DNA from: Flammeovirga sp. SJP92
GTDB lineage: Bacteria > Bacteroidota > Bacteroidia > Cytophagales > Flammeovirgaceae
Assembly: GCF_001583495.1 (NCBI RefSeq)
Contig: NZ_LQAQ01000091.1
Location: 1-64,000, forward strand
DNA length: 64,000 nucleotides
Direction: 5' to 3'
Shown: positions 1 to 64,000 of the stretch, one piece after another
Numbering within the stretch: position 1 is the stretch's first letter
How the letters are laid out: each line of letters begins with the position of its first letter
Made by a program: the position numbers and the translations under genes
Notes under the pieces: model-generated
What the model was told of the DNA's origin: nothing
The model's input: only the letters and a program-made list of their open reading frames with translations
Database searches by the model: none

Positions 1-1070
1 TTTAATTCTTGTTCTAGTTGAAGTTCACTTTTACGAATTGCAATTTTTGCTTTGTTTACGTTCGTTTTAGTATTTCTTCTGTTATATATAGGGATACTCA
101 CTTGGAAAACAGCAGTTTGACTGAAGAAGTTTTCGAATTGTCTTCTTAAACTGTTGTCACTAGGATCTTCAATGTTTACATAATTGGAAGCATAACCTGT
201 ACTTGCATTACCATTTATATTAAATATAGGGTAATAATCAGCTTTAGCGATTTTCTTTTGAAATTCAGAGACATGAATATTCATTTCTGCCGCTTTTATC
301 TCAGGCATGATCATTCTTGATTCTTCAAAAACTCTATTTGATGCTAAAAATTGAATAGTAGTATCAGGTTCAGGAAAGTCGGGAATGATAATAGTAAAGG
401 GAGTATTGAAATCAAGTTGCATTGATTGCTTTAAAGTTAACAATGCAATGTTATAAGCGTTTTCAGATTCCGTGAGCTGTCTTTCGGAATCGGCGGCTTG
501 AGATAACAAATCCAATAATTCCGAAAGTGGAGCAGAACCTGCATCTACCAATCTTTTTGTTCTATTAACTTGTTCATTTAGTGTTGTTACTCTTTTTTCT
601 GAGATTCCCACGTTTTCAAACTTGAAAATAGCATCTAAATAATTTTCTGTTACTTGAAGAATAATGTCATTCTCCATTTTCTCTTTGCTGTATTCTGTAC
701 TTTTTATAGTTGCTTTGGATTGCTTGATACTATTGTTGATTTTCATACCATTGAATACAGGAACCCCAATTTGAGCACCAAAACTACCATTATTAGTAAT
801 CTGATTCACCAATACGTTTGTGTTGGGATCGGGGTTTAAACCTCTGTTGAAGCTATGGTTATAAAATCCATTTACATTAGGAAGGCGTTGAGATTTCGCT
901 TGTTTGAGTTCTTCGGTACGCTCAACTACGTCATAATTTTGCAATTGAACGGACAAGTTATTTTCAATAGCGTACTCAACACATTTTTGGTACGACCATT
1001 CGTTTTCTTGAGAATAGGCTATGACACTATTTAAGAGAAAAAATAAAGATAGAAGTTTACGTTTGTACAT
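1..1070 (-). CDS. TolC-family outer membrane efflux protein (partial, 3' end outside window)
   Basis: The reading frame opens at ATG 1070 on the minus strand and runs off the left edge without a stop, so only the N-terminal 356 or so residues are present. The start MYKRKLLSLFFLLNSVIAYSQ is a signal peptide. It is followed by WSYQKCVEYAIENNLSVQL, the usual opening of outer membrane efflux proteins (alternating helical hairpins and beta strands, PF02321 type), and by a NNGSFGAQIGVPVFNG segment typical of the first beta-hairpin. TolC-like proteins form the trimeric outer membrane channel of tripartite RND or ABC exporters. Partner genes (membrane fusion protein, pump) would be expected further left, outside the window. 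The gene is separated from the upstream sdaAB gene by a terminator hairpin at 1131-1161, so it probably has its own promoter in the 60-bp gap. Family confident; substrate unknown. Confidence 0.85.
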   Translation of the reverse strand, partial: MYKRKLLSLFFLLNSVIAYSQENEWSYQKCVEYAIENNLSVQLQNYDVVERTEELKQAKSQRLPNVNGFYNHSFNRGLNPDPNTNVLVNQITNNGSFGAQIGVPVFNGMKINNSIKQSKATIKSTEYSKEKMENDIILQVTENYLDAIFKFENVGISEKRVTTLNEQVNRTKRLVDAGSAPLSELLDLLSQAADSERQLTESENAYNIALLTLKQSMQLDFNTPFTIIIPDFPEPDTTIQFLASNRVFEESRMIMPEIKAAEMNIHVSEFQKKIAKADYYPIFNINGNASTGYASNYVNIEDPSDNSLRRQFENFFSQTAVFQVSIPIYNRRNTKTNVNKAKIAIRKSELQLEQEL

Positions 1071-1130
1071 TGTAAAAAATTTGTCTTTTGAACAAATGAA
1101 GTAAGATGATTGTATATTTATCCAAAATAT

Positions 1131-1161
1131 AAAAAGAAAAACTAACCTTTAATAGGTTAGT
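1131..1161 (-). terminator. intrinsic terminator after serine dehydratase beta subunit
   Basis: Perfect 7-bp stem ACTAACC/GGTTAGT with a 7-nt loop, followed on the minus strand by TTTTCTTTTT. The stem includes the stop codon region of the upstream gene. Confidence 0.7.
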
Positions 1162-1834
1162 CGTCTACATTTGGTAAAAAAGTAACTTTATGTACCCATT
1201 TTATACTTTCAAGGTATTTTAGGGTGATATCTCTTGGCCTTTCATCCATCTCAATAAATTGTGTTGCTTTTTGGTGTTTACCACTTCTAGAAACTGTCAT
1301 TTCTGCAATGTTGACTTCTTCTTGAGAGAGTAACATCGATATAAATGAAATAGCTCCTTTTCTATCATCAGCAGTTACAATTAGTGTAGGAGAGTTTGCA
1401 CTGAAGTTAGATGAAAAACCATTAACTTCTCTGATAGAAATAATTCCACCGCCCTTGCTTACCCCAACTAATTCTAATTTATTTTCTCCTTTTTCAAGAA
1501 TCAAACGGATGGTATTAGGATGATGTGCGGAGGCATTTCCAACAGGTTTGAAGGTAAACTCTAAGTTTTTTTCTTCTGCTAAATCAAAAGCCTGTTTGAT
1601 CTCGGGGTCGTCCGTGCTCAACCCCATCAATCCTGCAATGATTGCTTTATCGGAACCGTGACCTTCATAGGTACGTGCAAAGGAGTTGTAAAAAACGATT
1701 TCTGCTCTGTCAGGTGTCCCTCCAATCATCTTATGTCCAACTCTTCCAATTCTTACTACACCTGCTGTGTGTGAGCTTGACGGACCAATCATAATCGGTC
1801 CAATCATGTCAAAAATGCTTGATTTATCTGCCAT
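1157..1834 (-). CDS. sdaAB: L-serine ammonia-lyase, iron-sulfur type, beta subunit
   Basis: 225 residues. The N-terminal signature DMIGPIMIGPSSSHTAGVVRIGR matches the beta domain of Fe-S L-serine dehydratases, which deaminate L-serine to pyruvate and ammonia. The C-terminal third (about residues 148-222, beginning near PTLIVTADDRKGAISFISML) is an ACT-type regulatory domain. The length fits the split, Bacillus-like two-subunit enzyme, not the fused SdaA of enterobacteria. The 4Fe-4S-binding alpha subunit (sdaAA) is not among the genes next to it here and must be elsewhere. It appears monocistronic: about 83 bp separate it from the preceding propeller gene, with a weak hairpin in the gap, and a clear terminator follows its stop. 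Confidence 0.88.
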   Translation of the reverse strand: MADKSSIFDMIGPIMIGPSSSHTAGVVRIGRVGHKMIGGTPDRAEIVFYNSFARTYEGHGSDKAIIAGLMGLSTDDPEIKQAFDLAEEKNLEFTFKPVGNASAHHPNTIRLILEKGENKLELVGVSKGGGIISIREVNGFSSNFSANSPTLIVTADDRKGAISFISMLLSQEEVNIAEMTVSRSGKHQKATQFIEMDERPRDITLKYLESIKWVHKVTFLPNVDD

Positions 1835-1865
1835 GTTTTGGCTGTAATTTAGTTATATGGTTAGG

Positions 1866-1890
1866 TAATAAGGGTATCAATTTATACCCA
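1866..1890 (-). terminator. possible weak terminator after propeller gene
   Basis: GGGTAT/ATACCC stem with a 6-nt loop, 28 bp past the stop codon at 1918. The following minus-strand tract is TTATTACC, which is a poor U-run, so this is tentative. Confidence 0.35.
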
Positions 1891-1917
1891 TACGTTATAT
1901 GTGATTCGTAAATATCA

Positions 1918-3075
1918 TTATTTAAGAGCAAAAGTAAATACTTTTACCGTCGAAAATTTATAATTGCAAATCCATGCTTCAATATAATCTTCAGTTTCTA
2001 ATAGGGTTATACCCACGGGGCCACCATTTGAATTTAAGTCATAAATACGTTTTTTTGTCTTTAAGTCAAACACTTCTAATTTATGATCGCCATAGGATGT
2101 GCAAAAAAGAAACTGTCCATTTTTTGATATTGCAATAGACCGAGGGTCATCAAATGTATGGAGTTGAAATTTCTTCTGAAATGATTTCTTATCATAAGCT
2201 GAAATAATTTCTTTACTGCTTTGTGAAATAAAAAGGAGGGAATCATTCATAACAAAATGCCTTGGAGAGATGACTCCTTGAATTGTTCTCTTGAGTTCAA
2301 GTGATTTTAAATCGAAAATTTGAAGACAATGTGATGCCATATTTCCAACCCAAAGGTTTTGATTATCTTGATCAATCAATAATCCTCTTGGAGTTACTTT
2401 GGTAGTAAGGTGTTTTGACGTCTTCCATTTTGATGGATCTTCTTCGTTGTAGTTAATCACAGTCAATGAATTGTCATGCCAATTGGTCACCATTACCTTC
2501 TGCTGAATGGAATCATTGACCAGGAACTTGGGAGTAGTTTCTGTTTCAAAAAAAGGGAGATTGACTTTTTCTTTTTTATCTATCGTGCTGATATAAGCTT
2601 GTTTGATCTCATTTGTATTAACACTATCCTTTTCTAGATCCCAAACAACAACTCCATCTGCATTATGCAGACTTATCCATAAATATCTATCGTTGTGTGT
2701 CAATAATCCCTCCACAGGCTTTTCTTGAATTGATTTGACCCATTTCCTTGTTTTATAATCAAAACCCATTCCTGCTGAAGGTTTGAATTTTAATGTGCGA
2801 ATCCTCTCTCTCGTTTTTGTATCAATTTCAATAACTGATAAAGCTTCAAGGCATAATACATAAACTTTAGAGTTGTCTTTTGTGCTAACAATAGATTTTG
2901 GAGCAAGGTCTACAGGAAATCTTTTGGATGAAACAAGTACTAACGAATCATATTCTTTTTGATGGACGAGTGGGGATGGAGTACCTTCAGTATCAGTATT
3001 TAAAAAAATAAAATATCCACTCACAAGAATAATGAGAGTGGATACAATAATGATATATTTAAAATTCAATTTCAT
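1918..3075 (-). CDS. membrane-anchored beta-propeller (YncE-like) protein
   Basis: 385 residues from ATG 3075. An open frame extends upstream to 3150, but that would overlap the nif3-family gene by about 70 bp. The chosen start gives MKLNFKYIIIVSTLIILVSGYFIF, a clean N-terminal membrane or signal segment. The body shows repeated blade-like segments of about 40 residues (for example SKVYVLCLEALSVIEIDTKT, LWISLHNADGVVVWDLEKD, LWVGNMASHCLQIFDLKSLE, QFLFCTSYGDHKLEVFDLKTK) typical of YVTN/YncE-type seven-bladed propellers. No catalytic motif was identified; such proteins often bind ligands or act as extracytoplasmic scaffolds. Only 4 nt separate its start from the stop of the Nif3-family gene, so the two are almost certainly co-transcribed. 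Confidence 0.72.
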   Translation of the reverse strand: MKLNFKYIIIVSTLIILVSGYFIFLNTDTEGTPSPLVHQKEYDSLVLVSSKRFPVDLAPKSIVSTKDNSKVYVLCLEALSVIEIDTKTRERIRTLKFKPSAGMGFDYKTRKWVKSIQEKPVEGLLTHNDRYLWISLHNADGVVVWDLEKDSVNTNEIKQAYISTIDKKEKVNLPFFETETTPKFLVNDSIQQKVMVTNWHDNSLTVINYNEEDPSKWKTSKHLTTKVTPRGLLIDQDNQNLWVGNMASHCLQIFDLKSLELKRTIQGVISPRHFVMNDSLLFISQSSKEIISAYDKKSFQKKFQLHTFDDPRSIAISKNGQFLFCTSYGDHKLEVFDLKTKKRIYDLNSNGGPVGITLLETEDYIEAWICNYKFSTVKVFTFALK

Positions 3076-3079
3076 CAAC

Positions 3080-4177
3080 TTACACAAAACACTGCACAGG
3101 GTTAGTGTTAATTTCAGTTTTAATAAATGAAATAGAAGGGAAAATTTCACTTAAATGATCAACTAGCAAATCAGAGGTAAACTGCTCGCTTTCATAATGT
3201 CCAATATCTGCAATAACGATTTTACCTTCGGCATCAAAAAACTCATGGTATTTGAAATCTCCAGACACAAAGAAGTCTGCATTTACGCCAATGGCATTTC
3301 TTAATAAGAAACTTCCAGCACCACCGCACAATGCAACTTTTGAAACCATCTTATTTCTTAGTGGTGTATGCTTGATCACTCCCGCTTTGAAAACTGTTTT
3401 CAGTTTTTGTAATAACTCAGTTTCTGAAACTGGTGAAGGAAGTGTTCCGTACATTCCTGATCCAATTTCTTTGGAAGTAGACTCTAATGTTTGTAATTGA
3501 TAAACTACCTCTTCGTATGGATGAGAAGTTTGAAGGGCAGACAATACACGTCCTTTTAAATGAGAAGGGAATTGAACTTCAATCTTAATTTCTTTTACGG
3601 ATTCAGTTTTCCCTTTGAAGCCAATCGTTGGGTTTGCCTCCTCATTAGGCGTAAAAGAACCTATGCCTTCTATTTGGAAATTACAGCCATCATAATTGCC
3701 AATTTTCCCTGCACCTGCTGTTGCTAATGCACTTTGTACTTTATCAATATCATCTACCGGTACATAAGTGCTTAAGAAGAGTTGATTATTTCTAATCGGG
3801 CTTAAAATCTTCACATTTTCTAAGCCAATTAAATCAGCAATTTTCTTGTTTACACCATGAATCATATTGTCAAGGTTGGTGTGAATGGCAAAAATACAGA
3901 TGTCGTTTTTGATTGCATTAATGACTGTTCTCTCTACATAATCTTTCCCATTTAATCTTTTTAGACCTTTGAAAACGATAGGATGATGAGCAACAATCAA
4001 ATTACAGCCTTTTTGAATGGCTTCTTCAACTATTTCCTCAGTGCAATCCAAAGTAACCAAAACATTTTTTACTTCTTCCTGACCACTTCCTGTAATTAAT
4101 CCTGCATTATCATAGCTTTCTTGATATTGAGCAGGAGCTAATTCTTCTAATATTTTTATTACTTCTTTGACTTTCAT
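3080..4177 (-). CDS. Nif3-like dinuclear metal centre protein (YqfO/YbgI family)
   Basis: 365 residues, the long form with a PII/CutA-like domain inserted between the two halves of the metal-binding fold (central part, about residues 130-235). Metal-ligand motifs are visible: LIVAHHPIVFKG (two His, near residue 64), FAIHTNLDN (His/Asp, near residue 98), and at the C-terminus IADIGHYESEQF (His and Glu, near residue 327). The family forms toroidal hexamers with two metals per subunit. It has been called GTP cyclohydrolase I type 2 but its cellular role is unsettled. The gene is coupled to the propeller gene downstream. A terminator-like hairpin (4188-4221) lies in its leader, only 10 nt before the start codon, with a candidate -7 box at 4241-4248. 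Confidence 0.88.
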   Translation of the reverse strand: MKVKEVIKILEELAPAQYQESYDNAGLITGSGQEEVKNVLVTLDCTEEIVEEAIQKGCNLIVAHHPIVFKGLKRLNGKDYVERTVINAIKNDICIFAIHTNLDNMIHGVNKKIADLIGLENVKILSPIRNNQLFLSTYVPVDDIDKVQSALATAGAGKIGNYDGCNFQIEGIGSFTPNEEANPTIGFKGKTESVKEIKIEVQFPSHLKGRVLSALQTSHPYEEVVYQLQTLESTSKEIGSGMYGTLPSPVSETELLQKLKTVFKAGVIKHTPLRNKMVSKVALCGGAGSFLLRNAIGVNADFFVSGDFKYHEFFDAEGKIVIADIGHYESEQFTSDLLVDHLSEIFPSISFIKTEINTNPVQCFV

Positions 4178-4187
4178 ATGCTTTTAG

Positions 4188-4221
4188 AAAAATGAAGCTC
4201 GAATCGGAATGAAACGAGCTT
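4188..4221 (-). terminator. terminator of UspA gene lying in the nif3-family leader
   Basis: Stem AAGCTCG/CGAGCTT (4195-4201 and 4215-4221), 13-nt loop, then CATTTTTC on the minus strand. The U-run ends about 10 nt before ATG 4177. Confidence 0.6.
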
Positions 4222-4240
4222 ATATATTTTTATTTTAAAA

Positions 4241-4248
4241 CAAATGTA
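4241..4248 (-). promoter_or_regulatory. candidate Bacteroidota -7 box (TACATTTG)
   Basis: Matches the Bacteroidota -7 consensus TAnnTTTG on the minus strand in the gap after the UspA stop codon (4257). No clear TTG was seen at -33. If used, the transcript of the nif3-family gene would begin upstream of the hairpin at 4188-4221. Confidence 0.35.
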
Positions 4249-4256
4249 CTAAAAAT

Positions 4257-5132
4257 CTATTTTGTCTTTAACTTTTTATTGAAAGTTAAAACAGGTCTTA
4301 TGGCATGATTTGCTACTTCTTCGGCAATACTACCGTATAAAATATGCTGTAAACCTGTTCTACCATGTGTGATTAGAGAAATCATATCCGCTTCAATAAA
4401 CTGTGCGAATCCTCTGATCCCTTCTTCTTCAGAAAAGTCATTGAATGTATGTACATGGTAGTTGGTGAACTGATGTTCTTGTGCAAACTCATCCAAGTGA
4501 GTTATAGAAAACGGAGTTGCTTCGAAATTACTAGGAGTAATTACTTTCACCAAATGAATTTCTGAATCAAACAAAGCTTGGAAATGCTTTAAAGAGGCAA
4601 TTATATTATCATTCACTTTATGGAAATCAGATGCAAATACTATTTTCTTTGGTCCAAAGTTCTTTTCCTCTCGTTTTACCGTTAATACAGGCACCTTGGC
4701 ATGTCTGATAATTTTCTCTGTATTTGACCCTATAAGTACTTCATCAATACCACTTACGCCTTGAGAACCAATGATGATAAGATCTGTTTCATCTTTCACA
4801 ACAAAATCAGCAAGGTGTCTTTGCAATGAATCAAATTCAATATGTTTTTGAATGGTTACCCCAGGGTTTTCAGCTACTATTTTATCCACTTTCGTATTTA
4901 CAATTTCAGAAAGCTTTCTGGTATAATGTGTGTAGACTTCAGGATCTTCCATTCCAATATCTCCTGCACCAAAAACGGATAAACTATCATAATGGTTAAT
5001 AGTTGGAACATCAATAACGTGTAGTAATGAAATAGATGCATCACATTTTTTTGCAATCTGAATCGCTACATTCAAAGCGTTTGTTGCTTCTGGAGAAAAG
5101 TCTGTAGGGACTAATATATTTTTGATTTCCAT
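4257..5132 (-). CDS. universal stress protein, tandem UspA domains
   Basis: 291 residues made of two UspA domains (about 1-153 and 165-288). Domain 1 starts MEIKNILVPTDFSPEATNAL and carries the ATP-binding signature GSQGVSGIDEVLIGSNTEKI (G-x2-G-x9-GS). Domain 2 has the related ITHGRTGLQHILYGSIAEEV. This is the common two-domain cytoplasmic form of Bacteroidota; such proteins bind ATP and are induced by stress or growth arrest, but the molecular role here is unknown. Gaps of 79 bp (hairpin) and 100 bp on either side suggest it is transcribed alone. Confidence 0.9.
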   Translation of the reverse strand: MEIKNILVPTDFSPEATNALNVAIQIAKKCDASISLLHVIDVPTINHYDSLSVFGAGDIGMEDPEVYTHYTRKLSEIVNTKVDKIVAENPGVTIQKHIEFDSLQRHLADFVVKDETDLIIIGSQGVSGIDEVLIGSNTEKIIRHAKVPVLTVKREEKNFGPKKIVFASDFHKVNDNIIASLKHFQALFDSEIHLVKVITPSNFEATPFSITHLDEFAQEHQFTNYHVHTFNDFSEEEGIRGFAQFIEADMISLITHGRTGLQHILYGSIAEEVANHAIRPVLTFNKKLKTK

Positions 5133-5232
5133 GATCTTTGTGTTTATATCTTAATTCGTACATGAATATACAAACATTGTATAAGCTAAACGTTGATGAA
5201 AATCAGTATAAATGTAAATAGTACAATAATTA

Positions 5233-6429
5233 TTATTCACTTAATACTGTAGAAATATCACTAAACGCTTCTATTAGCATTGAAACTGCTGCATCTGAAT
5301 GACTTACTCCACCAATGAGTGTATAAGAAGCAGTGTTGTTATTTTGTTTTAATTGGTTAAATGTTTCCTCACTGGTAATAATTGGAATGATTTCATCATT
5401 TGGAGAATGGTAGAGGTAAAACGGAGCGTCTGAGGAAACATCATGTACAGAATTTTCCATTAAGTGCATATACATAGGGTGATCTGTATCTTTACTTCTC
5501 ATGCTAGCAAGGAAATCTGCATGGAATAACTCACTAAGTGTTTTGGGTAATTGATTATTTAAATCTGATGTCGAAAATCGTCCATCGAGAAGTGTCTCAA
5601 TGTTTTCTATATTTTCATTAAAAATAGGATAAGTAGCCAAATCCCAGCCATAATAAGTATAATAAGTTTGTGCAATCAATGCCAAAAACGAAGGAGAATC
5701 ATAAACATCTTGCTTCAGAACTTCTTCCATTACTCTAAGTAAATTATAACCTCCAGCTCCTGATAAAATGGCCAATACATCTAAATTTTGATCGTTTTTT
5801 TGAATATAATCAGCAACTGCCATCGAAGAGTAACCGCCTTGAGAATACCCTGTAATAAATGCTCTTTGAGTAGTGGCGATAGTCAGTTCATTTGCTAATT
5901 CTTGTGCCGCTTTTAATAAATCATGTGTTTGCTCACCTGTCTTATCTTTAATAAAATAATATTGAGGATACTCCGACGTTGAACCAAAACCTACCAAGTC
6001 TGGTACAACTATCGCGAAGCCTAAAGCAGCGCCTATTTCATAGGATGGAAGTGTGGAAACTGATGGAGCCTCGCTGTCAGCTAAAATTGTCCCTCTACTT
6101 AAAATGACCCAATCTATCTGTTGCTGATTGCTCGGGAATGCAACTATACCAGAGGCAACAATCGTTTTTCCATCTTTATCAGTAGTATTGTACTCAACGT
6201 TGTAACTTGTAAAACCACTTTGAACCAAAGGAACAACTTCTCCTAGACCTCCTAACTGTGCTAAGATGCTAATTTCTTGTTCGCTGAAGCTGTTTTTCTG
6301 GTCATAGGCTACTAAAGTTTGATTGACTTGTTTTATTTCTTCATTATCACTTGTTGAACAAGAAAAAGAGAGAAGAAGTAGAAAAAAATAAAGAGCGTTC
6401 TTTTTTGAAAAATAAAAAAATGAGGTCAT
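5233..6429 (-). CDS. lipoprotein alpha/beta hydrolase (secretory lipase/esterase-like)
   Basis: 398 residues. A lipoprotein signal peptide ends in LSFSC, placing the lipidated Cys at residue 24. The probable catalytic triad is visible: nucleophile Ser196 in GYSQGGY, Asp345 in HSPNDEIIP and His377 in GGVSHSDA, in the spacing of secreted lipase-like alpha/beta hydrolases. The large lid-like insertion between Ser and Asp (about 120 residues) is typical of this group. Substrate unknown; an ester or acyl bond is likely. The start is forced: no other ATG, GTG or TTG precedes the signal peptide core. That start codon lies inside the terminator hairpin of the upstream exporter gene, and the hairpin's U-run encodes Phe-Phe-Tyr-Phe of the signal peptide, so expression must depend on read-through or on a promoter inside the upstream gene. 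Confidence 0.8.
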   Translation of the reverse strand: MTSFFYFSKKNALYFFLLLLSFSCSTSDNEEIKQVNQTLVAYDQKNSFSEQEISILAQLGGLGEVVPLVQSGFTSYNVEYNTTDKDGKTIVASGIVAFPSNQQQIDWVILSRGTILADSEAPSVSTLPSYEIGAALGFAIVVPDLVGFGSTSEYPQYYFIKDKTGEQTHDLLKAAQELANELTIATTQRAFITGYSQGGYSSMAVADYIQKNDQNLDVLAILSGAGGYNLLRVMEEVLKQDVYDSPSFLALIAQTYYTYYGWDLATYPIFNENIENIETLLDGRFSTSDLNNQLPKTLSELFHADFLASMRSKDTDHPMYMHLMENSVHDVSSDAPFYLYHSPNDEIIPIITSEETFNQLKQNNNTASYTLIGGVSHSDAAVSMLIEAFSDISTVLSE

Positions 6430-6471
6430 ACTTTTAATTAATTGTTTTTTTTAATTTAAAAGTAAGACCTC
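6414..6471 (-). terminator. terminator of DMT exporter overlapping the next gene's start
   Basis: Long stem between 6422-6441 and 6451-6471 (GAGGTC, one mismatch, TACTTTTAA, one bulge, TTAA), then ATTTTTTTATTTTTC on the minus strand. It begins 22 nt past the stop at 6494. ATG 6429 is in its descending arm. Confidence 0.75.
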
Positions 6472-6493
6472 TAAAACACAAGAAATGTTTTCA

Positions 6494-7405
6494 TTAATTC
6501 TTAATTACTTCCTCATGTAATTTTTTCCTATTGGAAGACCTTCTATTATAATTTTGTTTTAAGAAAGGATAGGAGAGTACTGAAAGTAAAATAATGCCGG
6601 CGCCTGCATAAAACCCTGGCGTCATAGTTTCTTCTTCTCCAAAGAAAATCAAGGCTAGAATTATACCATATATAGGCTCCAAGTTAATGGTTAGGTTGAC
6701 TTGGAATGCACTTAAACTTTTTTGAATTTCAACGCAAATGGCGTAGGCAATAGTGGTACAGATTACTGCCAAAATAAATAAATATATAATATCTAACGTG
6801 GATGGAACAGCTAATAACGTTTCACTTTCAGATAGAAAAGGCAAGCAGATAAAAGCTGTGATGCATCCCCCAATCATCTCATAAAGCGTAATTTTAGGAG
6901 AAGAAATTGTTTTTACATAATTCCCATTCAATACACTAAACAATGAGCCAACAAATGCGGCACATAGTGACAAGGTTAATCCCAAAGCGTGGTCAAACTC
7001 AAATTGGAAAATGATGTAAAGTCCAATAATAACAAAAAGACCCAGAACAACTTCATAAGGTTTGATACTTGATTTTGTTAAAAGCGGTTCTAACAACGAG
7101 GTGAATAAGGCCGTTGTGGCAATACCTGCCAAGCAAACACTCACTTTTGATATTTTGGCTGAAGCAAAAAACAATATCCAATGAGAAGCGACCAGTCCTC
7201 CAGTCAGTAAAAGCTTTGTGGCTTCTTTCCAGTTGACTTTGAGTTCCCAGCCTTTGAATTTCATGAAAATTCCCATAGAAATGGCGGCGATTAGTGTCCT
7301 ATAAAACACCAATTGAAAGGAATCTAATTCGATTAATACTCCAAGGATTGCCGTAAATCCCCAGACAAAAACAATGATATGAAGTTTAACTTGCTCGTTG
7401 AACAT
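6494..7405 (-). CDS. EamA/DMT-family transporter
   Basis: 303 residues, strongly hydrophobic throughout, with about ten membrane helices in two halves, as in EamA (DUF6) drug/metabolite exporters. Recognisable family segments include FYRTLIAAISMGIFM after helix 1-2, and in the second half NLEPIYGIILALIFFGEEE, the conserved NxxPxxxxxxxxxxxGE motif. The C-terminus is basic and cytoplasmic. The substrate cannot be told from sequence; amino acids or metabolites are typical. A TACCTTTG box sits 43 bp upstream of the start and a strong terminator follows, so the gene forms its own unit, although the downstream hydrolase overlaps the terminator. Confidence 0.88.
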   Translation of the reverse strand: MFNEQVKLHIIVFVWGFTAILGVLIELDSFQLVFYRTLIAAISMGIFMKFKGWELKVNWKEATKLLLTGGLVASHWILFFASAKISKVSVCLAGIATTALFTSLLEPLLTKSSIKPYEVVLGLFVIIGLYIIFQFEFDHALGLTLSLCAAFVGSLFSVLNGNYVKTISSPKITLYEMIGGCITAFICLPFLSESETLLAVPSTLDIIYLFILAVICTTIAYAICVEIQKSLSAFQVNLTINLEPIYGIILALIFFGEEETMTPGFYAGAGIILLSVLSYPFLKQNYNRRSSNRKKLHEEVIKN

Positions 7406-7447
7406 TATTTATGGAAGTATAGGTGGCGTGTTTAAATAATTGTGCGG

Positions 7448-7455
7448 CAAAGGTA
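7448..7455 (-). promoter_or_regulatory. candidate Bacteroidota -7 box (TACCTTTG) for the DMT exporter
   Basis: Exact TAnnTTTG followed by C on the minus strand, about 43 bp before ATG 7405. The -33 position is not an obvious TTG. Confidence 0.45.
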
Positions 7456-7559
7456 TAAAAATGAACTAGAATTAACTAATTCATTTTTACAGGAAAGAAT
7501 AATAAATCTTATTAGGTGATATTCGATTTATTGGATTTAAACAATAAATGTGTTGACGC

Positions 7560-8273
7560 TTATAAATCAGTAACTTCTGTTTTTTTATAACCTCCATTAA
7601 ATGAACATTGCATTCCATGAGCATTACAATCTGTCTCCTCAATTTTTAAGGTAGTATTGGAAGGTAGGAACTCAATTTTTTCACACTTTTTCCCATTAGA
7701 ATATGTGCCTTTTCCGGAGTCATTAAATGTTGCAATTCCTTTTAAATGACCTGTGCAACCCGAAGAAGTGCCCGTTGAAAGAGTGAAATAATAAAATTGA
7801 TCGGCAATAAATTTTAGTTTTAAATTTCCAACATAAGTTTCAGAATTATATTCACTTTCATAATTACCTTCAATACTTTTAATTTTTTCGGACAATGTAA
7901 TTTCATCTTTAGACGTGACATCTAGATGACTAGATAAAGTTTTATTCTTTTTGATGTCTATCCAATTCCCATTGAATTCATCCTCATCTAATCTCCCTTT
8001 GAAACCCATTGTAAATTCAGATCCCAAATCAGGTGATTCATTCAAGGTAATTTGCCCATCTTTGAGTTGGCCTTCGAGTAGAATTTTGGTTTTGTACTTT
8101 TCGTAGTAATAGTACCCCGCCACATTTTCATTATCTATCGATAAGGTCATTGAAATTGGATACCTTTCTGCTATGAAACCAGTAAGTTGAATTTCAGTTC
8201 TGCTACTTGTTTGTGCAGAAGTATTCATGAGAATTAAAAAATTGCTTAAAATAAAAAAAATGAATTTCATCAT
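7560..8273 (-). CDS. secreted protein of unknown function, CDPS-cluster third gene
   Basis: 237 residues (or 236 if the second Met is used). The N-terminus MMKFIFFILSNFLILMNTSAQ is a signal peptide with probable cleavage after SAQ or before Q. The mature part is beta-rich, with several Gly/Tyr-containing strands (VAGYYYYEKYKTKILLEG, FTMGFKGRLDEDEFNGNW) resembling the small repeat sheets of lipocalin-like or MORN-like bacterial proteins. Four cysteines cluster in the last 60 residues (SGCTGHL, KKCEKIEF, TDCNAHGMQC), which could form two disulfides in the periplasm. I do not recognise the family. It starts 24 bp after the two-TM protein gene and lies in one direction with the cyclodipeptide synthase gene, so the three are probably co-transcribed. 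Confidence 0.6.
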   Translation of the reverse strand: MMKFIFFILSNFLILMNTSAQTSSRTEIQLTGFIAERYPISMTLSIDNENVAGYYYYEKYKTKILLEGQLKDGQITLNESPDLGSEFTMGFKGRLDEDEFNGNWIDIKKNKTLSSHLDVTSKDEITLSEKIKSIEGNYESEYNSETYVGNLKLKFIADQFYYFTLSTGTSSGCTGHLKGIATFNDSGKGTYSNGKKCEKIEFLPSNTTLKIEETDCNAHGMQCSFNGGYKKTEVTDL

Positions 8274-8297
8274 AAGTTTTTGATTTGAAATTATAGT

Positions 8298-8960
8298 CTA
8301 CAGCGTTTTTGATTTTACTTCAGCTTTGAATTTGTTTTTAGGCAACTCCAAGCTTTCTTTATTAATAGTTTTTTCTAATTCTAGATTGAAAACTAAAGAC
8401 TCAATTAGATCTTTTACAACTCTTTTATTTTTGAACTCGTAAAAGGGAGCAATTCTGTTTACATTTTCATCCTTATCAAGGATGAAAATTGGATAATGAA
8501 CTATTCTATACTTGTTAGAATTATCATCCCTTTTAATAGGACTCCAATGGTAAACTTCTTTTTCATGATATATTTTTTTGATCTTATCTTTCGGAAATAT
8601 TTCTTTATTCCTTCCATCAGAGATAATTAGAGTTTGATCTCTTACTTGGAAAATCGCCTTTTTAGAATTAAGCTTTGGTTGGAATATAAAATTACAGATG
8701 GAAATTATGATAAAAGCCCCTATAGAGAATGAAAATAGTCCTGAAATTAAAAAAAATAAGAAGGAAGCAACGGCAAAAATTCCTGATCCAATTATGATTC
8801 TATTGAAAATGCTTTCTTCGAATTCTTTGTAAAAGTAGGGGTTCCTATTTATAGGATTATTAGCGTAAATATTGGAATCAGTATGTTGCTGTAAGGGTGT
8901 TTTAACTTTATGATTTTCAATGTCATAAGCTTTTTTCTGAAATAAAGGTTGGTCTGACAT
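8298..8960 (-). CDS. two-TM membrane protein of unknown function, CDPS-cluster second gene
   Basis: 220 residues from ATG 8960 (MSDQPLFQKK). An in-frame ATG at 9011 would add 17 residues of unlikely composition. After a polar N-terminal stretch of about 60 residues, two adjacent hydrophobic helices follow (IIIGSGIFAVASFLFFLISG and FSIGAFIIISICNFIF). The cytoplasmic C-terminal domain (IFQVRDQTLIISDGRNKEIFPKDKIKKIY...) has the strand pattern of small PH-like or DUF-type membrane-associated domains. No enzyme motif was seen. The gap to the upstream synthase gene is 91 bp with this start (40 bp with the longer one). I do not recognise the family; a role in export or anchoring of the cluster product is only a guess from position. 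Confidence 0.6.
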   Translation of the reverse strand: MSDQPLFQKKAYDIENHKVKTPLQQHTDSNIYANNPINRNPYFYKEFEESIFNRIIIGSGIFAVASFLFFLISGLFSFSIGAFIIISICNFIFQPKLNSKKAIFQVRDQTLIISDGRNKEIFPKDKIKKIYHEKEVYHWSPIKRDDNSNKYRIVHYPIFILDKDENVNRIAPFYEFKNKRVVKDLIESLVFNLELEKTINKESLELPKNKFKAEVKSKTL

Positions 8961-9051
8961 GATTTTATACAATAGTTTATTTTGATGAGCTTTGTTTTGA
9001 GTGTGATTCAATGTGATTTATTGAATTAGTTTATGTTTTTGATTTGGATAC

Positions 9052-9702
9052 TTATCTATACAAGAATAATCTTATAAAATTTAAATTTTGCATTCCATTC
9101 GTATTTTTAAAATTCATCTTTTCTTGTACGTATTTCATCCATTCTGGCGTTTTTGAAGGATAAATCCTGTCGGCTTTATAATACTTGCCAATGATCGGGT
9201 ATACGGCAGCCTCTTCCAATAAGAATTTTATACTTTGCGTTTTTATAAAGTCAGTAGATTGAGATTCTCTAATTTTTCGCTTTAGATATACATCAACTTC
9301 ATAATCTATAGTGGATCTAAATAGATCATTTTTTTCATATTCTTGATCAATTGTTTCAAGATTAGAAATAAAATCTTCATCTTCTAACCATTTATCCCAT
9401 CGATTAATTTGATTGATAGCATATCTGTTCAATGTAGTTTTGTGAGTGTCAATCCAACTATTACCTTTTTCGTAAGCTATTTTTCTTGCTCTTTGATAAT
9501 CAAGATCTTCTTTTAAATAATTATGTCTATATAAGCTATCTGCCAGATTCATTACTATTTCGGAGTAGTTTTGAGAGGCCCAATTAATAATTAACTCAAA
9601 CTTTTCGTTATAATGGTTTGGGTTTGATAGACTTATTGGAATGATACATGTTTTGTTTTTAATAATTCCATTCTTTTTAATTTTAAATTCTATTCGGTCC
9701 AT
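9052..9702 (-). CDS. tRNA-dependent cyclodipeptide synthase (CDPS), probable
   Basis: 216 residues, close to the 220-250 usual for CDPSs, which use two aminoacyl-tRNAs to make a cyclic dipeptide through a covalent dipeptidyl-Ser enzyme. The N-terminal half fits the family pattern: CIIPISLSNPNHYNEKF around residues 19-35, with Ser24 at the place of the nucleophile and Asn27 three residues on; then WASQNYSEIVMNLADSLYRHN (41-61), the strand-helix with the conserved D-x-x-x-R; then RARKIAYEKGNSWI. The second half has FLLEEAAVYP (160-169, equivalent of the Y/F-x3-E pair) and IYP at 180-182, matching the YP of the XYP subgroup, not the YH of AlbC-like enzymes. Phe160 replaces the usual Tyr. A terminator at 9751-9780 isolates it from the upstream gene, so it heads its own three-gene cluster. 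No tailoring oxidase, P450 or methyltransferase is adjacent. The assignment is by motif reading. Confidence 0.78.
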   Translation of the reverse strand: MDRIEFKIKKNGIIKNKTCIIPISLSNPNHYNEKFELIINWASQNYSEIVMNLADSLYRHNYLKEDLDYQRARKIAYEKGNSWIDTHKTTLNRYAINQINRWDKWLEDEDFISNLETIDQEYEKNDLFRSTIDYEVDVYLKRKIRESQSTDFIKTQSIKFLLEEAAVYPIIGKYYKADRIYPSKTPEWMKYVQEKMNFKNTNGMQNLNFIRLFLYR

Positions 9703-9750
9703 AAGATTCAGTTTAGCTATTTAGGTTTTGCTTTAGTTGCGACAATAGTT

Positions 9751-9780
9751 AAAAAGGCTTTTCAATAGAATGAAAAGCCT
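9751..9780 (-). terminator. terminator of Dph6-like gene
   Basis: Stem AGGCTTTTC/GAAAAGCCT (9755-9763, 9772-9780) with an 8-nt loop and a TTTTT run on the minus strand. Confidence 0.8.
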
Positions 9781-9823
9781 CAATATAATATCTTTTATAT
9801 CAAAAATAAGATTGATATAGCTA

Positions 9824-10486
9824 TTATTTTACTTCACTCTCAATCTTCTCAATTTTTATAGAGTGATACTGTTCTTTTTCTTCAACACTGAAGCCTAAGT
9901 TAATTTTATTATTGAAGTAAGGAGCGTCAAGTACATTAGTATGATATTCTCCATTTTCACCACAAGGATCAATACCTGTTTTATCTTGAAGTACTTTTAG
10001 TTCTTCTACTAATTCCGCATTCAATTTTCTTCCTGTAATGTGATGTTCGAAATCTTTTTTATAAGATAATGAAATCAGGATCTCGAAATTATGCTCAATG
10101 AACTTATCCAATAAAGCCCTTCTGTCATATTCCCACAGTGGCATGTCAATTTCTAATAAACCTTTACAACATTCTTCAATGAAGTTAGGTTGGTCATTGA
10201 TAGTTGAAATATCTCCAGTGATCACAACTTCAATTCCTTCTTTTTGCAATTGAGCCATAGCGTCAATATAACCTTCCTTGAAAGGTTCTCCAATCTTAAC
10301 AAACTCATGATGGATACCAATACTAGATGATTGGGCCTTCATCAATTCTACTGGGTGGGCTACAAAATCCTTGTCAATTTTAGGAACGAATGTGACGAAT
10401 TTTTCGATGTTATATTTATCTTTTAGCTCGAAATAAGCTAAAGCGGAGTCTTTGCCACCAGTCCAAAGTACAACTGCTTTTTTCAT
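9824..10486 (-). CDS. Dph6-like ATP-pyrophosphatase (diphthine-ammonia ligase family)
   Basis: 220 residues. The PP-loop WTGGKDSALAYFEL at residues 8-21 is the SGGxDS-type adenylation motif. The rest follows the MJ0570/Dph6 family: VVITGDISTIND around residue 90 and PLWEYDRRALLDKFIEHNF around residue 117. In eukaryotes and archaea Dph6 amidates diphthine on EF2. Bacteria lack diphthamide, so the bacterial homologue must act on another carboxylate or sulfur acceptor that is not known. A terminator follows; the 228 bp upstream hold no gene that I can see. Confidence 0.82.
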   Translation of the reverse strand: MKKAVVLWTGGKDSALAYFELKDKYNIEKFVTFVPKIDKDFVAHPVELMKAQSSSIGIHHEFVKIGEPFKEGYIDAMAQLQKEGIEVVITGDISTINDQPNFIEECCKGLLEIDMPLWEYDRRALLDKFIEHNFEILISLSYKKDFEHHITGRKLNAELVEELKVLQDKTGIDPCGENGEYHTNVLDAPYFNNKINLGFSVEEKEQYHSIKIEKIESEVK

Positions 10487-10656
10487 AATACCATTAAGTT
10501 TAAAATACTGAATTTGATACGTTCAATTAAAAAAATCGATGAAATTGAATGATTCTTATAGGATGTAATTAGGGATTCATTTGTTACAATTCAAATGAAA
10601 TAACTCACTATAATTTCAATCAAAAATCATTAAGAAGAGTTTGTGATAAATTCCAA

Positions 10657-10691
10657 TAAAAAAAGAGTCTAACATTTAATATGCTAGACTC
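10657..10691 (-). terminator. terminator of LptF/LptG-family gene
   Basis: Stem GAGTCTA...TAGACTC (10665-10671, 10685-10691) extended by CAT/ATG pairing, followed by an uninterrupted T-run on the minus strand. Confidence 0.8.
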
Positions 10692-10714
10692 TCTCTTGAT
10701 CTAATCTGTTCTTC

Positions 10715-11794
10715 TTATTTCTGAACTCTAAAGTAAAGTCCAATAGTAACGAACATAAAGACGATGTTTGGCAACCATGCCGCTAAGAAAGGACTTAAAG
10801 TATCAGCCTCTGCAATTGCTCTACTCATAATTACCATTAGGAGATAGATAAATGCTAACACAAATCCCATAGCGATCAAGTAGCCTGATCCATGTCTTGA
10901 TTTCACAGATGAAACGCAAACACCCATTAGTGTAAGAAGTAAAATAGCAAATGGATAGGCATATCTTTCATAAAGTGCGTTTTCATATACACCAAGATTA
11001 GCTACACCTCTACTTCTTTCTTGTTCAATGTAATCTGACAATTCTGTATTAGTAAGTGTTTCATGAAGATTGTACTTACTTTCAAAATACTTCGGATCTA
11101 AGTTTAATTTCTTTGTAAGAGAGTTTCCTTTCGAATACTTCTGAGAACCATCAGCATTGAAAGTATACTGCTCATATTTGTCAAACTTCCACTCTTGTTT
11201 TGCGGAATCCCACTGAATTCTATTGGCAGAAATTTTCTCTAATAATTTATTGCCATCAAAAGTCTCTAGAGTAGGTCTGTAACCTCTTTTGATTCTGTTG
11301 TTATAGCTTTCTACATATAAGTAAGTAGAGTCACTTACTTTATAGTGGATATCTCTTTCGTTAAAGTAGTAAGGGCTTTTTAAGTATTTAATTTCAAAAG
11401 CAACTCTTGTCTTGGCGTTGTAAGGAACAACATAACCCACCAAAGCAAAAATAAGTAAGCCTACAGCAGATGCTCCAATAACATAAGGTAATAAGAATCT
11501 TGGATAACTTACTCCATTACTCAATACAGCAATAACTTCTGAATGTGCTGCAAGTCTTGCAGTCATAAATACAACAGCAATAAATATAGATAATGGACTC
11601 AACGTATTTACCCAGTGAATAAATAGGTTTACATAGTATTCAGTGAATACATATCCAAAATCTAAACCGTGTTTTAAAAAGTCATCCTGCTTTTCCGTGT
11701 AATCAATTACACAAACAATGATGTTTAGTAACAGTACTACAAAAATAAATGTTTTAAAAAACTTTTTAAGAATATACTTATCCAGAAGTTTCAT
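10715..11794 (-). CDS. LptF/LptG-family permease (lipopolysaccharide export)
   Basis: 359 residues with the YjgP/YjgQ architecture. Three N-terminal helices (FKTFIFVVLLLNIIVCVI, LSPLSIFIAVVFMTA, FLLPYVIGASAVGLLIFALVGYVVPYN) come first. A periplasmic beta-jellyroll of about 140 residues follows (for example YYFNERDIHYKVSDSTYLYVESYNN), then three C-terminal helices (YPFAILLLTLMGVCVSS to NIVFMFVTIGLYFR). The opening MKLLDKYILKKFFKTF is typical. With LptB2 and its partner it extracts LPS from the inner membrane and passes it to the Lpt bridge. Bacteroidota usually carry two paralogues; only one is here. It stands alone between a terminator and a 238-bp gap that contains the pyk terminator. Confidence 0.9.
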   Translation of the reverse strand: MKLLDKYILKKFFKTFIFVVLLLNIIVCVIDYTEKQDDFLKHGLDFGYVFTEYYVNLFIHWVNTLSPLSIFIAVVFMTARLAAHSEVIAVLSNGVSYPRFLLPYVIGASAVGLLIFALVGYVVPYNAKTRVAFEIKYLKSPYYFNERDIHYKVSDSTYLYVESYNNRIKRGYRPTLETFDGNKLLEKISANRIQWDSAKQEWKFDKYEQYTFNADGSQKYSKGNSLTKKLNLDPKYFESKYNLHETLTNTELSDYIEQERSRGVANLGVYENALYERYAYPFAILLLTLMGVCVSSVKSRHGSGYLIAMGFVLAFIYLLMVIMSRAIAEADTLSPFLAAWLPNIVFMFVTIGLYFRVQK

Positions 11795-11965
11795 ATTGTC
11801 TGTCGTAAGTGTTTTAATTCGTCATAAAGGCAAATGCCTAACCGAATACAAAAAAAGAATTCCTTCACTAATTTTCCAACGCAAAAGGCAATAGAATACA
11901 TATAAATTGTGTCTTTTAACGTTGTTTCACATCAATGAGGAAAGAATTAAAATGAATTGTATTTA

Positions 11966-12006
11966 AAAACAAAGGCCTTTTGAGTAAAACCACTCAAAAG
12001 GCCTTT
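11966..12006 (-). terminator. strong terminator of pyruvate kinase gene
   Basis: Perfect 15-bp stem AAAGGCCTTTTGAGT/ACTCAAAAGGCCTTT with a 6-nt loop (11971-11985, 11992-12006), then GTTTTT on the minus strand. Confidence 0.9.
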
Positions 12007-12032
12007 AGTATCTATCTACAGTGAATAAAGAA

Positions 12033-13463
12033 TTACTCTACTGTACCAATTTTTAAGCTGTTTGTTTTACCTGTTTCAGTAAGAGGTAAAGCAGCGATGT
12101 TTACAAATTTATCACCTTTTGCAAGGAAACCTTTTTGTACTAAGATTTCTTCTAACTCTTTGAAAGTTTCTTCAGAAGAACCTTTTGGTACATAATGGAA
12201 AGCTTTCACACCCCAAACAATGTTAAGCGTAGCCGCTAATTGCTTGTCAGATGAGAAAATAAAGATGTTTGTCTTAGGACGGTGTCTTGAGATTCTTGAC
12301 GCTGTGAAACCAGAAGTAGTTAAACCAATGATTGCTTTAGCACCAAGGTCAGCAGAAATGCTAGACGCCGCTTGAGCGATTAAGTTACCACTAAATGCAG
12401 AGCTTTCAGGGTTGAAGTCATACGTTTTGTTGTAAATTTTCTCGTTTTGGCGCTCAATAGCAGTGATGATACGAACCATTGCTTGAACAGTTTCGATAGG
12501 GTAATCACCTGCTGCTGATTCAGCTGATAACATTACTGCGTCAGTACCGTCAGCTACTGCGTTAGCAACGTCATTTACCTCTGCACGAGTTGGACGAGGG
12601 TTGTTGATCATTGATTCCATCATTTGAGTTGCAACAACTACAGGCTTAGCTGCTCTGTTACACTTCTGGATCATTTCTTTTTGAAGCATTGGTACGTCTT
12701 CAAAGTTGATCTCAACACCTAGGTCACCACGAGCAACCATAACAGCGTCAGTTACTTTTAAGATTTCATCAAAGTTAGCAATTGCTTCAGGACGCTCGAT
12801 TTTAGCGATGATCTTAGCATTTGAACCTTTAGATTTGATGATTTCTTTTACTGAAGTGATATCTTCAGGGTTTCTTACGAATGATAAAGCTACCCAGTTT
12901 ACACCACACTCTAAACCGAACTCTAAGTCTCTTCTATCTTTTGCAGTTAAAGAAGCTTCAGAGATATCAGTATCAGGTAAGTTCATACCTTTACGTGATT
13001 TTAATTTACCTCCGTAAACTACTTCACAAATGATTTCGTTTGCTTTAACTTCAACAACACGTACACACAAGTTACCGTCGTCGATAAGAATGTTGTCACC
13101 AGCTTTAACGTCTTTCACAATGTTTGTGTAAGAAGTTGATACTTTATCTTTAGTACCTACAACTGGATTGTTTGTAATAGTAATTTTTTCGCCTTCAACG
13201 ATCTCAACAGCACCACCTTCGATTTCACCAATACGGATTTTTGGTCCTTGTAAATCTTGAAGGATAGCAATGTTATGACCGAATTTTGAGTTGTACTCTG
13301 ATACCCAATCGATAACTTGTTTGTGTGCAGAGTGTACGTCGTGTGAGAAGTTTAAACGGAATACATCTGCTCCAGCGTGAATAAGCTCAAGAATTTTTTG
13401 CTTATCTCTTGTTGCTGGTCCAATCGTAGCGACGATTTTGGTCTTGTTGATTGCGATACTCAT
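12033..13463 (-). CDS. pyk: pyruvate kinase
   Basis: 476 residues, full length for bacterial PykF/PykA-type enzymes; converts phosphoenolpyruvate and ADP to pyruvate and ATP. Visible signatures: KIVATIGPATRDKQKI at the N-terminus, FRLNFSHD (K+/substrate binding) near residue 36, the B-domain region about 70-170, KIERPEAIANFDEI with the catalytic Lys near residue 221, VMVARGDLGVEI with the Mg2+-binding ligands and ATQMMESMI. The C-terminal allosteric domain (about 345-476) is present. Monocistronic, with a strong terminator. The start gives MSIAINKTKIVATIG, as in close family members. Confidence 0.97.
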   Translation of the reverse strand: MSIAINKTKIVATIGPATRDKQKILELIHAGADVFRLNFSHDVHSAHKQVIDWVSEYNSKFGHNIAILQDLQGPKIRIGEIEGGAVEIVEGEKITITNNPVVGTKDKVSTSYTNIVKDVKAGDNILIDDGNLCVRVVEVKANEIICEVVYGGKLKSRKGMNLPDTDISEASLTAKDRRDLEFGLECGVNWVALSFVRNPEDITSVKEIIKSKGSNAKIIAKIERPEAIANFDEILKVTDAVMVARGDLGVEINFEDVPMLQKEMIQKCNRAAKPVVVATQMMESMINNPRPTRAEVNDVANAVADGTDAVMLSAESAAGDYPIETVQAMVRIITAIERQNEKIYNKTYDFNPESSAFSGNLIAQAASSISADLGAKAIIGLTTSGFTASRISRHRPKTNIFIFSSDKQLAATLNIVWGVKAFHYVPKGSSEETFKELEEILVQKGFLAKGDKFVNIAALPLTETGKTNSLKIGTVE

Positions 13464-13549
13464 AGTTCTTAATTAACGAATATATAATTTTAAATTGTTC
13501 GAGTTAAAATAACAAAATCAGTTTTACTGAAATTTTTATTTTTGTCCTC

Positions 13550-13557
13550 TATATTTG
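13550..13557 (+). promoter_or_regulatory. candidate -7 box (TATATTTG) for GGGP synthase gene
   Basis: Exact TAnnTTTG on the plus strand, 68 bp before ATG 13625. A second AT-rich match (TATTTTTG, 13537-13544) lies beside it. No clear -33 TTG. Confidence 0.38.
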
Positions 13558-13624
13558 AAACACATGCGAATTTATCAAATTCATACAATAGAACAAATCC
13601 TGTTTAATCATCTTATATTAACAA

Positions 13625-14356
13625 ATGCAATTAAAAACAGAAAAGGTCCTGTTAGACCGACAAAAATCACAGAAAAAAACATTAGCTGTTTTAATCGATC
13701 CCGATCGGTGGACAAAAGAACTATTTTTTTTCTTAAAAAATGGCAATAAAAATCATCTGCCTGATATATTTTTGGTCGGAGGGAGCCTTTTATCTTCAAA
13801 TATTTTGAACAAAACTGTTAATGAATTAAAACAATTGAAAAAGCCGGTGATTTTGTTTCCAGGAAATGCAATGCAAGTCACTCCTGATGCTGATGCCATA
13901 TTATTTATGTCTTTAATTTCCGGAAGAAATCCAGATTTTTTAATTGGACAGCAGGTTCACGCCGCTCATAAGGTGAAAGAGTCCAATCTAGAGGCCATAC
14001 CTTTAGGTTATATTTTAGTGGAAAGCGGTGCGACAACTTCGGTGCAGTATATGAGCAATACTCAGCCGATACCTTATAATAAAGATGATATTGCTAGAAG
14101 CACAGCCATGGCTGGAGAATTAATGGGAATGAGGAGTTTTTACCTTGAAGGAGGGAGTGGTGCAAAAACACCAGTTTCTAATACCATGATTCAAGGTGTG
14201 AGGAAAGCAGTAGAAGGATTATTGTTTGTTGGAGGGGGTATCAGAGATGTGGATACCGTAATGGAAAAGTTTGATGCTGGGGCTGATGTCGTTGTAGTAG
14301 GCACTGCCTTTGAAAACAACCCCAACTTTTTGAAAGAAATACGAAATAGGATTTAA
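13625..14356 (+). CDS. geranylgeranylglyceryl-phosphate synthase family protein (PcrB/GGGPS, bacterial group II)
   Basis: 243 residues, a TIM-barrel prenyltransferase. Conserved segments: AVLIDPDRW near residue 21, FLVGGSLL near residue 49, ILFPGNAMQVTPDADAILFMSL, GYILVESGATTSVQY, YLEGGSGAKTPV and FVGGGIRD with VVVGTAFE at the phosphate-binding end. It would link sn-glycerol-1-phosphate to a polyprenyl diphosphate, the archaeal-type ether lipid step. Bacteroidota are known to carry group II GGGPS-like enzymes, whose in vivo lipid product is poorly defined. No glycerol-1-phosphate dehydrogenase is next to it. The gene is alone on the plus strand and meets the helicase gene tail to tail with a 4-bp overlap. 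Confidence 0.88.
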   Translation: MQLKTEKVLLDRQKSQKKTLAVLIDPDRWTKELFFFLKNGNKNHLPDIFLVGGSLLSSNILNKTVNELKQLKKPVILFPGNAMQVTPDADAILFMSLISGRNPDFLIGQQVHAAHKVKESNLEAIPLGYILVESGATTSVQYMSNTQPIPYNKDDIARSTAMAGELMGMRSFYLEGGSGAKTPVSNTMIQGVRKAVEGLLFVGGGIRDVDTVMEKFDAGADVVVVGTAFENNPNFLKEIRNRI

Positions 14357-15657
14357 TTACTATTATTTCTATTTGGACCTTTTTTAAAAGGTTTTTTATA
14401 ATATTTTTTCTTTGAATTACTATTATTATTACCTCCAGAGGTATTGTTGTTGAAGTTTTTCTTTTTTCCGTGGAATTTTTTTCGATTGTTATTCCTTTTT
14501 ACAACTGGATTATACGATGGTCCCGGTCCTAGGAATGGAGGATTTCTAGGTTTTTCAACTTCTAATTGAATAAGGTTCTCAATTTTGGCGAAAGATTGTT
14601 GCTCTTTTGGATTTTCGTTGATAAAAGTGATGGCTTCACCTTTACGTGATGCTCTTGCAGTTCTACCTACTCGGTGAACATAATCTTCAGGGTCTTTCGG
14701 AACGTCAAAATTGATAACTAATTCAACAGTGTCAACATCAATACCTCTAGAAATAATATCTGTTCCAACCAGAATCTTTGTTTGTTGCCCTTTGAATCTT
14801 AACAGTACATCTTCTCTTTCTTTTTGATCCAAATCAGAGCTAATGCCTTCAACACTGAGACCTCTTTTAGTTAAGGCATCAGTAATTTCTTTTACTTTTG
14901 ATTTTGTCGAAGTAAAAATGATAACACTTTCATAGTTTTCCTGTTGTACTAGGAAATCGACCATCAAGTTTTTTTGATTCTCATATACTAGAAATGCCTT
15001 CTGAGTAACATTTTTTGATGTTTTAGAAATCGCAATTGTTATTTCAACAGGGTTTTGCAATAACTTTTTGGCAAGAGTTCTGATTTTTGGAGGCATTGTC
15101 GCAGAAAAGAAAACATTTTGTCTCTTTTTAGGCAAATGTGAAGCAATTTGAAGAATGTCTTCATAGAATCCCATATCTAGCATTCTATCAGCTTCATCTA
15201 AAATTAAATTCTTTACCTTACTTACGTTAGCTCCAATATTAAGATGTGATAATAATTTACCTGGGGTTGCCACAATAATATCTACACCTGTTTTCAAAGC
15301 ATTTCTTTGATTTGAAAACGTACTTGAATCACCACCGTAAACCGCAATTGAGGTTACAGGAGTATAATAAGATAATCCTTGAATTTGATAATCTATTTGT
15401 AAGGCCAATTCTCTTGTAGGAACGATAATAATGGTATGTGTTTCCGTACCATCATAATCTGACATGTGAATCTGATCCATTATTGGCAGTAAGAAAGCAG
15501 CAGTTTTTCCTGTTCCTGTTTGAGCACATGCAATTAAATCTTTACCGTCTAAAATAGCAGGAATAGCTTGTGCTTGTATGGGAGTAGGCTCCCTGAAGTT
15601 CATGGAGTAAATACCATCTAAAAGATCGTCATTTAACTCAAAATCGTCGAATGTCAC
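14353..15657 (-). CDS. DEAD-box ATP-dependent RNA helicase (RhlE/CshA-like)
   Basis: 434 residues with all motifs in order: Q-motif REPTPIQAQAIP (about 22), AQTGTGKTAAF (motif I, about 44), PTRELALQ (Ia), VATPGKLL (Ib), LDEADRML (II), FFSATMP (III), IIFTSTKSK (IV), VGTDIISRGID (V) and HRVGRTARA (VI). The C-terminal 70 residues are a basic, Asn/Lys-rich low-complexity tail, common in cold-adapted or ribosome-assembly helicases and likely to bind RNA non-specifically. It unwinds short RNA duplexes in rRNA maturation or mRNA decay. The 210-bp upstream gap contains no gene. The stop codon overlaps that of the convergent GGGPS gene. Confidence 0.93.
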   Translation of the reverse strand: MTFDDFELNDDLLDGIYSMNFREPTPIQAQAIPAILDGKDLIACAQTGTGKTAAFLLPIMDQIHMSDYDGTETHTIIIVPTRELALQIDYQIQGLSYYTPVTSIAVYGGDSSTFSNQRNALKTGVDIIVATPGKLLSHLNIGANVSKVKNLILDEADRMLDMGFYEDILQIASHLPKKRQNVFFSATMPPKIRTLAKKLLQNPVEITIAISKTSKNVTQKAFLVYENQKNLMVDFLVQQENYESVIIFTSTKSKVKEITDALTKRGLSVEGISSDLDQKEREDVLLRFKGQQTKILVGTDIISRGIDVDTVELVINFDVPKDPEDYVHRVGRTARASRKGEAITFINENPKEQQSFAKIENLIQLEVEKPRNPPFLGPGPSYNPVVKRNNNRKKFHGKKKNFNNNTSGGNNNSNSKKKYYKKPFKKGPNRNNSN

Positions 15658-15867
15658 TATAATTATTTTTCTTGTTTAAAAAATGTCAAGTACTAATACT
15701 TATATCAAACTAGACTTAAATATAATTTCAAATTTTTGAAATGGTATTTGAGGTATTCAATCAAAAATTTTTTGGATTATTACTTCTAATTAAACCTTTG
15801 TCTATTTTTTTAAGTGCTGTCTCACCAAAAATATACAAATGATATTTTAATTTAAATAGAAGTCTTA

Positions 15868-16671
15868 TCATTTATTTTTGTAAGCTTCAGTAGCTTGTCG
15901 CACTGAAGGATATTTACTCAATAATTCTTGAGCAACTTCTCTTTCTACATTTATTTCATCCATAACCATTCTAACGGCTCTTTCTTCAAGCTTATGATTG
16001 GTCAATTGCATGTCAACCATTTTGTTGCCAACAACCTTACCAAGTTGGATCATGACGGAAGTAGAAATCATATTTAGAATGAGTTTTTGAGCAGTACCGG
16101 CTTTCATACGCGTACTTCCGGTTACAAACTCAGGACCTACAATTGCCTCAACTGGAAACTGAGCAACTTCAGCCATTTTACTGTCAGGATTACAAACAAT
16201 ACATCCAGTTAAAATGTTGTGTTCATTCGCTTTTTCTAGACCACCAATAACATAAGGCGTTCTACCTGAAGCAGCAATCCCAATAAGTGAATCATTTTCT
16301 GATATATTTACATTCTCAAGATCAATCCAAGCTTGTTGGGCATCATCCTCTGCATGTTCAACTGCTTTTCTGATAGCACCGTCACCGCCAGCAATCAAAC
16401 CTACAACCAAATCAAAAGATACACCAAAAGTAGGAGGGCACTCAGAGGCATCTACTACACCTAAACGTCCACTCGTTCCAGCCCCGATATAGAATAAACG
16501 TCCACCTTTTTTCATTCTAGGAACAATTTCATTCACTAGAGCTTCAATTTGTGGAATTGCTTTTTCAACTGCTAAAGGAACCGTTTTATCTTCATTGTTG
16601 ATGTTATGTAAAAGCGTGTTTACATCCATCTTCTCAAGGTCATTATAATTTGAGGATGATTCTGTAATCAT
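15868..16671 (-). CDS. murQ: N-acetylmuramic acid 6-phosphate etherase
   Basis: 267 residues, SIS-domain enzyme. The signature GAGTSGRLGVVDASECPPTFG at about residues 63-83 is diagnostic for MurQ; the following AEDDAQQAWIDL and IGIAASGRTPYVIGGL segments also match. It cleaves the D-lactyl ether of MurNAc-6-phosphate to GlcNAc-6-phosphate in cell-wall recycling. A TATATTTG box lies 58-65 bp upstream (16729-16736). No MurNAc kinase, AnmK or transporter gene is adjacent, so the rest of the recycling pathway is elsewhere. Confidence 0.95.
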   Translation of the reverse strand: MITESSSNYNDLEKMDVNTLLHNINNEDKTVPLAVEKAIPQIEALVNEIVPRMKKGGRLFYIGAGTSGRLGVVDASECPPTFGVSFDLVVGLIAGGDGAIRKAVEHAEDDAQQAWIDLENVNISENDSLIGIAASGRTPYVIGGLEKANEHNILTGCIVCNPDSKMAEVAQFPVEAIVGPEFVTGSTRMKAGTAQKLILNMISTSVMIQLGKVVGNKMVDMQLTNHKLEERAVRMVMDEINVEREVAQELLSKYPSVRQATEAYKNK

Positions 16672-16728
16672 TATTGTAATGGTAATGTGCTCTATTTAAA
16701 ATAGAATGTTTGTAGTTATAGTACGCTA

Positions 16729-16736
16729 CAAATATA
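16729..16736 (-). promoter_or_regulatory. candidate -7 box (TATATTTG) for murQ
   Basis: TAnnTTTG on the minus strand in the 102-bp gap upstream of murQ; AT-rich, so a chance match is possible. Confidence 0.3.
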
Positions 16737-16773
16737 CACGAAATAGTTTTGCATCATAATGCACATAACCTAT

Positions 16774-17589
16774 TTACTGATTTAAAGACTCATCAATGAC
16801 TTGGTGGATATGAGTGGATACATCTTCAAGGTCTTCAAAAGCAAAATCTAATAAAGTTTTTGTTTTATGTTCATTTGCGTTGATGACTCCAAATATATAA
16901 TTGCCTGTTGTTTTGTTTGAAATCTTGATGTTCTGAATGATTTTCTGTCCCACTTTCTTGAGTCCAACAATATGTTTGGATTCTTGATATCTTGCCTCTA
17001 ACTTATAAATATCATCTTGACCACCAATCAAAAGGTTATTCATTACATGAAGTAATTCTTCTAATGGAATACCTTCTTGAAACGGAATGAGAAAGAAGTT
17101 TAATTCATCGTTGATTCTTTCAATCAATAGAGAGTTATTGGCTTTTTTCAGTATCTTCTTGATGTTTTTATCAATAGATAATGCTGTGGGATTTACTTTT
17201 TTGGCGAAGTGGTAGTTGCTAGGATATTTTTCGTTAAAAATCAAACGGTCTGCAAAAGCCACATCTTGCCATTGTAACTTATCTTCTAGGTTGGCCATAC
17301 TAATCAATTCAGTATGAGAGTAGGCAACCGTGTCTTTCCATATGAACTTTTCCATTACTCTTGATTCTGCTAAAACCCAATGTGCAGCTGTTTCAAGAGA
17401 AATTTCTTCGTTAGTATACAAACACACATCTGTGTTTGTTTTTAATACTTTATCTATCCATTTAAAATCTTTATCCAACTTCACCCATGTGGCTATACTG
17501 TTATTTCCAGTGGGGGCGAATGAAACAATGTTTGAGTTTTCAAAATTTGGTGCGTGATTAGTAATGGTGATAAAGTATCTGATATTCAT
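16774..17589 (-). CDS. hypothetical protein, 271 residues
   Basis: No signal peptide or membrane helix; probably cytoplasmic. The sequence begins MNIRYFITITNHAPNFENSN and has two parts. The N-terminal half (1-120) is rich in Trp and acidic residues (NSIATWVKLDKDFKWIDKVL, VMEKFIWKDTVAY). The basic middle (KKVNPTALSIDKNIKKILKKANN) leads to a C-terminal half that ends in an amphipathic helix (DFAFEDLEDVSTHIHQVIDE). No catalytic motif recognised. It lies between the SpoU methyltransferase gene (79 bp upstream, with an ATGAATC inverted repeat at about 17623-17648) and murQ (102 bp downstream). Real gene by length and codon structure; function unknown. Confidence 0.65.
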   Translation of the reverse strand: MNIRYFITITNHAPNFENSNIVSFAPTGNNSIATWVKLDKDFKWIDKVLKTNTDVCLYTNEEISLETAAHWVLAESRVMEKFIWKDTVAYSHTELISMANLEDKLQWQDVAFADRLIFNEKYPSNYHFAKKVNPTALSIDKNIKKILKKANNSLLIERINDELNFFLIPFQEGIPLEELLHVMNNLLIGGQDDIYKLEARYQESKHIVGLKKVGQKIIQNIKISNKTTGNYIFGVINANEHKTKTLLDFAFEDLEDVSTHIHQVIDESLNQ

Positions 17590-17668
17590 ATTTCTATTTT
17601 TATAAGTAATTCTATACTATTAACATGAATCGTACCTTAAATGATTCATTTCAAATTCACAATAAATG

Positions 17669-18418
17669 TCAAACACGTTTTATATTGTCGCAGATGATAG
17701 CTGTGGCAATTGCAACATTCAAAGATTCAGCTTCTCCGTATTTTGGAATTGTGATTTTTGTTGTTAGAATTTTATGAACCTCTTCACTGATGCCGTGAGA
17801 TTCGCTCCCCATTACCATGATAGACTTTTGATCTGGAATAAATTGATGAATATCTTTCCCATCCATATCTGCTCCAATCACTTGAATACCATCTCTTTTA
17901 TATTCTTCTAAAGCTGTCGGAAGGTCTACGATATGAGTCTGAATTCTGCTGAAGGCTCCCATAGTAGAGGCTACGACTTTTGGTGAAAAAGGATCAGTAC
18001 ACTGTCTGGATAAGAAAATGTGTTTAATGTCATACCAATCTGCTACTCTTAGAATAGTACCAAGATTTCCCGGATCGCGAACATCATCCAATGCTAGACA
18101 AAAGTTGGGTAACTCTTGAGAAGTTGGAGGTGAGTAGATTGGAATTTCCACTACCGCTAATCCTGTGTCATTCGTTTGAAGGTTCCCATTTTGTTTGAGT
18201 AATTCAGGTGTAGTTTCATCCACTACCGGAATAGAACCTAATAGTTGATCATCTAGTAACGGATTAAGCTTTTCTGTATAAAAAAGGGCATGTATTTTCA
18301 ATGAAGAACTAAAAAGCTCTTCCAAATTTTTGTAACCCTCTACGATAAAACGGTTTGTGTCTTTTCGTTTTTTCTTTTGCAATAATGCACGAACTTCTTT
18401 ACTCCAACGCTTATTCAC
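17669..18418 (-). CDS. SpoU/TrmH-family RNA 2'-O-methyltransferase
   Basis: 249 residues. The N-terminal L30e-like substrate-binding domain (about 1-95, starting MNKRWSKEVRALLQKKKR) precedes a SPOUT knot domain with the three family motifs: motif 1 LDDVRDPGNLGTILRVADWY near residue 112, motif 2 IMVMGSESHGIS near residue 206 and motif 3 IPKYGEAESLNVAIATAI near residue 227. It methylates a ribose in rRNA or tRNA using S-adenosylmethionine; the exact nucleotide cannot be told. It starts 13 bp after the serine hydrolase gene, suggesting one transcript with it. Confidence 0.92.
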   Translation of the reverse strand: MNKRWSKEVRALLQKKKRKDTNRFIVEGYKNLEELFSSSLKIHALFYTEKLNPLLDDQLLGSIPVVDETTPELLKQNGNLQTNDTGLAVVEIPIYSPPTSQELPNFCLALDDVRDPGNLGTILRVADWYDIKHIFLSRQCTDPFSPKVVASTMGAFSRIQTHIVDLPTALEEYKRDGIQVIGADMDGKDIHQFIPDQKSIMVMGSESHGISEEVHKILTTKITIPKYGEAESLNVAIATAIICDNIKRV

Positions 18419-18431
18419 TAGCTTATAAAAT

Positions 18432-19583
18432 TTATCTTCTTCTAAATTCTGGAATCTCTAAAATATCAAAAACATGATTTGTATTACCAAAAGAGTGGTT
18501 GACTCTATTTGTTAGTATAATTAAAAATGCTTCTGATTCAGGGTAATGGACAAAAAGAGTGGAATAACCTCTCCACCAGCCACCATGGTAAATAACTTTT
18601 GTTCCATCAGAAGGTTTAAATAATCTCCATCCAAAACCATAGTTGTGACTTCCTTTTCTTTTGGGACTATGGAAAGTAAACGCTTTTTCTTTACTTTCTT
18701 CACTAAGCAGTGAGTCACCAAGAAGTGCTTTATGCCACTTGAAAAGGTCTTCAACATTTGAATATACACTTTTATCTCCCAAAACACCATCCAGCATGTA
18801 TTCTTCAAACTTTCTGCCTCCACCTGTATGTCCATAAGGGATGTTGTCTTGTTGTACTTTTACAGGATCAAAAGTAAAAGTAGAATCCATACCCAAAGGA
18901 GTAAAAATTCTTTGCTCCAAGAAGGTAGAGAATGGAGTTTGTGCCACTTTTTCAACAATTGAAGCTAGAAGCATATATCCTGAATTGGAGTATCTGAAGC
19001 TCTTATCGGGAGATCCATACTTACCTGGTTGATGCTCATACATATAGTCAATGCATAACTGATTGTCGATAGGAGTGTGCTTGTCTTTCAATTCTCTATC
19101 CATTAGATAGATGTAATTAGGAAGCCCAGATCTATGATCAAGAAGCATTTTTATTGTAATGCCAGGATAAGGAAAGTTGGGGAAATATTGATTTATTGAA
19201 TCATTGACAGATAATAAAGAATCCTGTTCCAATAGCAGGATAGCACTAGCTGTGAATTGTTTAGAAACAGATGCTAATTGAAAAATATCATCTTCTTCCA
19301 ATCTAGTCCTTCTTCTGATGTTCCTGTACCCAAATGCTTTTTTATAAACAATCTGTTTGTCTTTTGCACCCAAAACTACACCGTTGAACTGTCTTAGTTT
19401 ATGAAGTTTGGTAAAGGTAGAGTCAAAAACTTTATGGAAATGGTCTAATTCCTTTTTAGATAAAGAATCAATATCAATACTGATTTCTTCTGATGATTCT
19501 TCCTTTTCTTCTTGTGGTTTTTGGCACCCCAAAGCGATCCAAAAACAAAGAGAGGAAAGGAAGAATTGATTTAAATTAAGCAC
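18432..19583 (-). CDS. lipoprotein serine hydrolase (beta-lactamase/PBP4* family)
   Basis: 383 residues. The N-terminus MLNLNQFFLSSLCFWIALGC is a short lipoprotein signal with Cys20 in the lipobox, followed by a Glu/Ser-rich linker (to about 40). The class C beta-lactamase fold shows SxxK as SVSK at 105-108 with the acylating Ser105, YSN at 198-200 and a C-terminal HGGWWRGY for the third motif. Such proteins are DD-peptidases or esterases of the cell envelope; actual beta-lactamase activity is uncertain. It lies between the FAH-family gene (12 bp upstream) and the RNA methyltransferase gene (13 bp downstream) in a tight operon. Confidence 0.87.
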   Translation of the reverse strand: MLNLNQFFLSSLCFWIALGCQKPQEEKEESSEEISIDIDSLSKKELDHFHKVFDSTFTKLHKLRQFNGVVLGAKDKQIVYKKAFGYRNIRRRTRLEEDDIFQLASVSKQFTASAILLLEQDSLLSVNDSINQYFPNFPYPGITIKMLLDHRSGLPNYIYLMDRELKDKHTPIDNQLCIDYMYEHQPGKYGSPDKSFRYSNSGYMLLASIVEKVAQTPFSTFLEQRIFTPLGMDSTFTFDPVKVQQDNIPYGHTGGGRKFEEYMLDGVLGDKSVYSNVEDLFKWHKALLGDSLLSEESKEKAFTFHSPKRKGSHNYGFGWRLFKPSDGTKVIYHGGWWRGYSTLFVHYPESEAFLIILTNRVNHSFGNTNHVFDILEIPEFRRR

Positions 19584-19595
19584 AAATAAGAAATA

Positions 19596-20207
19596 CTATT
19601 TAACTTCGAAGTCTAACAATTTTTGACCTTCGATAAAACCTTCAATACGGTCACCAATTTTTACTGGAGAAACTCCTTTGGGAGTGCCCGTGAAAATAAG
19701 GTCACCTTTTCTTAGTGTAATGTATTTTGAGACGAATGAAATAATTTCATCGACATTCCAAAGCATCATTTTAGAATTGCCATTTTGTTTTTCTTCTCCG
19801 TTCAATTTGACACTGAAATTGATGTCTTGGATGGATTTGAAATTGGCAATTGTCTGGAATTCTGAAATAGGTGCACTTCCATTAAAACCTTTAGCAAGAT
19901 CCCATGGTAAACCTTTCTCTTTTAATTGCGATTGAACATCTCTTGCAGTAAAGTCAATACCAAGCCCTACTTCGTCATAGTAGCGATGAGCAAACTTTTC
20001 TTGAATATATTTTCCTTCCTTGCAAATTTTCACTACAAGTTCTACTTCATGGTGAATATCTTCAGAAAATTCAGGATAATAAAAAGGAGCATTGTTTCTT
20101 AAGACTGCAGTATCAGGCTTTGAGAAAATAACAGGCTGAGTTGGTCGCTCATTATTTAGTTCCTCAATGTGATCGACATAATTACGACCGATACAAATAA
20201 TTTTCAT
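19596..20207 (-). CDS. fumarylacetoacetate hydrolase family protein
   Basis: 203 residues, the short FAH/FAHD1-type form. Family motifs: MKIICIGRNYVDHIEEL, PVIFSKPDTAVL, HHEVELVVKI (metal-binding Glu residues), GIDFTARDVQ, AKGFNGSAPIS and the C-terminal GDLIFTGTPKGVSPVKIGD. Members cleave C-C bonds of acyl-pyruvates or oxaloacetate, or hydrate or isomerise catechol catabolites, with Mg2+ or Mn2+. The short form with no other catabolic gene nearby fits a general acylpyruvate or oxaloacetate hydrolase. First gene of the FAH-serine hydrolase-methyltransferase run. Confidence 0.9.
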   Translation of the reverse strand: MKIICIGRNYVDHIEELNNERPTQPVIFSKPDTAVLRNNAPFYYPEFSEDIHHEVELVVKICKEGKYIQEKFAHRYYDEVGLGIDFTARDVQSQLKEKGLPWDLAKGFNGSAPISEFQTIANFKSIQDINFSVKLNGEEKQNGNSKMMLWNVDEIISFVSKYITLRKGDLIFTGTPKGVSPVKIGDRIEGFIEGQKLLDFEVK

Positions 20208-20291
20208 AGGAATAAAAAATTTTGAGATGATTCTAGAAGAGCATTTTGAAACTTTTTGTAGAATAGAGTTTTCAGATATGCCCTAAAACAC

Positions 20292-20320
20292 AAAAAAGCC
20301 CGATAGTTTATTATCGGGCT
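20292..20320 (-). terminator. terminator of zinc-ribbon coiled-coil gene
   Basis: Perfect 9-bp stem AGCCCGATA/TATCGGGCT, 6-nt loop, TTTTTT on the minus strand; a T-run is also present on the plus side. Confidence 0.85.
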
Positions 20321-20339
20321 ATTTTTGTTAGTAATGTAA

Positions 20340-21131
20340 TTACTTTTTCTTAGCCGTAGCTTTTCTACCTCTTGTAGAACGTCTCTTAGGAGCTGCTTCC
20401 ACTTCCTCGATTACTTCTACTTCAGTAAGAACTCTACCACAGTGCTCACAAACGATTAGCTTCTTTTTCTCACGAATATCTGCTTGACGTTGTGGAGGAA
20501 CAGTTGCGAAACAACCACCACAAGCACCTCTTTTTACAGATACTACAGCTAATCCATTTGAAGAATTCTCTCTAATCTTATTATATGATCTTAATAATCT
20601 CTCATCAAGATGTTTCGTTGCCTTATCACGTTGCTTCAAAAGCTTTTGCTCATCCACTTCACTTTCAGCCATGATTTCGTCAAGTTCAGTTTTCTTAGCT
20701 TGTAGATCTTGTCTACGTTCTTCTAAAGCTTCTTTCGTTTTAACGATTTTATCGCGCTTCACTTTGCCATCAGCCTCGTTATCACGAATTTTCTTTTGTG
20801 CAACTTGTATATCAAGATCAAGCATCTCCATCTCTTTATTGATAGCATCAAATTCTCTGTTATTTCTAACATTCATTTGTTGCTCCTCAAGATAAGTAAT
20901 ACGCTTCTTGAAATCTTGAATTTTACCTTTTAACTGTTCAATATTTGCCTCTGTGCTACCAAGATCTGCATTAAGGTTATCGATACGAGTTTCAAAACGT
21001 ACGATTTCATCCTCTAAGTCTTGAACTTCTTCCGGCAAGTCGCCGCGTAATTTGCGGATTGCATCTAGTTCGCTGTCGATTTGTTGTACTTTCGAAAGCG
21101 CCTCGATTCTTTGGGCGACGGTATTCTCCAT
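20340..21131 (-). CDS. coiled-coil protein with C4 zinc ribbon
   Basis: 263 residues from ATG 21131 (MENTVAQRIEALSKVQQIDSE). The frame is open to 21197, but the extra 22 residues do not resemble the family, which starts just before the coiled coil. Residues 10-190 form a long antiparallel coiled coil with heptads of Glu, Lys and Leu. Then GACGGCFATVPP and IVCEHCGRVL give a CxxC-x(n)-CxxC zinc ribbon (about 204-237). The tail is Arg/Lys-rich (RRSTRGRKATAKKK). This is the widely conserved zf-RING_7 type, always found as one copy in Bacteroidota; related proteins associate with nucleic acids or with the ribosome, but the role is not settled. Confidence 0.88.
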   Translation of the reverse strand: MENTVAQRIEALSKVQQIDSELDAIRKLRGDLPEEVQDLEDEIVRFETRIDNLNADLGSTEANIEQLKGKIQDFKKRITYLEEQQMNVRNNREFDAINKEMEMLDLDIQVAQKKIRDNEADGKVKRDKIVKTKEALEERRQDLQAKKTELDEIMAESEVDEQKLLKQRDKATKHLDERLLRSYNKIRENSSNGLAVVSVKRGACGGCFATVPPQRQADIREKKKLIVCEHCGRVLTEVEVIEEVEAAPKRRSTRGRKATAKKK

Positions 21132-21273
21132 AGGGATTGGTAAAACTAAAGTGTTGACATTAAATTTTTTCCTGTATGCATTATAGATACTATGCAAGAT
21201 GCAATTTTAGTAAATAAAATCGACATATTCAGTATAAATTAGAATTAAATAACTAATCTATTTTCTACAAAGC

Positions 21274-21304
21274 AAAAAAAAGGCTAACAATACAATTGTT
21301 AGCC
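21274..21304 (-). terminator. terminator of tRNA-Met
   Basis: Perfect 9-bp stem GGCTAACAA/TTGTTAGCC with a 5-nt loop and a run of eight T on the minus strand, 9 bp past the tRNA. Confidence 0.85.
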
Positions 21305-21312
21305 CCATTAAG

Positions 21313-21386
21313 TGCTCCCAACAGGGCTCGAACCTGTGACCCTCTGATTATGAGTCAGATGCTCTAACCAACTGAGCTATGGGAGC
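21313..21386 (-). tRNA. tRNA-Met (anticodon CAT, elongator type)
   Basis: 74-nt cloverleaf on the minus strand: acceptor GCTCCCA/TGGGAGC with discriminator A, D arm TAGCTCAGTTGGTTAGAGC, anticodon loop CTCATAA in stem TCTGA/TCAGA, T arm with GGTTCGAGCCC. CCA is not encoded. It lacks the initiator features (three G-C pairs in the anticodon stem, mismatch at 1-72). A lysidine-modified tRNA-Ile2, which also has CAT, cannot be fully excluded, but the arms resemble elongator Met. Confidence 0.93.
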
Positions 21387-21662
21387 TGCTTTTCCTTGAA
21401 AGCGTTGCAAATATAGCAGATTGTTTTCGAACTATGCAAAAGAAAAAATAAAGTTTTTTGTATTATTTTTTTAACCAATTGGAAAACAATAAATTATTTT
21501 TGTCAAAAAAATGACATTTTTGTGATTTAATACTCTAATTTCATCTTTTTACCCATTTCGTAGTCATGGAAGAGGGTTCTTAATTGGAATTGTAAGCGAT
21601 CCTAAATCTTTTTGTATTATCATTTATTAAGCACTCTGAACCCTTTTATTGCAGTTTTTATC
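21387..21662. other. intergenic, no gene seen
   Basis: AT-rich spacer between the tRNA and the ade terminator; it must contain the tRNA promoter (minus strand), but I could not place the boxes with confidence. Confidence 0.5.
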
Positions 21663-21693
21663 AAAAAAAAGAGACACATCGTCAATGTGTCTC
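21663..21693 (-). terminator. terminator of adenine deaminase gene
   Basis: Perfect 9-bp stem GAGACACAT/ATGTGTCTC, 5-nt loop, T8 on the minus strand. Confidence 0.88.
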
Positions 21694-21718
21694 CATGTTA
21701 TATCTCTTATTCTAAAGA

Positions 21719-23344
21719 TTATTTCACAATTAGGTCTGTAAATTTAAATTCAGCTCCATCAAATAAACCTTTATCACTAAGTTTTAATTGAGGAATGACA
21801 AGTAGTGCCATAAAAGAAAGTGTCATGTAAGGGTCATGTAATTCACTTCCGTATTCTTTGGCCTTATTAAGAAGTTGTTGGTATTGTTCTGCTACAACCT
21901 CTCCATTTTCATTCGTCATTAATCCTGCAATTGGCAATTCCAGTAAATTGGATTCATCATTGGAGACAATACAAATACCACCTTTCATATCTATAACCTT
22001 ATTGACCGCTTTGTAAATTTCAAAGTCAGAAGTACCTACGGCAACAATATTATGAGAATCATGAGCAACTGTAGAGGCAATGGCTCCCTTTTTCATACCA
22101 AAACCCTTTATAAACGCAATAGAAGGATCTGCATCTTCATAGCGGTTGACTACTGTCATCTTTAAAACGTCATTCTCCTTGAAAGATTTGTATTCATGAA
22201 CTTCAGTAGAAGTGATTAACTGCCCATCATGTGCTACAATGCATCTGATTTTATCATCTTCTTTAAAGTTGGTATCGAAAAAGGATGAAGGCTTTTTGCT
22301 ACAATTAAATTTATTGACAACTTCAGCTTTAGGAGTAGTAAATAATTCCTTGCCGTTCTCTGCTACTTTTTCACCGTTAATATACGTAGCAAGAATGTTG
22401 AAATCTGTGATACTATCTACCACAATGAAATCAGCATAATCTCCAACTCTCAATTGCCCTACATCTAAATTATAATGATTGATCGGATTGACAGATGCTA
22501 TTTTAATTACATTGAAAATATCATCACCGTTTTGGATCGAGCGGTGCACAAACTTGTCCATATGATAATCAATCAGCTCATGAGGGTGAGAATCATCAGT
22601 ACAGAACATTAAAGATTCGGGGTCTGTTTTGATAAGTGGTGCTAAAGCATCGTAATTTTTTGCTGCACTTCCTTCTCGGATCTGAATTTTCATTCCCGCT
22701 TCAAGCTTATCTTTTGCCTCTTCTAGTTCTACGCATTCATGATCTGTAGAAATGCCTGCACTTGCATAATTTCTAGCTTGACTGCCTTTCAATCCAGGGG
22801 CATGTCCATCTACTGGTTTCTTGAGTTTCTTTGCTGCAAATATTTTCTGTTTAACTTCTGGGTCTCCATGAAGAACGCCCGGCCAATTCATCATTTCAGC
22901 AAGGTATTTTATATCATTACTTTTCAGTAGTTCTTCTACGTCCTTTGAATCAATGGTAGCACCAGCACTTTCAAAGTTTGTAGCAGGAACGCAGGAAGGG
23001 GCTCCAAAGTTAAATTTAAGAGGTGTTTTTTTTCCATCTTCAATCATGTATTTAACTCCTTTCACACCCAAAACATTGGCAATTTCATGTGGGTCAGAAA
23101 CAGTAGCTACAGTACCATGCCTGACCGCAATTTTTGCAAATTCTGTGGGAACTAACATTGAGCTCTCAATATGGATATGAGCATCTACAAAACCTGGCAT
23201 TATATATTGATTACAGCCTTTTGCTGATTCATCGTATTTGATAGAAGTGATTTTTTTCCCTTCAAACGTTAAAGTGCCAGGGAAAATGACTCTTCCATGA
23301 ACATCTACAATATATGCTTGTATTTTCTTTTCCATTGCTTCCAT
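21719..23344 (-). CDS. ade: adenine deaminase
   Basis: 541 residues, amidohydrolase fold. PGFVDAHIHIESSMLVPTEFA (about residues 49-69) carries the metal-binding HxH and the IESS signature that separates Ade from other cyclic amidohydrolases. GHAPGLKG (metal or catalytic His), STDHECVELEEA and FCTDDSHPHEL follow. The C-terminal domain with SFMALLVIPQLKLSDKGLFD is also specific to this family. It converts adenine to hypoxanthine and ammonia in purine salvage, using Mn2+ or Fe2+. Start at ATG 23344; ATG 23335 is equally possible. A 12-bp stem hairpin (23354-23391) is located just 9 nt before the start and may be a terminator of the upstream gene or a leader control element. Confidence 0.95.
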   Translation of the reverse strand: MEAMEKKIQAYIVDVHGRVIFPGTLTFEGKKITSIKYDESAKGCNQYIMPGFVDAHIHIESSMLVPTEFAKIAVRHGTVATVSDPHEIANVLGVKGVKYMIEDGKKTPLKFNFGAPSCVPATNFESAGATIDSKDVEELLKSNDIKYLAEMMNWPGVLHGDPEVKQKIFAAKKLKKPVDGHAPGLKGSQARNYASAGISTDHECVELEEAKDKLEAGMKIQIREGSAAKNYDALAPLIKTDPESLMFCTDDSHPHELIDYHMDKFVHRSIQNGDDIFNVIKIASVNPINHYNLDVGQLRVGDYADFIVVDSITDFNILATYINGEKVAENGKELFTTPKAEVVNKFNCSKKPSSFFDTNFKEDDKIRCIVAHDGQLITSTEVHEYKSFKENDVLKMTVVNRYEDADPSIAFIKGFGMKKGAIASTVAHDSHNIVAVGTSDFEIYKAVNKVIDMKGGICIVSNDESNLLELPIAGLMTNENGEVVAEQYQQLLNKAKEYGSELHDPYMTLSFMALLVIPQLKLSDKGLFDGAEFKFTDLIVK

Positions 23345-23353
23345 AATTAAACA

Positions 23354-23391
23354 AAGCCAAAATACATCTTAAGTATGAAGTATTTTGGCTT
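23354..23391 (-). terminator. hairpin in ade leader, terminator or attenuator
   Basis: Perfect 12-bp stem AAGCCAAAATAC/GTATTTTGGCTT with a 14-nt loop, then TGTTTAATT and ATG 23344 on the minus strand. It follows the PorT-like gene by about 120 bp, so it could end that transcript, but its position is that of a 5' leader structure of ade. Confidence 0.5.
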
Positions 23392-23510
23392 AGTTTATAT
23401 AAAGATTTAATTGTTGTTGTAATTTAATATTGAGTAGATATATGTCTTAATTTATTCATTAAAAGGCTATCTAAACTCTTGGTTACCTATTAGTAAGATC
23501 ACTATTGGAT

Positions 23511-24113
23511 CTAGAAAACGAGCGCGTAGGCTACAGTAATGTCAAACCTTGAAATAGAAAGGTCGTTTCCATCAGCTCTTGATATATCTGTAAAACCTGT
23601 TACGTATCTAAAATCAATCATGACATTTTCAATCAATGCTCCAACTCCAAAAACCATTGAAAAGTTAGAGTTATTTAAATATCTCATGCCGTCTCTTTCA
23701 TTGCTGTTTTCGGCAGGGCTTAATGAACCGTCTAAAATATTTGTAGGCCCTTTTTCTCTTGCTCTCGCCAAAATACTGACCATTGGCCCCGCATTGAAGA
23801 AAAAGCGTTTCGATTTTCCAAAGGTAAGCTTCGCTAGAATTGGGAAATCGACATAATTCAAATTGACAGTAGTTCCCTCTGATTTTGAGCTTATCATAGA
23901 GTACATGCATTCTGTCTGTAATGAAAACAGGTCGCTTGTAGCGGCTTCTACTACTACACCGAAGTTGAAATTAGGCTTGTAGTTAAAATCATTGGCACGG
24001 TTGGTTTTAATAGTTGATATACTAGTACCAATCTTGCCTGCTACCATAATACCTTGTCCAAAGACAGAGTAAGAACTAATCAATAAGCTAAGGGCCAAAA
24101 ATAGTTTCTTCAT
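23511..24113 (-). CDS. outer membrane beta-barrel protein (PorT-like)
   Basis: 200 residues from ATG 24113, which gives a signal peptide MKKLFLALSLLISSYSVFGQ; the open frame continues upstream to 24176 but without a sensible N-terminus. The mature protein shows alternating strands with aromatic residues (FNFGVVVEAATSDLFSLQTECMYS, RFFFNAGPMVSILARAREKG, MVFGVGALIENVMIDFRYVTGFTD) and ends in Phe (AYALVF), as is usual for 8-stranded outer membrane barrels of the PF13568 type in Bacteroidota. The specific function is unknown; most are orphan barrels. A TAATTTTG box (24156-24163) lies 43 bp upstream. Confidence 0.8.
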   Translation of the reverse strand: MKKLFLALSLLISSYSVFGQGIMVAGKIGTSISTIKTNRANDFNYKPNFNFGVVVEAATSDLFSLQTECMYSMISSKSEGTTVNLNYVDFPILAKLTFGKSKRFFFNAGPMVSILARAREKGPTNILDGSLSPAENSNERDGMRYLNNSNFSMVFGVGALIENVMIDFRYVTGFTDISRADGNDLSISRFDITVAYALVF

Positions 24114-24155
24114 ATAAGAATAGGTAATTTCAAAAAATTTTAGTGGATACCAATA

Positions 24156-24163
24156 CAAAATTA
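24156..24163 (-). promoter_or_regulatory. candidate -7 box (TAATTTTG) for the beta-barrel gene
   Basis: TAnnTTTG on the minus strand, 43 bp before ATG 24113; no TTG at the expected -33 distance. Confidence 0.3.
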
Positions 24164-24454
24164 TTTGCTGATGCAAAGATCATTTTTATTAATGAATTTA
24201 TAGAAGATACGAGTGAAATACTTTCTGTTCTCATTATTAAATGGTCTAAAAATTCTGTCTTGTCTCTAAAGTACTGAATAAAAAGTTCTGTAATGATAAG
24301 GTAAAAGAGAATGCTGACTCAATTGAATGTAACGTATTATTAGATTATTTCATCACACTACTCTCTAAGATAAACCTTACATAATACCGAATCTTTTTAC
24401 TTCTATCATGTACTTAATATTTAAAGTTACTATTCTTTTTATGTAGTTATAAAG
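24164..24454. other. intergenic, no gene seen
   Basis: AT-rich spacer between the giant gene's terminator and the barrel gene; no ORF, tRNA or strong hairpin found. Confidence 0.5.
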
Positions 24455-24493
24455 AAAAAACGAGATTTCTTGTATTGAATCGAAATCTCGTTT
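24455..24493 (-). terminator. terminator of the giant T9SS cargo gene
   Basis: Perfect 12-bp stem AAACGAGATTTC/GAAATCTCGTTT (24458-24469, 24482-24493), then TTTCTTT on the minus strand; starts 6 bp after the stop codon. Confidence 0.88.
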
Positions 24494-24499
24494 AAATAA

Positions 24500-27400
24500 T
24501 TATCTAATTAGTAATATTTGTCCTGTTTTTTCTGTGACAGATCCATCTTTTTCAGAAACGTATCGGATAGTGTAAGTGTAGTTGCCTGATATCATATCAG
24601 CACCTTTGTACTTACCATTCCAGCCGTTTCCGTTGCTACTTGCTTCAAATGAAGTTTTGTATTCTTTATGGAAAATCGATTCACCCCAGTTATTGAAAAT
24701 ATGAAGGTCAATATCGATAGCGTATGCAGGTTCTAACAGGAATTCATCATTAATACCGTCGCCGTTTGGTGTAAAGGCATTTGGTGTGTTCATTCTTGCA
24801 GGACAGATTTGATTTACTGAAATAGTATCAATAGTAGTACATCTTGTAGCGTGGGTCTCATCTGTCACCATTACAGTATATACTCCCGAACGGTCTCTAG
24901 TGACCACTCTTGAAGTTTCTCCTGTATTCCATTGGTAGGTAAAATTATTACCTTCAACAGCACCTACTTGTAATAGGTCACCAAACTCAAAACAGAATGT
25001 AGTGTCTTCCAATACCATCTCTGGGTTTGGATGGAAAGTGGCTTTAAACTCATGTGTAAATTCACACATTGTTCCTGAAGTATGTTCTACCATTGTTGTT
25101 ACAGAATAAGTGCCATTCTCTAAAACATCAATAGTAGGAGTGGTTTCTCCAGTGCTCCATGCATAAGTTTGAATTGTTCCTTCGTACTCAGGAATTCTTG
25201 CGTCAAAAGTAATGGCTTCGGTTTCACAAGACTCTTGTTCGCTATCCATATCGATATCCGGAATAACATGAACTGTGATATCATGTGTATTGATACACCC
25301 TTGTTTATTGGTTACCGTCAGTGTATAAGTCGTTTCTTTTGCTGGTGCTACTTCTATGTCTTTTGTGGTTTGACCAGTATTCCATTGGAAAGAAACAGGG
25401 ACATCTACTTCTGGTGAAAGCGTAGTCGTTAAACCTTCGCAAATCCAAATATCAGAGGCTAAAGTAACTACAGGAAGAGGAGTAACTGTAATAGAGTCAA
25501 TATAGGTGTTAGTACAACCTCCGTTATTAGTTACTTCAACAAGGACTTTGAAAGTACCTGCTTCAGGGTATTGGAAAGAAGCATTGGTTTCGAAAGCATC
25601 AAATAAGGCTCCGTTGGTTTCATTGTAATCAAAATCCCATTTTACAGCTTTTACACCATGATCACCGCTTTGGGTCAACTGTGCTGTAGTATTGACAAAC
25701 TGTGCGACTTCACCAATACAAATATCACTGAAAGTAAATGAAGGAGTAGGGATTTCATGAATTGGAACTACTGAAGTGAATGTCTCTGAAATACATCCTG
25801 CAGGTGTAATAATTCTCATATTCACAGGGTGATCACCAACTGTATTGAAAGTATAAGTAGTGTCTCCTGATGTTTGAATTTCATAAGATCCATTGTTGTC
25901 AAAATCCCATTCAAATACACTTCCTTCATGAGGAACTTCTGCATTTCTTGTAGAGAAGTGCATCAATTCTTCTTGACAACCGAATCCTTTGTCTACTACA
26001 AAATGAGCGATTGGTGTTCTATGGAACATGATATTCATGGTATCAACAGCAATACAATTTGCATTCAACTTATTATTGACTCTTAATACTACTGTACTGT
26101 TGATTTCAAATGAATTAGAATTGAAGACCGGATCAGAAAGCGATGCTAAATACGAATTCATGTTGTTTTGTGCATTTACGCTACCTCCAGTGGAATGGAT
26201 TACTTCCCATTCATAATCCATTCCGGTCAATTCTGTCTCATTAGGGCTTAACAGGAAGGTTCTTTCTTGACAATCTGCCATATCATCCGGTAAACTCACT
26301 GTAGGAGTTCTAAGGAACGTCACCACAATTTCATCTGTGCTTGTACCACAGCTGTTCAATTGGTTTTCAGTGGTCAATGAAATATAAGCGGTCACAGATG
26401 AGGCATCGTCAGGAATATTGGTTACTTCAAATGTAGGTTCATATTCTGTCGCATTATTAATAGTGATTTGGGCATTTGGATCAGATTCTCTCTTATCAGA
26501 ATCAATTCGGTTGATCACCCAATTATAACTGAAGTTACCAATCAATTCTTCATTAATAGGAGTGGTTGTGATTAGGGTTGAATCACAGCTTACTTGAATA
26601 TCTTCTCCTAATGCCGTCACTGGACTTCTAAAGAAGGTCACTTCTATGGAATCAGAAACCATTGTACAATAAGGGTTTGCTGGATTAGAAACCGTCAGTT
26701 TGTACCATGCTGAAACCTGAGCACTTCCCGTTGGGAAAGTAGGGTTATCTAAAGTAACTTCATAATCACTCATTGAACTGATACCGATATTGGCACCGTC
26801 AGTTGTATTGATTTCTGAAACAATGCTCATTCGCTCCCAAGTGTAAGTGAAGTTAGTAACTTCATTTTGAGTTGGTCTTAATGTAATCGCATTGCTATCA
26901 CATGAACTAGGGCTTGAACTTGTAATGCTCAACTCTGGCTGTTTGTGGAAACGAAGTGTGATTGTTTCTGAATCTGTACAACCACTATTACCATTTGATA
27001 CATTAAGTGTAGCTTCAATTTCAATATATGATGCACCAATTGGGAAAGTAGGGTTTGAGAAAACTAACTCATGACCTCTACTTCCGTTAGAAGTAGAATC
27101 TACCGCCCCGGTGTTATTTCCTATATCATCCGTAATATTGATTGTCCAATTATAATCAAAGTGGCTTACTAATTCTTCTCCTGTTGTGATGGTAAATTGA
27201 TTGTCTTCACAAAGGTCAGAAGCTGAGGTATTCAAGCTGATTTGAGGTGTTCTGTAGAATGTCAGACTTCTAGTATCATTCGCCAAACAAGTATTGTATT
27301 GGTAGGCATTATGAGCATCCAAATTGATTGCGAAATTAATCTCACCAGAACCTTGATTAAAGGTATTGACATCTATCAATAAACTATCAAGAACAGACAC

Positions 27401-30400
27401 AGTGTCGATTGTACCACCACTTAGATTATTGATGGTCCAATCAAATACATAATTGTTTTCTTGGCTTGAATTAATACCAAAAGTTAAGGCTTTTAATTTA
27501 GCATTGCTGTTACAATCAATCGCATTTGTCAATAAATCATTTTCAAGAATTGGTGTTTTGAAGAATGAAACGCTAATCTCTTCTGTAGTAATACATGGCT
27601 GAGAAGCATTGACATTATTATTTGTGATTTGTAATTGGTAACGTAAATCAATTCTAGTTTCACCTTGATCAAATACTGGGTTATTCAGCACTAAATCTCT
27701 CACTTGATCATTCGCCATTGAAACCGTTCCATTCGTACTGCTGAGCATTGACCACTGATAAGTATAATCACTTACCACTTCATTAAATGGACTGATTGTC
27801 ATTTCATTGGCACAGCTGTCATTTCCAGCTTTCGTTACTGTGAAATCAATCATCGGAACTCTAAAGAAGACCAATGTATGTTGTTGGGTATCACTACAAC
27901 CACTTTCATTTGGATTGTCAGCTGTCAACTCGAAGGTTACTTCAATCTGTGATCGTCCAGTACTGAAATCAGTATTACTAAAGTGAATATCAATATTCTG
28001 ATCATTATTTTGACTACTTAATAGTGAGGCTGAATTACCATTATAACCATCGATATTAACGATTGACCAATTGTAATTAAAGCCATTGATCATTTCATCA
28101 CCAAACGGTTTAATAGTCACTGAATCCAAAGCACAACCTGCGTGATTATCTGTAAATGAAATCATTGGTTGACGGGCAATCATTACTGTATAACTTGTAT
28201 CTGCATCACAGTCAGCATTCAACTGATTTTCTGCATGTACATTGTATTTCGCTGTGATTAATGCACTTCCTAAAGGGAAATCAGAAGGATCTCCGTCAAT
28301 TGTCATACTGCCAACAGTAGCTGTATTTACATTAGAAAGTGAAGAAATACTTGCTCCATTATCAGTGTAAATACTATCGATGCTCCATGTGTAAGTATAA
28401 TTATCAGTTCTTGGTTCAACGGTCTGTAATGTAAGATCACTTTGATCACAAGTACTGAAAATATTCGCGTTTAATGATAGTAAAGCATCTCTATCAAATA
28501 TCACCGTTACTTGATCTGTTGATGTACAATGATTATCAGCGTTGGTCACTGTCAATTCGTAAACTGAGGTTACTCTTACAGCGTTTTGAGGGAAACTAGG
28601 ACTATGATTTAGGGTTAACGTATGAGTATTTAGATTACTTTCTAATGGTTTAATATTAGAAGCTAATAAATCAATTCCATTATCTGTCATCACACTGATA
28701 GGAGTCCATTGATACGTAAATCCTGCATTTTCACTGTCAATAGGGAAAAGTACAACATCGGAATCCATACAAGCAGGTGTTAAGTTCAAGTGACTTAGGC
28801 TGGCTTGAGGTGTTCTGAAGAAAGTGAAATTATACGTCTCATTTCCTGTACATGCTCCCGCATTATTTGTGATAATCACTCTATAAGAAACATCAATTCT
28901 ATGACTTAATGAATCAAATGCAGTTACAGTAAATTGTGCATCTTGATTTTGAGCATCTAAATAAGTGACATCAATTGTACCTCCATTCACAGCTAATTCC
29001 GTCCAATTGTAAGTGTAATTAGGGATTGATTCTGTTCCGAATGGACGAATAACATTCACTAATTCACAATTTGTACTATCTAGAGATTGCGTGCTTTTCA
29101 GGATTGGGACTCTAAAGAATGTCGCTTCAATAGTGTCTTTATCCGTACATCCCGGCGATTGACTATTTTCTACACTCACCTCATATTCATAAGTGATTTC
29201 ACTACTTCCTGTTGGGAAAAAACCTTCAATATCAACTGGAGAATTTAAAGTGTAAGTATTGTCATTTTGGATCACTTGAGGAGCAACTAATGTCTCTGTG
29301 TTCGGATTGTGATCTACTCTTGTGTCAATCAATGTCCATAAGTAATTGAAGTTAGGAACATAAGATTCTTGGGTTGTCAATAGGATAGAAGACGATGAAC
29401 AAACTGATGATATCGGTTGAAGTGTTGCATCTGGTGTACGGTAGAATGTGAAAGTAACCGTTTCTGTATCAAAACAAGTTGTAGGGTTTTCTGAGTTACG
29501 AACAACAACATTGTAAGTGACATCAATTTTGTTTGATGTAGGGTCAAATGTTGGGCTGTCAAAAACTACATTTTGTGTTGATGAAGAAGAAATGCTGATT
29601 GTACCACCCGTTACTGTCTGAGGTGTCCACTCGTAAACAAATCCTGAAATAGTTTCATTACCGAAAGTCGTCACAGTATTTGTGCTTCCACAATCTCCGG
29701 CTATCAATGATTGTTGAATATCAATTGATGGAACTCTTAAAATCGTGAAATTGGCACTTTCAGTATCAGTACAAACTTGATTTCCTAAAGTATCATTATT
29801 TGTTACTGTCAATTGATAGCGAGCATCAATTTTATGGCTTCCAAGGTCGAATGAAGATTTTTCTAATTCTATGTCTTGTGTACTCATTGAGTAGCCGGAA
29901 GTAATTGCTACTTGACCACCTGATAATTGTGTCTGTTGCCAAGCATAATCATAACCATTTAATACTTCTGTTCCGAAAGGTCTGATCAAATTAATTGAAT
30001 CACAATTAGTGATGCTCTGAGTAAATGTAATTACAGGTTCTTTGTAGAATAAGAACGTAAATGTTGTGTCCGCTTGACAAGTAGTGTTTTCGTTATTCTC
30101 TACAGTCAATGCCACGTTAATTCTAATCGTATCGCTTCCATTATCAAACACCGGATTACTAAACGTCAGATCTTGATCCGTTAGTGATGAGTTGGTGATT
30201 GAACCACCTACTTCTGTAAAGCTCCAGTTAAAAGTAAAGGCAGAAGAAACATTTTCAGAACCAAAAGGAGTGATTGTATTCGTGATTCCACAACCTGCTA
30301 AACTTTGTTGGATATCAATTACTGGCGGTCTGTAGAATACCATTGTATGATTGTGGGCATTTACGCAACTGTTTTGATCCGTATTCTCAATAGAAATTGT

Positions 30401-33400
30401 CACCGGAATTTCAATCTTATTACTTCCATCCGCAAAAGCTTCAAGAGGAAGTGTCAAACTTAAGTTTTGGCTATTGACTTGACTATAGAAACTGTTGATA
30501 ACCGAACTAGGTAATCTATTATTATCAGCACCTGTTACATTTAAGCTATCATAAGACCACGTATAATCAAAACCGCTATTGTGAGCAATTACCTCTGTAG
30601 TACCTAATGGTGAAAGTGTCATTTCTAATCCACAAATTCCATCCGCTCTGCTTTCATTGAAATTCGTAAAATCAGCTTGACGGTAGAGTGTTGTGGCAAT
30701 ACTCATTGAGTCTTCACAACTCGTCGCATTTCTATTATAAGTTTCTAATAAATAACGTGTGTCAATTCTAGTCGAATTCAGATCGAAAGAATCCACCGTC
30801 AATGTGATATTTTCATCATTGGTATTGGTACTTGTAGTGATTGTACCACCTGTTCTTGATACTTCCGACCAAGTGTTATTGTAGCTTCCAATAGCTTCAT
30901 TAGCAAAAGGTGAGATCGTCAAAGCGTTAGAACAACTATCAGCTGTTGCTCTTGTATAGGCAAGGTTGATATCTGGTGTACGGTAAAAAGTGAATGAGAC
31001 AGTTTCTGTATCAAAACAAGTCGTAGGGTTTTCTGAGTTTCTAGCTACAACCGTATAAGTGACATCAATTTGATGTGAAGAAGCATCAAAAACAGGAGTA
31101 TCAAAAGTGACGTTTTGAGTTGAATTAGAAGAGAGGTTGATTGTACCTCCAAGAACTGAAACTGGCGTCCATCCAAACGTAAATCCTGTAATTGTTTCTG
31201 TACCAAAAGTGGTTACAGTGTTTGAATTGCCACAGTCTCCTGCTACTAATGACTGCTGAATTGTCATAGATGGAACTCTAAGGATAGTGAAATTGGCACT
31301 TTCAGTATCAGTACAAACTTGATTTCCTAAAGTATCATTATTTGTTACTGTCAATTCATAACGAGCATCGATTTTATGGCTTCCAAGGTCGAATGAAGAT
31401 TTTTCTAATTCTAGGTCTTGCGTACTCATTGAGTATCCTGAAGCTATTACAATCTGACCACCCGATAATTGTGTTTGTTGCCAAGCATAATCATAACCGT
31501 TCAATATTTCCGTTCCGAAAGGTCTGATAAGGTTGATTGAATCACAATTTGTAATGCTCTGAGTAAATGTAATTACAGGTTCTTTGTAGAATAAGAAAGT
31601 AAACGCTGTGTCCGCTTGACAAATAGTGTTTTCATTATTTTCTACGGTCAATGCTACATTAATTCTTATGGTGTCACTTCCATTATCAAACACTGGATTG
31701 CTAAACGTCAAATCTTGATCCGTTAGTGATGAGTTGGTAATCGAACCACCTACTTCAGTAAAGCTCCAGTTAAAAGTAAAGGCAGAAGAAACATTTTCAT
31801 TACCGAAAGGTGTGATCGTATTTGTGATGCCACAACCAGCCAAACTTTGTTGTATATCAATTACCGGTGGTCTGTAGAATACCATTGTATGATTATGGGC
31901 ATTTACGCAACTGTTTTGATCCGTATTCTCAATAGAAATAGTAACCGGAATTTCAATTTTATTACTTCCATCCGCAAAGGCTTCAAGAGGAAGTGTTAAG
32001 CTTAAGTTTTGGCTATTGACTTGACTATAGAAACTGTTGATTACTGCACTTGGTAATCGATCATTATCAGCACCTGTTACATTCAAACTATCATAAGACC
32101 ACGTATAATCGAAACCGCTATTATGTGGAATTGCCTCCGTAGTGCCTAATGGTGAGAGCGTCATTTCTAATCCACATATTCCGTCCGCTCTGCTTTCATT
32201 GAAATTCGTAAAATCAGCTTGACGGTAGAGTGTTGTAGCAATACTCATTGAGTCCTCACAATTCGTTGCATTTCTATTGTAAGTTTCAAGTAAATAACGT
32301 GTATCAATTCTAGTCGAATTCAGATCGAAAGAATCCACCGTCAATGTGATATTTTCATCATTGGTATTGGTACTTGTAGTGATTGTACCACCTGTTCTTG
32401 ATACTTCCGACCAAGTGTTATTGTAGCTTCCAATAGCTTCATTAGCAAAAGGTGAGATCGTCAAAGCGTTAGAACAACTATCAGCTGTTGCTCTTGTATA
32501 GGCAAGGTTGATATCTGGTGTACGGTAAAAAGTGAATGAGACAGTTTCTGTATCAAAACAAGTCGTAGGGTTTTCTGAGTTTCTAGCTACAACCGTATAA
32601 GTGACATCAATTTGATGTGAAGAAGCATCAAATACAGGAGTGTCAAAAGTAACGTTTTGAGTTGAAGTAGAAGAGTGGTTGATCGTACCTCCAAGGACTG
32701 TCACAGGTGTCCATTCATATACAAATCCTGTGATTGTTTCTGTTCCAAATGTAGTTACTGTATTAGTAGGTCCGCAATCACCTGCTGATAATGTTTGCTG
32801 TATATTGATGGATGGTACTCTTAAAATAGTAAATGAAGTACTATCAATATCAGAACATAAAGCATTACCCAAGGTATCCGTATTACTAGCCGTCAATTTA
32901 TATTCAGCATCGATTTTATGACTTCCTGAATCAAAGGATACCATTTCTAATTCGATATCTTGAGTAGATAATGAATAACCTGATGTGATGCCTAATTGAC
33001 CTCCTGAACGCTGAGTTTCTTCCCAAACGTAAGTAAAACCATTTAAGATTTCTGTTCCATGCGGTTGAATTAGATTGATGGAATCACAACCTGTCAGACT
33101 TTGTGTAAAGTTGATGACTGGCTCTTTGTAGAATAAGAAAGTGAATGCTGTATCGGCTTGACAAGTTGTATTCTCAATATTTTCTACTGTAAGTGCTACA
33201 TTGATTCTAATGGTGTCGCTTCCATTATTAAATACAGGGTTTGTAAAAGTGAGGTCTTGATCGGTTAATGAAGAATTAGTCACTGTACCGCCAACTTCCG
33301 TAAAGCTCCAATTGAAATTGAAAGCTGATGAAACATTTTCAGTACCGAAAGAGGTGATGGTATTGGCAACTCCACAACTCGTTAAACTTTGCTGAATATC

Positions 33401-36400
33401 AATCACAGGTGGTCTGTAGAATACCATGGTATGATTGTACGCATTTACACAGCTATTTTGATCTGTATTTTCAATAGAAATCGTAACTGGGATTTCAATC
33501 TTATTACTACCGTCAGCAAAGGCTTCTAATGGGAGTGTCAAACTTAAATTTTGGTTATTGATTTGACTGTAGAAGCTATTAATCACAGCAGTAGGTAAAA
33601 TATCATTATCTGCTCCTGTTACATTTACACTGTCATAAGACCACGTGTAATCAAAACCACTGTCATGCGGGATGTTTTCTACTAGACCTAATGGCGAAAG
33701 TGTCATCTCTAATCCACAAATTCCATCCGCTCTGCTTTCGTTGAAATTCGTGAAATCAGCTTGGCGGTATAATGTAGTCGCTAAACTCATAGAGTCTTCA
33801 CAAGCGACAGAGTTGGTATTAAATGAAGTCAATAAATATCTTGTGTCAATACGTGTGGAATTGATAGCAAATGTATCTAAAGTGATGGTTAAATCTTCGT
33901 CTGTTAAAGAAGAAGTTGTAATTGCACCACCTGTTCTTGTAACTTCGCTCCAAGCATTTGTAAAACCATTGATTCCTTCACCTGCATAAGGAGCAATTGT
34001 TAAAGCATTGGCACATGAATCCGCTGTAGCTCTTGTGTAAGTGAGGTTGATCTCTGGATGACGGTATAATGTAAAGCTAAATGTAGTGTCGTCATCACAC
34101 ATAGATTCTCCTGAGTTGAGAAGTGTGATCATGTAAGTTGAGTTGATCTCACTTTCCGTAGGGTCGTAATCTACCGCAGTAAATGTGATCGTTCGATTTC
34201 CGTCATGGTTCGTAGGGTTTGTAACTACTGTTCCTCCAGATTCACTGATTAATGTCCAATCAAAATCAACATCTAATAACATTTCATTAGTAGAAGATAC
34301 CATTACTGCATTTTGACAAGCTCCAGTCATACTTGTAAGCATCACTTCTGGAGTTCTGTAGAAACGGAAACTCACGGTGTCTTCTGCAAAACAAGTCGGT
34401 TGATTCGAATTGATCACTCTTAATTTATAGTGAGCGGTCATAATAGAATGAAGATCCGTAAAGCTATCTACTAGCACATTTAATTCTCTATTGGCCAAAC
34501 CGCTATCATCAATGACCACGCCTGAAACTTCTCCATTAGTAGTGGACATAGAATCTAAACTCCATTGATAAACATAACCGTTGATGTGTGTGTCAAATGG
34601 CGACGCTACTCCAGTGTTATCACATTGCTGTGCTTTAGTGGATAAGAAATTAGTTTTGATTTGAGGGGTTCTGTAGAAATAGAAAGTATAAGTCTGTGTA
34701 TTTCTACAGCTATTATCTAAAATAGCTTCGTTATTGACAGCTGTCAACTCGATTGTAATTGCAATGACCGATTCTGTGTCTATAAAATCATCATCAGTTA
34801 CTGTGAATGAAGGGTTTTGAGTAGTGTAAGTGTCATTGACAGCATAAGTGCTACCATCATAACCTGTGATGTTTTGAATTTCCCAATTGTAAGAGAAACC
34901 ATTGATTATCTCTCCTCCAAATGGTTGTAATGTTGTGGTCAAATCACATGAATCTGCTTTCTGCTCTGAGAAGCTGATATCAGGATATCTATAATATTGG
35001 AACATTACAGTTTTACTCGAATCAGCACATGTAATGTTTGAATTAGAATGTCTGATATTCAAATCCATATTGAAACGAAGGATATGAGCACCATTCTCGT
35101 AATCACCGTCAACTACACTAACATTTAAGTTTTGGCTATTTTCATTTAAACTTAATGTATTTAGAATCGTTGCTGAAAGCGTGTTTCCATCTGCACCAGC
35201 CCCTGATACTGAAGTAGGGTCGAGTGTCCATGTGTAGTCAAATCCATTGTTATGATTAATTACTTCTGTCAATCCTAAAGGTGAAACTTGAACTAAGCCT
35301 CCACAGAACCCTAAAGGTTGTTGTTCATCGTAACTGTCATAATTTGGCGTTCTATAGAAATAGAATTCAACTGTATCTTTATCTACACAGCTTGTAGAGG
35401 CAGAGTTTACCGCTGTCAATTCATACTGAACGGTAATGGTTGTTGAATTTAAATCAAAAGTATTTGCAGTGATATCTAAATCAAGATCGGAGTTGGTAGA
35501 GTTTTGAGTAATTGTACCACCACTAACAGAAAGCTGTCTCCAAATTCTTGTAAATAATGGAATATCTTCACCGTTAAAAGGTTGAATCACATCTGCTAAT
35601 GCACAAGAATCCGTTTTTGTGGATGCAAATTGAATCTCTGGAGTTCTGAAGAATGTGACTTGGAAAGTAGTATCATCATCACAAGTGTGCGTGGATGGGT
35701 TACTGATAGAAAGGGTATATTCTGCATCGATTTGTACAGCATCGGTATCCCATGAAGCAACATCAATGGTGAAAACTTCTGTACCACCTGCTGTGCTATC
35801 AATTGTACCGCCAGAAATTGAATTTAAATTCCAATAGAAATCCGATCCGTAATGAATATAAGCTTCATTGGTTGATCTGAATGTCATTGAAGAATCGATA
35901 GAAGCACAATAAGACATTGGGTCATCAAATGCCATTTCTGGTGTTCTATAAAACTCAAAGTCTACTGTTTCCTCATCATAACAATCAGGATATTCTGTAT
36001 TGAAAACTCTCAATCTATATTGAGCATCAACCTGAAGACTATTCGTAGCAAAAGTATCTAATGAAACTGTGATTTGACGATCTGTTAAAGAAGAATTGGT
36101 CACCGCTCCATCTGTTTCACCTACTTTGGTCCAAACGTAACTAAATCCATTGACATTGGTAGCAAAAGGTTCAGATGTAGCAGTATGATCACAAGTGTTG
36201 ACTTTGTTGGATAGGAAAGGAGTAGCGATTTCTGGTGTTCTATAGAAAATCAAAGTATCCCTAACAATATCAATACATGATGAATCTGCCGGTGATAATT
36301 GATTTTGAACTTCTAATGAAACAATCATTTCGATCTTTGCTTCAGTAGGTGTAAAATCACTATCTACCAGATTTACATTAAGGTCTTGTGTCGTAAAGGT

Positions 36401-39400
36401 TTGCCCAACTCCGTAAGTAGTATTGGTGTAATTCGTAATGGAAACAACTTCCCAATCATAATTAAATCCTGTGATGGTTTCTGTACCAAAAGGTTGGAGA
36501 GTGGTAGAAAGAGCACAACTATCCGCTTTCACTTCCACCATGTCAATTACTGGAGGTCGTTTGAATGAAAGAAGAATAGTGGAATCAACAGCACAATTTA
36601 CGCCTGATGCTGAGTGTTCAATATTTAAATCTAATTCAAAAGTGATTTCATTACTGCCCGCATCAAAAGCCGTTAAAGGCATATTCAAATTAAAGTTCTG
36701 TGTGTTGACTTGGTTTGTAATGTCTGTAATTACAGAAGCTGGTAAAGTGTTAGAAGGTGCTCCTGTAACTGTTGATGCGTCTAAAGTCCATGTATAATCA
36801 AATCCTTCAGTGTGATTGATGACTTCAACAGTATCTAAAGGATATAATTCTACCGATAAGCCACATTCACTATTAGGTTTTTGCTTTCTGAAAACATTTA
36901 AATTAGGTGTTCTGTAAAATTGGAACATTACAGTGTCAATATCACTACAACCTGTAGCATCACTATTCTCAACATACAGTTCATAAGCGACATCAATAAA
37001 AGCGGTGTCTTGATCAAAACTTGTAACATTGAAAGTAAGATCCTGATCTGTTAGAGCATTTGTAGTGATCGTACCTCCATTGACATATAGCTCTCTCCAT
37101 TGGTAATTATACCCTGTGATTGCAGTAGTACCAAATGGTCTGAATGTATTGGTTAATGCACATGAATCCGATCTTGTATCTGTAAAAGCAATATCAGGTG
37201 TTCTGTAAAAAACGATATCAAAAGTGGTATCATTGTCACAAGTACTTGCAGTTGAATTGGCAATATTGACAGTGTAATTACCATCAATTCTGTGTGATGT
37301 TGGATCGAAATTATCTACCTCAATGATATATTCATTACCATTGTCAGTTGTGTTTAAAGTACCACCTGAAACCGTATTTTCAACCCAAGTGAAAGTTGCT
37401 GTGTTCAATGCTTCATTATTGGCCGTAACGGTATCCACTAATGCACAATTTAATGCTGTTGGGTTATAAGAGATTTCTGGAGTTCTATGGAATTCAATTG
37501 TATAATTTTCTACATCCATACAAGTTGTCGAAGCGGAATTGGTTACTGTTAATTCATACGTTACAGTAATGACTGTTTCTCCAGTATTCCAACTTCCCAC
37601 AGAAAGATTGATGTCTTTATTGCTAGTAGCGTCGTGATTTACAGTTCCGTTTGAAACGGATGTTTGTACCCAAGTATAATCAAATCCAGGGATGACTTCA
37701 CTTCCAGAAGAAAGCATCACGTTTGTAGCACAATTATTTCCGCTAGGCCAAGTTTCAGAGAAATTGATATCTGGAGTTCTAAAGAAATCTAAAGAGATAT
37801 CTCTATTGATACCACATCGAGGAGAAGAGTTTTTTCGAACTCTATTGTTCATTACTATCGTAAACTGAGATTCACCTGTAGCGAAATCAGCATCCGTAAA
37901 GTTCAATGTTCTAGTTTGAGCATAAGTATCAGGAATTGAAGCTCCATTATATTCTGCACTTGCGGAAGTAGCTCTCCATCTATAATCAAAATCAAGTGTT
38001 TCTGTGTGATGATTTAACGTCACTGACAAATTACATGGATCAACTCTAGGGTCCATTAAGTTTAACTCTCTTGGTCTTCTTTCAATATTGACAATAAAAG
38101 AGGTATCTTTTAAGCAAGTGTTATCAAAGCTGTTTTCAACATGTAAATCGATTTCAAACCAAAGATTTAAAGAGTCATCTTTGAAATAATCTTCCACTAC
38201 ATCTAAAGAAAGGTTTTGCACTGTATCACTAGCTGTTACTTGATTAATCAAAGCACTTAAGAAAGCTGGATCAACGTTATGATCACTTGCACTTGAAGAC
38301 ATAGACCAAGTGTAATCATAAGCGGTGTTGTGAGGTAAAGATTCTGTTAGTCCAAAAGGATGAAAATCGACAACGTATAAACTTCTATTTGATGTGTTAC
38401 AAGTTGGATAAGCATGGCTTAAAGAAGCAAAATCAGGTCTTCTGTAAAATTCAAATTCAATACTATCTCTATCTGTACAGCCAATTGCATTGGTAACATC
38501 AATATAATATTTCGATCGAATAATAGTCGATCCATCATTATAGCTGTTAGGACGAACGGTAAAATTCTGATCTGTAAGGTTTGTTTCAGTCACTGTTCCA
38601 CCAGTAAGGTAAACTTGTGTCCATTGATACGTAAATCCATTGATAGTTTCAGCACCAAACGGCAAGGCTTCGTAATACGCGGAAGTATCACAGGCCATTA
38701 AAGTTGTATCTAAAGCGATATTAGGGAAACGGTGAAATTGAACATCAACAGTATCAAACGTTGTACATGCAGTAGGATGATTGTTGTCTACAATTCCCAA
38801 TTGATATCTAACATCAATTACACTTTCCCCAGCATTAAAGTTACTTTCATTGACATCAACAGTAGCGGTGTGTGAATTAAGATTGTTTTCAATGACAGTT
38901 CCGTTCGTAGGTCCTGTAAGTTTAGACCAAGTGTAAGCAAAGTTAGTGCTGTCATTTGCAATAGGTCTTAAAGAAACGGTTTGGTCATCACAAACGATCA
39001 AGCTATCTGTTCCAATTTCAGGATCTGGATTTTCTCTTACATGAACAGTTATACTATTATTATGACTACAACCTCTAGCAGTCGTGACCATTAGTCGAAC
39101 TGTATAAGTTCCTTCATTGGCATAAGTATGTGCGGGGTTTTGAACAGAAGACCAATTTCCATCACCAAAGTCCCATACCCAAGCATTGATATCATTTACG
39201 CCAGCAGGTAAAACTCCACTGCCAATGTAAGAAGCAATATTTGCATTACTCACTGTTGAAAGGTCATTGAATTGCATTTCTTGACCTAAACAAACTTCAT
39301 TACTTAAAGCATCCGATGTTCGTTGTGCAGAAAGATTAGCCACAGGATCATCAAATGAGAAAACTAGGAGAGAATCAGTCGAAGGGACGTAATCAAAAGT

Positions 39401-42400
39401 ACATCCTTTATTTGTTGTCACTCTCAAACGAGGCCTTAAAACGACATTGGTTCCTATAATTGCACCTGTATTGTAATTATCCCTTAAGGTATCAAATGAA
39501 ACTTGAGGAGATCTATGAATCAATGTATCTGTACCGCCAATGTCAAACGTTCCGTTGTTATTAAAATCCCAATCCCATCGTACAATCTCATCATCAGTAA
39601 CTGGCGTAATACTCGATTGATCATTGAATTGAATCCCAAAACTTTGACAGACATTTGAATACGTGAAATCTCCAACGGGAATAGAATTTACAACCACAGA
39701 ATCTTCAGTAGTTTGATGAATACACCCGTCAGCAGAAGTCACTCTTAAGGTAACAGGATAAACACCTTGTCCTGGAAAAGTGTAAGTGGAAACGGCTGAG
39801 GCAGTATTAAAGTCATAAGTGCCGTCGTTGTCAATGTCCCATTCGTAATTAGCAATTGTACCTCTCGTATAAGTGCCAAAAGCAGTCGTAGAAGCATCTA
39901 ACGTGGTAGCATCACCACCACAGACTTCAGTATTTGTAAAAGAAGCGACAGGCGTAGGATTAAAAATCACTCGAATGTTATCCGTCATCACACATTCTGA
40001 AACATTCAGAGCGTTATTTGAAGCGTCATTTTTGTCAACATAGGAAGCAATAATCGTAGCTTGAATGGTATACAATTTACCATCAGCATCATCAGGATTA
40101 ATGACAAAAGGGTTAGTGTCAATTGGCCCGAAGCTAAAAGTAACTTCAGTATCGTGACCGCCATTCACTTGTGAAATTGGGTTGCCATCCACAAACCATC
40201 TATACTGTAATTCCCAAGTATAAATATAATCTACGGTTTCAATAGTATCCGTTGTGCTAAATTGACTACTCCAAGAAAGGTCTTCAATATCTAAAGTGTA
40301 AGGTCCATTGTCAGTACATAAAGTAATGTCTGGGTTTGAAATGTCTGGGCATTTTAAAATGGTCATGTCTCCGGAATAATCGGCCGGGTAACTACAGCCA
40401 TTTTCATCAAGAAAAGTCAAGTTAGGAGTAATTGTACTTAGATTTACACCTCCAATGGTACTATTATACGTGAAAGTCTGAAGACTGTCAGAACCTAATA
40501 AACCATGACCTGATGACCATTGGTAAATTGTATTTGTAATATCAGTATTGGGATCCATTACAGGATAAGCGACCATAGAGGTTGTGGCTGGTTCAAACCC
40601 AATTTTCTTTAAGATTTCATAGCTACCCGAAGTACCGCCCACTTCAATTGTCACAGAATCGGAAACATCTTGACAACCTTGTGCATCAGTCACTGTTACA
40701 ATGGCTTTGTATTGGCCGGGTCTGTCATAATAATGTGTTACACTTCCTGTAGTGGTTGTAGCGTCTACTGTTCCATCAGCATCAAAATCCCATTCCCATG
40801 AAGAAATATCTACATCATATAAAGTGTTGGTATTATCTAAATCTTGACGTCTTGTAGTATGTCCTGAAGTTTCAAAAAGAGAATCTCCAAAACTTATAAA
40901 TCCAGGGCAGACTAAACTTGTGGTATTTGGTGTGAAATCAGCCTCCAATTCTCTCATTGTTGGGACTGTAAATGTGAGTGTATTGTCAGAAGAACAGCCA
41001 AACTCATCTTGTACATTGACATTCATCGTGTACGTACCTGCGGCAATAGATAATCTTGCCTCGTCATTGGATTGAGAGATGGGGGTAAGCGGAGATCCAC
41101 CTATTGAATAAGTTATAGTTGAAGTGTTTAAGTTGTATACCTCATTATCATCTAAATCTAAATCAACCACAGTTACAATTTCATCACATAAATAATCAAA
41201 TGAAATGAAGTCACTATGAGGGGCTGGGAAAGAGAAATCGGGTCGAGTGACAATGATGCTATGTGTGTAATCTGCTGTGCAACCATCGACTTCCAACTCT
41301 AAAGTGATAGTGTGTGGCGTGCTTTGAGGTGAATTGGCACTTGCAAAAGTCACTCCCGTTAAATCAGGAATATTACCGCCTGTAGCAGTCCCTGATGCTT
41401 GATCTACCCCATCTACTTTCCATGTATAGTTTGGTGAGGTAGGGCTGAACATCAAATTCACACCTTCAAAAGTGAAATTGTCACCTACACAGCCATTATT
41501 TGGTCCATTAATAGTGACAGATCCACCCGTAATTTGAATAGGGCCAACGGTGTCATTAAAAGAACATCCACCTGTTGTAGTAACGACTACAGTACCGTTA
41601 TAATCACCAGGTATCGGAAATGTAGTGTTTACTGTAGAAGTATTGGATGAAAAAGTATATTGAATGGTAGGGTCAGCAATATGGGTAAAAGTCCATACAT
41701 AAGTGTCTCCAAGGTTTCCATCACCAGCATCAAAACTTAAATTATTATTGACGCATGTTCCTGTTGAGGTTTGAGGAGTAGGTGCGAGTTGTGGTAATGG
41801 GCCAGGCATAAAAAAGGTCGTATCTTCTGTATCTGAACAGCCATTTCCTGGTTCCATTGCTTCAATACGAACAAATACTTGTGAGCTTTCAGGAATTTCA
41901 CCTTGTGTATATCCCGCAAAAGTCGGGAAGTCTGGTTCTGCTAAGAAATTAAAGTTTTCATCTTTTGTGATTGGCGAAGTCCATGTGACAGCAGGTTGAC
42001 TTGGAGGTGTAATGGTTAACGTCCATCTGTAATCGGTATCAGCTGTACCTAGTGAATTATTGACAAAACTTAAGGTTGTAGGGTTACAATCATCTGTTGT
42101 CATTTCATGTTCTGCTTCAGAAGGTTCGATTGTAATAAAGACCGTTGTAGGTTCACCCGGACAACCATTAACTAAAGCTCTCAGTTGAACTTGAAAAACT
42201 CCAGGAAGAGCAGTTCTGTTATCGTCTACAATATCTCCGTAATAGTAGGTGCCTAAACCATTAGTGCCCACATCAACCCAGTCTAAATTACTGCCATAGC
42301 GGTACTCATAAATGATAGGATATTCACCTGATAAACCTAATCCAGTTGTATCAGTTGTTGTAGTTGTTGAAAAATTAACAGCAGTTCTAATGCATATTGG

Positions 42401-44212
42401 GTTAGTATCTACATTTAAAGTCGGATAATCAAATACTTCACCTACTTCATATAGATAGTCAATAGAAGAGTACTGACATTGGGGGTTGGCACCAATTGAA
42501 TCTAATGTCATAGAGTAAGTGATTCTATAGCTACCATGTCCTAAGTTTGAAAAATTGAGCGGATTAGTATTGTAATAGGTCGTGTCATTATTGACGGTGT
42601 TTATAACCATCCATTCTTCGCTATCTACATCAAAAGGATTGATGACTGTGGTTCCAGTTTGATCTATCCATGTGCTTGAGCCAAAGAAAGTATCATTGGC
42701 AGGCTCACAGGCTTGTGTCTGTCCGGCGGCAGTTAAGGTGAGAGGAGCAGAATAAACATCTATACTGTTTAAGGCACAATTGTCATTGATGTCTCCAGTT
42801 TGTGCATCAAAATAAAGCTCGATGGTGTGACTTCCTGTTCCTGAAACAGCAATAGTGTCAATCATGGCATTATTACCTATTGGGTTTCCTGTGTCCCCAT
42901 CCAAAACCCAATAAAAAGCACTTACATTTTGAAGGTTATTAGCTTGGACAATTACATTGAAATTCTCATTACAGTATTCTAATTCATTCGAAGAAATACT
43001 AATTCCTCCTTGTGGTAAAATAGGGATCACTTGTGGATCTGTATAGCTACAACTGTTGTCTGCAACTCCATTTAATGTTGCCGTTACCGTCACGTTTAAA
43101 GGGTTGGGTGTGGCATTTGAAAAACTATGTGAGACTACATCCCCAATGGAGTGCACAGTGGGAGATGATCCATCACCAAAATCCCATGTGATATTCATTC
43201 CTACAAGCTGAGGATCTATAGCAGAAGGAGTGTAAGTTAGAATATGTTCATCACAATCACCTGAAACCGTTGGCGTTCCGTATAAAGTGCTTATACTTCT
43301 AAAATAGATGTCAATTGAATTGTTTACAGTACCAGTACAATTATTACTTTCCGTGCCAACAGTAACATTAAAATCATTACCTAATGAACTGTCAAATGAA
43401 TGTGTGACAGTATTAATAGATGTAGTATCTAAGGTGCCATCACCAAAATCCCAGAAATAAGTTGGAGAAACATTTCCTCCATCTATATCAGTAGAGGTTG
43501 CTGTGAAAGTCACATTTTGAGTGGTGTTACAACTAAGGGTTTGTGATGCAGTAAAAGAAGTAGAATAAGGTTTTTCGACATGTATATAGTCATTTTGTCT
43601 ATAAATAAATTGACAGCCATCTGTTGTTGTGCCGCTTAATACCACATCATAATCCCCTGGGTCGTTCAGTGTTATTGTCGTGGTATTTCCTGTTAAAGGA
43701 TAAAGTTGATTGTCCACTAAAAATGATAAACTCGTAAATGTTCCGGGTGTTGTTTGTGTTAATGTAATAGTACCACCCACGCAAATACTTTGAACATCGG
43801 CGAAAAAGGAGCCTTCTGGTTGATCAAAAACTTCAATGATGTTTAGTCCTGTGGTTATGGTTTTGGTGGTTGTAGTAGCACTTAAAGAGTCATAATCATC
43901 AAAAGTGACTGTCATGCCATAGACTCCAGTAGTATTAAACTGTTCAAATGGAGTGGGTAGATTTGAAAACGGAGCTTGAGTTACACTATTGTCAATTCTG
44001 GACCACATGTAATTGGAATAGGAATGACTAGCCTGGGGAGAAATGGAGAACTCTATGGCTACACCTCCACAACCACTAATTACTACATTAGGATCAGAAT
44101 AGGTAGTTCCGTTATATTCTCTGATGATCGTTTGAGCATGTAATTTATTGACTAAAAGACTTAGGGTACAAATAATCAAAAAAAGTAATGTTTTTAATAC
44201 CGACTTGTTCAT
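24500..44212 (-). CDS. giant modular surface protein with T9SS type B (gliding motility-associated) C-terminal domain
   Basis: 6,570 residues from ATG 44212; a GTG 18 bp earlier is less likely. Signal peptide MNKSVLKTLLFLIICTLSLL...LHA, cleaved before Gln27. The N-terminal 1,700 residues include PKD-type domains with the WDFGDG-like core near residues 254, 344, 1142, 1459, 1552 and 1681. From about 1,725 to 6,065 there are about 42 modules of roughly 100 residues. Each has a Y-x-W core, usually two Cys, and an ending such as F-x-FYRTP; they are arranged in five-module super-units. Two more PKD cores follow near 6,102 and 6,190, then Ig-like segments with FQWNTGQTT motifs. The last 100 residues (TPNAFTPNGDGINDEF to GNYTYTIRY...LLIR) form the type B sorting domain, which directs secretion through T9SS and attachment to the surface or release via a PorP/SprF partner. 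The role is likely adhesion or gliding by analogy with SprB. No catalytic domain was seen. Confidence 0.93.
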   Translation of the reverse strand: MNKSVLKTLLFLIICTLSLLVNKLHAQTIIREYNGTTYSDPNVVISGCGGVAIEFSISPQASHSYSNYMWSRIDNSVTQAPFSNLPTPFEQFNTTGVYGMTVTFDDYDSLSATTTTKTITTGLNIIEVFDQPEGSFFADVQSICVGGTITLTQTTPGTFTSLSFLVDNQLYPLTGNTTTITLNDPGDYDVVLSGTTTDGCQFIYRQNDYIHVEKPYSTSFTASQTLSCNTTQNVTFTATSTDIDGGNVSPTYFWDFGDGTLDTTSINTVTHSFDSSLGNDFNVTVGTESNNCTGTVNNSIDIYFRSISTLYGTPTVSGDCDEHILTYTPSAIDPQLVGMNITWDFGDGSSPTVHSIGDVVSHSFSNATPNPLNVTVTATLNGVADNSCSYTDPQVIPILPQGGISISSNELEYCNENFNVIVQANNLQNVSAFYWVLDGDTGNPIGNNAMIDTIAVSGTGSHTIELYFDAQTGDINDNCALNSIDVYSAPLTLTAAGQTQACEPANDTFFGSSTWIDQTGTTVINPFDVDSEEWMVINTVNNDTTYYNTNPLNFSNLGHGSYRITYSMTLDSIGANPQCQYSSIDYLYEVGEVFDYPTLNVDTNPICIRTAVNFSTTTTTDTTGLGLSGEYPIIYEYRYGSNLDWVDVGTNGLGTYYYGDIVDDNRTALPGVFQVQLRALVNGCPGEPTTVFITIEPSEAEHEMTTDDCNPTTLSFVNNSLGTADTDYRWTLTITPPSQPAVTWTSPITKDENFNFLAEPDFPTFAGYTQGEIPESSQVFVRIEAMEPGNGCSDTEDTTFFMPGPLPQLAPTPQTSTGTCVNNNLSFDAGDGNLGDTYVWTFTHIADPTIQYTFSSNTSTVNTTFPIPGDYNGTVVVTTTGGCSFNDTVGPIQITGGSVTINGPNNGCVGDNFTFEGVNLMFSPTSPNYTWKVDGVDQASGTATGGNIPDLTGVTFASANSPQSTPHTITLELEVDGCTADYTHSIIVTRPDFSFPAPHSDFISFDYLCDEIVTVVDLDLDDNEVYNLNTSTITYSIGGSPLTPISQSNDEARLSIAAGTYTMNVNVQDEFGCSSDNTLTFTVPTMRELEADFTPNTTSLVCPGFISFGDSLFETSGHTTRRQDLDNTNTLYDVDISSWEWDFDADGTVDATTTTGSVTHYYDRPGQYKAIVTVTDAQGCQDVSDSVTIEVGGTSGSYEILKKIGFEPATTSMVAYPVMDPNTDITNTIYQWSSGHGLLGSDSLQTFTYNSTIGGVNLSTITPNLTFLDENGCSYPADYSGDMTILKCPDISNPDITLCTDNGPYTLDIEDLSWSSQFSTTDTIETVDYIYTWELQYRWFVDGNPISQVNGGHDTEVTFSFGPIDTNPFVINPDDADGKLYTIQATIIASYVDKNDASNNALNVSECVMTDNIRVIFNPTPVASFTNTEVCGGDATTLDASTTAFGTYTRGTIANYEWDIDNDGTYDFNTASAVSTYTFPGQGVYPVTLRVTSADGCIHQTTEDSVVVNSIPVGDFTYSNVCQSFGIQFNDQSSITPVTDDEIVRWDWDFNNNGTFDIGGTDTLIHRSPQVSFDTLRDNYNTGAIIGTNVVLRPRLRVTTNKGCTFDYVPSTDSLLVFSFDDPVANLSAQRTSDALSNEVCLGQEMQFNDLSTVSNANIASYIGSGVLPAGVNDINAWVWDFGDGNWSSVQNPAHTYANEGTYTVRLMVTTARGCSHNNSITVHVRENPDPEIGTDSLIVCDDQTVSLRPIANDSTNFAYTWSKLTGPTNGTVIENNLNSHTATVDVNESNFNAGESVIDVRYQLGIVDNNHPTACTTFDTVDVQFHRFPNIALDTTLMACDTSAYYEALPFGAETINGFTYQWTQVYLTGGTVTETNLTDQNFTVRPNSYNDGSTIIRSKYYIDVTNAIGCTDRDSIEFEFYRRPDFASLSHAYPTCNTSNRSLYVVDFHPFGLTESLPHNTAYDYTWSMSSSASDHNVDPAFLSALINQVTASDTVQNLSLDVVEDYFKDDSLNLWFEIDLHVENSFDNTCLKDTSFIVNIERRPRELNLMDPRVDPCNLSVTLNHHTETLDFDYRWRATSASAEYNGASIPDTYAQTRTLNFTDADFATGESQFTIVMNNRVRKNSSPRCGINRDISLDFFRTPDINFSETWPSGNNCATNVMLSSGSEVIPGFDYTWVQTSVSNGTVNHDATSNKDINLSVGSWNTGETVITVTYELTVTNSASTTCMDVENYTIEFHRTPEISYNPTALNCALVDTVTANNEALNTATFTWVENTVSGGTLNTTDNGNEYIIEVDNFDPTSHRIDGNYTVNIANSTASTCDNDTTFDIVFYRTPDIAFTDTRSDSCALTNTFRPFGTTAITGYNYQWRELYVNGGTITTNALTDQDLTFNVTSFDQDTAFIDVAYELYVENSDATGCSDIDTVMFQFYRTPNLNVFRKQKPNSECGLSVELYPLDTVEVINHTEGFDYTWTLDASTVTGAPSNTLPASVITDITNQVNTQNFNLNMPLTAFDAGSNEITFELDLNIEHSASGVNCAVDSTILLSFKRPPVIDMVEVKADSCALSTTLQPFGTETITGFNYDWEVVSITNYTNTTYGVGQTFTTQDLNVNLVDSDFTPTEAKIEMIVSLEVQNQLSPADSSCIDIVRDTLIFYRTPEIATPFLSNKVNTCDHTATSEPFATNVNGFSYVWTKVGETDGAVTNSSLTDRQITVSLDTFATNSLQVDAQYRLRVFNTEYPDCYDEETVDFEFYRTPEMAFDDPMSYCASIDSSMTFRSTNEAYIHYGSDFYWNLNSISGGTIDSTAGGTEVFTIDVASWDTDAVQIDAEYTLSISNPSTHTCDDDTTFQVTFFRTPEIQFASTKTDSCALADVIQPFNGEDIPLFTRIWRQLSVSGGTITQNSTNSDLDLDITANTFDLNSTTITVQYELTAVNSASTSCVDKDTVEFYFYRTPNYDSYDEQQPLGFCGGLVQVSPLGLTEVINHNNGFDYTWTLDPTSVSGAGADGNTLSATILNTLSLNENSQNLNVSVVDGDYENGAHILRFNMDLNIRHSNSNITCADSSKTVMFQYYRYPDISFSEQKADSCDLTTTLQPFGGEIINGFSYNWEIQNITGYDGSTYAVNDTYTTQNPSFTVTDDDFIDTESVIAITIELTAVNNEAILDNSCRNTQTYTFYFYRTPQIKTNFLSTKAQQCDNTGVASPFDTHINGYVYQWSLDSMSTTNGEVSGVVIDDSGLANRELNVLVDSFTDLHSIMTAHYKLRVINSNQPTCFAEDTVSFRFYRTPEVMLTSMTGACQNAVMVSSTNEMLLDVDFDWTLISESGGTVVTNPTNHDGNRTITFTAVDYDPTESEINSTYMITLLNSGESMCDDDTTFSFTLYRHPEINLTYTRATADSCANALTIAPYAGEGINGFTNAWSEVTRTGGAITTSSLTDEDLTITLDTFAINSTRIDTRYLLTSFNTNSVACEDSMSLATTLYRQADFTNFNESRADGICGLEMTLSPLGLVENIPHDSGFDYTWSYDSVNVTGADNDILPTAVINSFYSQINNQNLSLTLPLEAFADGSNKIEIPVTISIENTDQNSCVNAYNHTMVFYRPPVIDIQQSLTSCGVANTITSFGTENVSSAFNFNWSFTEVGGTVTNSSLTDQDLTFTNPVFNNGSDTIRINVALTVENIENTTCQADTAFTFLFYKEPVINFTQSLTGCDSINLIQPHGTEILNGFTYVWEETQRSGGQLGITSGYSLSTQDIELEMVSFDSGSHKIDAEYKLTASNTDTLGNALCSDIDSTSFTILRVPSINIQQTLSAGDCGPTNTVTTFGTETITGFVYEWTPVTVLGGTINHSSTSTQNVTFDTPVFDASSHQIDVTYTVVARNSENPTTCFDTETVSFTFYRTPDINLAYTRATADSCSNALTISPFANEAIGSYNNTWSEVSRTGGTITTSTNTNDENITLTVDSFDLNSTRIDTRYLLETYNRNATNCEDSMSIATTLYRQADFTNFNESRADGICGLEMTLSPLGTTEAIPHNSGFDYTWSYDSLNVTGADNDRLPSAVINSFYSQVNSQNLSLTLPLEAFADGSNKIEIPVTISIENTDQNSCVNAHNHTMVFYRPPVIDIQQSLAGCGITNTITPFGNENVSSAFTFNWSFTEVGGSITNSSLTDQDLTFSNPVFDNGSDTIRINVALTVENNENTICQADTAFTFLFYKEPVITFTQSITNCDSINLIRPFGTEILNGYDYAWQQTQLSGGQIVIASGYSMSTQDLELEKSSFDLGSHKIDARYELTVTNNDTLGNQVCTDTESANFTILRVPSMTIQQSLVAGDCGNSNTVTTFGTETITGFTFGWTPVSVLGGTINLSSNSTQNVTFDTPVFDASSHQIDVTYTVVARNSENPTTCFDTETVSFTFYRTPDINLAYTRATADSCSNALTISPFANEAIGSYNNTWSEVSRTGGTITTSTNTNDENITLTVDSFDLNSTRIDTRYLLETYNRNATSCEDSMSIATTLYRQADFTNFNESRADGICGLEMTLSPLGTTEVIAHNSGFDYTWSYDSLNVTGADNNRLPSSVINSFYSQVNSQNLSLTLPLEAFADGSNKIEIPVTISIENTDQNSCVNAHNHTMVFYRPPVIDIQQSLAGCGITNTITPFGSENVSSAFTFNWSFTEVGGSITNSSLTDQDLTFSNPVFDNGSDTIRINVALTVENNENTTCQADTTFTFLFYKEPVITFTQSITNCDSINLIRPFGTEVLNGYDYAWQQTQLSGGQVAITSGYSMSTQDIELEKSSFDLGSHKIDARYQLTVTNNDTLGNQVCTDTESANFTILRVPSIDIQQSLIAGDCGSTNTVTTFGNETISGFVYEWTPQTVTGGTISISSSSTQNVVFDSPTFDPTSNKIDVTYNVVVRNSENPTTCFDTETVTFTFYRTPDATLQPISSVCSSSSILLTTQESYVPNFNYLWTLIDTRVDHNPNTETLVAPQVIQNDNTYTLNSPVDIEGFFPTGSSEITYEYEVSVENSQSPGCTDKDTIEATFFRVPILKSTQSLDSTNCELVNVIRPFGTESIPNYTYNWTELAVNGGTIDVTYLDAQNQDAQFTVTAFDSLSHRIDVSYRVIITNNAGACTGNETYNFTFFRTPQASLSHLNLTPACMDSDVVLFPIDSENAGFTYQWTPISVMTDNGIDLLASNIKPLESNLNTHTLTLNHSPSFPQNAVRVTSVYELTVTNADNHCTSTDQVTVIFDRDALLSLNANIFSTCDQSDLTLQTVEPRTDNYTYTWSIDSIYTDNGASISSLSNVNTATVGSMTIDGDPSDFPLGSALITAKYNVHAENQLNADCDADTSYTVMIARQPMISFTDNHAGCALDSVTIKPFGDEMINGFNYNWSIVNIDGYNGNSASLLSSQNNDQNIDIHFSNTDFSTGRSQIEVTFELTADNPNESGCSDTQQHTLVFFRVPMIDFTVTKAGNDSCANEMTISPFNEVVSDYTYQWSMLSSTNGTVSMANDQVRDLVLNNPVFDQGETRIDLRYQLQITNNNVNASQPCITTEEISVSFFKTPILENDLLTNAIDCNSNAKLKALTFGINSSQENNYVFDWTINNLSGGTIDTVSVLDSLLIDVNTFNQGSGEINFAINLDAHNAYQYNTCLANDTRSLTFYRTPQISLNTSASDLCEDNQFTITTGEELVSHFDYNWTINITDDIGNNTGAVDSTSNGSRGHELVFSNPTFPIGASYIEIEATLNVSNGNSGCTDSETITLRFHKQPELSITSSSPSSCDSNAITLRPTQNEVTNFTYTWERMSIVSEINTTDGANIGISSMSDYEVTLDNPTFPTGSAQVSAWYKLTVSNPANPYCTMVSDSIEVTFFRSPVTALGEDIQVSCDSTLITTTPINEELIGNFSYNWVINRIDSDKRESDPNAQITINNATEYEPTFEVTNIPDDASSVTAYISLTTENQLNSCGTSTDEIVVTFLRTPTVSLPDDMADCQERTFLLSPNETELTGMDYEWEVIHSTGGSVNAQNNMNSYLASLSDPVFNSNSFEINSTVVLRVNNKLNANCIAVDTMNIMFHRTPIAHFVVDKGFGCQEELMHFSTRNAEVPHEGSVFEWDFDNNGSYEIQTSGDTTYTFNTVGDHPVNMRIITPAGCISETFTSVVPIHEIPTPSFTFSDICIGEVAQFVNTTAQLTQSGDHGVKAVKWDFDYNETNGALFDAFETNASFQYPEAGTFKVLVEVTNNGGCTNTYIDSITVTPLPVVTLASDIWICEGLTTTLSPEVDVPVSFQWNTGQTTKDIEVAPAKETTYTLTVTNKQGCINTHDITVHVIPDIDMDSEQESCETEAITFDARIPEYEGTIQTYAWSTGETTPTIDVLENGTYSVTTMVEHTSGTMCEFTHEFKATFHPNPEMVLEDTTFCFEFGDLLQVGAVEGNNFTYQWNTGETSRVVTRDRSGVYTVMVTDETHATRCTTIDTISVNQICPARMNTPNAFTPNGDGINDEFLLEPAYAIDIDLHIFNNWGESIFHKEYKTSFEASSNGNGWNGKYKGADMISGNYTYTIRYVSEKDGSVTEKTGQILLIR
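26020..39035 (-). repeat. array of about 42 Cys-containing modules of about 100 residues
   Basis: Read from the translation: each module starts after an [FY]-[YH]-R-x-P-like boundary, has a first Cys 10-15 residues in, a GF-x-Y-x-W core, and a second Cys about 12 residues before the next boundary. A longer module variant with H-N-x-G-F-D-Y-T-W and a -N-L-S-L-L-P- segment recurs every fifth module. Confidence 0.85.
29429..34052 (-). repeat. three tandem copies of a five-module super-repeat (1542, 1542 and about 1540 bp)
   Basis: The same DNA landmark (ATCTGGTGTACGG on the plus strand) occurs at 29429, 30971 and 32513, exactly 1542 bp apart, with a diverged copy near 34052. The first two intervals are the most alike: bases 30762-31090 and 32304-32632 are identical at all 329 positions I compared. 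Confidence 0.9.
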
Positions 44213-44329
44213 AATATCTATGTTCAGCACACTTAAAAGGAAGGTCAGCCCTTTTCTTTATAGTTAGTGAGTAATTGGTACAATTAATATTTAGCGTTGG
44301 ATAGCTTTCAAGACACTTTTAGGTGTATT

Positions 44330-44372
44330 AAAAATTATCCTCTTAGAATTTAAGAAATTCTAAGGGGATAAT
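44330..44372 (-). terminator. hairpin between PorP/SprF-like gene and giant cargo gene
   Basis: 18-bp stem with one mismatch (44334-44351 with 44355-44372) and a TTTTT tract on the minus strand, 52 bp after the PorP/SprF stop. It may end that transcript or reduce read-through into the giant gene. Confidence 0.65.
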
Positions 44373-44423
44373 TCAACTTATGTAAGTATATTCTGAAATG
44401 TTTTAAATTAAATTGTACTATTC

Positions 44424-45488
44424 TTATAACAAAGGGGATGGACAAGATAATTCCAACGGTTTTCTCTTAGGTTTCTTTCGATAATCTTTATATAAATTAA
44501 AGGTATATTGTAAACTAATTTCATGTGAGTTTGCATTTTGTTGTGGCAGGTCAGAAGTGGTAATATCATAGCTGTATCCAAAGTTGATGTTTCCCATTTT
44601 TATACCCGTCAGTAGCACCACTGCGTCATGGTTAATGGCGTTGTCTTTTTCAGCACTTTTCAGTAGTGGTAGACCTCTGTACCAAACGCCAAAAAGGAGA
44701 GGAGCGTAGTGTAAGTAAGCGCCAATACTTAATTGATCATTTTTGCCTTGAGATTGATAATGTCCAGCAATCGTTATTGATCTTCTTTTGTATTCTGGAA
44801 TATGTGTTCTATGTCCCTTATATTCTAAAGGAATCATATAACCGGCTTCTACAGAAACTTTGACAGGGAGATAAGCTTGTTCTCCTAAAAATGATATATT
44901 AGGTGTAGTGATATGTTTAAGTCCAACACCAACCCAATACTTCTCGCCGTAGAGCATTGCACCTGTACTGACGTCAGCGTAATTTACTTGATCGTTAATG
45001 AATGGTTCATTAGTAGCTCCGCCTGTATAGCCAAAACTGTCTAGTTGGTCATTGAAAATCAATGCAGAGCGGTCTAGTTTGTTCTGTCCATAACCTACTT
45101 GCAATCCAAGGTTTAATCCCATGTATTGATTAATGCCAATAGTGTAAGATCCTGAAGCAATTGCCTCTAAATGAGTGAGTGGTGTTCCTTCGTTAACTCC
45201 AAATTGATCTTGTTTGATATAACCGCCAAGTGAGAAGTTTTTGTACTTGAAGTTATGGTCAAATGCGGCCATAAATGAGACAATACTTGAAGGTAATCCT
45301 GCCCATTGTTTTCTATAGTTTACAACGGCTCTCGTTTGTCCTCCAGATCCAGTTAATGCTGGGTTCAGGTACATAGGAGTGGCGTAATATTGTGAAAACT
45401 GAGTGTCTTGAGCGATGCTTTTATATGGAGTGAAATAGGATGTGATAATAGCAATTAAAAGCAGATGGTGAATAAAATTAGGTTTCAT
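44424..45488 (-). CDS. PorP/SprF-family type IX secretion system outer membrane protein
   Basis: 354 residues. Signal peptide MKPNFIHHLLLIAIITSYF...SIAQ, then the family hallmark DTQFSQYYATPMYLNPALTG and a beta-barrel of about 14 strands (for example YTIGINQYMGLNLGLQVGYG, INFGYSYDITTSDLPQQ). PorP/SprF proteins work with T9SS cargo bearing type B sorting domains; the SprF-SprB pair of Flavobacterium is the model. Here it lies immediately upstream of the giant type B cargo gene on the same strand (211-bp gap with a hairpin), so it is very likely the dedicated partner. In the model pair sprF is downstream of sprB; here the order is reversed. Confidence 0.92.
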   Translation of the reverse strand: MKPNFIHHLLLIAIITSYFTPYKSIAQDTQFSQYYATPMYLNPALTGSGGQTRAVVNYRKQWAGLPSSIVSFMAAFDHNFKYKNFSLGGYIKQDQFGVNEGTPLTHLEAIASGSYTIGINQYMGLNLGLQVGYGQNKLDRSALIFNDQLDSFGYTGGATNEPFINDQVNYADVSTGAMLYGEKYWVGVGLKHITTPNISFLGEQAYLPVKVSVEAGYMIPLEYKGHRTHIPEYKRRSITIAGHYQSQGKNDQLSIGAYLHYAPLLFGVWYRGLPLLKSAEKDNAINHDAVVLLTGIKMGNINFGYSYDITTSDLPQQNANSHEISLQYTFNLYKDYRKKPKRKPLELSCPSPLL

Positions 45489-45742
45489 AGTAAGTTAATT
45501 GGGTGAGTATTATTATAAGAACGTTTTCTATGGAATTTGTGTTTCTAAAAAAGTGGAAAAGTACTTACATTGTAAGGGTTCGGTGACTTTCAATCTTGAC
45601 AATTGAAAAAGTTAGTTTTTTATTCTTTTATCTTGAAATCTTACTTAACTTATTTGAATTGTAAATTGTACTATTCTAGTATTTAGTTTATAATATTACA
45701 TATTTTATTTAAAATAATATTCAACCTTACTTTAATGCAACC
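45489..45742. other. intergenic, no gene seen
   Basis: AT-rich region upstream of the PorP/SprF-like gene; it should contain its promoter, but no TAnnTTTG box was found. Confidence 0.45.
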
Positions 45743-45774
45743 AAAAAAAGGAAACCAATTTGAATTGATTTCCT
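45743..45774 (-). terminator. terminator of LpxL-like acyltransferase gene
   Basis: Stem AGGAAACCAATT/AATTGATTTCCT with one mismatch, 2-4-nt loop, T7 on the minus strand. Confidence 0.78.
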
Positions 45775-45808
45775 TTCTTTTTTATCTCAAAATAGAGCTT
45801 AACGACAA

Positions 45809-46747
45809 TTAGCTTACATCTGAAGCAGGTTTTGACTTCCATCTTTCATGGAACCATACCCATTGATCTGGTGCCTCGCGGATAAATTTCTCTAAAGCCA
45901 AAGACATATTTTGAGTGTTGACGTTAATATCTTTTTCTCTGTCTCCTGTTTTCACAAGTGGAACTTCAGGTCTGAACTCTAATAAATGTTTTCCGTTCTC
46001 CTGTAATTTAATAGAGGCGGGAATAATTGCAGAGTCTGCTTTTAAAGCTAGCATTGCTGCACCAATAGGAGTGGCCGCTTGTTTGCCATAAAAGTCAACG
46101 TAAGTATTCTGAACTTTATCTGTATCTTGATCAATAAGTAAGAAAGCTAAACCTCCGTCTTTTAATTTCTTGAACATTTTAATACTTCCGCGAGGGTCAG
46201 AACGTTCAACAAAATCAGCTTGATCATTTTTGTTATGACGACGAGTATTGACTACTAATTCATTGAGCTTATCATCATGCAGTTTTGCGCCAATGGCGAT
46301 ACATGGGTAGTTATTCATACTTAAATAAAAACCTACCATATCAAAAGCACCTCTATGACAAGTTAAAAGGATAACACCTTTCCCTTTTTTATGAGCATCA
46401 ATTAAGTTTTGTTCACCCTCAACCTCAATCACGGAATTCAGTTCTTCTACAGTTTTAATAGAAGGATAGCGAAGAATGTCTGTAAAATTTCGACCTAGAT
46501 TTTTAAAGACATTTTTTGCAATTTTTTCTATCTCTTTGTCTGTTAGCTCATTTTCATAAGCGTATTTTAAGTGCTTTAATGTGAGATTTTTTGTTTGAGG
46601 CATCACATAGTAGACTAATCCACCTAATTTGCCGAAAGTCCACATCAAAGCTTTTCTTGGTATCCAGTTCGCTACTTTAATTAATACTACAATAACCTGG
46701 TACAAAAGCTCATATTTCACTTTTTTCCAACCTTTATGTTGACTCAT
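45809..46747 (-). CDS. lysophospholipid/lipid A acyltransferase (LpxL/HtrB family)
   Basis: 312 residues. An amphipathic N-terminal segment with one membrane-associating helix (YELLYQVIVVLIKVANWIP) precedes the acyltransferase core. The HxxxxD motif is HRGAFD near residue 130, in the context LLTCHRGAFDMVGFYL. The following DQDTDKVQNTYVDFYGKQAATP segment matches the LpxL substrate-binding region. It adds a secondary acyl chain to lipid A (or a related lipid) from acyl-ACP at the inner membrane. Between two terminators, so monocistronic. Confidence 0.9.
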   Translation of the reverse strand: MSQHKGWKKVKYELLYQVIVVLIKVANWIPRKALMWTFGKLGGLVYYVMPQTKNLTLKHLKYAYENELTDKEIEKIAKNVFKNLGRNFTDILRYPSIKTVEELNSVIEVEGEQNLIDAHKKGKGVILLTCHRGAFDMVGFYLSMNNYPCIAIGAKLHDDKLNELVVNTRRHNKNDQADFVERSDPRGSIKMFKKLKDGGLAFLLIDQDTDKVQNTYVDFYGKQAATPIGAAMLALKADSAIIPASIKLQENGKHLLEFRPEVPLVKTGDREKDINVNTQNMSLALEKFIREAPDQWVWFHERWKSKPASDVS

Positions 46748-46825
46748 CTTTGTAGTTTATTTTTTGAAAAATGAATGATCTTTTTTGTAAACGCTATATA
46801 GAAAGAAAAGTTCTCTTATTTCATT

Positions 46826-46853
46826 AAAAAAGGCAACAGGATCGCTGTTGCCT
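46826..46853 (-). terminator. terminator of gyrB
   Basis: Perfect 9-bp stem AGGCAACAG/CTGTTGCCT, 5-nt loop, T6 on the minus strand. Confidence 0.88.
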
Positions 46854-46877
46854 TCTAATATATATTAGCAAAGTCGA

Positions 46878-48863
<1,986 letters not shown>

Positions 48864-48902
48864 TTACAACCCTTTTTTTCTAATAGAATTGTAGTCAATT
48901 GC

Positions 48903-50222
48903 TTACAAATCTTTTAATCTTCTTTTCGCTTCCGCATCAATACTATTTTTATAGGAGTGTTTAGGATAAGAGTATGCTTTTTTATAATAAAAAGTAGCTT
49001 TTTCTGTATCATTCAAGCCTTCATACAAGATGCCTAAATGAAGTGCAGCATTGGCCGTAAAGTATCTTTTGGGCTTCGCTCCACCATAATCAATCACATT
49101 AAGATAATACTTTATTGCTAAAGTTGTATCATTTAAAGCTTCTTTTACTCTGGCATATCTATAATTGTATTCTAATTTATCTTTTCTTGAGAATTCTTCT
49201 GTCTTGATTAGATTTAATACGGAATCTGAAGCATCATATTTTTTTCCATCATAAAGTACTCTTGCTAACATTAATTCCTTGTCAGGTAGCGTGCCTGATA
49301 ATGCAAAAGATTGTGCATACTTATCCAAATAAAGGTTTTCACTGCCTGATTTGGTAATATCTTTTAATTGTGCTTCAATTTGATTTTTACTTAAGTCTTG
49401 CGTCAGCCAATTCATTAAGAAGAGTCTGTATTTTGTAGTTTTTATATAATCTGAGGTTGTGATTGATAGGTATTGATGAAAGTTATCCCTGGCTTCATCA
49501 TATGAATTAAGATAAAAATGTGAAGTGCCAAGCAAATAATGATAGTATTCATAATTACTTTTTTCTAAACTAGAAAATGAGTTTAAAATATTGATATTCA
49601 ACTTATATTCTTTGATTCTATCATAAACCCAGCTCAATACAATCTTGCCTTCATATAAGTTGCCGTATCTTGTTTTATAGTTTTCGATTTTCTGATTATC
49701 GTATTCTTTTCTTATGTACACATCAAGAAACAGGTCAGAAGTGTAGGCTTCAAACTGAATAAAAGGATGCTGTGACTCTTTAGCCTTTTCAATCAATTTT
49801 TCTGGGTTTTGATACGCTAAGTCTGGAAATCCAACTAAGCGCATCAGCCATTGGTATTCTTGAGGAATAATGTTGATAGAAGTAGAAATAATTCCAATTA
49901 ATAAACCGCTTAATGTATCATTTTTATCTGCAGTGTATTTCTGATAAGATTGATTGTATACTTTTTTCAAGTCCCAATATCCTGACCAGTATGAACCCTT
50001 TTTAAATTCACATAAGCTTTTGACAAATAGTGTGTTGTGGAAATATTTATTATCCTTAGGAATGTTGGGGATAGGATCATTCTTTTTGGCACTTGTTAGA
50101 AGTTTCTGATACGGAGAAATTGTTTTCAAGTCTTCGACAAGTAAAGGGTCAACTTCCTGGCTGTAAACAGTGATATCACAAACAAAAAGGAATAAAACAG
50201 TAAAAAAGGGTCTAAAATTCAA
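48903..50222 (-). CDS. secreted TPR-repeat protein
   Basis: 439 residues. Signal peptide MNFRPFFTVLFLFVCDITVYSQ. The rest is all helical, with degenerate TPR-like units: YYHYLLGTSHFYLNSYDEARDNFHQYL near residue 225, LARVLYDGKKYDASDSVLNLI and HLGILYEGLNDTEKATFYYKKAY near residue 400. No catalytic domain. Probably a periplasmic scaffold or assembly protein of unknown target. It precedes gyrB by 84 bp on the same strand without an obvious terminator, so some co-transcription is possible. Confidence 0.75.
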   Translation of the reverse strand: MNFRPFFTVLFLFVCDITVYSQEVDPLLVEDLKTISPYQKLLTSAKKNDPIPNIPKDNKYFHNTLFVKSLCEFKKGSYWSGYWDLKKVYNQSYQKYTADKNDTLSGLLIGIISTSINIIPQEYQWLMRLVGFPDLAYQNPEKLIEKAKESQHPFIQFEAYTSDLFLDVYIRKEYDNQKIENYKTRYGNLYEGKIVLSWVYDRIKEYKLNINILNSFSSLEKSNYEYYHYLLGTSHFYLNSYDEARDNFHQYLSITTSDYIKTTKYRLFLMNWLTQDLSKNQIEAQLKDITKSGSENLYLDKYAQSFALSGTLPDKELMLARVLYDGKKYDASDSVLNLIKTEEFSRKDKLEYNYRYARVKEALNDTTLAIKYYLNVIDYGGAKPKRYFTANAALHLGILYEGLNDTEKATFYYKKAYSYPKHSYKNSIDAEAKRRLKDL

Positions 50223-50379
50223 AAAATTGGATATTGACTGTTAAAAGATAAATTTTTTGGCAATATTAAGAGATAGACTTCAATTAAATAATAAACAACA
50301 TTTAGTTAAAGCAACCTTATAAAATAGGAAACGTAATTTTTTTTAGATAATCTTGTCTTCTAGAACAAATATATAACAT

Positions 50380-50673
50380 ATGAAATTTATTGTAGAAATA
50401 AAGTTACCTGAAATTTTAGATCAGCATTTAATAGACATTCTCCCATCACAATATACTGAGATAGGAAACATGATGAATGATGGGATTATTTCCTCTTTCA
50501 TGTTGTCGGACAATGCACAGAAGGCTTGGTTAACTTTAGATGCAGAATCAAAAAGTGAGGTGGATAATATCTTATGTGCGTTCAAACTTTATGATTTTGT
50601 AGAAATCACTATTTCAGAGTTAAGTATTGCTGAGGTAACTAGTCCTGCTGTTCCTTCGTTTTCACTAAACTAA
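50380..50673 (+). CDS. small ferredoxin-fold-like protein (muconolactone isomerase/YCII-type)
   Basis: 97 residues, cytoplasmic. The layout MKFIVEIKLPEI - helix - GIISSFMLSDNAQKAWLTLDAESKSEVDNIL - FKLYDFVEITISEL follows the beta-alpha-beta-beta-alpha-beta pattern of dimeric alpha/beta-barrel proteins such as muconolactone delta-isomerase. No aromatic-degradation gene lies nearby, so enzymatic function is doubtful; a regulatory or ligand-binding role is equally possible. It starts 158 bp from the divergent TPR gene and ends at a terminator, so it forms a one-gene unit. Confidence 0.65.
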   Translation: MKFIVEIKLPEILDQHLIDILPSQYTEIGNMMNDGIISSFMLSDNAQKAWLTLDAESKSEVDNILCAFKLYDFVEITISELSIAEVTSPAVPSFSLN

Positions 50674-50695
50674 AAAAATATCAAAATATTTATAC

Positions 50696-50740
50696 GGGTT
50701 GCTGTCTATGTATGAAGTAGATAGCAACCCTTATTTTTTT
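50696..50740 (+). terminator. terminator of small ferredoxin-fold-like gene
   Basis: 13-bp stem GGGTTGCTGTCTA/TAGATAGCAACCC with one G-U pair, then TTATTTTTTT. Confidence 0.85.
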
Positions 50741-50832
50741 GATTCATTACTGCAACTATAATATATCACCTATTTTGCACGTATTTTGTAGTAGGAAATA
50801 GTTGTAAAAATCACATGATAATTTGACAAATA

Positions 50833-51648
50833 ATGCGTAGTACAAAGTTTACCTTAATTTCATTCCTGTTAATGTTCATTTCTACCCAGATCAACGCACA
50901 AAATGTGCTTGATAATCCCTTGATTTTACAATTAAGTGGATATGAATTGGTATATAATGAATCAAAATTTGATGAGATAGAATTTCCAATGAGTGAAGTG
51001 GATATTTTCCCACTTTCCGGAAATAAGACTTTTGCTACTTTCAGATACGATAAGAATAATGCCTATAAGCATCCTAATTCTAATCAAATCATGCAAACTT
51101 ATTTTGATAAGGTAAAAAGTTTGAGAGGGAAACCACTATTCAAAGGGTCTAATTATGGTTCTTTTCAAGTAAGATCAAATACAAAAAAATTCTGGTGTGT
51201 GTTGGAAACGCATGAAAACGGTGCCACATATACTGTTACAATTATTGAACAAGAAAAAATCCAAGAGGCAGAAACTGCACAGGAAATGCTTGAGATGCTG
51301 AAATCAAAAGGAGAAGTTAATTTATATTTCCAATTCTCTACAGGTAGTGCAAATCTTTCGCAGGCATCTTTCCAGAACATAAAAGAAGTAGCAAAACTGC
51401 TGAATCGTTTTGCACCTCGTTTGAATTTGAGTATTGAAGGGCATACCGATAATGTAGGTAATGTAGACAGTAATAAAAAGCTTTCTTTACAAAGAGCAGT
51501 AGCTGTGAAAAATGAATTAATCAAAAATGGTGTGAAAAGCGAAAGGCTTGAGACAATAGGTTGGGGTTCAGAAAAGCCTATTGCACCAAATGATAGTGAG
51601 GTTGGACGACTCAAAAACAGAAGAGTTTCCATAAAAGCATTGAACTAA
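50833..51648 (+). CDS. OmpA-family peptidoglycan-associated protein
   Basis: 271 residues. Signal peptide MRSTKFTLISFLLMFISTQINAQ. The middle 130 residues have no recognised domain (begins NVLDNPLILQLSGYELVYNESKFDEIEFP, similar to the DUF4892-like spacer in some OmpA proteins). The C-terminal OmpA domain (about 155-270) shows VNLYFQFSTGSANLSQ, LNLSIEGHTDNVGNVDSNKKLSLQRAVAVKNEL with the conserved GHTD and the Asp/Arg peptidoglycan-binding residues, and LKNRRVSIKAL. It is expected to tether an outer membrane or periplasmic complex to the cell wall. A terminator follows, whose U-run touches the start codon of the TPR lipoprotein gene. Confidence 0.9.
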   Translation: MRSTKFTLISFLLMFISTQINAQNVLDNPLILQLSGYELVYNESKFDEIEFPMSEVDIFPLSGNKTFATFRYDKNNAYKHPNSNQIMQTYFDKVKSLRGKPLFKGSNYGSFQVRSNTKKFWCVLETHENGATYTVTIIEQEKIQEAETAQEMLEMLKSKGEVNLYFQFSTGSANLSQASFQNIKEVAKLLNRFAPRLNLSIEGHTDNVGNVDSNKKLSLQRAVAVKNELIKNGVKSERLETIGWGSEKPIAPNDSEVGRLKNRRVSIKALN

Positions 51649-51658
51649 TTACATTTGC

Positions 51659-51689
51659 AACCGACTCATCAAATTGGGTCGGTTTTTTT
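51659..51689 (+). terminator. terminator of OmpA-like gene abutting the next start codon
   Basis: Stem AACCGACTC/GGGTCGGTT (9 bp, one wobble, 8-nt loop) followed by TTTTT. The next base is the A of ATG 51690. Confidence 0.78.
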
Positions 51690-52508
51690 ATGAAGAAATT
51701 TTTTTACATTTTATTCATCACTTTACTTTTCATGAGTTGTGATGAAAACGCTGACCGTAATCAAGCATTCATTAAAGGTAGAGATGCCCTTAAACAAAAG
51801 GATTACATTGTGGCCAAAAGACAATTAGAACTTTCAGTACAATATGATAGCAGTTTTGCAGAAGCTTGGAATAATTTAGGTATTGCGTATACTGAGTTAG
51901 AAGAATATAATCAAGCCTACACTGCATATAACAAAGCAATTGAACTTGATTCATGTTTACAAGATGCTTATCAGAATAAAGCAAATCTTCTTTATCTTCA
52001 AGATTATAAGGACAAGGCAATTTTAACGCTAACCAAAGGACTGAATTGTGATATTGAGAATACATCACTTTTACTTAATAGAGCTACTTTGTTTCAAGAC
52101 TTACAGCAGTTTGATATGGCTTTGGAAGATCTGAGGAAATTGAAGAAGCTTGTTTCTGACGATGATGTATTATACACAAATCTGGGCTATTGTTTTTATG
52201 AATTAGGTACTTTAGATTCTGCATTTCATTATTCAGTTATTGCATTGGAAATCAACCCTAAAAGAGATGAAGCTGCTAATAACTTGGGAATGATTTCTAT
52301 GAAGAAAGAAGAGCTCGAGGATGCTTTCAAATACTTTAAAAAGGCTGTGGATTTAAAACCTCAAAATAGTTTATATAGGGCTAATGTATCAAAAGCAGCT
52401 TTAGAGTTAGGTAATCTTGAAGAAGCGTGTCAGCATGTGAAAATGGCTAAATATTATGACTCAAATGGCGATTATGATGCATTGATTTCATTAAGCTGTA
52501 AAGAATAG
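51690..52508 (+). CDS. TPR lipoprotein
   Basis: 272 residues. Lipoprotein signal MKKFFYILFITLLFMSC with Cys17. Six to seven TPR units follow, for example QALFK... at about 30, AWNNLGIAYTELEEYNQAYTAYNKAIELD (55-83), AYQNKANLLYLQDYKDKAILTLTKGL, LYTNLGYCFYELGTLDSAFHYSVIALEINP and NLGMISMKKEELEDAFKYFKKAVDLKP. It is anchored in the outer or inner membrane leaflet on the periplasmic side and is probably an assembly or interaction platform. The start codon immediately follows the U-run of the OmpA gene's terminator, and no other start fits the signal peptide. Confidence 0.85.
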   Translation: MKKFFYILFITLLFMSCDENADRNQAFIKGRDALKQKDYIVAKRQLELSVQYDSSFAEAWNNLGIAYTELEEYNQAYTAYNKAIELDSCLQDAYQNKANLLYLQDYKDKAILTLTKGLNCDIENTSLLLNRATLFQDLQQFDMALEDLRKLKKLVSDDDVLYTNLGYCFYELGTLDSAFHYSVIALEINPKRDEAANNLGMISMKKEELEDAFKYFKKAVDLKPQNSLYRANVSKAALELGNLEEACQHVKMAKYYDSNGDYDALISLSCKE

Positions 52509-52738
52509 AAGCACTTTTTCCTTGTTTTTGCTGAAAAATATTTGGTACATTTATACCGAATGGTTTAGTTTTAGTTAACTATTTCAATATTTTTAGAGAA
52601 TCAAAATCAATGATTCAATATTTTCAAGAAAAGTGAATACGGTTTTTACATTGGTGATTTAAAATTTTCTTTTTTAATAAAGTTGATTCACAAGCTATAA
52701 AATTTATTTGCTAACAGAACAGAAAAGAAATTGTCAAA

Positions 52739-53515
52739 ATGGATTATAAAAATCTACTTTTAGAAAAAAATGAAAACTTACTTGTCATTACTATCAATAG
52801 AGAAAGTAAGTTGAATGCTCTAAATTCTAAAACTTTAGAAGAAATTAAAGATGCCTTCCAGAATGCTTATGATGATGAGTCTATTCGTGCAATTATTATT
52901 ACAGGTAAAGGAGAGAAAGCTTTTGTTGCTGGTGCAGATATCTCAGAAATAAAGGATCTTAATGAGTTAAATGCTAGAAAGTTTTCAGAAGAGGGGCAAG
53001 AGATTTTCCAAAGTATTGAAACTTGTCCAAAACCAGTAATTGCTGCAGTCAATGGTTTTGCTTTAGGTGGTGGATGTGAATTAGCTTTGGCGTGCCACAT
53101 TAGAATTGCTTCTGATAATGCAAAATTTGGTTTGCCAGAGGTTTCTTTAGGAATCATACCAGGTTATGGTGGAACACAAAGATTACCACAATTAGTAGGT
53201 AAGGGTATTGCCAATGAATTAATTCTAACAGGCGACATGATTTCTGCTCAAAGAGGTTATGAAATTGGTTTAGTAAACCACGTTGTACCTCAAGAACAGC
53301 TAATGGAGAAAGCAAAAGGATTAGTAAATAAGATTCTTAAAAAAGCACCTCTTGCGGTTTCACATGCAATTGATTGTATTAATGCTTCTTTCTCTCATAA
53401 TACAGGGTATCAAACGGAAGCAAATGCTTTTTCAAGTGCCATAAAAACAGACGACTTTGTAGAAGGTACAAGTGCGTTTTTGGAAAAAAGAAAAGCAATA
53501 TTCCAAGGGAAATAA
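52739..53515 (+). CDS. enoyl-CoA hydratase/isomerase (crotonase) family protein
   Basis: 258 residues, typical crotonase length. The oxyanion hole segments are AFVAGADISEIKDL (about 61-74) and NGFALGGGCELALACH (about 104-119). The catalytic glutamates are at ELALAC (near 113) and GLPEVSLGIIPGYGGTQRLPQ (near 134), as in short-chain enoyl-CoA hydratases that hydrate trans-2-enoyl-CoA in fatty acid beta-oxidation or butanoate metabolism. No other beta-oxidation gene is adjacent. 230 bp upstream contain no gene; the terminator 53582-53619 follows. Confidence 0.92.
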   Translation: MDYKNLLLEKNENLLVITINRESKLNALNSKTLEEIKDAFQNAYDDESIRAIIITGKGEKAFVAGADISEIKDLNELNARKFSEEGQEIFQSIETCPKPVIAAVNGFALGGGCELALACHIRIASDNAKFGLPEVSLGIIPGYGGTQRLPQLVGKGIANELILTGDMISAQRGYEIGLVNHVVPQEQLMEKAKGLVNKILKKAPLAVSHAIDCINASFSHNTGYQTEANAFSSAIKTDDFVEGTSAFLEKRKAIFQGK

Positions 53516-53581
53516 GATTTTAAAATATATCACATAAGTACTATGTAGTTGATAAATAGTTAATTGAAAATGTAGTACTTC

Positions 53582-53619
53582 AACCTCTTTAATCAAATTA
53601 ATTGTTTAAAGAGGTTTTT
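53582..53619 (+). terminator. terminator of crotonase gene, 15 bp before flippase start
   Basis: 11-bp stem AACCTCTTTAA/TTAAAGAGGTT, loop of about 13 nt, TTTTT run. ATG 53634 follows after 14 nt. Confidence 0.8.
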
Positions 53620-53633
53620 CATTTATCAAACAA

Positions 53634-55142
53634 ATGCTTAAAAAATTACTTTCAGATACTGTTATTTATGGATTGACAACTGTGTTGATGAAGTTGATCA
53701 ATTATGCTTTAACACCTTTGCATACTGCAGTATTTGGGCCAACTAGTTTTGGTATAGTTTCACTGTTTTATACCTATGCGGTATTATTCAATGTGATCTA
53801 TACTTATGGAATGGAAACGGCTTTCTTTAGATATGCATCAAAAGGAGATAAAAAGATGGTTTATTCTAATATACAATCATCACTATTTATCACTTCATTT
53901 ATATTGTCATCAGCTTTATGGTTTTTATCACCATTCATAGAAACTCTCTTTGGGTATGAGGACAGTGAAATGTATGTGAAACTATTTTCTATATTATTTG
54001 CCGTAGATACAATAATAGCCATTCCTTTTGCTAGCCTGAGAATAGATGGAAAAGCCAAAAGATTTGCCTTTCTAAAATTGAGTGAAGTGGTCTTGACATT
54101 TGGGTTGAACTATTTTTTCTTGGTGACATGTATGGAAGTGGTAGAAGGAAAATCAACTTCAATATTTTCAGGACTAATTCTAGAATATTTTGATCCCTCT
54201 TTTGGAAGAGGATATGTGTTTCTAGCCAACTTAATTTCAAAAGCAATCATCATGATATTGTTAGTAGATAAGTTTTTGGAAATTAAGTTTTCTTGGTCTT
54301 GGGAGAAAATGAAGCCCTATTACAAATATGGTTTTCCTTTAATATTCTCTGGTATAGCATTTTTTATAAATGAGGCTTCTGACCGAACACTTTTAACCAT
54401 TTTAGTCCCAGATGATTTCTATGATTTTGGAGATGCTGAAGCCGCTATGGGAATATATTCAGCAAATTACAGATTGTCTATATTCATTACTCTAGCAGTA
54501 ACAGCATATAAATATGCAGCTGAACCTTTCTTCTTTTCTACTGCGGAATCAAAAAATTCTCCACAAATTTTTGCCAAGGTCATGCATTACTTTGTCATAA
54601 CTTTAATGATCATGGTAGTTGGGGTGGTGAGTAACCTGTCATGGATTGCTCCATTTGTGTTAAGACAAGAAATTTATCTCATAGGCTTGCCTGTAGTTCC
54701 CATCTTACTTATGGCCAATGTTTTTTTAGGAATGTATTATAATTTATCGGTGTGGTTTAAAGTAACAGATAGAACATCTTATGGAGCAAAAATAAGTGCA
54801 ATAGGTGCAATTGTGACCTTGAGTTTAAACTTTTTATTAGTGCCTTATATTGGATTTTATGGTAGTGCAATAGCTACATTCTGCTGTTATTTTACAATGA
54901 TGGCTTATTCTTATTATTTAGGTCAAAAGTACTATCCTATTCCTTACAATGTTAAAACGATATTTGTCTATTTTTTTATTGGAGGAGTTTTTATAGTTAT
55001 TAACACATTTCTAAAAATTAATAGTTTTTGGTTAAATATTTTCATCCAAAATACTATGTTTGTAACCTTCTTCTTATTCATTGTCTATAAAGAGAAGGAA
55101 TTAGTGAAACCGCTTTTACATAAACTTTCAAAAAGAATTTAA
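53634..55142 (+). CDS. oligosaccharide flippase (MOP/Wzx-like polysaccharide biosynthesis protein)
   Basis: 502 residues with 12-14 membrane helices. The N-terminal [47 protein letters not shown] matches the PF01943/PF13440 polysaccharide transporter start. A large cytoplasmic loop is absent. Such proteins flip undecaprenol- or lipid-linked oligosaccharides across the inner membrane for LPS, capsule or peptidoglycan (MurJ-like) assembly; the substrate cannot be told. First gene of a tight operon with dut (5-bp gap) and the sugar nucleotidyltransferase (15-bp gap). Its leader begins with the crotonase terminator. Confidence 0.88.
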
Positions 55143-55147
55143 TTTCG

Positions 55148-55582
55148 ATGCAAATTAAAGTAATAAATAAGAGTCATCATCCTTTGCCTCAATATCAAAC
55201 GCCATTATCTGCGGGGTTAGATTTAAGAGCTGTTTTAGAGGAGCCTGTAGAGCTTAAACCATTGGAAAGAAAATTAATCCCCACAGGATTATATATTGAA
55301 TTACCTGAAGGCTATGAAGCTCAAGTGAGACCAAGAAGCGGTCTTGCTTTTAAGCATGGTTTGACTGTTTTAAATTCACCAGGTACCGTCGATGCCGACT
55401 ACAGGGGTGAAGTAAAAGTTTTATTAGTAAACCTGTCCAATGATGTTTTCAAAATTGAAGACGGAGAAAGAGTTGCTCAGCTGATTGTTGCAAAACATGA
55501 AACAGTTGAGTGGGAGCCTGTAGAAGAACTTTCATCGACAGAAAGAGGAGCAGGAGGATATGGAAGTACTGGAAAAAAATAG
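55148..55582 (+). CDS. dut: dUTP diphosphatase
   Basis: 144 residues, trimeric dUTPase family. All five motifs are visible: AGLDLRAV (motif 1, about 23-30), PRSGLAFK (2, about 67), [20 protein letters not shown] (3, about 83-102), RVAQLIV (4) and the C-terminal [14 protein letters not shown] (5, glycine-rich arm). Hydrolyses dUTP to dUMP and PPi, preventing uracil incorporation and supplying dTMP synthesis. Second gene of the flippase operon. Confidence 0.97.
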
Positions 55583-55597
55583 AATTAAATTAATCAT

Positions 55598-56602
55598 ATG
55601 AAAATTATTGTACCAATGGCTGGTCGTGGTTCTCGTTTGAGACCACATACTCTTACAACTCCAAAGCCACTAGTTAAAATTGCTGGAAAGCCAATCGTTC
55701 ATCGTTTAGTAGAAGATTTAGCGGCAATGTCTGATGAAACATTAGAAGAAATTGCTTTTGTTATTGGAGATTTTGGCGAAGTTGTAGAAAAAGAGCTTGT
55801 TCAGATTGCAGAGTCATTAGGCGCAAAGGGAACAATTTATTATCAAGATGAACCACTTGGAACTGCCCATGCAATAAACTGTGCTGCAGATTCAATGGAT
55901 GGTAATATTATTGTCGCTTTTGCAGATACTTTATTCAAAGCTGATTTTACAATTGATAAATTTGAAGATGGTATTATTTACACTCAAAAAGTAGAAGATC
56001 CATCAGCGTTTGGTGTTGTAAAATTAAATTCAGAAGGTGTAATTACAGATTTTGTAGAGAAACCAACTGAGTTTATTTCAGATCAAGCAATCATTGGTAT
56101 TTACTACTTCAAAGAAGGAGAAAAACTAAGAGCTGAATTACAGTACTTAATTGATAACAACATCATGAATGATGGTGAATATCAATTGACTGGAGCACTT
56201 GAAAATATGAAAGCAAAGGGTGCTAGATTAAAACCAGGTACTGTAATTGAATGGTTGGATTGTGGTAACAAAGATGCCATTGTAAATACAAACCAAAGAT
56301 ACTTAACTTACATTCAGGAGCAAGAGTTAGTACACGACTCAGCACAACTTGATAATGTTGTTTTAGTAAGTCCTGTTTATGTTGGAGAAAATGCTAAAAT
56401 CTCTAACGCAGTTGTAGGTCCTTACGTTTCTATCGGTGAAAACACTATCATTGAAAATTCTGTAGTTCAAAATTCTATTGTACAGGAAGATAGTGATATT
56501 CGAAGAGTAAATATTGAGAATTCTGTAGTAGGTAACCACGTTGTATATAGAGGTCGTTCAAAAGACTTAAGTATTGGTGATTTTACTTCAGTAAAAGAAT
56601 AA
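55598..56602 (+). CDS. sugar-phosphate nucleotidylyltransferase (NDP-sugar synthase)
   Basis: 334 residues. The N-terminal nucleotidyltransferase domain starts MKIIVPMAGRGSRLRPHTLTTPKPL, the GxGxRL-PxT-xPKPL signature; AFADTLF, FVEKPTEF and EYQLTGALENM follow. The C-terminal about 90 residues are a left-handed beta-helix (hexapeptide-like: VLVSPVYVGENAKISNAVVGPYVSIGENTIIENS), as in GlmU/ManC-type long forms. It activates a hexose-1-phosphate (glucose or mannose type) with an NTP. With the upstream flippase it points to glycan precursor synthesis. Followed by a strong terminator. Confidence 0.9.
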   Translation: MKIIVPMAGRGSRLRPHTLTTPKPLVKIAGKPIVHRLVEDLAAMSDETLEEIAFVIGDFGEVVEKELVQIAESLGAKGTIYYQDEPLGTAHAINCAADSMDGNIIVAFADTLFKADFTIDKFEDGIIYTQKVEDPSAFGVVKLNSEGVITDFVEKPTEFISDQAIIGIYYFKEGEKLRAELQYLIDNNIMNDGEYQLTGALENMKAKGARLKPGTVIEWLDCGNKDAIVNTNQRYLTYIQEQELVHDSAQLDNVVLVSPVYVGENAKISNAVVGPYVSIGENTIIENSVVQNSIVQEDSDIRRVNIENSVVGNHVVYRGRSKDLSIGDFTSVKE

Positions 56603-56631
56603 AAAAACATTATTTATTTTCAATAAATATC

Positions 56632-56667
56632 AAAAACAGCGAAATAATTATATTTCGCTGTTTTTTT
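56632..56667 (+). terminator. strong terminator of flippase-dut-nucleotidyltransferase operon
   Basis: Perfect stem of about 15 bp (AAAAACAGCGAAATA/TATTTCGCTGTTTTT), 4-nt loop, T7. Confidence 0.92.
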
Positions 56668-56769
56668 CATTTAGTATTTTCGTAGATTTATATAAATATA
56701 AACAGGTGTATATTTTAAGTGAAATGTCCACTTGCTTCAAAATAGATTTAGAGGGGTTTATCATATACA

Positions 56770-58545
56770 ATGAATAGAAACTTATTGAACATTCGTACTT
56801 TTTTAATCCTACTTATTTTAAGTGTTTTCGCTTTTGATAATGTAGCACTCGCTCAAAAGAAAAAGAAAAAAAGGAAGTCAAAAAAAGAAAAAGACACACC
56901 TGTTGTAAGTATTGAAGAACCTTCTAAAAAGGATTTAAGAAAGTCCGAAGAGCTCTTTATCTATGCCGTCAATGAATATTTATTAGAAGAGTATGAGCAG
57001 TCTATTGAACTGTTACTTAAGTGTAATGAGTTAAATGGTAAAAATGATGGTATAAAATATCAGACAGCTCTCTGCTACCAAAAGCTAGAAAACTACCAAA
57101 GATCTCAACAGTTTGCAAAACGTGCTTTAGAACTAGATCCAAAAAACAAATATTATTATAAACTTGTAGCACAGAATTTTGAAATTCTAGGTCTTTATAA
57201 AGATGCTTTACAGGTTTTAGAAGAACAGATTACAAAAACAGGTGATGATGAAGAGGCTTACTTTCAAATTGCAATGTTATACTTGCAAATGGGAGCACCT
57301 CGAAAAGCCATTGAGTATTTTGATATCGGTGAAGAAAAATATGGAATTAATGACATTATTGTCCGACAAAAGCAAAGAATTTATATCCGTTTAGGTGACC
57401 TTGATTCAGCTTTATCAGAAGGTGAGAAATTGATAAAAGCTTACCCTGAAGATTTAAGCTTCAAGTATTCTCAAGTAAGACTTCTTTTAGGGAATAATAA
57501 AACTGATGCGGCAAGAGAAATGCTAGAGCCTATCTTGAAAGATTATCCAAATGAGGGAGAGGGCCATTTTCTTTTAGCAAGTATTTATAGAAATCAGGGC
57601 GAATCAGAGAAGTATTATGAAGAATTGAAAATTGCATTTGGTAGTGATGATCCACTTTCTGATGAGTCATTTAATATTTTGACAGGTTACCTTCAGTTTA
57701 CTTATAACGAGAAAAAAAGAAAGGAAGGAGAGGAACTGATAAAAATTGCTCTAGAGGCACATCCTAATGATGATAGAGTTTTTGCAATATATGGCGATTT
57801 TCAAGTTTCAATTAAACAATACGCTGAGGCAAGAAAATATTACAGAAAATCTTTAGATATCAATCCTAATAATTTTAAGCTTTGGCAACAAGTTCTATCA
57901 ATTGACTGGGAATTACAGGAAACAGATTCCGTAGAAGTACATTCAGACTTAGCTATTGAATATTTTCCAAACCAAGCTATTCTTTATTTTTATAGTGGCT
58001 CTTCAAAGTTATTTTTGGAAGAATATGAAGAGGCTGAGGCAATGTTAAATCAGGGACTTCAAATTGTAGTAGACCCTTCTCTAAAAATACAATTCAACGC
58101 TCAATTAGGTGATACTTATTATAAATTAGATGATTACGATAAGTCCTTTAAAAAATATGAAGAGGTACTTAAGGTTGATCCAATCAATTTATATGTGTTG
58201 AATAATTACAGTTATTTCCTTTCTCTTCGAAAAGAGAACCTAGAAAAAGCAGAGGAAATGTCTCATGAATTAATCTTAGCAGAACCTGAAAATGATACTT
58301 ATCTAGATACTTATGGTTGGGTTCTTTTTGTAAGAGAAAAATATGAAGAGGCTGAAAAAGTGTTAGAAAAAGCAGCTAAGAATACTAAGAGCGGTACAGT
58401 TTTAGAACATTATGGAGACGTTCTTTTCAAGGTTGGAAAAGAGGAAAAAGCCATGGAATATTGGAAGAAAGCCAAGGAAACAGGCGATGAAGTTACCGAA
58501 GTATTAGATCAGAAAATAGATCAGAAAAAATATATTGAAGAATAA
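56770..58545 (+). CDS. periplasmic TPR protein (591 residues)
   Basis: Signal peptide MNRNLLNIRTFLILLILSVFAFDNVALAQ, then a strongly basic stretch KKKKKRKSKKEK and about 14 TPR-type units over residues 55-580, for example YQTALCYQKLENYQRSQQFAKRALELDP, YFQIAMLYLQMGAPRKAIEYFDIGEEKYG, IYGDFQVSIKQYAEARKYYRKSLDINP and AQLGDTYYKLDDYDKSFKKYEEVLKVDP. No enzymatic domain. In many Bacteroidota a TPR protein sits right behind the flippase-dut-nucleotidyltransferase trio, suggesting a role in envelope glycan assembly, but here it is separated by a terminator and 130 bp. Confidence 0.85.
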   Translation: MNRNLLNIRTFLILLILSVFAFDNVALAQKKKKKRKSKKEKDTPVVSIEEPSKKDLRKSEELFIYAVNEYLLEEYEQSIELLLKCNELNGKNDGIKYQTALCYQKLENYQRSQQFAKRALELDPKNKYYYKLVAQNFEILGLYKDALQVLEEQITKTGDDEEAYFQIAMLYLQMGAPRKAIEYFDIGEEKYGINDIIVRQKQRIYIRLGDLDSALSEGEKLIKAYPEDLSFKYSQVRLLLGNNKTDAAREMLEPILKDYPNEGEGHFLLASIYRNQGESEKYYEELKIAFGSDDPLSDESFNILTGYLQFTYNEKKRKEGEELIKIALEAHPNDDRVFAIYGDFQVSIKQYAEARKYYRKSLDINPNNFKLWQQVLSIDWELQETDSVEVHSDLAIEYFPNQAILYFYSGSSKLFLEEYEEAEAMLNQGLQIVVDPSLKIQFNAQLGDTYYKLDDYDKSFKKYEEVLKVDPINLYVLNNYSYFLSLRKENLEKAEEMSHELILAEPENDTYLDTYGWVLFVREKYEEAEKVLEKAAKNTKSGTVLEHYGDVLFKVGKEEKAMEYWKKAKETGDEVTEVLDQKIDQKKYIEE

Positions 58546-58589
58546 ATTAAAAAGGCATTGAAGAATTTAACTTCAATGCCTTTTTAATT
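58545..58589. terminator. bidirectional terminator between convergent genes
   Basis: Perfect 19-bp stem (58545-58563 with 58571-58589), 7-nt loop, T-run on both strands. The arms take in the end of both stop codons. Confidence 0.92.
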
Positions 58590-59514
58590 ACCCTTCCTTC
58601 TCAGATAAATATTTCAATACCTTAAGAGTTGGTTCATAATTAGAACAACCTTCCAAAGATTTTTGAAAGTACCTCCTCGCTAATTCTTCATTATTGGATT
58701 GTAGATAGGCGATAGCTAAATTATAATGTAATGCTGGGAAATAAGGAAGTCTCATCTGCATTTTTGTGTATAAATCAGCCGCCTCTTTTAATTCTCCACA
58801 TCGACTAGCAAAATTGGCGTCAGCCAATTCTGTAAAATCAGGGTGATGTCCTTTATTGGCTCTATAATACTCAATGAGCGTACCTGGAACTCCAATTAGA
58901 AACATAAGGTTTTTTAGAATATTTTTATGGAAAAACTCAATTCCTAAGTTGTCACCACCGTAATATTTGGTTGTTTTCCAATAAAACTTCTTTTCAAAGA
59001 AATAATATTCGTATTTCCATCTGTAACCCAAACGGTCATAATATCCTGTTTCAGGACAAATATCAAATAATTCTCCATTGGAGAATAATAATCCATGCTT
59101 GTCTGAAATAGAATGACACTCATTGCAATAGTGATATTGAGATTCAAGTTGATGGTCCCAATTTATTGGATTATCACAATGCCCACATCTTCTTGTAGTT
59201 TTTGCATTTTGAGAAATGAAAATATCAAAGGCTCTTTTAATATCCTTAATCATTCCAGATTTGATCACAAGAGCATTATTTTTTTCAATTCTCCATTTGG
59301 CAGTTCTTTTTCCTAGCAAAGGATACTTCTGAAAAGTGATAATTAAGTAACCACCGAAGTAGGTCATACGTAAAATATCATAGAAGGAGATTAATTCTCC
59401 TGTTAAATAGATGCCATTTTCATTGATATTTCCTAATTTAGGAAGGAAGAAATAACTTTTTTTCTTTTCTGAATAAGCTTTAAAAGAAAATGCAAATGAT
59501 GGATTTTCAAGCAT
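58588..59514 (-). CDS. PH-like / zinc-ribbon / TPR protein of unknown function
   Basis: 308 residues, cytoplasmic. Three parts are visible. Residues 1-85 are beta-rich, of PH- or GRAM-like character (YFFLPKLGNINENGIYLTGELISFYDILRMTYFGGYLIITFQKYPLLGKRTAKW). A CxxC-x(n)-CxxC zinc ribbon follows at about 107-130 (CGHCDNPINWDH...YHYCNECH). The C-terminal 100 residues have TPR units (YTKMQMRLPYFPALHYNLAIAYLQSNNEELARRYFQKSLEG). One aliphatic helix (ILKNLMFLIGVPGTLIEYY) may touch a membrane. I do not recognise the combination. It is divergent from ftsH and convergent with the TPR gene. Confidence 0.7.
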   Translation of the reverse strand: MLENPSFAFSFKAYSEKKKSYFFLPKLGNINENGIYLTGELISFYDILRMTYFGGYLIITFQKYPLLGKRTAKWRIEKNNALVIKSGMIKDIKRAFDIFISQNAKTTRRCGHCDNPINWDHQLESQYHYCNECHSISDKHGLLFSNGELFDICPETGYYDRLGYRWKYEYYFFEKKFYWKTTKYYGGDNLGIEFFHKNILKNLMFLIGVPGTLIEYYRANKGHHPDFTELADANFASRCGELKEAADLYTKMQMRLPYFPALHYNLAIAYLQSNNEELARRYFQKSLEGCSNYEPTLKVLKYLSEKEG

Positions 59515-59675
59515 AAAAAGGTTTATAAGACGATTTTATCAAATGTATAAGCACTAATCCATTGGTTTCACGTAAACTTTTGATATTTTTACAAATCAGA
59601 AGTAAAACTTCTTATAAAAGAATAATACAACGTATTTAATGCGTTTTAAAGATAATTAATTTGACACTAGTAGAA

Positions 59676-59707
59676 AACCTGTCGCTAATAGCGCCAGGCT
59701 TTTTTTT
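59676..59707 (+). terminator. terminator-like hairpin upstream of ftsH, orphan
   Basis: Stem AACCTGTCGCT/AGCGCCAGGCT (mismatches at two positions), 3-nt loop, then eight T on the plus strand. No plus-strand gene ends here; it lies 65 bp before the ftsH start and 160 bp from the divergent gene. Confidence 0.65.
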
Positions 59708-59772
59708 ATTTCAATTTTTCTCATTAACTTTTATTTTGTGTTGATTGAATAAAACTTCAAACAGATAATTTC

Positions 59773-61725
59773 ATGAAAAACAGAACTAAATTTTCAATTT
59801 GGTACTTTTTAAGCATTCTTGGAGGAATGCTATTTTTAGAGGCTTTATTTTTCTCAGGACCCAATGTTAAAGAACTTTCTTATAATGCTTTCAGAGATAG
59901 TGTAGAAAATGGAAAGATAGAGCATGTGGTGATTGCAGACGATAAGGTTTATGGTAAAATTATAAAGTCTTCAAATTCTATAATTAATGATACAACCGAA
60001 GTGGATTCTACTGATGCAAGTAAGCGTAATGGTCTTTGGAAAATTGATGCTACAGGAAAGGCTGCTCCATGGAGAATTGATTATGAAAGAAGAAAAGAAG
60101 ATTTGAGCCGTCAGTTTTACGTGATAAAATTAGACGACCCTAATCTGATACAAGATTTACAAAAAGCGAAAATTGATTATAAAGGTATAATTGAAAATGA
60201 TTGGTTGGGAAACTTTTTCTCTAATTGGTTACTTCCTTTTGGATTACTTTTCTTGATCTGGGCTTTGGTAATGAGGCGTATGGGTAAAGGTGGTGGACTC
60301 GGTGGAGGTGGAGGTAATAATTATCTCAATGTTGGAAAAAGTAAAGCAAAAATATATGCTGCTGATGCAGAACACTTAGTAAATTTTGATGATGTAGCTG
60401 GTTGTGATGAAGCAAAACAAGAGTTAGCGGAGGTAGTAGATTTCCTTAAAAACTCTACAAAATATACTGAGTTGGGAGCTAAGATACCTAAGGGTATTTT
60501 ATTAGTAGGCCCTCCAGGTACAGGTAAAACATTATTGGCAAAAGCAGTGGCAGGTGAAGCAGGTGTACAGTTCTATAGCTTGTCAGGTTCTGATTTTGTT
60601 GAAATGTTTGTTGGTGTTGGTGCCGCAAGAGTAAGAGATTTATTTACTCAGGCAAAGTCAAAAGCACCTTGTATTATCTTTATTGATGAGTTAGATGCTA
60701 TTGGTAAAAGTAGATCTTCTAATGGGATGTCTGGTAATGATGAAAGAGAGAATACATTGAATCAGCTTTTAGTAGAGATGGATGGTTTTGCGGCTGACCA
60801 AACAGTGATTGTTTTAGGAGCGACCAACAGACCAGAGATTTTAGATAAAGCCTTATTGAGACCAGGGCGTTTTGACCGTCAGGTACAAGTGGATAGGCCA
60901 GATTTAAATGGCCGTTTAATGATTTTGAAGGTACACTCTAGTAAAATCAAATTAGGGAGTTCAATCAACTTGGAGGAAATTGCTGCACAAACCGCAGGTT
61001 TTGTGGGTGCTGATTTGGCCAACTTATGTAATGAAGCGGCTTTATTGGCTGCTAGAGAAGGAAAAACAGAAGTAGAGCAAATCAACTTTACAGATGCATT
61101 TGAAAGAGTAGTGGCAGGCTTAGAGAAGAAAAATGCTGTGATTAGTGAATCTGAAAAGAAAACAGTTGCTTATCATGAAGCAGGCCATGCCATCGTAGGA
61201 CACTTTACTAAAGGTGCTGATCCAGTTAGGAAGGTTTCTATAGTCCCAAGAGGTTCTGGTGCTTTAGGATACGTATTACAAGCACCAACTGAGGATCGAT
61301 TCTTAATGAGTAAGGATGAATTATTAGGCAAGATTAAAGGGCTTCTTGGTGGTAGAGCAGCAGAAGAAATTATTTTTGGAGATATCAGTACTGGTGCATC
61401 TAATGATTTAGAAAAAGTAGCGTCTATAGTTCGCTCAATGCTTACGGTTTATGGTATGAGTGAAAAATTACCTAACTTGTCTCTTCAAAAAGAAGGACAG
61501 AATAATTTCTTAGGAAACGGTGGAGCTTCTTATAAACGATCTGAAAGTTTAGAAAAAGAAATCGATAAAGAATCCCTGGAGATTATTGCTACTTGTTATG
61601 AAGAAACAAAAGTCTTTTTAAATGAAAGAAGAGATGATTTAGAGAAATTAGCTCAGATATTATTGAAGAAGGAAATTCTAGATGAACAAGATGTCCTTGA
61701 AATTCTCGGACCAAGAGCAGTTTAA
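59773..61725 (+). CDS. ftsH: ATP-dependent zinc metalloprotease FtsH
   Basis: 650 residues. Two N-terminal helices ([21 protein letters not shown] and [19 protein letters not shown], the latter followed by a Gly-rich linker) flank a periplasmic domain of about 120 residues. AAA+ domain: Walker A GPPGTGKT near 239, Walker [13 protein letters not shown] near 295, [14 protein letters not shown] near 360. Protease domain: [10 protein letters not shown] near 467 with zinc-binding His residues. C-terminus complete. A membrane-embedded hexamer that degrades unassembled or short-lived membrane and cytosolic proteins, including LpxC-type regulators. It has a leader of about 65 bp behind a terminator-like hairpin; the next small gene begins one base after its stop. 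Confidence 0.97.
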
Positions 61726-61726
61726 A

Positions 61727-61951
61727 ATGATAAGAGAGGAAAAGAAAATTGATGAATTTATCAATAGGGAAGCAAAAGGAATTAAAGATATGTTGAAAAG
61801 TGGAAGCATATCAAAAGACTTAGTGACTTTAGAAATCTTTATAGATAATATTATGTCAGATTTTCAAATTGATCAAAGCCAAAAAGAATATACTGAAAAC
61901 CGTTCGAAAGAAATTTTAAAGGAAAAAGGTATAAATATTTCTGGATTGTAA
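61727..61951 (+). CDS. small 74-residue protein coupled to ftsH
   Basis: ATG 61727 is one base after the ftsH stop codon, so translation is almost certainly coupled. (A longer frame from 61682 would overlap ftsH by 44 bp and starts with an unlikely MNKMSLKF.) The protein is charged and helical: MIREEKKIDEFINREAKG, IKDMLKSGSISKDLVTLE and a lysine-rich end KEILKEKGINISGL. No membrane helix, no Cys, no known motif. It may be an FtsH-associated factor or substrate adaptor by location alone. A weak terminator hairpin (61960-61998) follows. Confidence 0.6.
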   Translation: MIREEKKIDEFINREAKGIKDMLKSGSISKDLVTLEIFIDNIMSDFQIDQSQKEYTENRSKEILKEKGINISGL

Positions 61952-61959
61952 TTATATTG

Positions 61960-61998
61960 AAAGCCATATGTTTCATAGTATTGAAATGTATGGCTTTT
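61960..61998 (+). terminator. terminator after ftsH and its small partner gene
   Basis: Stem AAAGCCATA/TATGGCTTT, partially continued inside by GTTTCA/TGAAA, followed by a short TTTT. Confidence 0.6.
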
Positions 61999-62114
61999 AA
62001 CTTGACTAACTATTTTTTCGTTTTAAGTATTATATCGCAGTTGACTTAAGTTAATTTCGAAAAAGTACCTAAATAATTAAACACATAATTTCACATATTT
62101 AACCAATCACTAGC

Positions 62115-62864
62115 ATGTATTTTATTGAAAAACAGGAGTACGATAAGTACACTGATGAAGACCATCAAGTATGGCAGACACTCTACAAAAGGCAAATGAA
62201 AATCTTACCATCATTAGCTGAAAATGATTTTTTAGAGGGGATCAAAGCCATAGGATTTAAAGAAGATAAAATTCCTTCTTTTAAAACATTAGATGAGAAG
62301 CTACTGTCTATTACAGGGTGGAGTATTGCACCGGTAACGGGACTCATTCCAAACAAAGAGTTTTTTGAACTATTGAAGGCTAAAAAATTTCCTTCTTCCA
62401 CATGGTTTAGAAAGTTATCAGAATTGGATTATTTAGAAGAGCCCGATATGTTTCATGATATTTATGGGCACGTGCCTCTTTTAACCAATAAGTTCTTTTG
62501 TCAATACTTAGAAAAAATGAGTGTTATTGCTTTGCAATATATTGACAATGAGCATGTAATTGAATTGATTTCACGTTTATATTGGTATACCGTTGAGTTC
62601 GGTTTAATTGAGAAAGAGGAAGGTTTGAGAATTTATGGAGCCGGAATACTTTCTTCTAAAGGGGAAAGTGAATACAGTCTGTTTTCTGATATTCCAAAAC
62701 GCCATCAATTCAATGTGCTGGAGATTATTCAAACTCCTTATATCAAAGATAAATTTCAGGAACAATATTGGGTGATCAGTTCTTATAAAGAGTTGTATGA
62801 CAGCTTGGATGAATTGGACCGCCTTTTGGGTAAAGTTGTGAAAAATGATATTATTATTCAGTAG
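62115..62864 (+). CDS. phhA: phenylalanine 4-monooxygenase
   Basis: 249 residues, the size of bacterial (non-regulatory-domain) phenylalanine hydroxylases. The iron-binding motif FHDIYGHVPLL (two His, near residue 115) and the downstream ELISRLYWYTVEFGLI segment with the third iron ligand Glu are present; WEVI...GAGILSSKGESEYSL also matches. It hydroxylates Phe to Tyr using O2 and tetrahydropterin, for tyrosine synthesis or catabolism. No pterin-4a-carbinolamine dehydratase gene is adjacent. Its 3' end overlaps the convergent peroxiredoxin-like gene by 11 bp. Confidence 0.95.
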   Translation: MYFIEKQEYDKYTDEDHQVWQTLYKRQMKILPSLAENDFLEGIKAIGFKEDKIPSFKTLDEKLLSITGWSIAPVTGLIPNKEFFELLKAKKFPSSTWFRKLSELDYLEEPDMFHDIYGHVPLLTNKFFCQYLEKMSVIALQYIDNEHVIELISRLYWYTVEFGLIEKEEGLRIYGAGILSSKGESEYSLFSDIPKRHQFNVLEIIQTPYIKDKFQEQYWVISSYKELYDSLDELDRLLGKVVKNDIIIQ

Positions 62865-63264
62865 GTGAATATATAAACTCAAAATGCTCTTCTATATTGG
62901 ACATAAAGGTTTTTCTAAAAAGTAGAGCACCATTAATGTTATATAAAAAAGAACTTCTCTGAACAATACCTATCGGCAATAGATAACATTGTAATTGCTT
63001 TGCAATTCTTGCTTTCGAATCAGCCAAAATAGGGAAGGGGAAGTTCTTTTTCTTTAATACCTTTGAAATTTCTTCTTCATTTTGATGAACAATGACAAAT
63101 ATATTTTGAACATGTTTTGTAATCACCTTCATCTGTTTTTTTAGTAAATGAAGGTGCTCTTTATCCAATTTTGAAGAGACGGTAGGTAAAAAGACAATAA
63201 GAGCGTTCTCGAATTGAAAACGATGGACCTGTCCTTTATAATTTCTTAATTCAAATGTTTCCAT
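62854..63264 (-). CDS. degenerate peroxiredoxin (AhpC/TSA)-like protein without the catalytic cysteine
   Basis: 136 residues. The thioredoxin-like core is recognisable: VHRFQFENALIVFLPTVSSKLDKEHLHLLKKQ, where a Prx would have the F-x-P-x-x-T-x-x-C loop but here no Cys; and FPFPILADSKARIAKQLQ, the usual FPxLxDxxxxxAxxxG strand-helix of Prx proteins. The only Cys is at about 103, not in a catalytic position. So a peroxidase function is unlikely; binding or a structural role is possible. The start is forced at ATG 63264, which immediately follows the T-run of the ribBA terminator. Its 3' end overlaps phhA. Confidence 0.6.
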   Translation of the reverse strand: METFELRNYKGQVHRFQFENALIVFLPTVSSKLDKEHLHLLKKQMKVITKHVQNIFVIVHQNEEEISKVLKKKNFPFPILADSKARIAKQLQCYLLPIGIVQRSSFLYNINGALLFRKTFMSNIEEHFEFIYSPTE

Positions 63265-63303
63265 AAAAAAGAAGAGCGTATAATACTGAAATTATACGCT
63301 CTT
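63265..63303 (-). terminator. terminator of ribBA, U-run touching the next start codon
   Basis: Perfect 13-bp stem AAGAGCGTATAAT/ATTATACGCTCTT with a 6-nt loop, then CTTTTTT and ATG 63264 on the minus strand. Confidence 0.85.
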
Positions 63304-63323
63304 AAAATATAATTTAGAAAGAA

Positions 63324-64000
63324 TTACTTAAGGATATTATGTCCCATTTTATCTCTCTTAGTCTCTAAGTATTTTTTGTTGTATTGATTAGGTGAAATCT
63401 CAATAGCAATGCTATCTACAATCTCAAGACCGTAACCAATCAAACCAGCTCTTTTCTTAGGATTATTAGAAATCAATTTCATTTTACTAACCCCTAATTT
63501 TCTTAAGATTTGAGCACCAACACCATAATCTCTTTGATCCGATTTGAAACCTAAAGCTTTATTTGCTTCAACAGTATCCAAACCTTCTTCTTGAAGTTTA
63601 TAAGCTTTTAATTTGTTGATCAAACCAATCCCTCTACCTTCTTGATTCATATAAAGAATGACACCTCTGCCTTCTTTTTCAATCATTTCCATGGCACCAT
63701 GAAGTTGAGGACCACAGTCACATCTGCAAGAACCGAAAATATCACCCGTTACACATGAAGAGTGTACACGAACCATTACAGGTTCATCCGTAGTAATATC
63801 ACCTTTAATCAATGCAAGATGTTGTTCTCCAGTTTGTGTATGACGGAACGCTTTTAAGTTAAAGTGTCCGAATTCTGTTGGCATATCAACACCAATTTCT
63901 TCTTCTACTAACGACTCCTCCAACTTCAAACGGTATTGAATTAAGTCTTCAATACTGATCAACTTTAAGTTGTGTTTCTTTGCAACATGTACCAAGTCTG
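63324..64000 (-). CDS. ribBA: bifunctional RibBA, C-terminal part (GTP cyclohydrolase II), truncated by window edge
   Basis: The last 225 residues of a longer protein, which runs off the right end. The linker [24 protein letters not shown] is the hinge that joins the 3,4-dihydroxy-2-butanone 4-phosphate synthase (RibB) domain to GTP cyclohydrolase II in RibBA. The RibA domain follows with [23 protein letters not shown] (three Cys zinc ligands) and [10 protein letters not shown], ending normally at GHNILK. Together they catalyse the first steps of riboflavin synthesis. Only the RibA part is visible, but the linker shows that it is the fused form. Confidence 0.92.

Follow-up and report, generated by a model that had tools for sequence, protein, structure and literature searches.

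The minus-strand open reading frame at positions 9052–9702 of the window (here, the whole analysed stretch of 64,000 nucleotides from Flammeovirga sp. SJP92) encodes a protein of 216 amino acid residues, which is, in our opinion, rather probably a new divergent cyclodipeptide synthase (CDPS) of the XYP type, presumably an orphan one, located in a strain-variable slot; its activity is predicted. The initial annotation described this frame as a CDPS with a probable catalytic Ser24 and the motifs PISLSN, DSLYRHN, FLLEE and IYP, which are numbered here as PIS24LSN, D55SLYRHN, F160LLEE and IY181P182, and the reading frame, the motifs, the homology to CDPSs and the residue map are in agreement with this description. 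The protein adds to the Bacteroidota a divergent XYP candidate that is just missed by two curated profile cut-offs.

Up to E 10, the only Pfam match of the protein was PF16715, which covered residues 19–152. Comparison with this profile had been suggested as a check of the annotation, and it gave a low E value (5.6e-6), yet a score of 26.7 bits, narrowly below the curated cut-off of 27; the NCBIfam profile TIGR04539 also scored narrowly below its own cut-off (E 5.9e-11, 42.3 bits against 45). The homology was made firm by searches of the PDB. Using the single sequence, 7 distinct CDPS sequences were found at E <1e-4, the best of them being 5ocd (4.6e-14); another of the seven, 5mlp, is deposited as uncharacterized and is titled CDPS in the fold-match listing. 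Using a three-sequence profile composed of the window protein and two other Bacteroidota CDPSs, 22 distinct CDPS sequences were obtained, including 5ocd (4.1e-33), AlbC (4.3e-6) and YvmC (6.7e-4), and row 23 of the list was an unrelated protein with E 0.31. These sequence comparisons firmly support the assignment of the protein as a genuine but divergent CDPS homologue.

The structure predicted from a two-row alignment was of low confidence (pLDDT 52.1, pTM 0.46). The top 48 PDB matches of this model were all CDPS chains, with the best E of 6.5e-5 and TM values not exceeding 0.48; 8 of them had E ≤0.001, and 5ocd was the first among the fold matches. Such a model may be said only to agree with the CDPS homology. 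The possibility that the CDPS is truncated was considered and rejected, as 35 residues follow Tyr181, which resembles the situation in AlbC.

The XYP enzymes of Fluoribacter dumoffii (5ocd) and Nocardia brasiliensis (Nbra-CDPS, 5mlq) are homologous to the window protein, possess the same Ser/Glu/Tyr set and Tyr-Pro signature and are among the best fold matches of the low-confidence model. They differ from it in that the identity is 22–25%, and the window protein carries Phe at the site of Tyr178 and lies just under both family cut-offs. AlbC from Streptomyces noursei, a member of the NYH subfamily, belongs to the same family by the profile match mentioned above, but has His203 after Tyr202, according to a passage of PMC5935735, where the window protein has Pro182. 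The AlbC operon includes an oxidoreductase, as stated in a section of PMC2922099, whereas none was seen near the window CDPS. Among the Bacteroidota, the structure of a CDPS from Porphyromonas gingivalis (9gun) has also been solved; it was missed by the single-sequence search and found by the profile at 9.1e-11.

In an alignment of five CDPSs, the residues Ser24, Asp55, Arg59, His60, Arg101, Trp102, Glu163, Glu164, Tyr181 and Pro182 are invariant. According to the residue map, S24, E164 and Y181 are the equivalents of catalytic Ser37, Glu182 and Tyr202 of the family, and Y181–P182 coincides with the Tyr202-Pro203 pair of the XYP type, which admits any residue at site 40, here N27. By analogy with the family mechanism, outlined in parts of PMC5935735 and PMC7566563, the class-I-aaRS-like fold would bind one aminoacyl-tRNA, the amino acid of this first substrate would be transferred to Ser24, Glu164 would help to couple the second aminoacyl-tRNA, Tyr181 would relay a proton at ring closure, and a plain, unmodified cyclodipeptide would be released. 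The structural data on the pockets all come from NYH enzymes in the relevant portion of PMC5816076.

The site of catalytic Tyr178 is occupied in the window protein by Phe160. The residues S34, Y172 and Y194 of Nbra-CDPS, equated with S37, Y178 and Y202 of AlbC in an excerpt of PMC13062777, align with S24, F160 and Y181 once it is allowed for that the numbering of the PDB chain is shifted by one residue. Within the five-CDPS alignment, Phe at this site is common to the window protein and a Cytophagales CDPS encoded in the metagenome-assembled record JAAFKA010000013.1 (L021/L023), while Tyr is present in 5ocd, Nbra-CDPS and one more Bacteroidota CDPS (L003); alignments examined by eye, for 9gun that to L003, place Tyr there in 9j61 and 9gun as well. 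The Cytophagales CDPS shows 25% identity to the window protein over residues 14–183 and also has the DxLYRHNY motif in common with it.

The AlbC mutant Y178F was substantially impaired both in activity and in acyl-enzyme formation, as reported in a passage of PMC5935735, and four catalytic residues are almost strictly conserved in active CDPSs, according to a part of PMC7566563. Because of these data and the presence of Phe160 at the Tyr178 site, the cyclodipeptide synthase activity predicted from the sequence is likely but not safe; it may be low or altered, since Phe160 replaces the tyrosine that AlbC needs. It is possible, if doubtful, that the chemistry is changed or weakened to such an extent that Phe160 slows the loading of Ser24, and the protein forms little cyclodipeptide, produces a linear dipeptide or plays another role connected with aminoacyl-tRNA. 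The distribution of Phe and Tyr among the five aligned proteins and the behaviour of AlbC Y178F speak for such a change, as does the inclusion of Y167F among the active-site mutants of ParcuCDPS made to confirm the loss of activity (an excerpt of PMC7613923), but the Phe-bearing Cytophagales relative retains the other residues and, with 49.6 bits, exceeds the Pfam cut-off. Simple decay is at odds with the occurrence of an identical conservative substitution in a pair of proteins sharing only about 25% of their residues. A phenylalanine in place of a supposedly near-invariant catalytic tyrosine, common to the window protein and one diverged relative, provides a direct test of the degree to which this tyrosine is essential outside AlbC.

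Two further minus-strand frames follow the CDPS gene in the same direction, as had been annotated, namely 8298–9011 (237 residues from a TTG codon) and 7560–8273 (237 residues), with gaps of 40 nt and 24 nt, respectively. The only internal Met of the first protein is residue 18, so its TTG start is doubtful, an ATG start at codon 18 is possible, and the 40-nt gap may be longer. This protein contains a single hydrophobic stretch, residues 67–112, which is long enough for the two transmembrane (TM) helices proposed earlier, and a C-terminal soluble part. As for the protein at 7560–8273, the four Cys residues noted in it were found at positions 173, 197, 216 and 223, and the designation "secreted" is a fair guess: its N-terminal hydrophobic stretch was below the threshold used, while that of its counterpart in a congener (G004, see below) passed.

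The neighbouring proteins gave only weak Pfam matches, all far below the cut-offs (DUF2207_C, E 0.014; DUF5832, E 0.21; DUF2147, E 0.23), and the PDB search with profiles of both revealed no match among solved structures. A single-sequence structure model of the secreted-type protein was too poor to be of use (pLDDT 37.5). A phage origin or a role in defence was rejected, since neither PHROGs nor PADLOC gave any match to the three proteins, and an Rfam scan of positions 6000–11000 also found nothing.

The terminator annotated upstream of the CDPS gene stood up to folding: a stem at 9754–9781 of the minus strand, followed by a T run, had an energy of -15.2 kcal/mol and a z value of -6.0, and 0 of 200 shuffled sequences were as good. 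This hairpin, absent from the list of a consensus terminator scan, ends the gene of a diphthamide-synthase-type ATPase (PF01902; 9824–10486, minus strand). The common strand, the short gaps and the upstream terminator are all consistent with an operon dedicated to a diketopiperazine, whose two-TM protein would export the product, anchor it or protect the cell against it, and whose secreted protein would act outside the cell. When the related genomes discussed below are taken into account, such an operon seems unlikely.

The arrangement was compared in three congeners, designated G003, G004 and G005 (stretches L018, L016 and L017, respectively; the window genome is G000). Reading of the open frames showed that the flanks are collinear in all of them, with LptF/G and the diphthamide-type ATPase on one side and the EamA transporter (6494–7405 of the window, minus strand, assigned by Pfam and found at the same place in the three stretches), a lipase-like hydrolase and Usp on the other, the names being those of the Pfam matches of the window copies. 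The ATPase is 91, 89 and 88% identical in G004, G005 and G003, respectively. The content of the ATPase–EamA interval differs. In the window, it includes the CDPS, two-TM and secreted genes. In G004, the slot contains the genes of a 366-residue membrane protein and of a secreted protein, in the same order and free of CDPS; the second half of the 366-residue protein is related to the two-TM protein (26% identity, E 3e-7), and the secreted proteins are 57% identical. In G003 and G005, the slot is filled by one unrelated 611-residue protein (L018 2574–4409, plus strand; L017 3797–5632, minus strand). FG-GAP repeats and a tail for type IX secretion were recognized in the G003 copy of the latter, and the G005 copy looks alike by eye.

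No CDPS was found by tblastn (E ≤0.1) in the slot stretches of G003, G004 and G005, and the stretch of G004 contained no CDPS trace by blastn either. The two neighbours had no tblastn match in the stretches of G003 and G005. In the blastn comparison with G004, the DNA of the window ceased to match where the ATPase gene ends and matched again at about 8286, just before the secreted gene. The secreted gene is, therefore, independent of the CDPS. The strain-variable block at 8286–9823, which comprises the CDPS and two-TM genes, had no blastn match (E 1e-3) to the corresponding interval of G003, G004 or G005.

This common block is the further argument for a dedicated operon, which is opposed by the situation in G004, where this locus is occupied by the secreted gene and a diverged membrane gene, while a CDPS is absent. 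The CDPS and two-TM genes could have arrived together, since they lie in the same non-homologous block and have a similarly low G+C content (28.1 and 28.6%, compared with 31.5% in the secreted gene and 34.6% in the window). The low G+C content hints at a foreign origin shared by the two genes, but does not prove it. A very improbable extension of this idea is that Phe marks a subgroup of Cytophagales CDPS-like proteins with shifted chemistry, for example, release of a linear dipeptide or transfer of an amino acid to some acceptor in the membrane, that would work with the two-TM protein of the same acquired block.

The two-TM gene of the window (8298–9011) is far more diverged from its G004 relative (L016 2615–3715; 26–28% identity) than its neighbours are. 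The G004 protein is longer and possesses a second hydrophobic unit.

Searching with profiles extended these comparisons to the order. Relatives of the secreted protein (profile A5) were found in 32 of 221 genomes, the window genome and G004 included. Among 37 matches, 4 covered nearly the whole profile (G000, G004, G450 and G492), 28 only its N-terminal part and 5 only its C-terminal part; many were in frames of 340–420 residues, and the two scanned ones (L026 and L028) carry DUF3298. No CDPS was detected by tblastn in 3.7 kb around the secreted-type genes of G450 and G492, nor did a CDPS protein search match anything in nine genomes with A5 matches (G004, G021, G031, G034, G035, G037, G040, G052 and G055). 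Profile A6, composed of the two-TM proteins of the window and G004, matched 3 of 221 genomes, namely these two and, weakly and partially, G529 (E 2.6e-4). In both full cases of this family, the secreted gene adjoins, and the CDPS is present in one.

The initial annotation had also proposed to check whether the neighbours stay with the synthase in other genomes. Three further loci with a CDPS from Bacteroidota (L003, L020 and L021 = L023; 3.5 to 11.5 kb each) were searched by tblastn at E ≤0.1 and contained neither of them. Together with the wide occurrence of secreted-protein relatives in the order, this result argues against the dedicated operon and against the earlier idea of new export, anchoring or immunity parts. 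The two neighbour genes are more likely local residents of the slot than new parts of a pathway, and the secreted gene would be another occupant of the slot, neither a tailoring nor an export component. The comparison of these loci is a warning not to assign genes to a pathway simply because they are neighbours.

In Pfam scans of the CDPS neighbours (4 and then 20 further window proteins), P450s, cyclodipeptide oxidases and MFS exporters were all absent, in line with what had been annotated for the two genes behind the CDPS. These scans covered genes up to 50222 other than those of pyruvate kinase and a 6576-residue frame, and the proteins found in them include the EamA transporter, the LptF/G permease and a SpoU-type RNA methylase. 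Nor do the two neighbours recur with a CDPS, as the tailoring or transport genes of a diketopiperazine cluster would: they stand without one in G004 and were not found at the three other Bacteroidota CDPS loci. Elsewhere in the window genome, P450 matches occur at three places, on contigs C15 (319915–322791) and C120 (9637–10176), while the CDPS is on C91, so the cyclodipeptide could conceivably be tailored by unlinked genes. Two of these three places are side by side on one contig.

A search of 58 relatives with the CDPS protein matched the window genome and, weakly, one other genome (G001, E 0.009). The latter match (L002) was rejected, as on reading it proved to be an unrelated secreted protein matched by chance. 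The searches reported no CDPS for the remaining 8 genomes of the genus, nor for 9 genomes of the family. It is, therefore, improbable that the three genes represent an ancestral set, with the CDPS as an older state of the slot that was lost in G004: the arrangement in G004, where a related membrane gene is likewise followed by the secreted gene, would fit this scheme, but no other family member searched was reported to have a CDPS, and the G004 stretch retains no trace of one. In the preferred reading, the CDPS would be an orphan gene, probably a recent arrival, and its strain-variable slot is flanked by conserved genes. The searches revealed no close homologue of the CDPS, and it is from the distribution alone that we infer its horizontal arrival.

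In wider sets, PF16715 was found in at least 2 of 395 Bacteroidia genomes and TIGR04539 in at least 3 of 390 genomes of the order, the window genome being counted in both, whereas profile A3 matched at least 1 of 395 genomes of the phylum sample, that is, only the gene of the window itself. The PF16715 and TIGR04539 counts are lower bounds, as the control set gave 0 of 14 well-known genomes. This set included Bacillus subtilis, which has the CDPS YvmC, so whole-genome searches may miss CDPSs. Due to these silent controls, our confidence in the orphan XYP CDPS was slightly lowered.

Of the 55 pattern matches in a profile scan of contigs (alignment A2), one was confirmed, L023, whose CDPS is identical to that of L021 and which belongs to the same order as the window genome. 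No CDPS relatives were found in viral contigs (in one scan, 0 of 95 pattern matches were confirmed) or in the scans of plasmids and phages. A literature search that combined cyclodipeptide synthase with Flammeovirga found no paper. CDPSs of Bacteroidetes have been noted before: one gene is mentioned in a section of PMC4159871, and a CDPS cluster detected by antiSMASH in Kordia is described in a part of PMC7477175.

In two of the other Bacteroidota loci, a helix-turn-helix (HTH) protein of about 400 residues directly precedes the CDPS gene (L003 249–1436 and 1423–2121; L023 4716–5921 and 5941–6645, the HTH protein of L023 being identical to that of L021). These HTH proteins are homologous to each other (E 2e-11), and since they precede two distant CDPS genes, a conserved HTH–CDPS gene pair may exist; the window genome differs in having no match to this protein. 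On the minus strand of the window, positions 24500–44230 form a single open frame of 6576 residues beside a PorP/SprF gene (44424–45488); the product of this long frame is perhaps a giant surface protein secreted by the type IX system.
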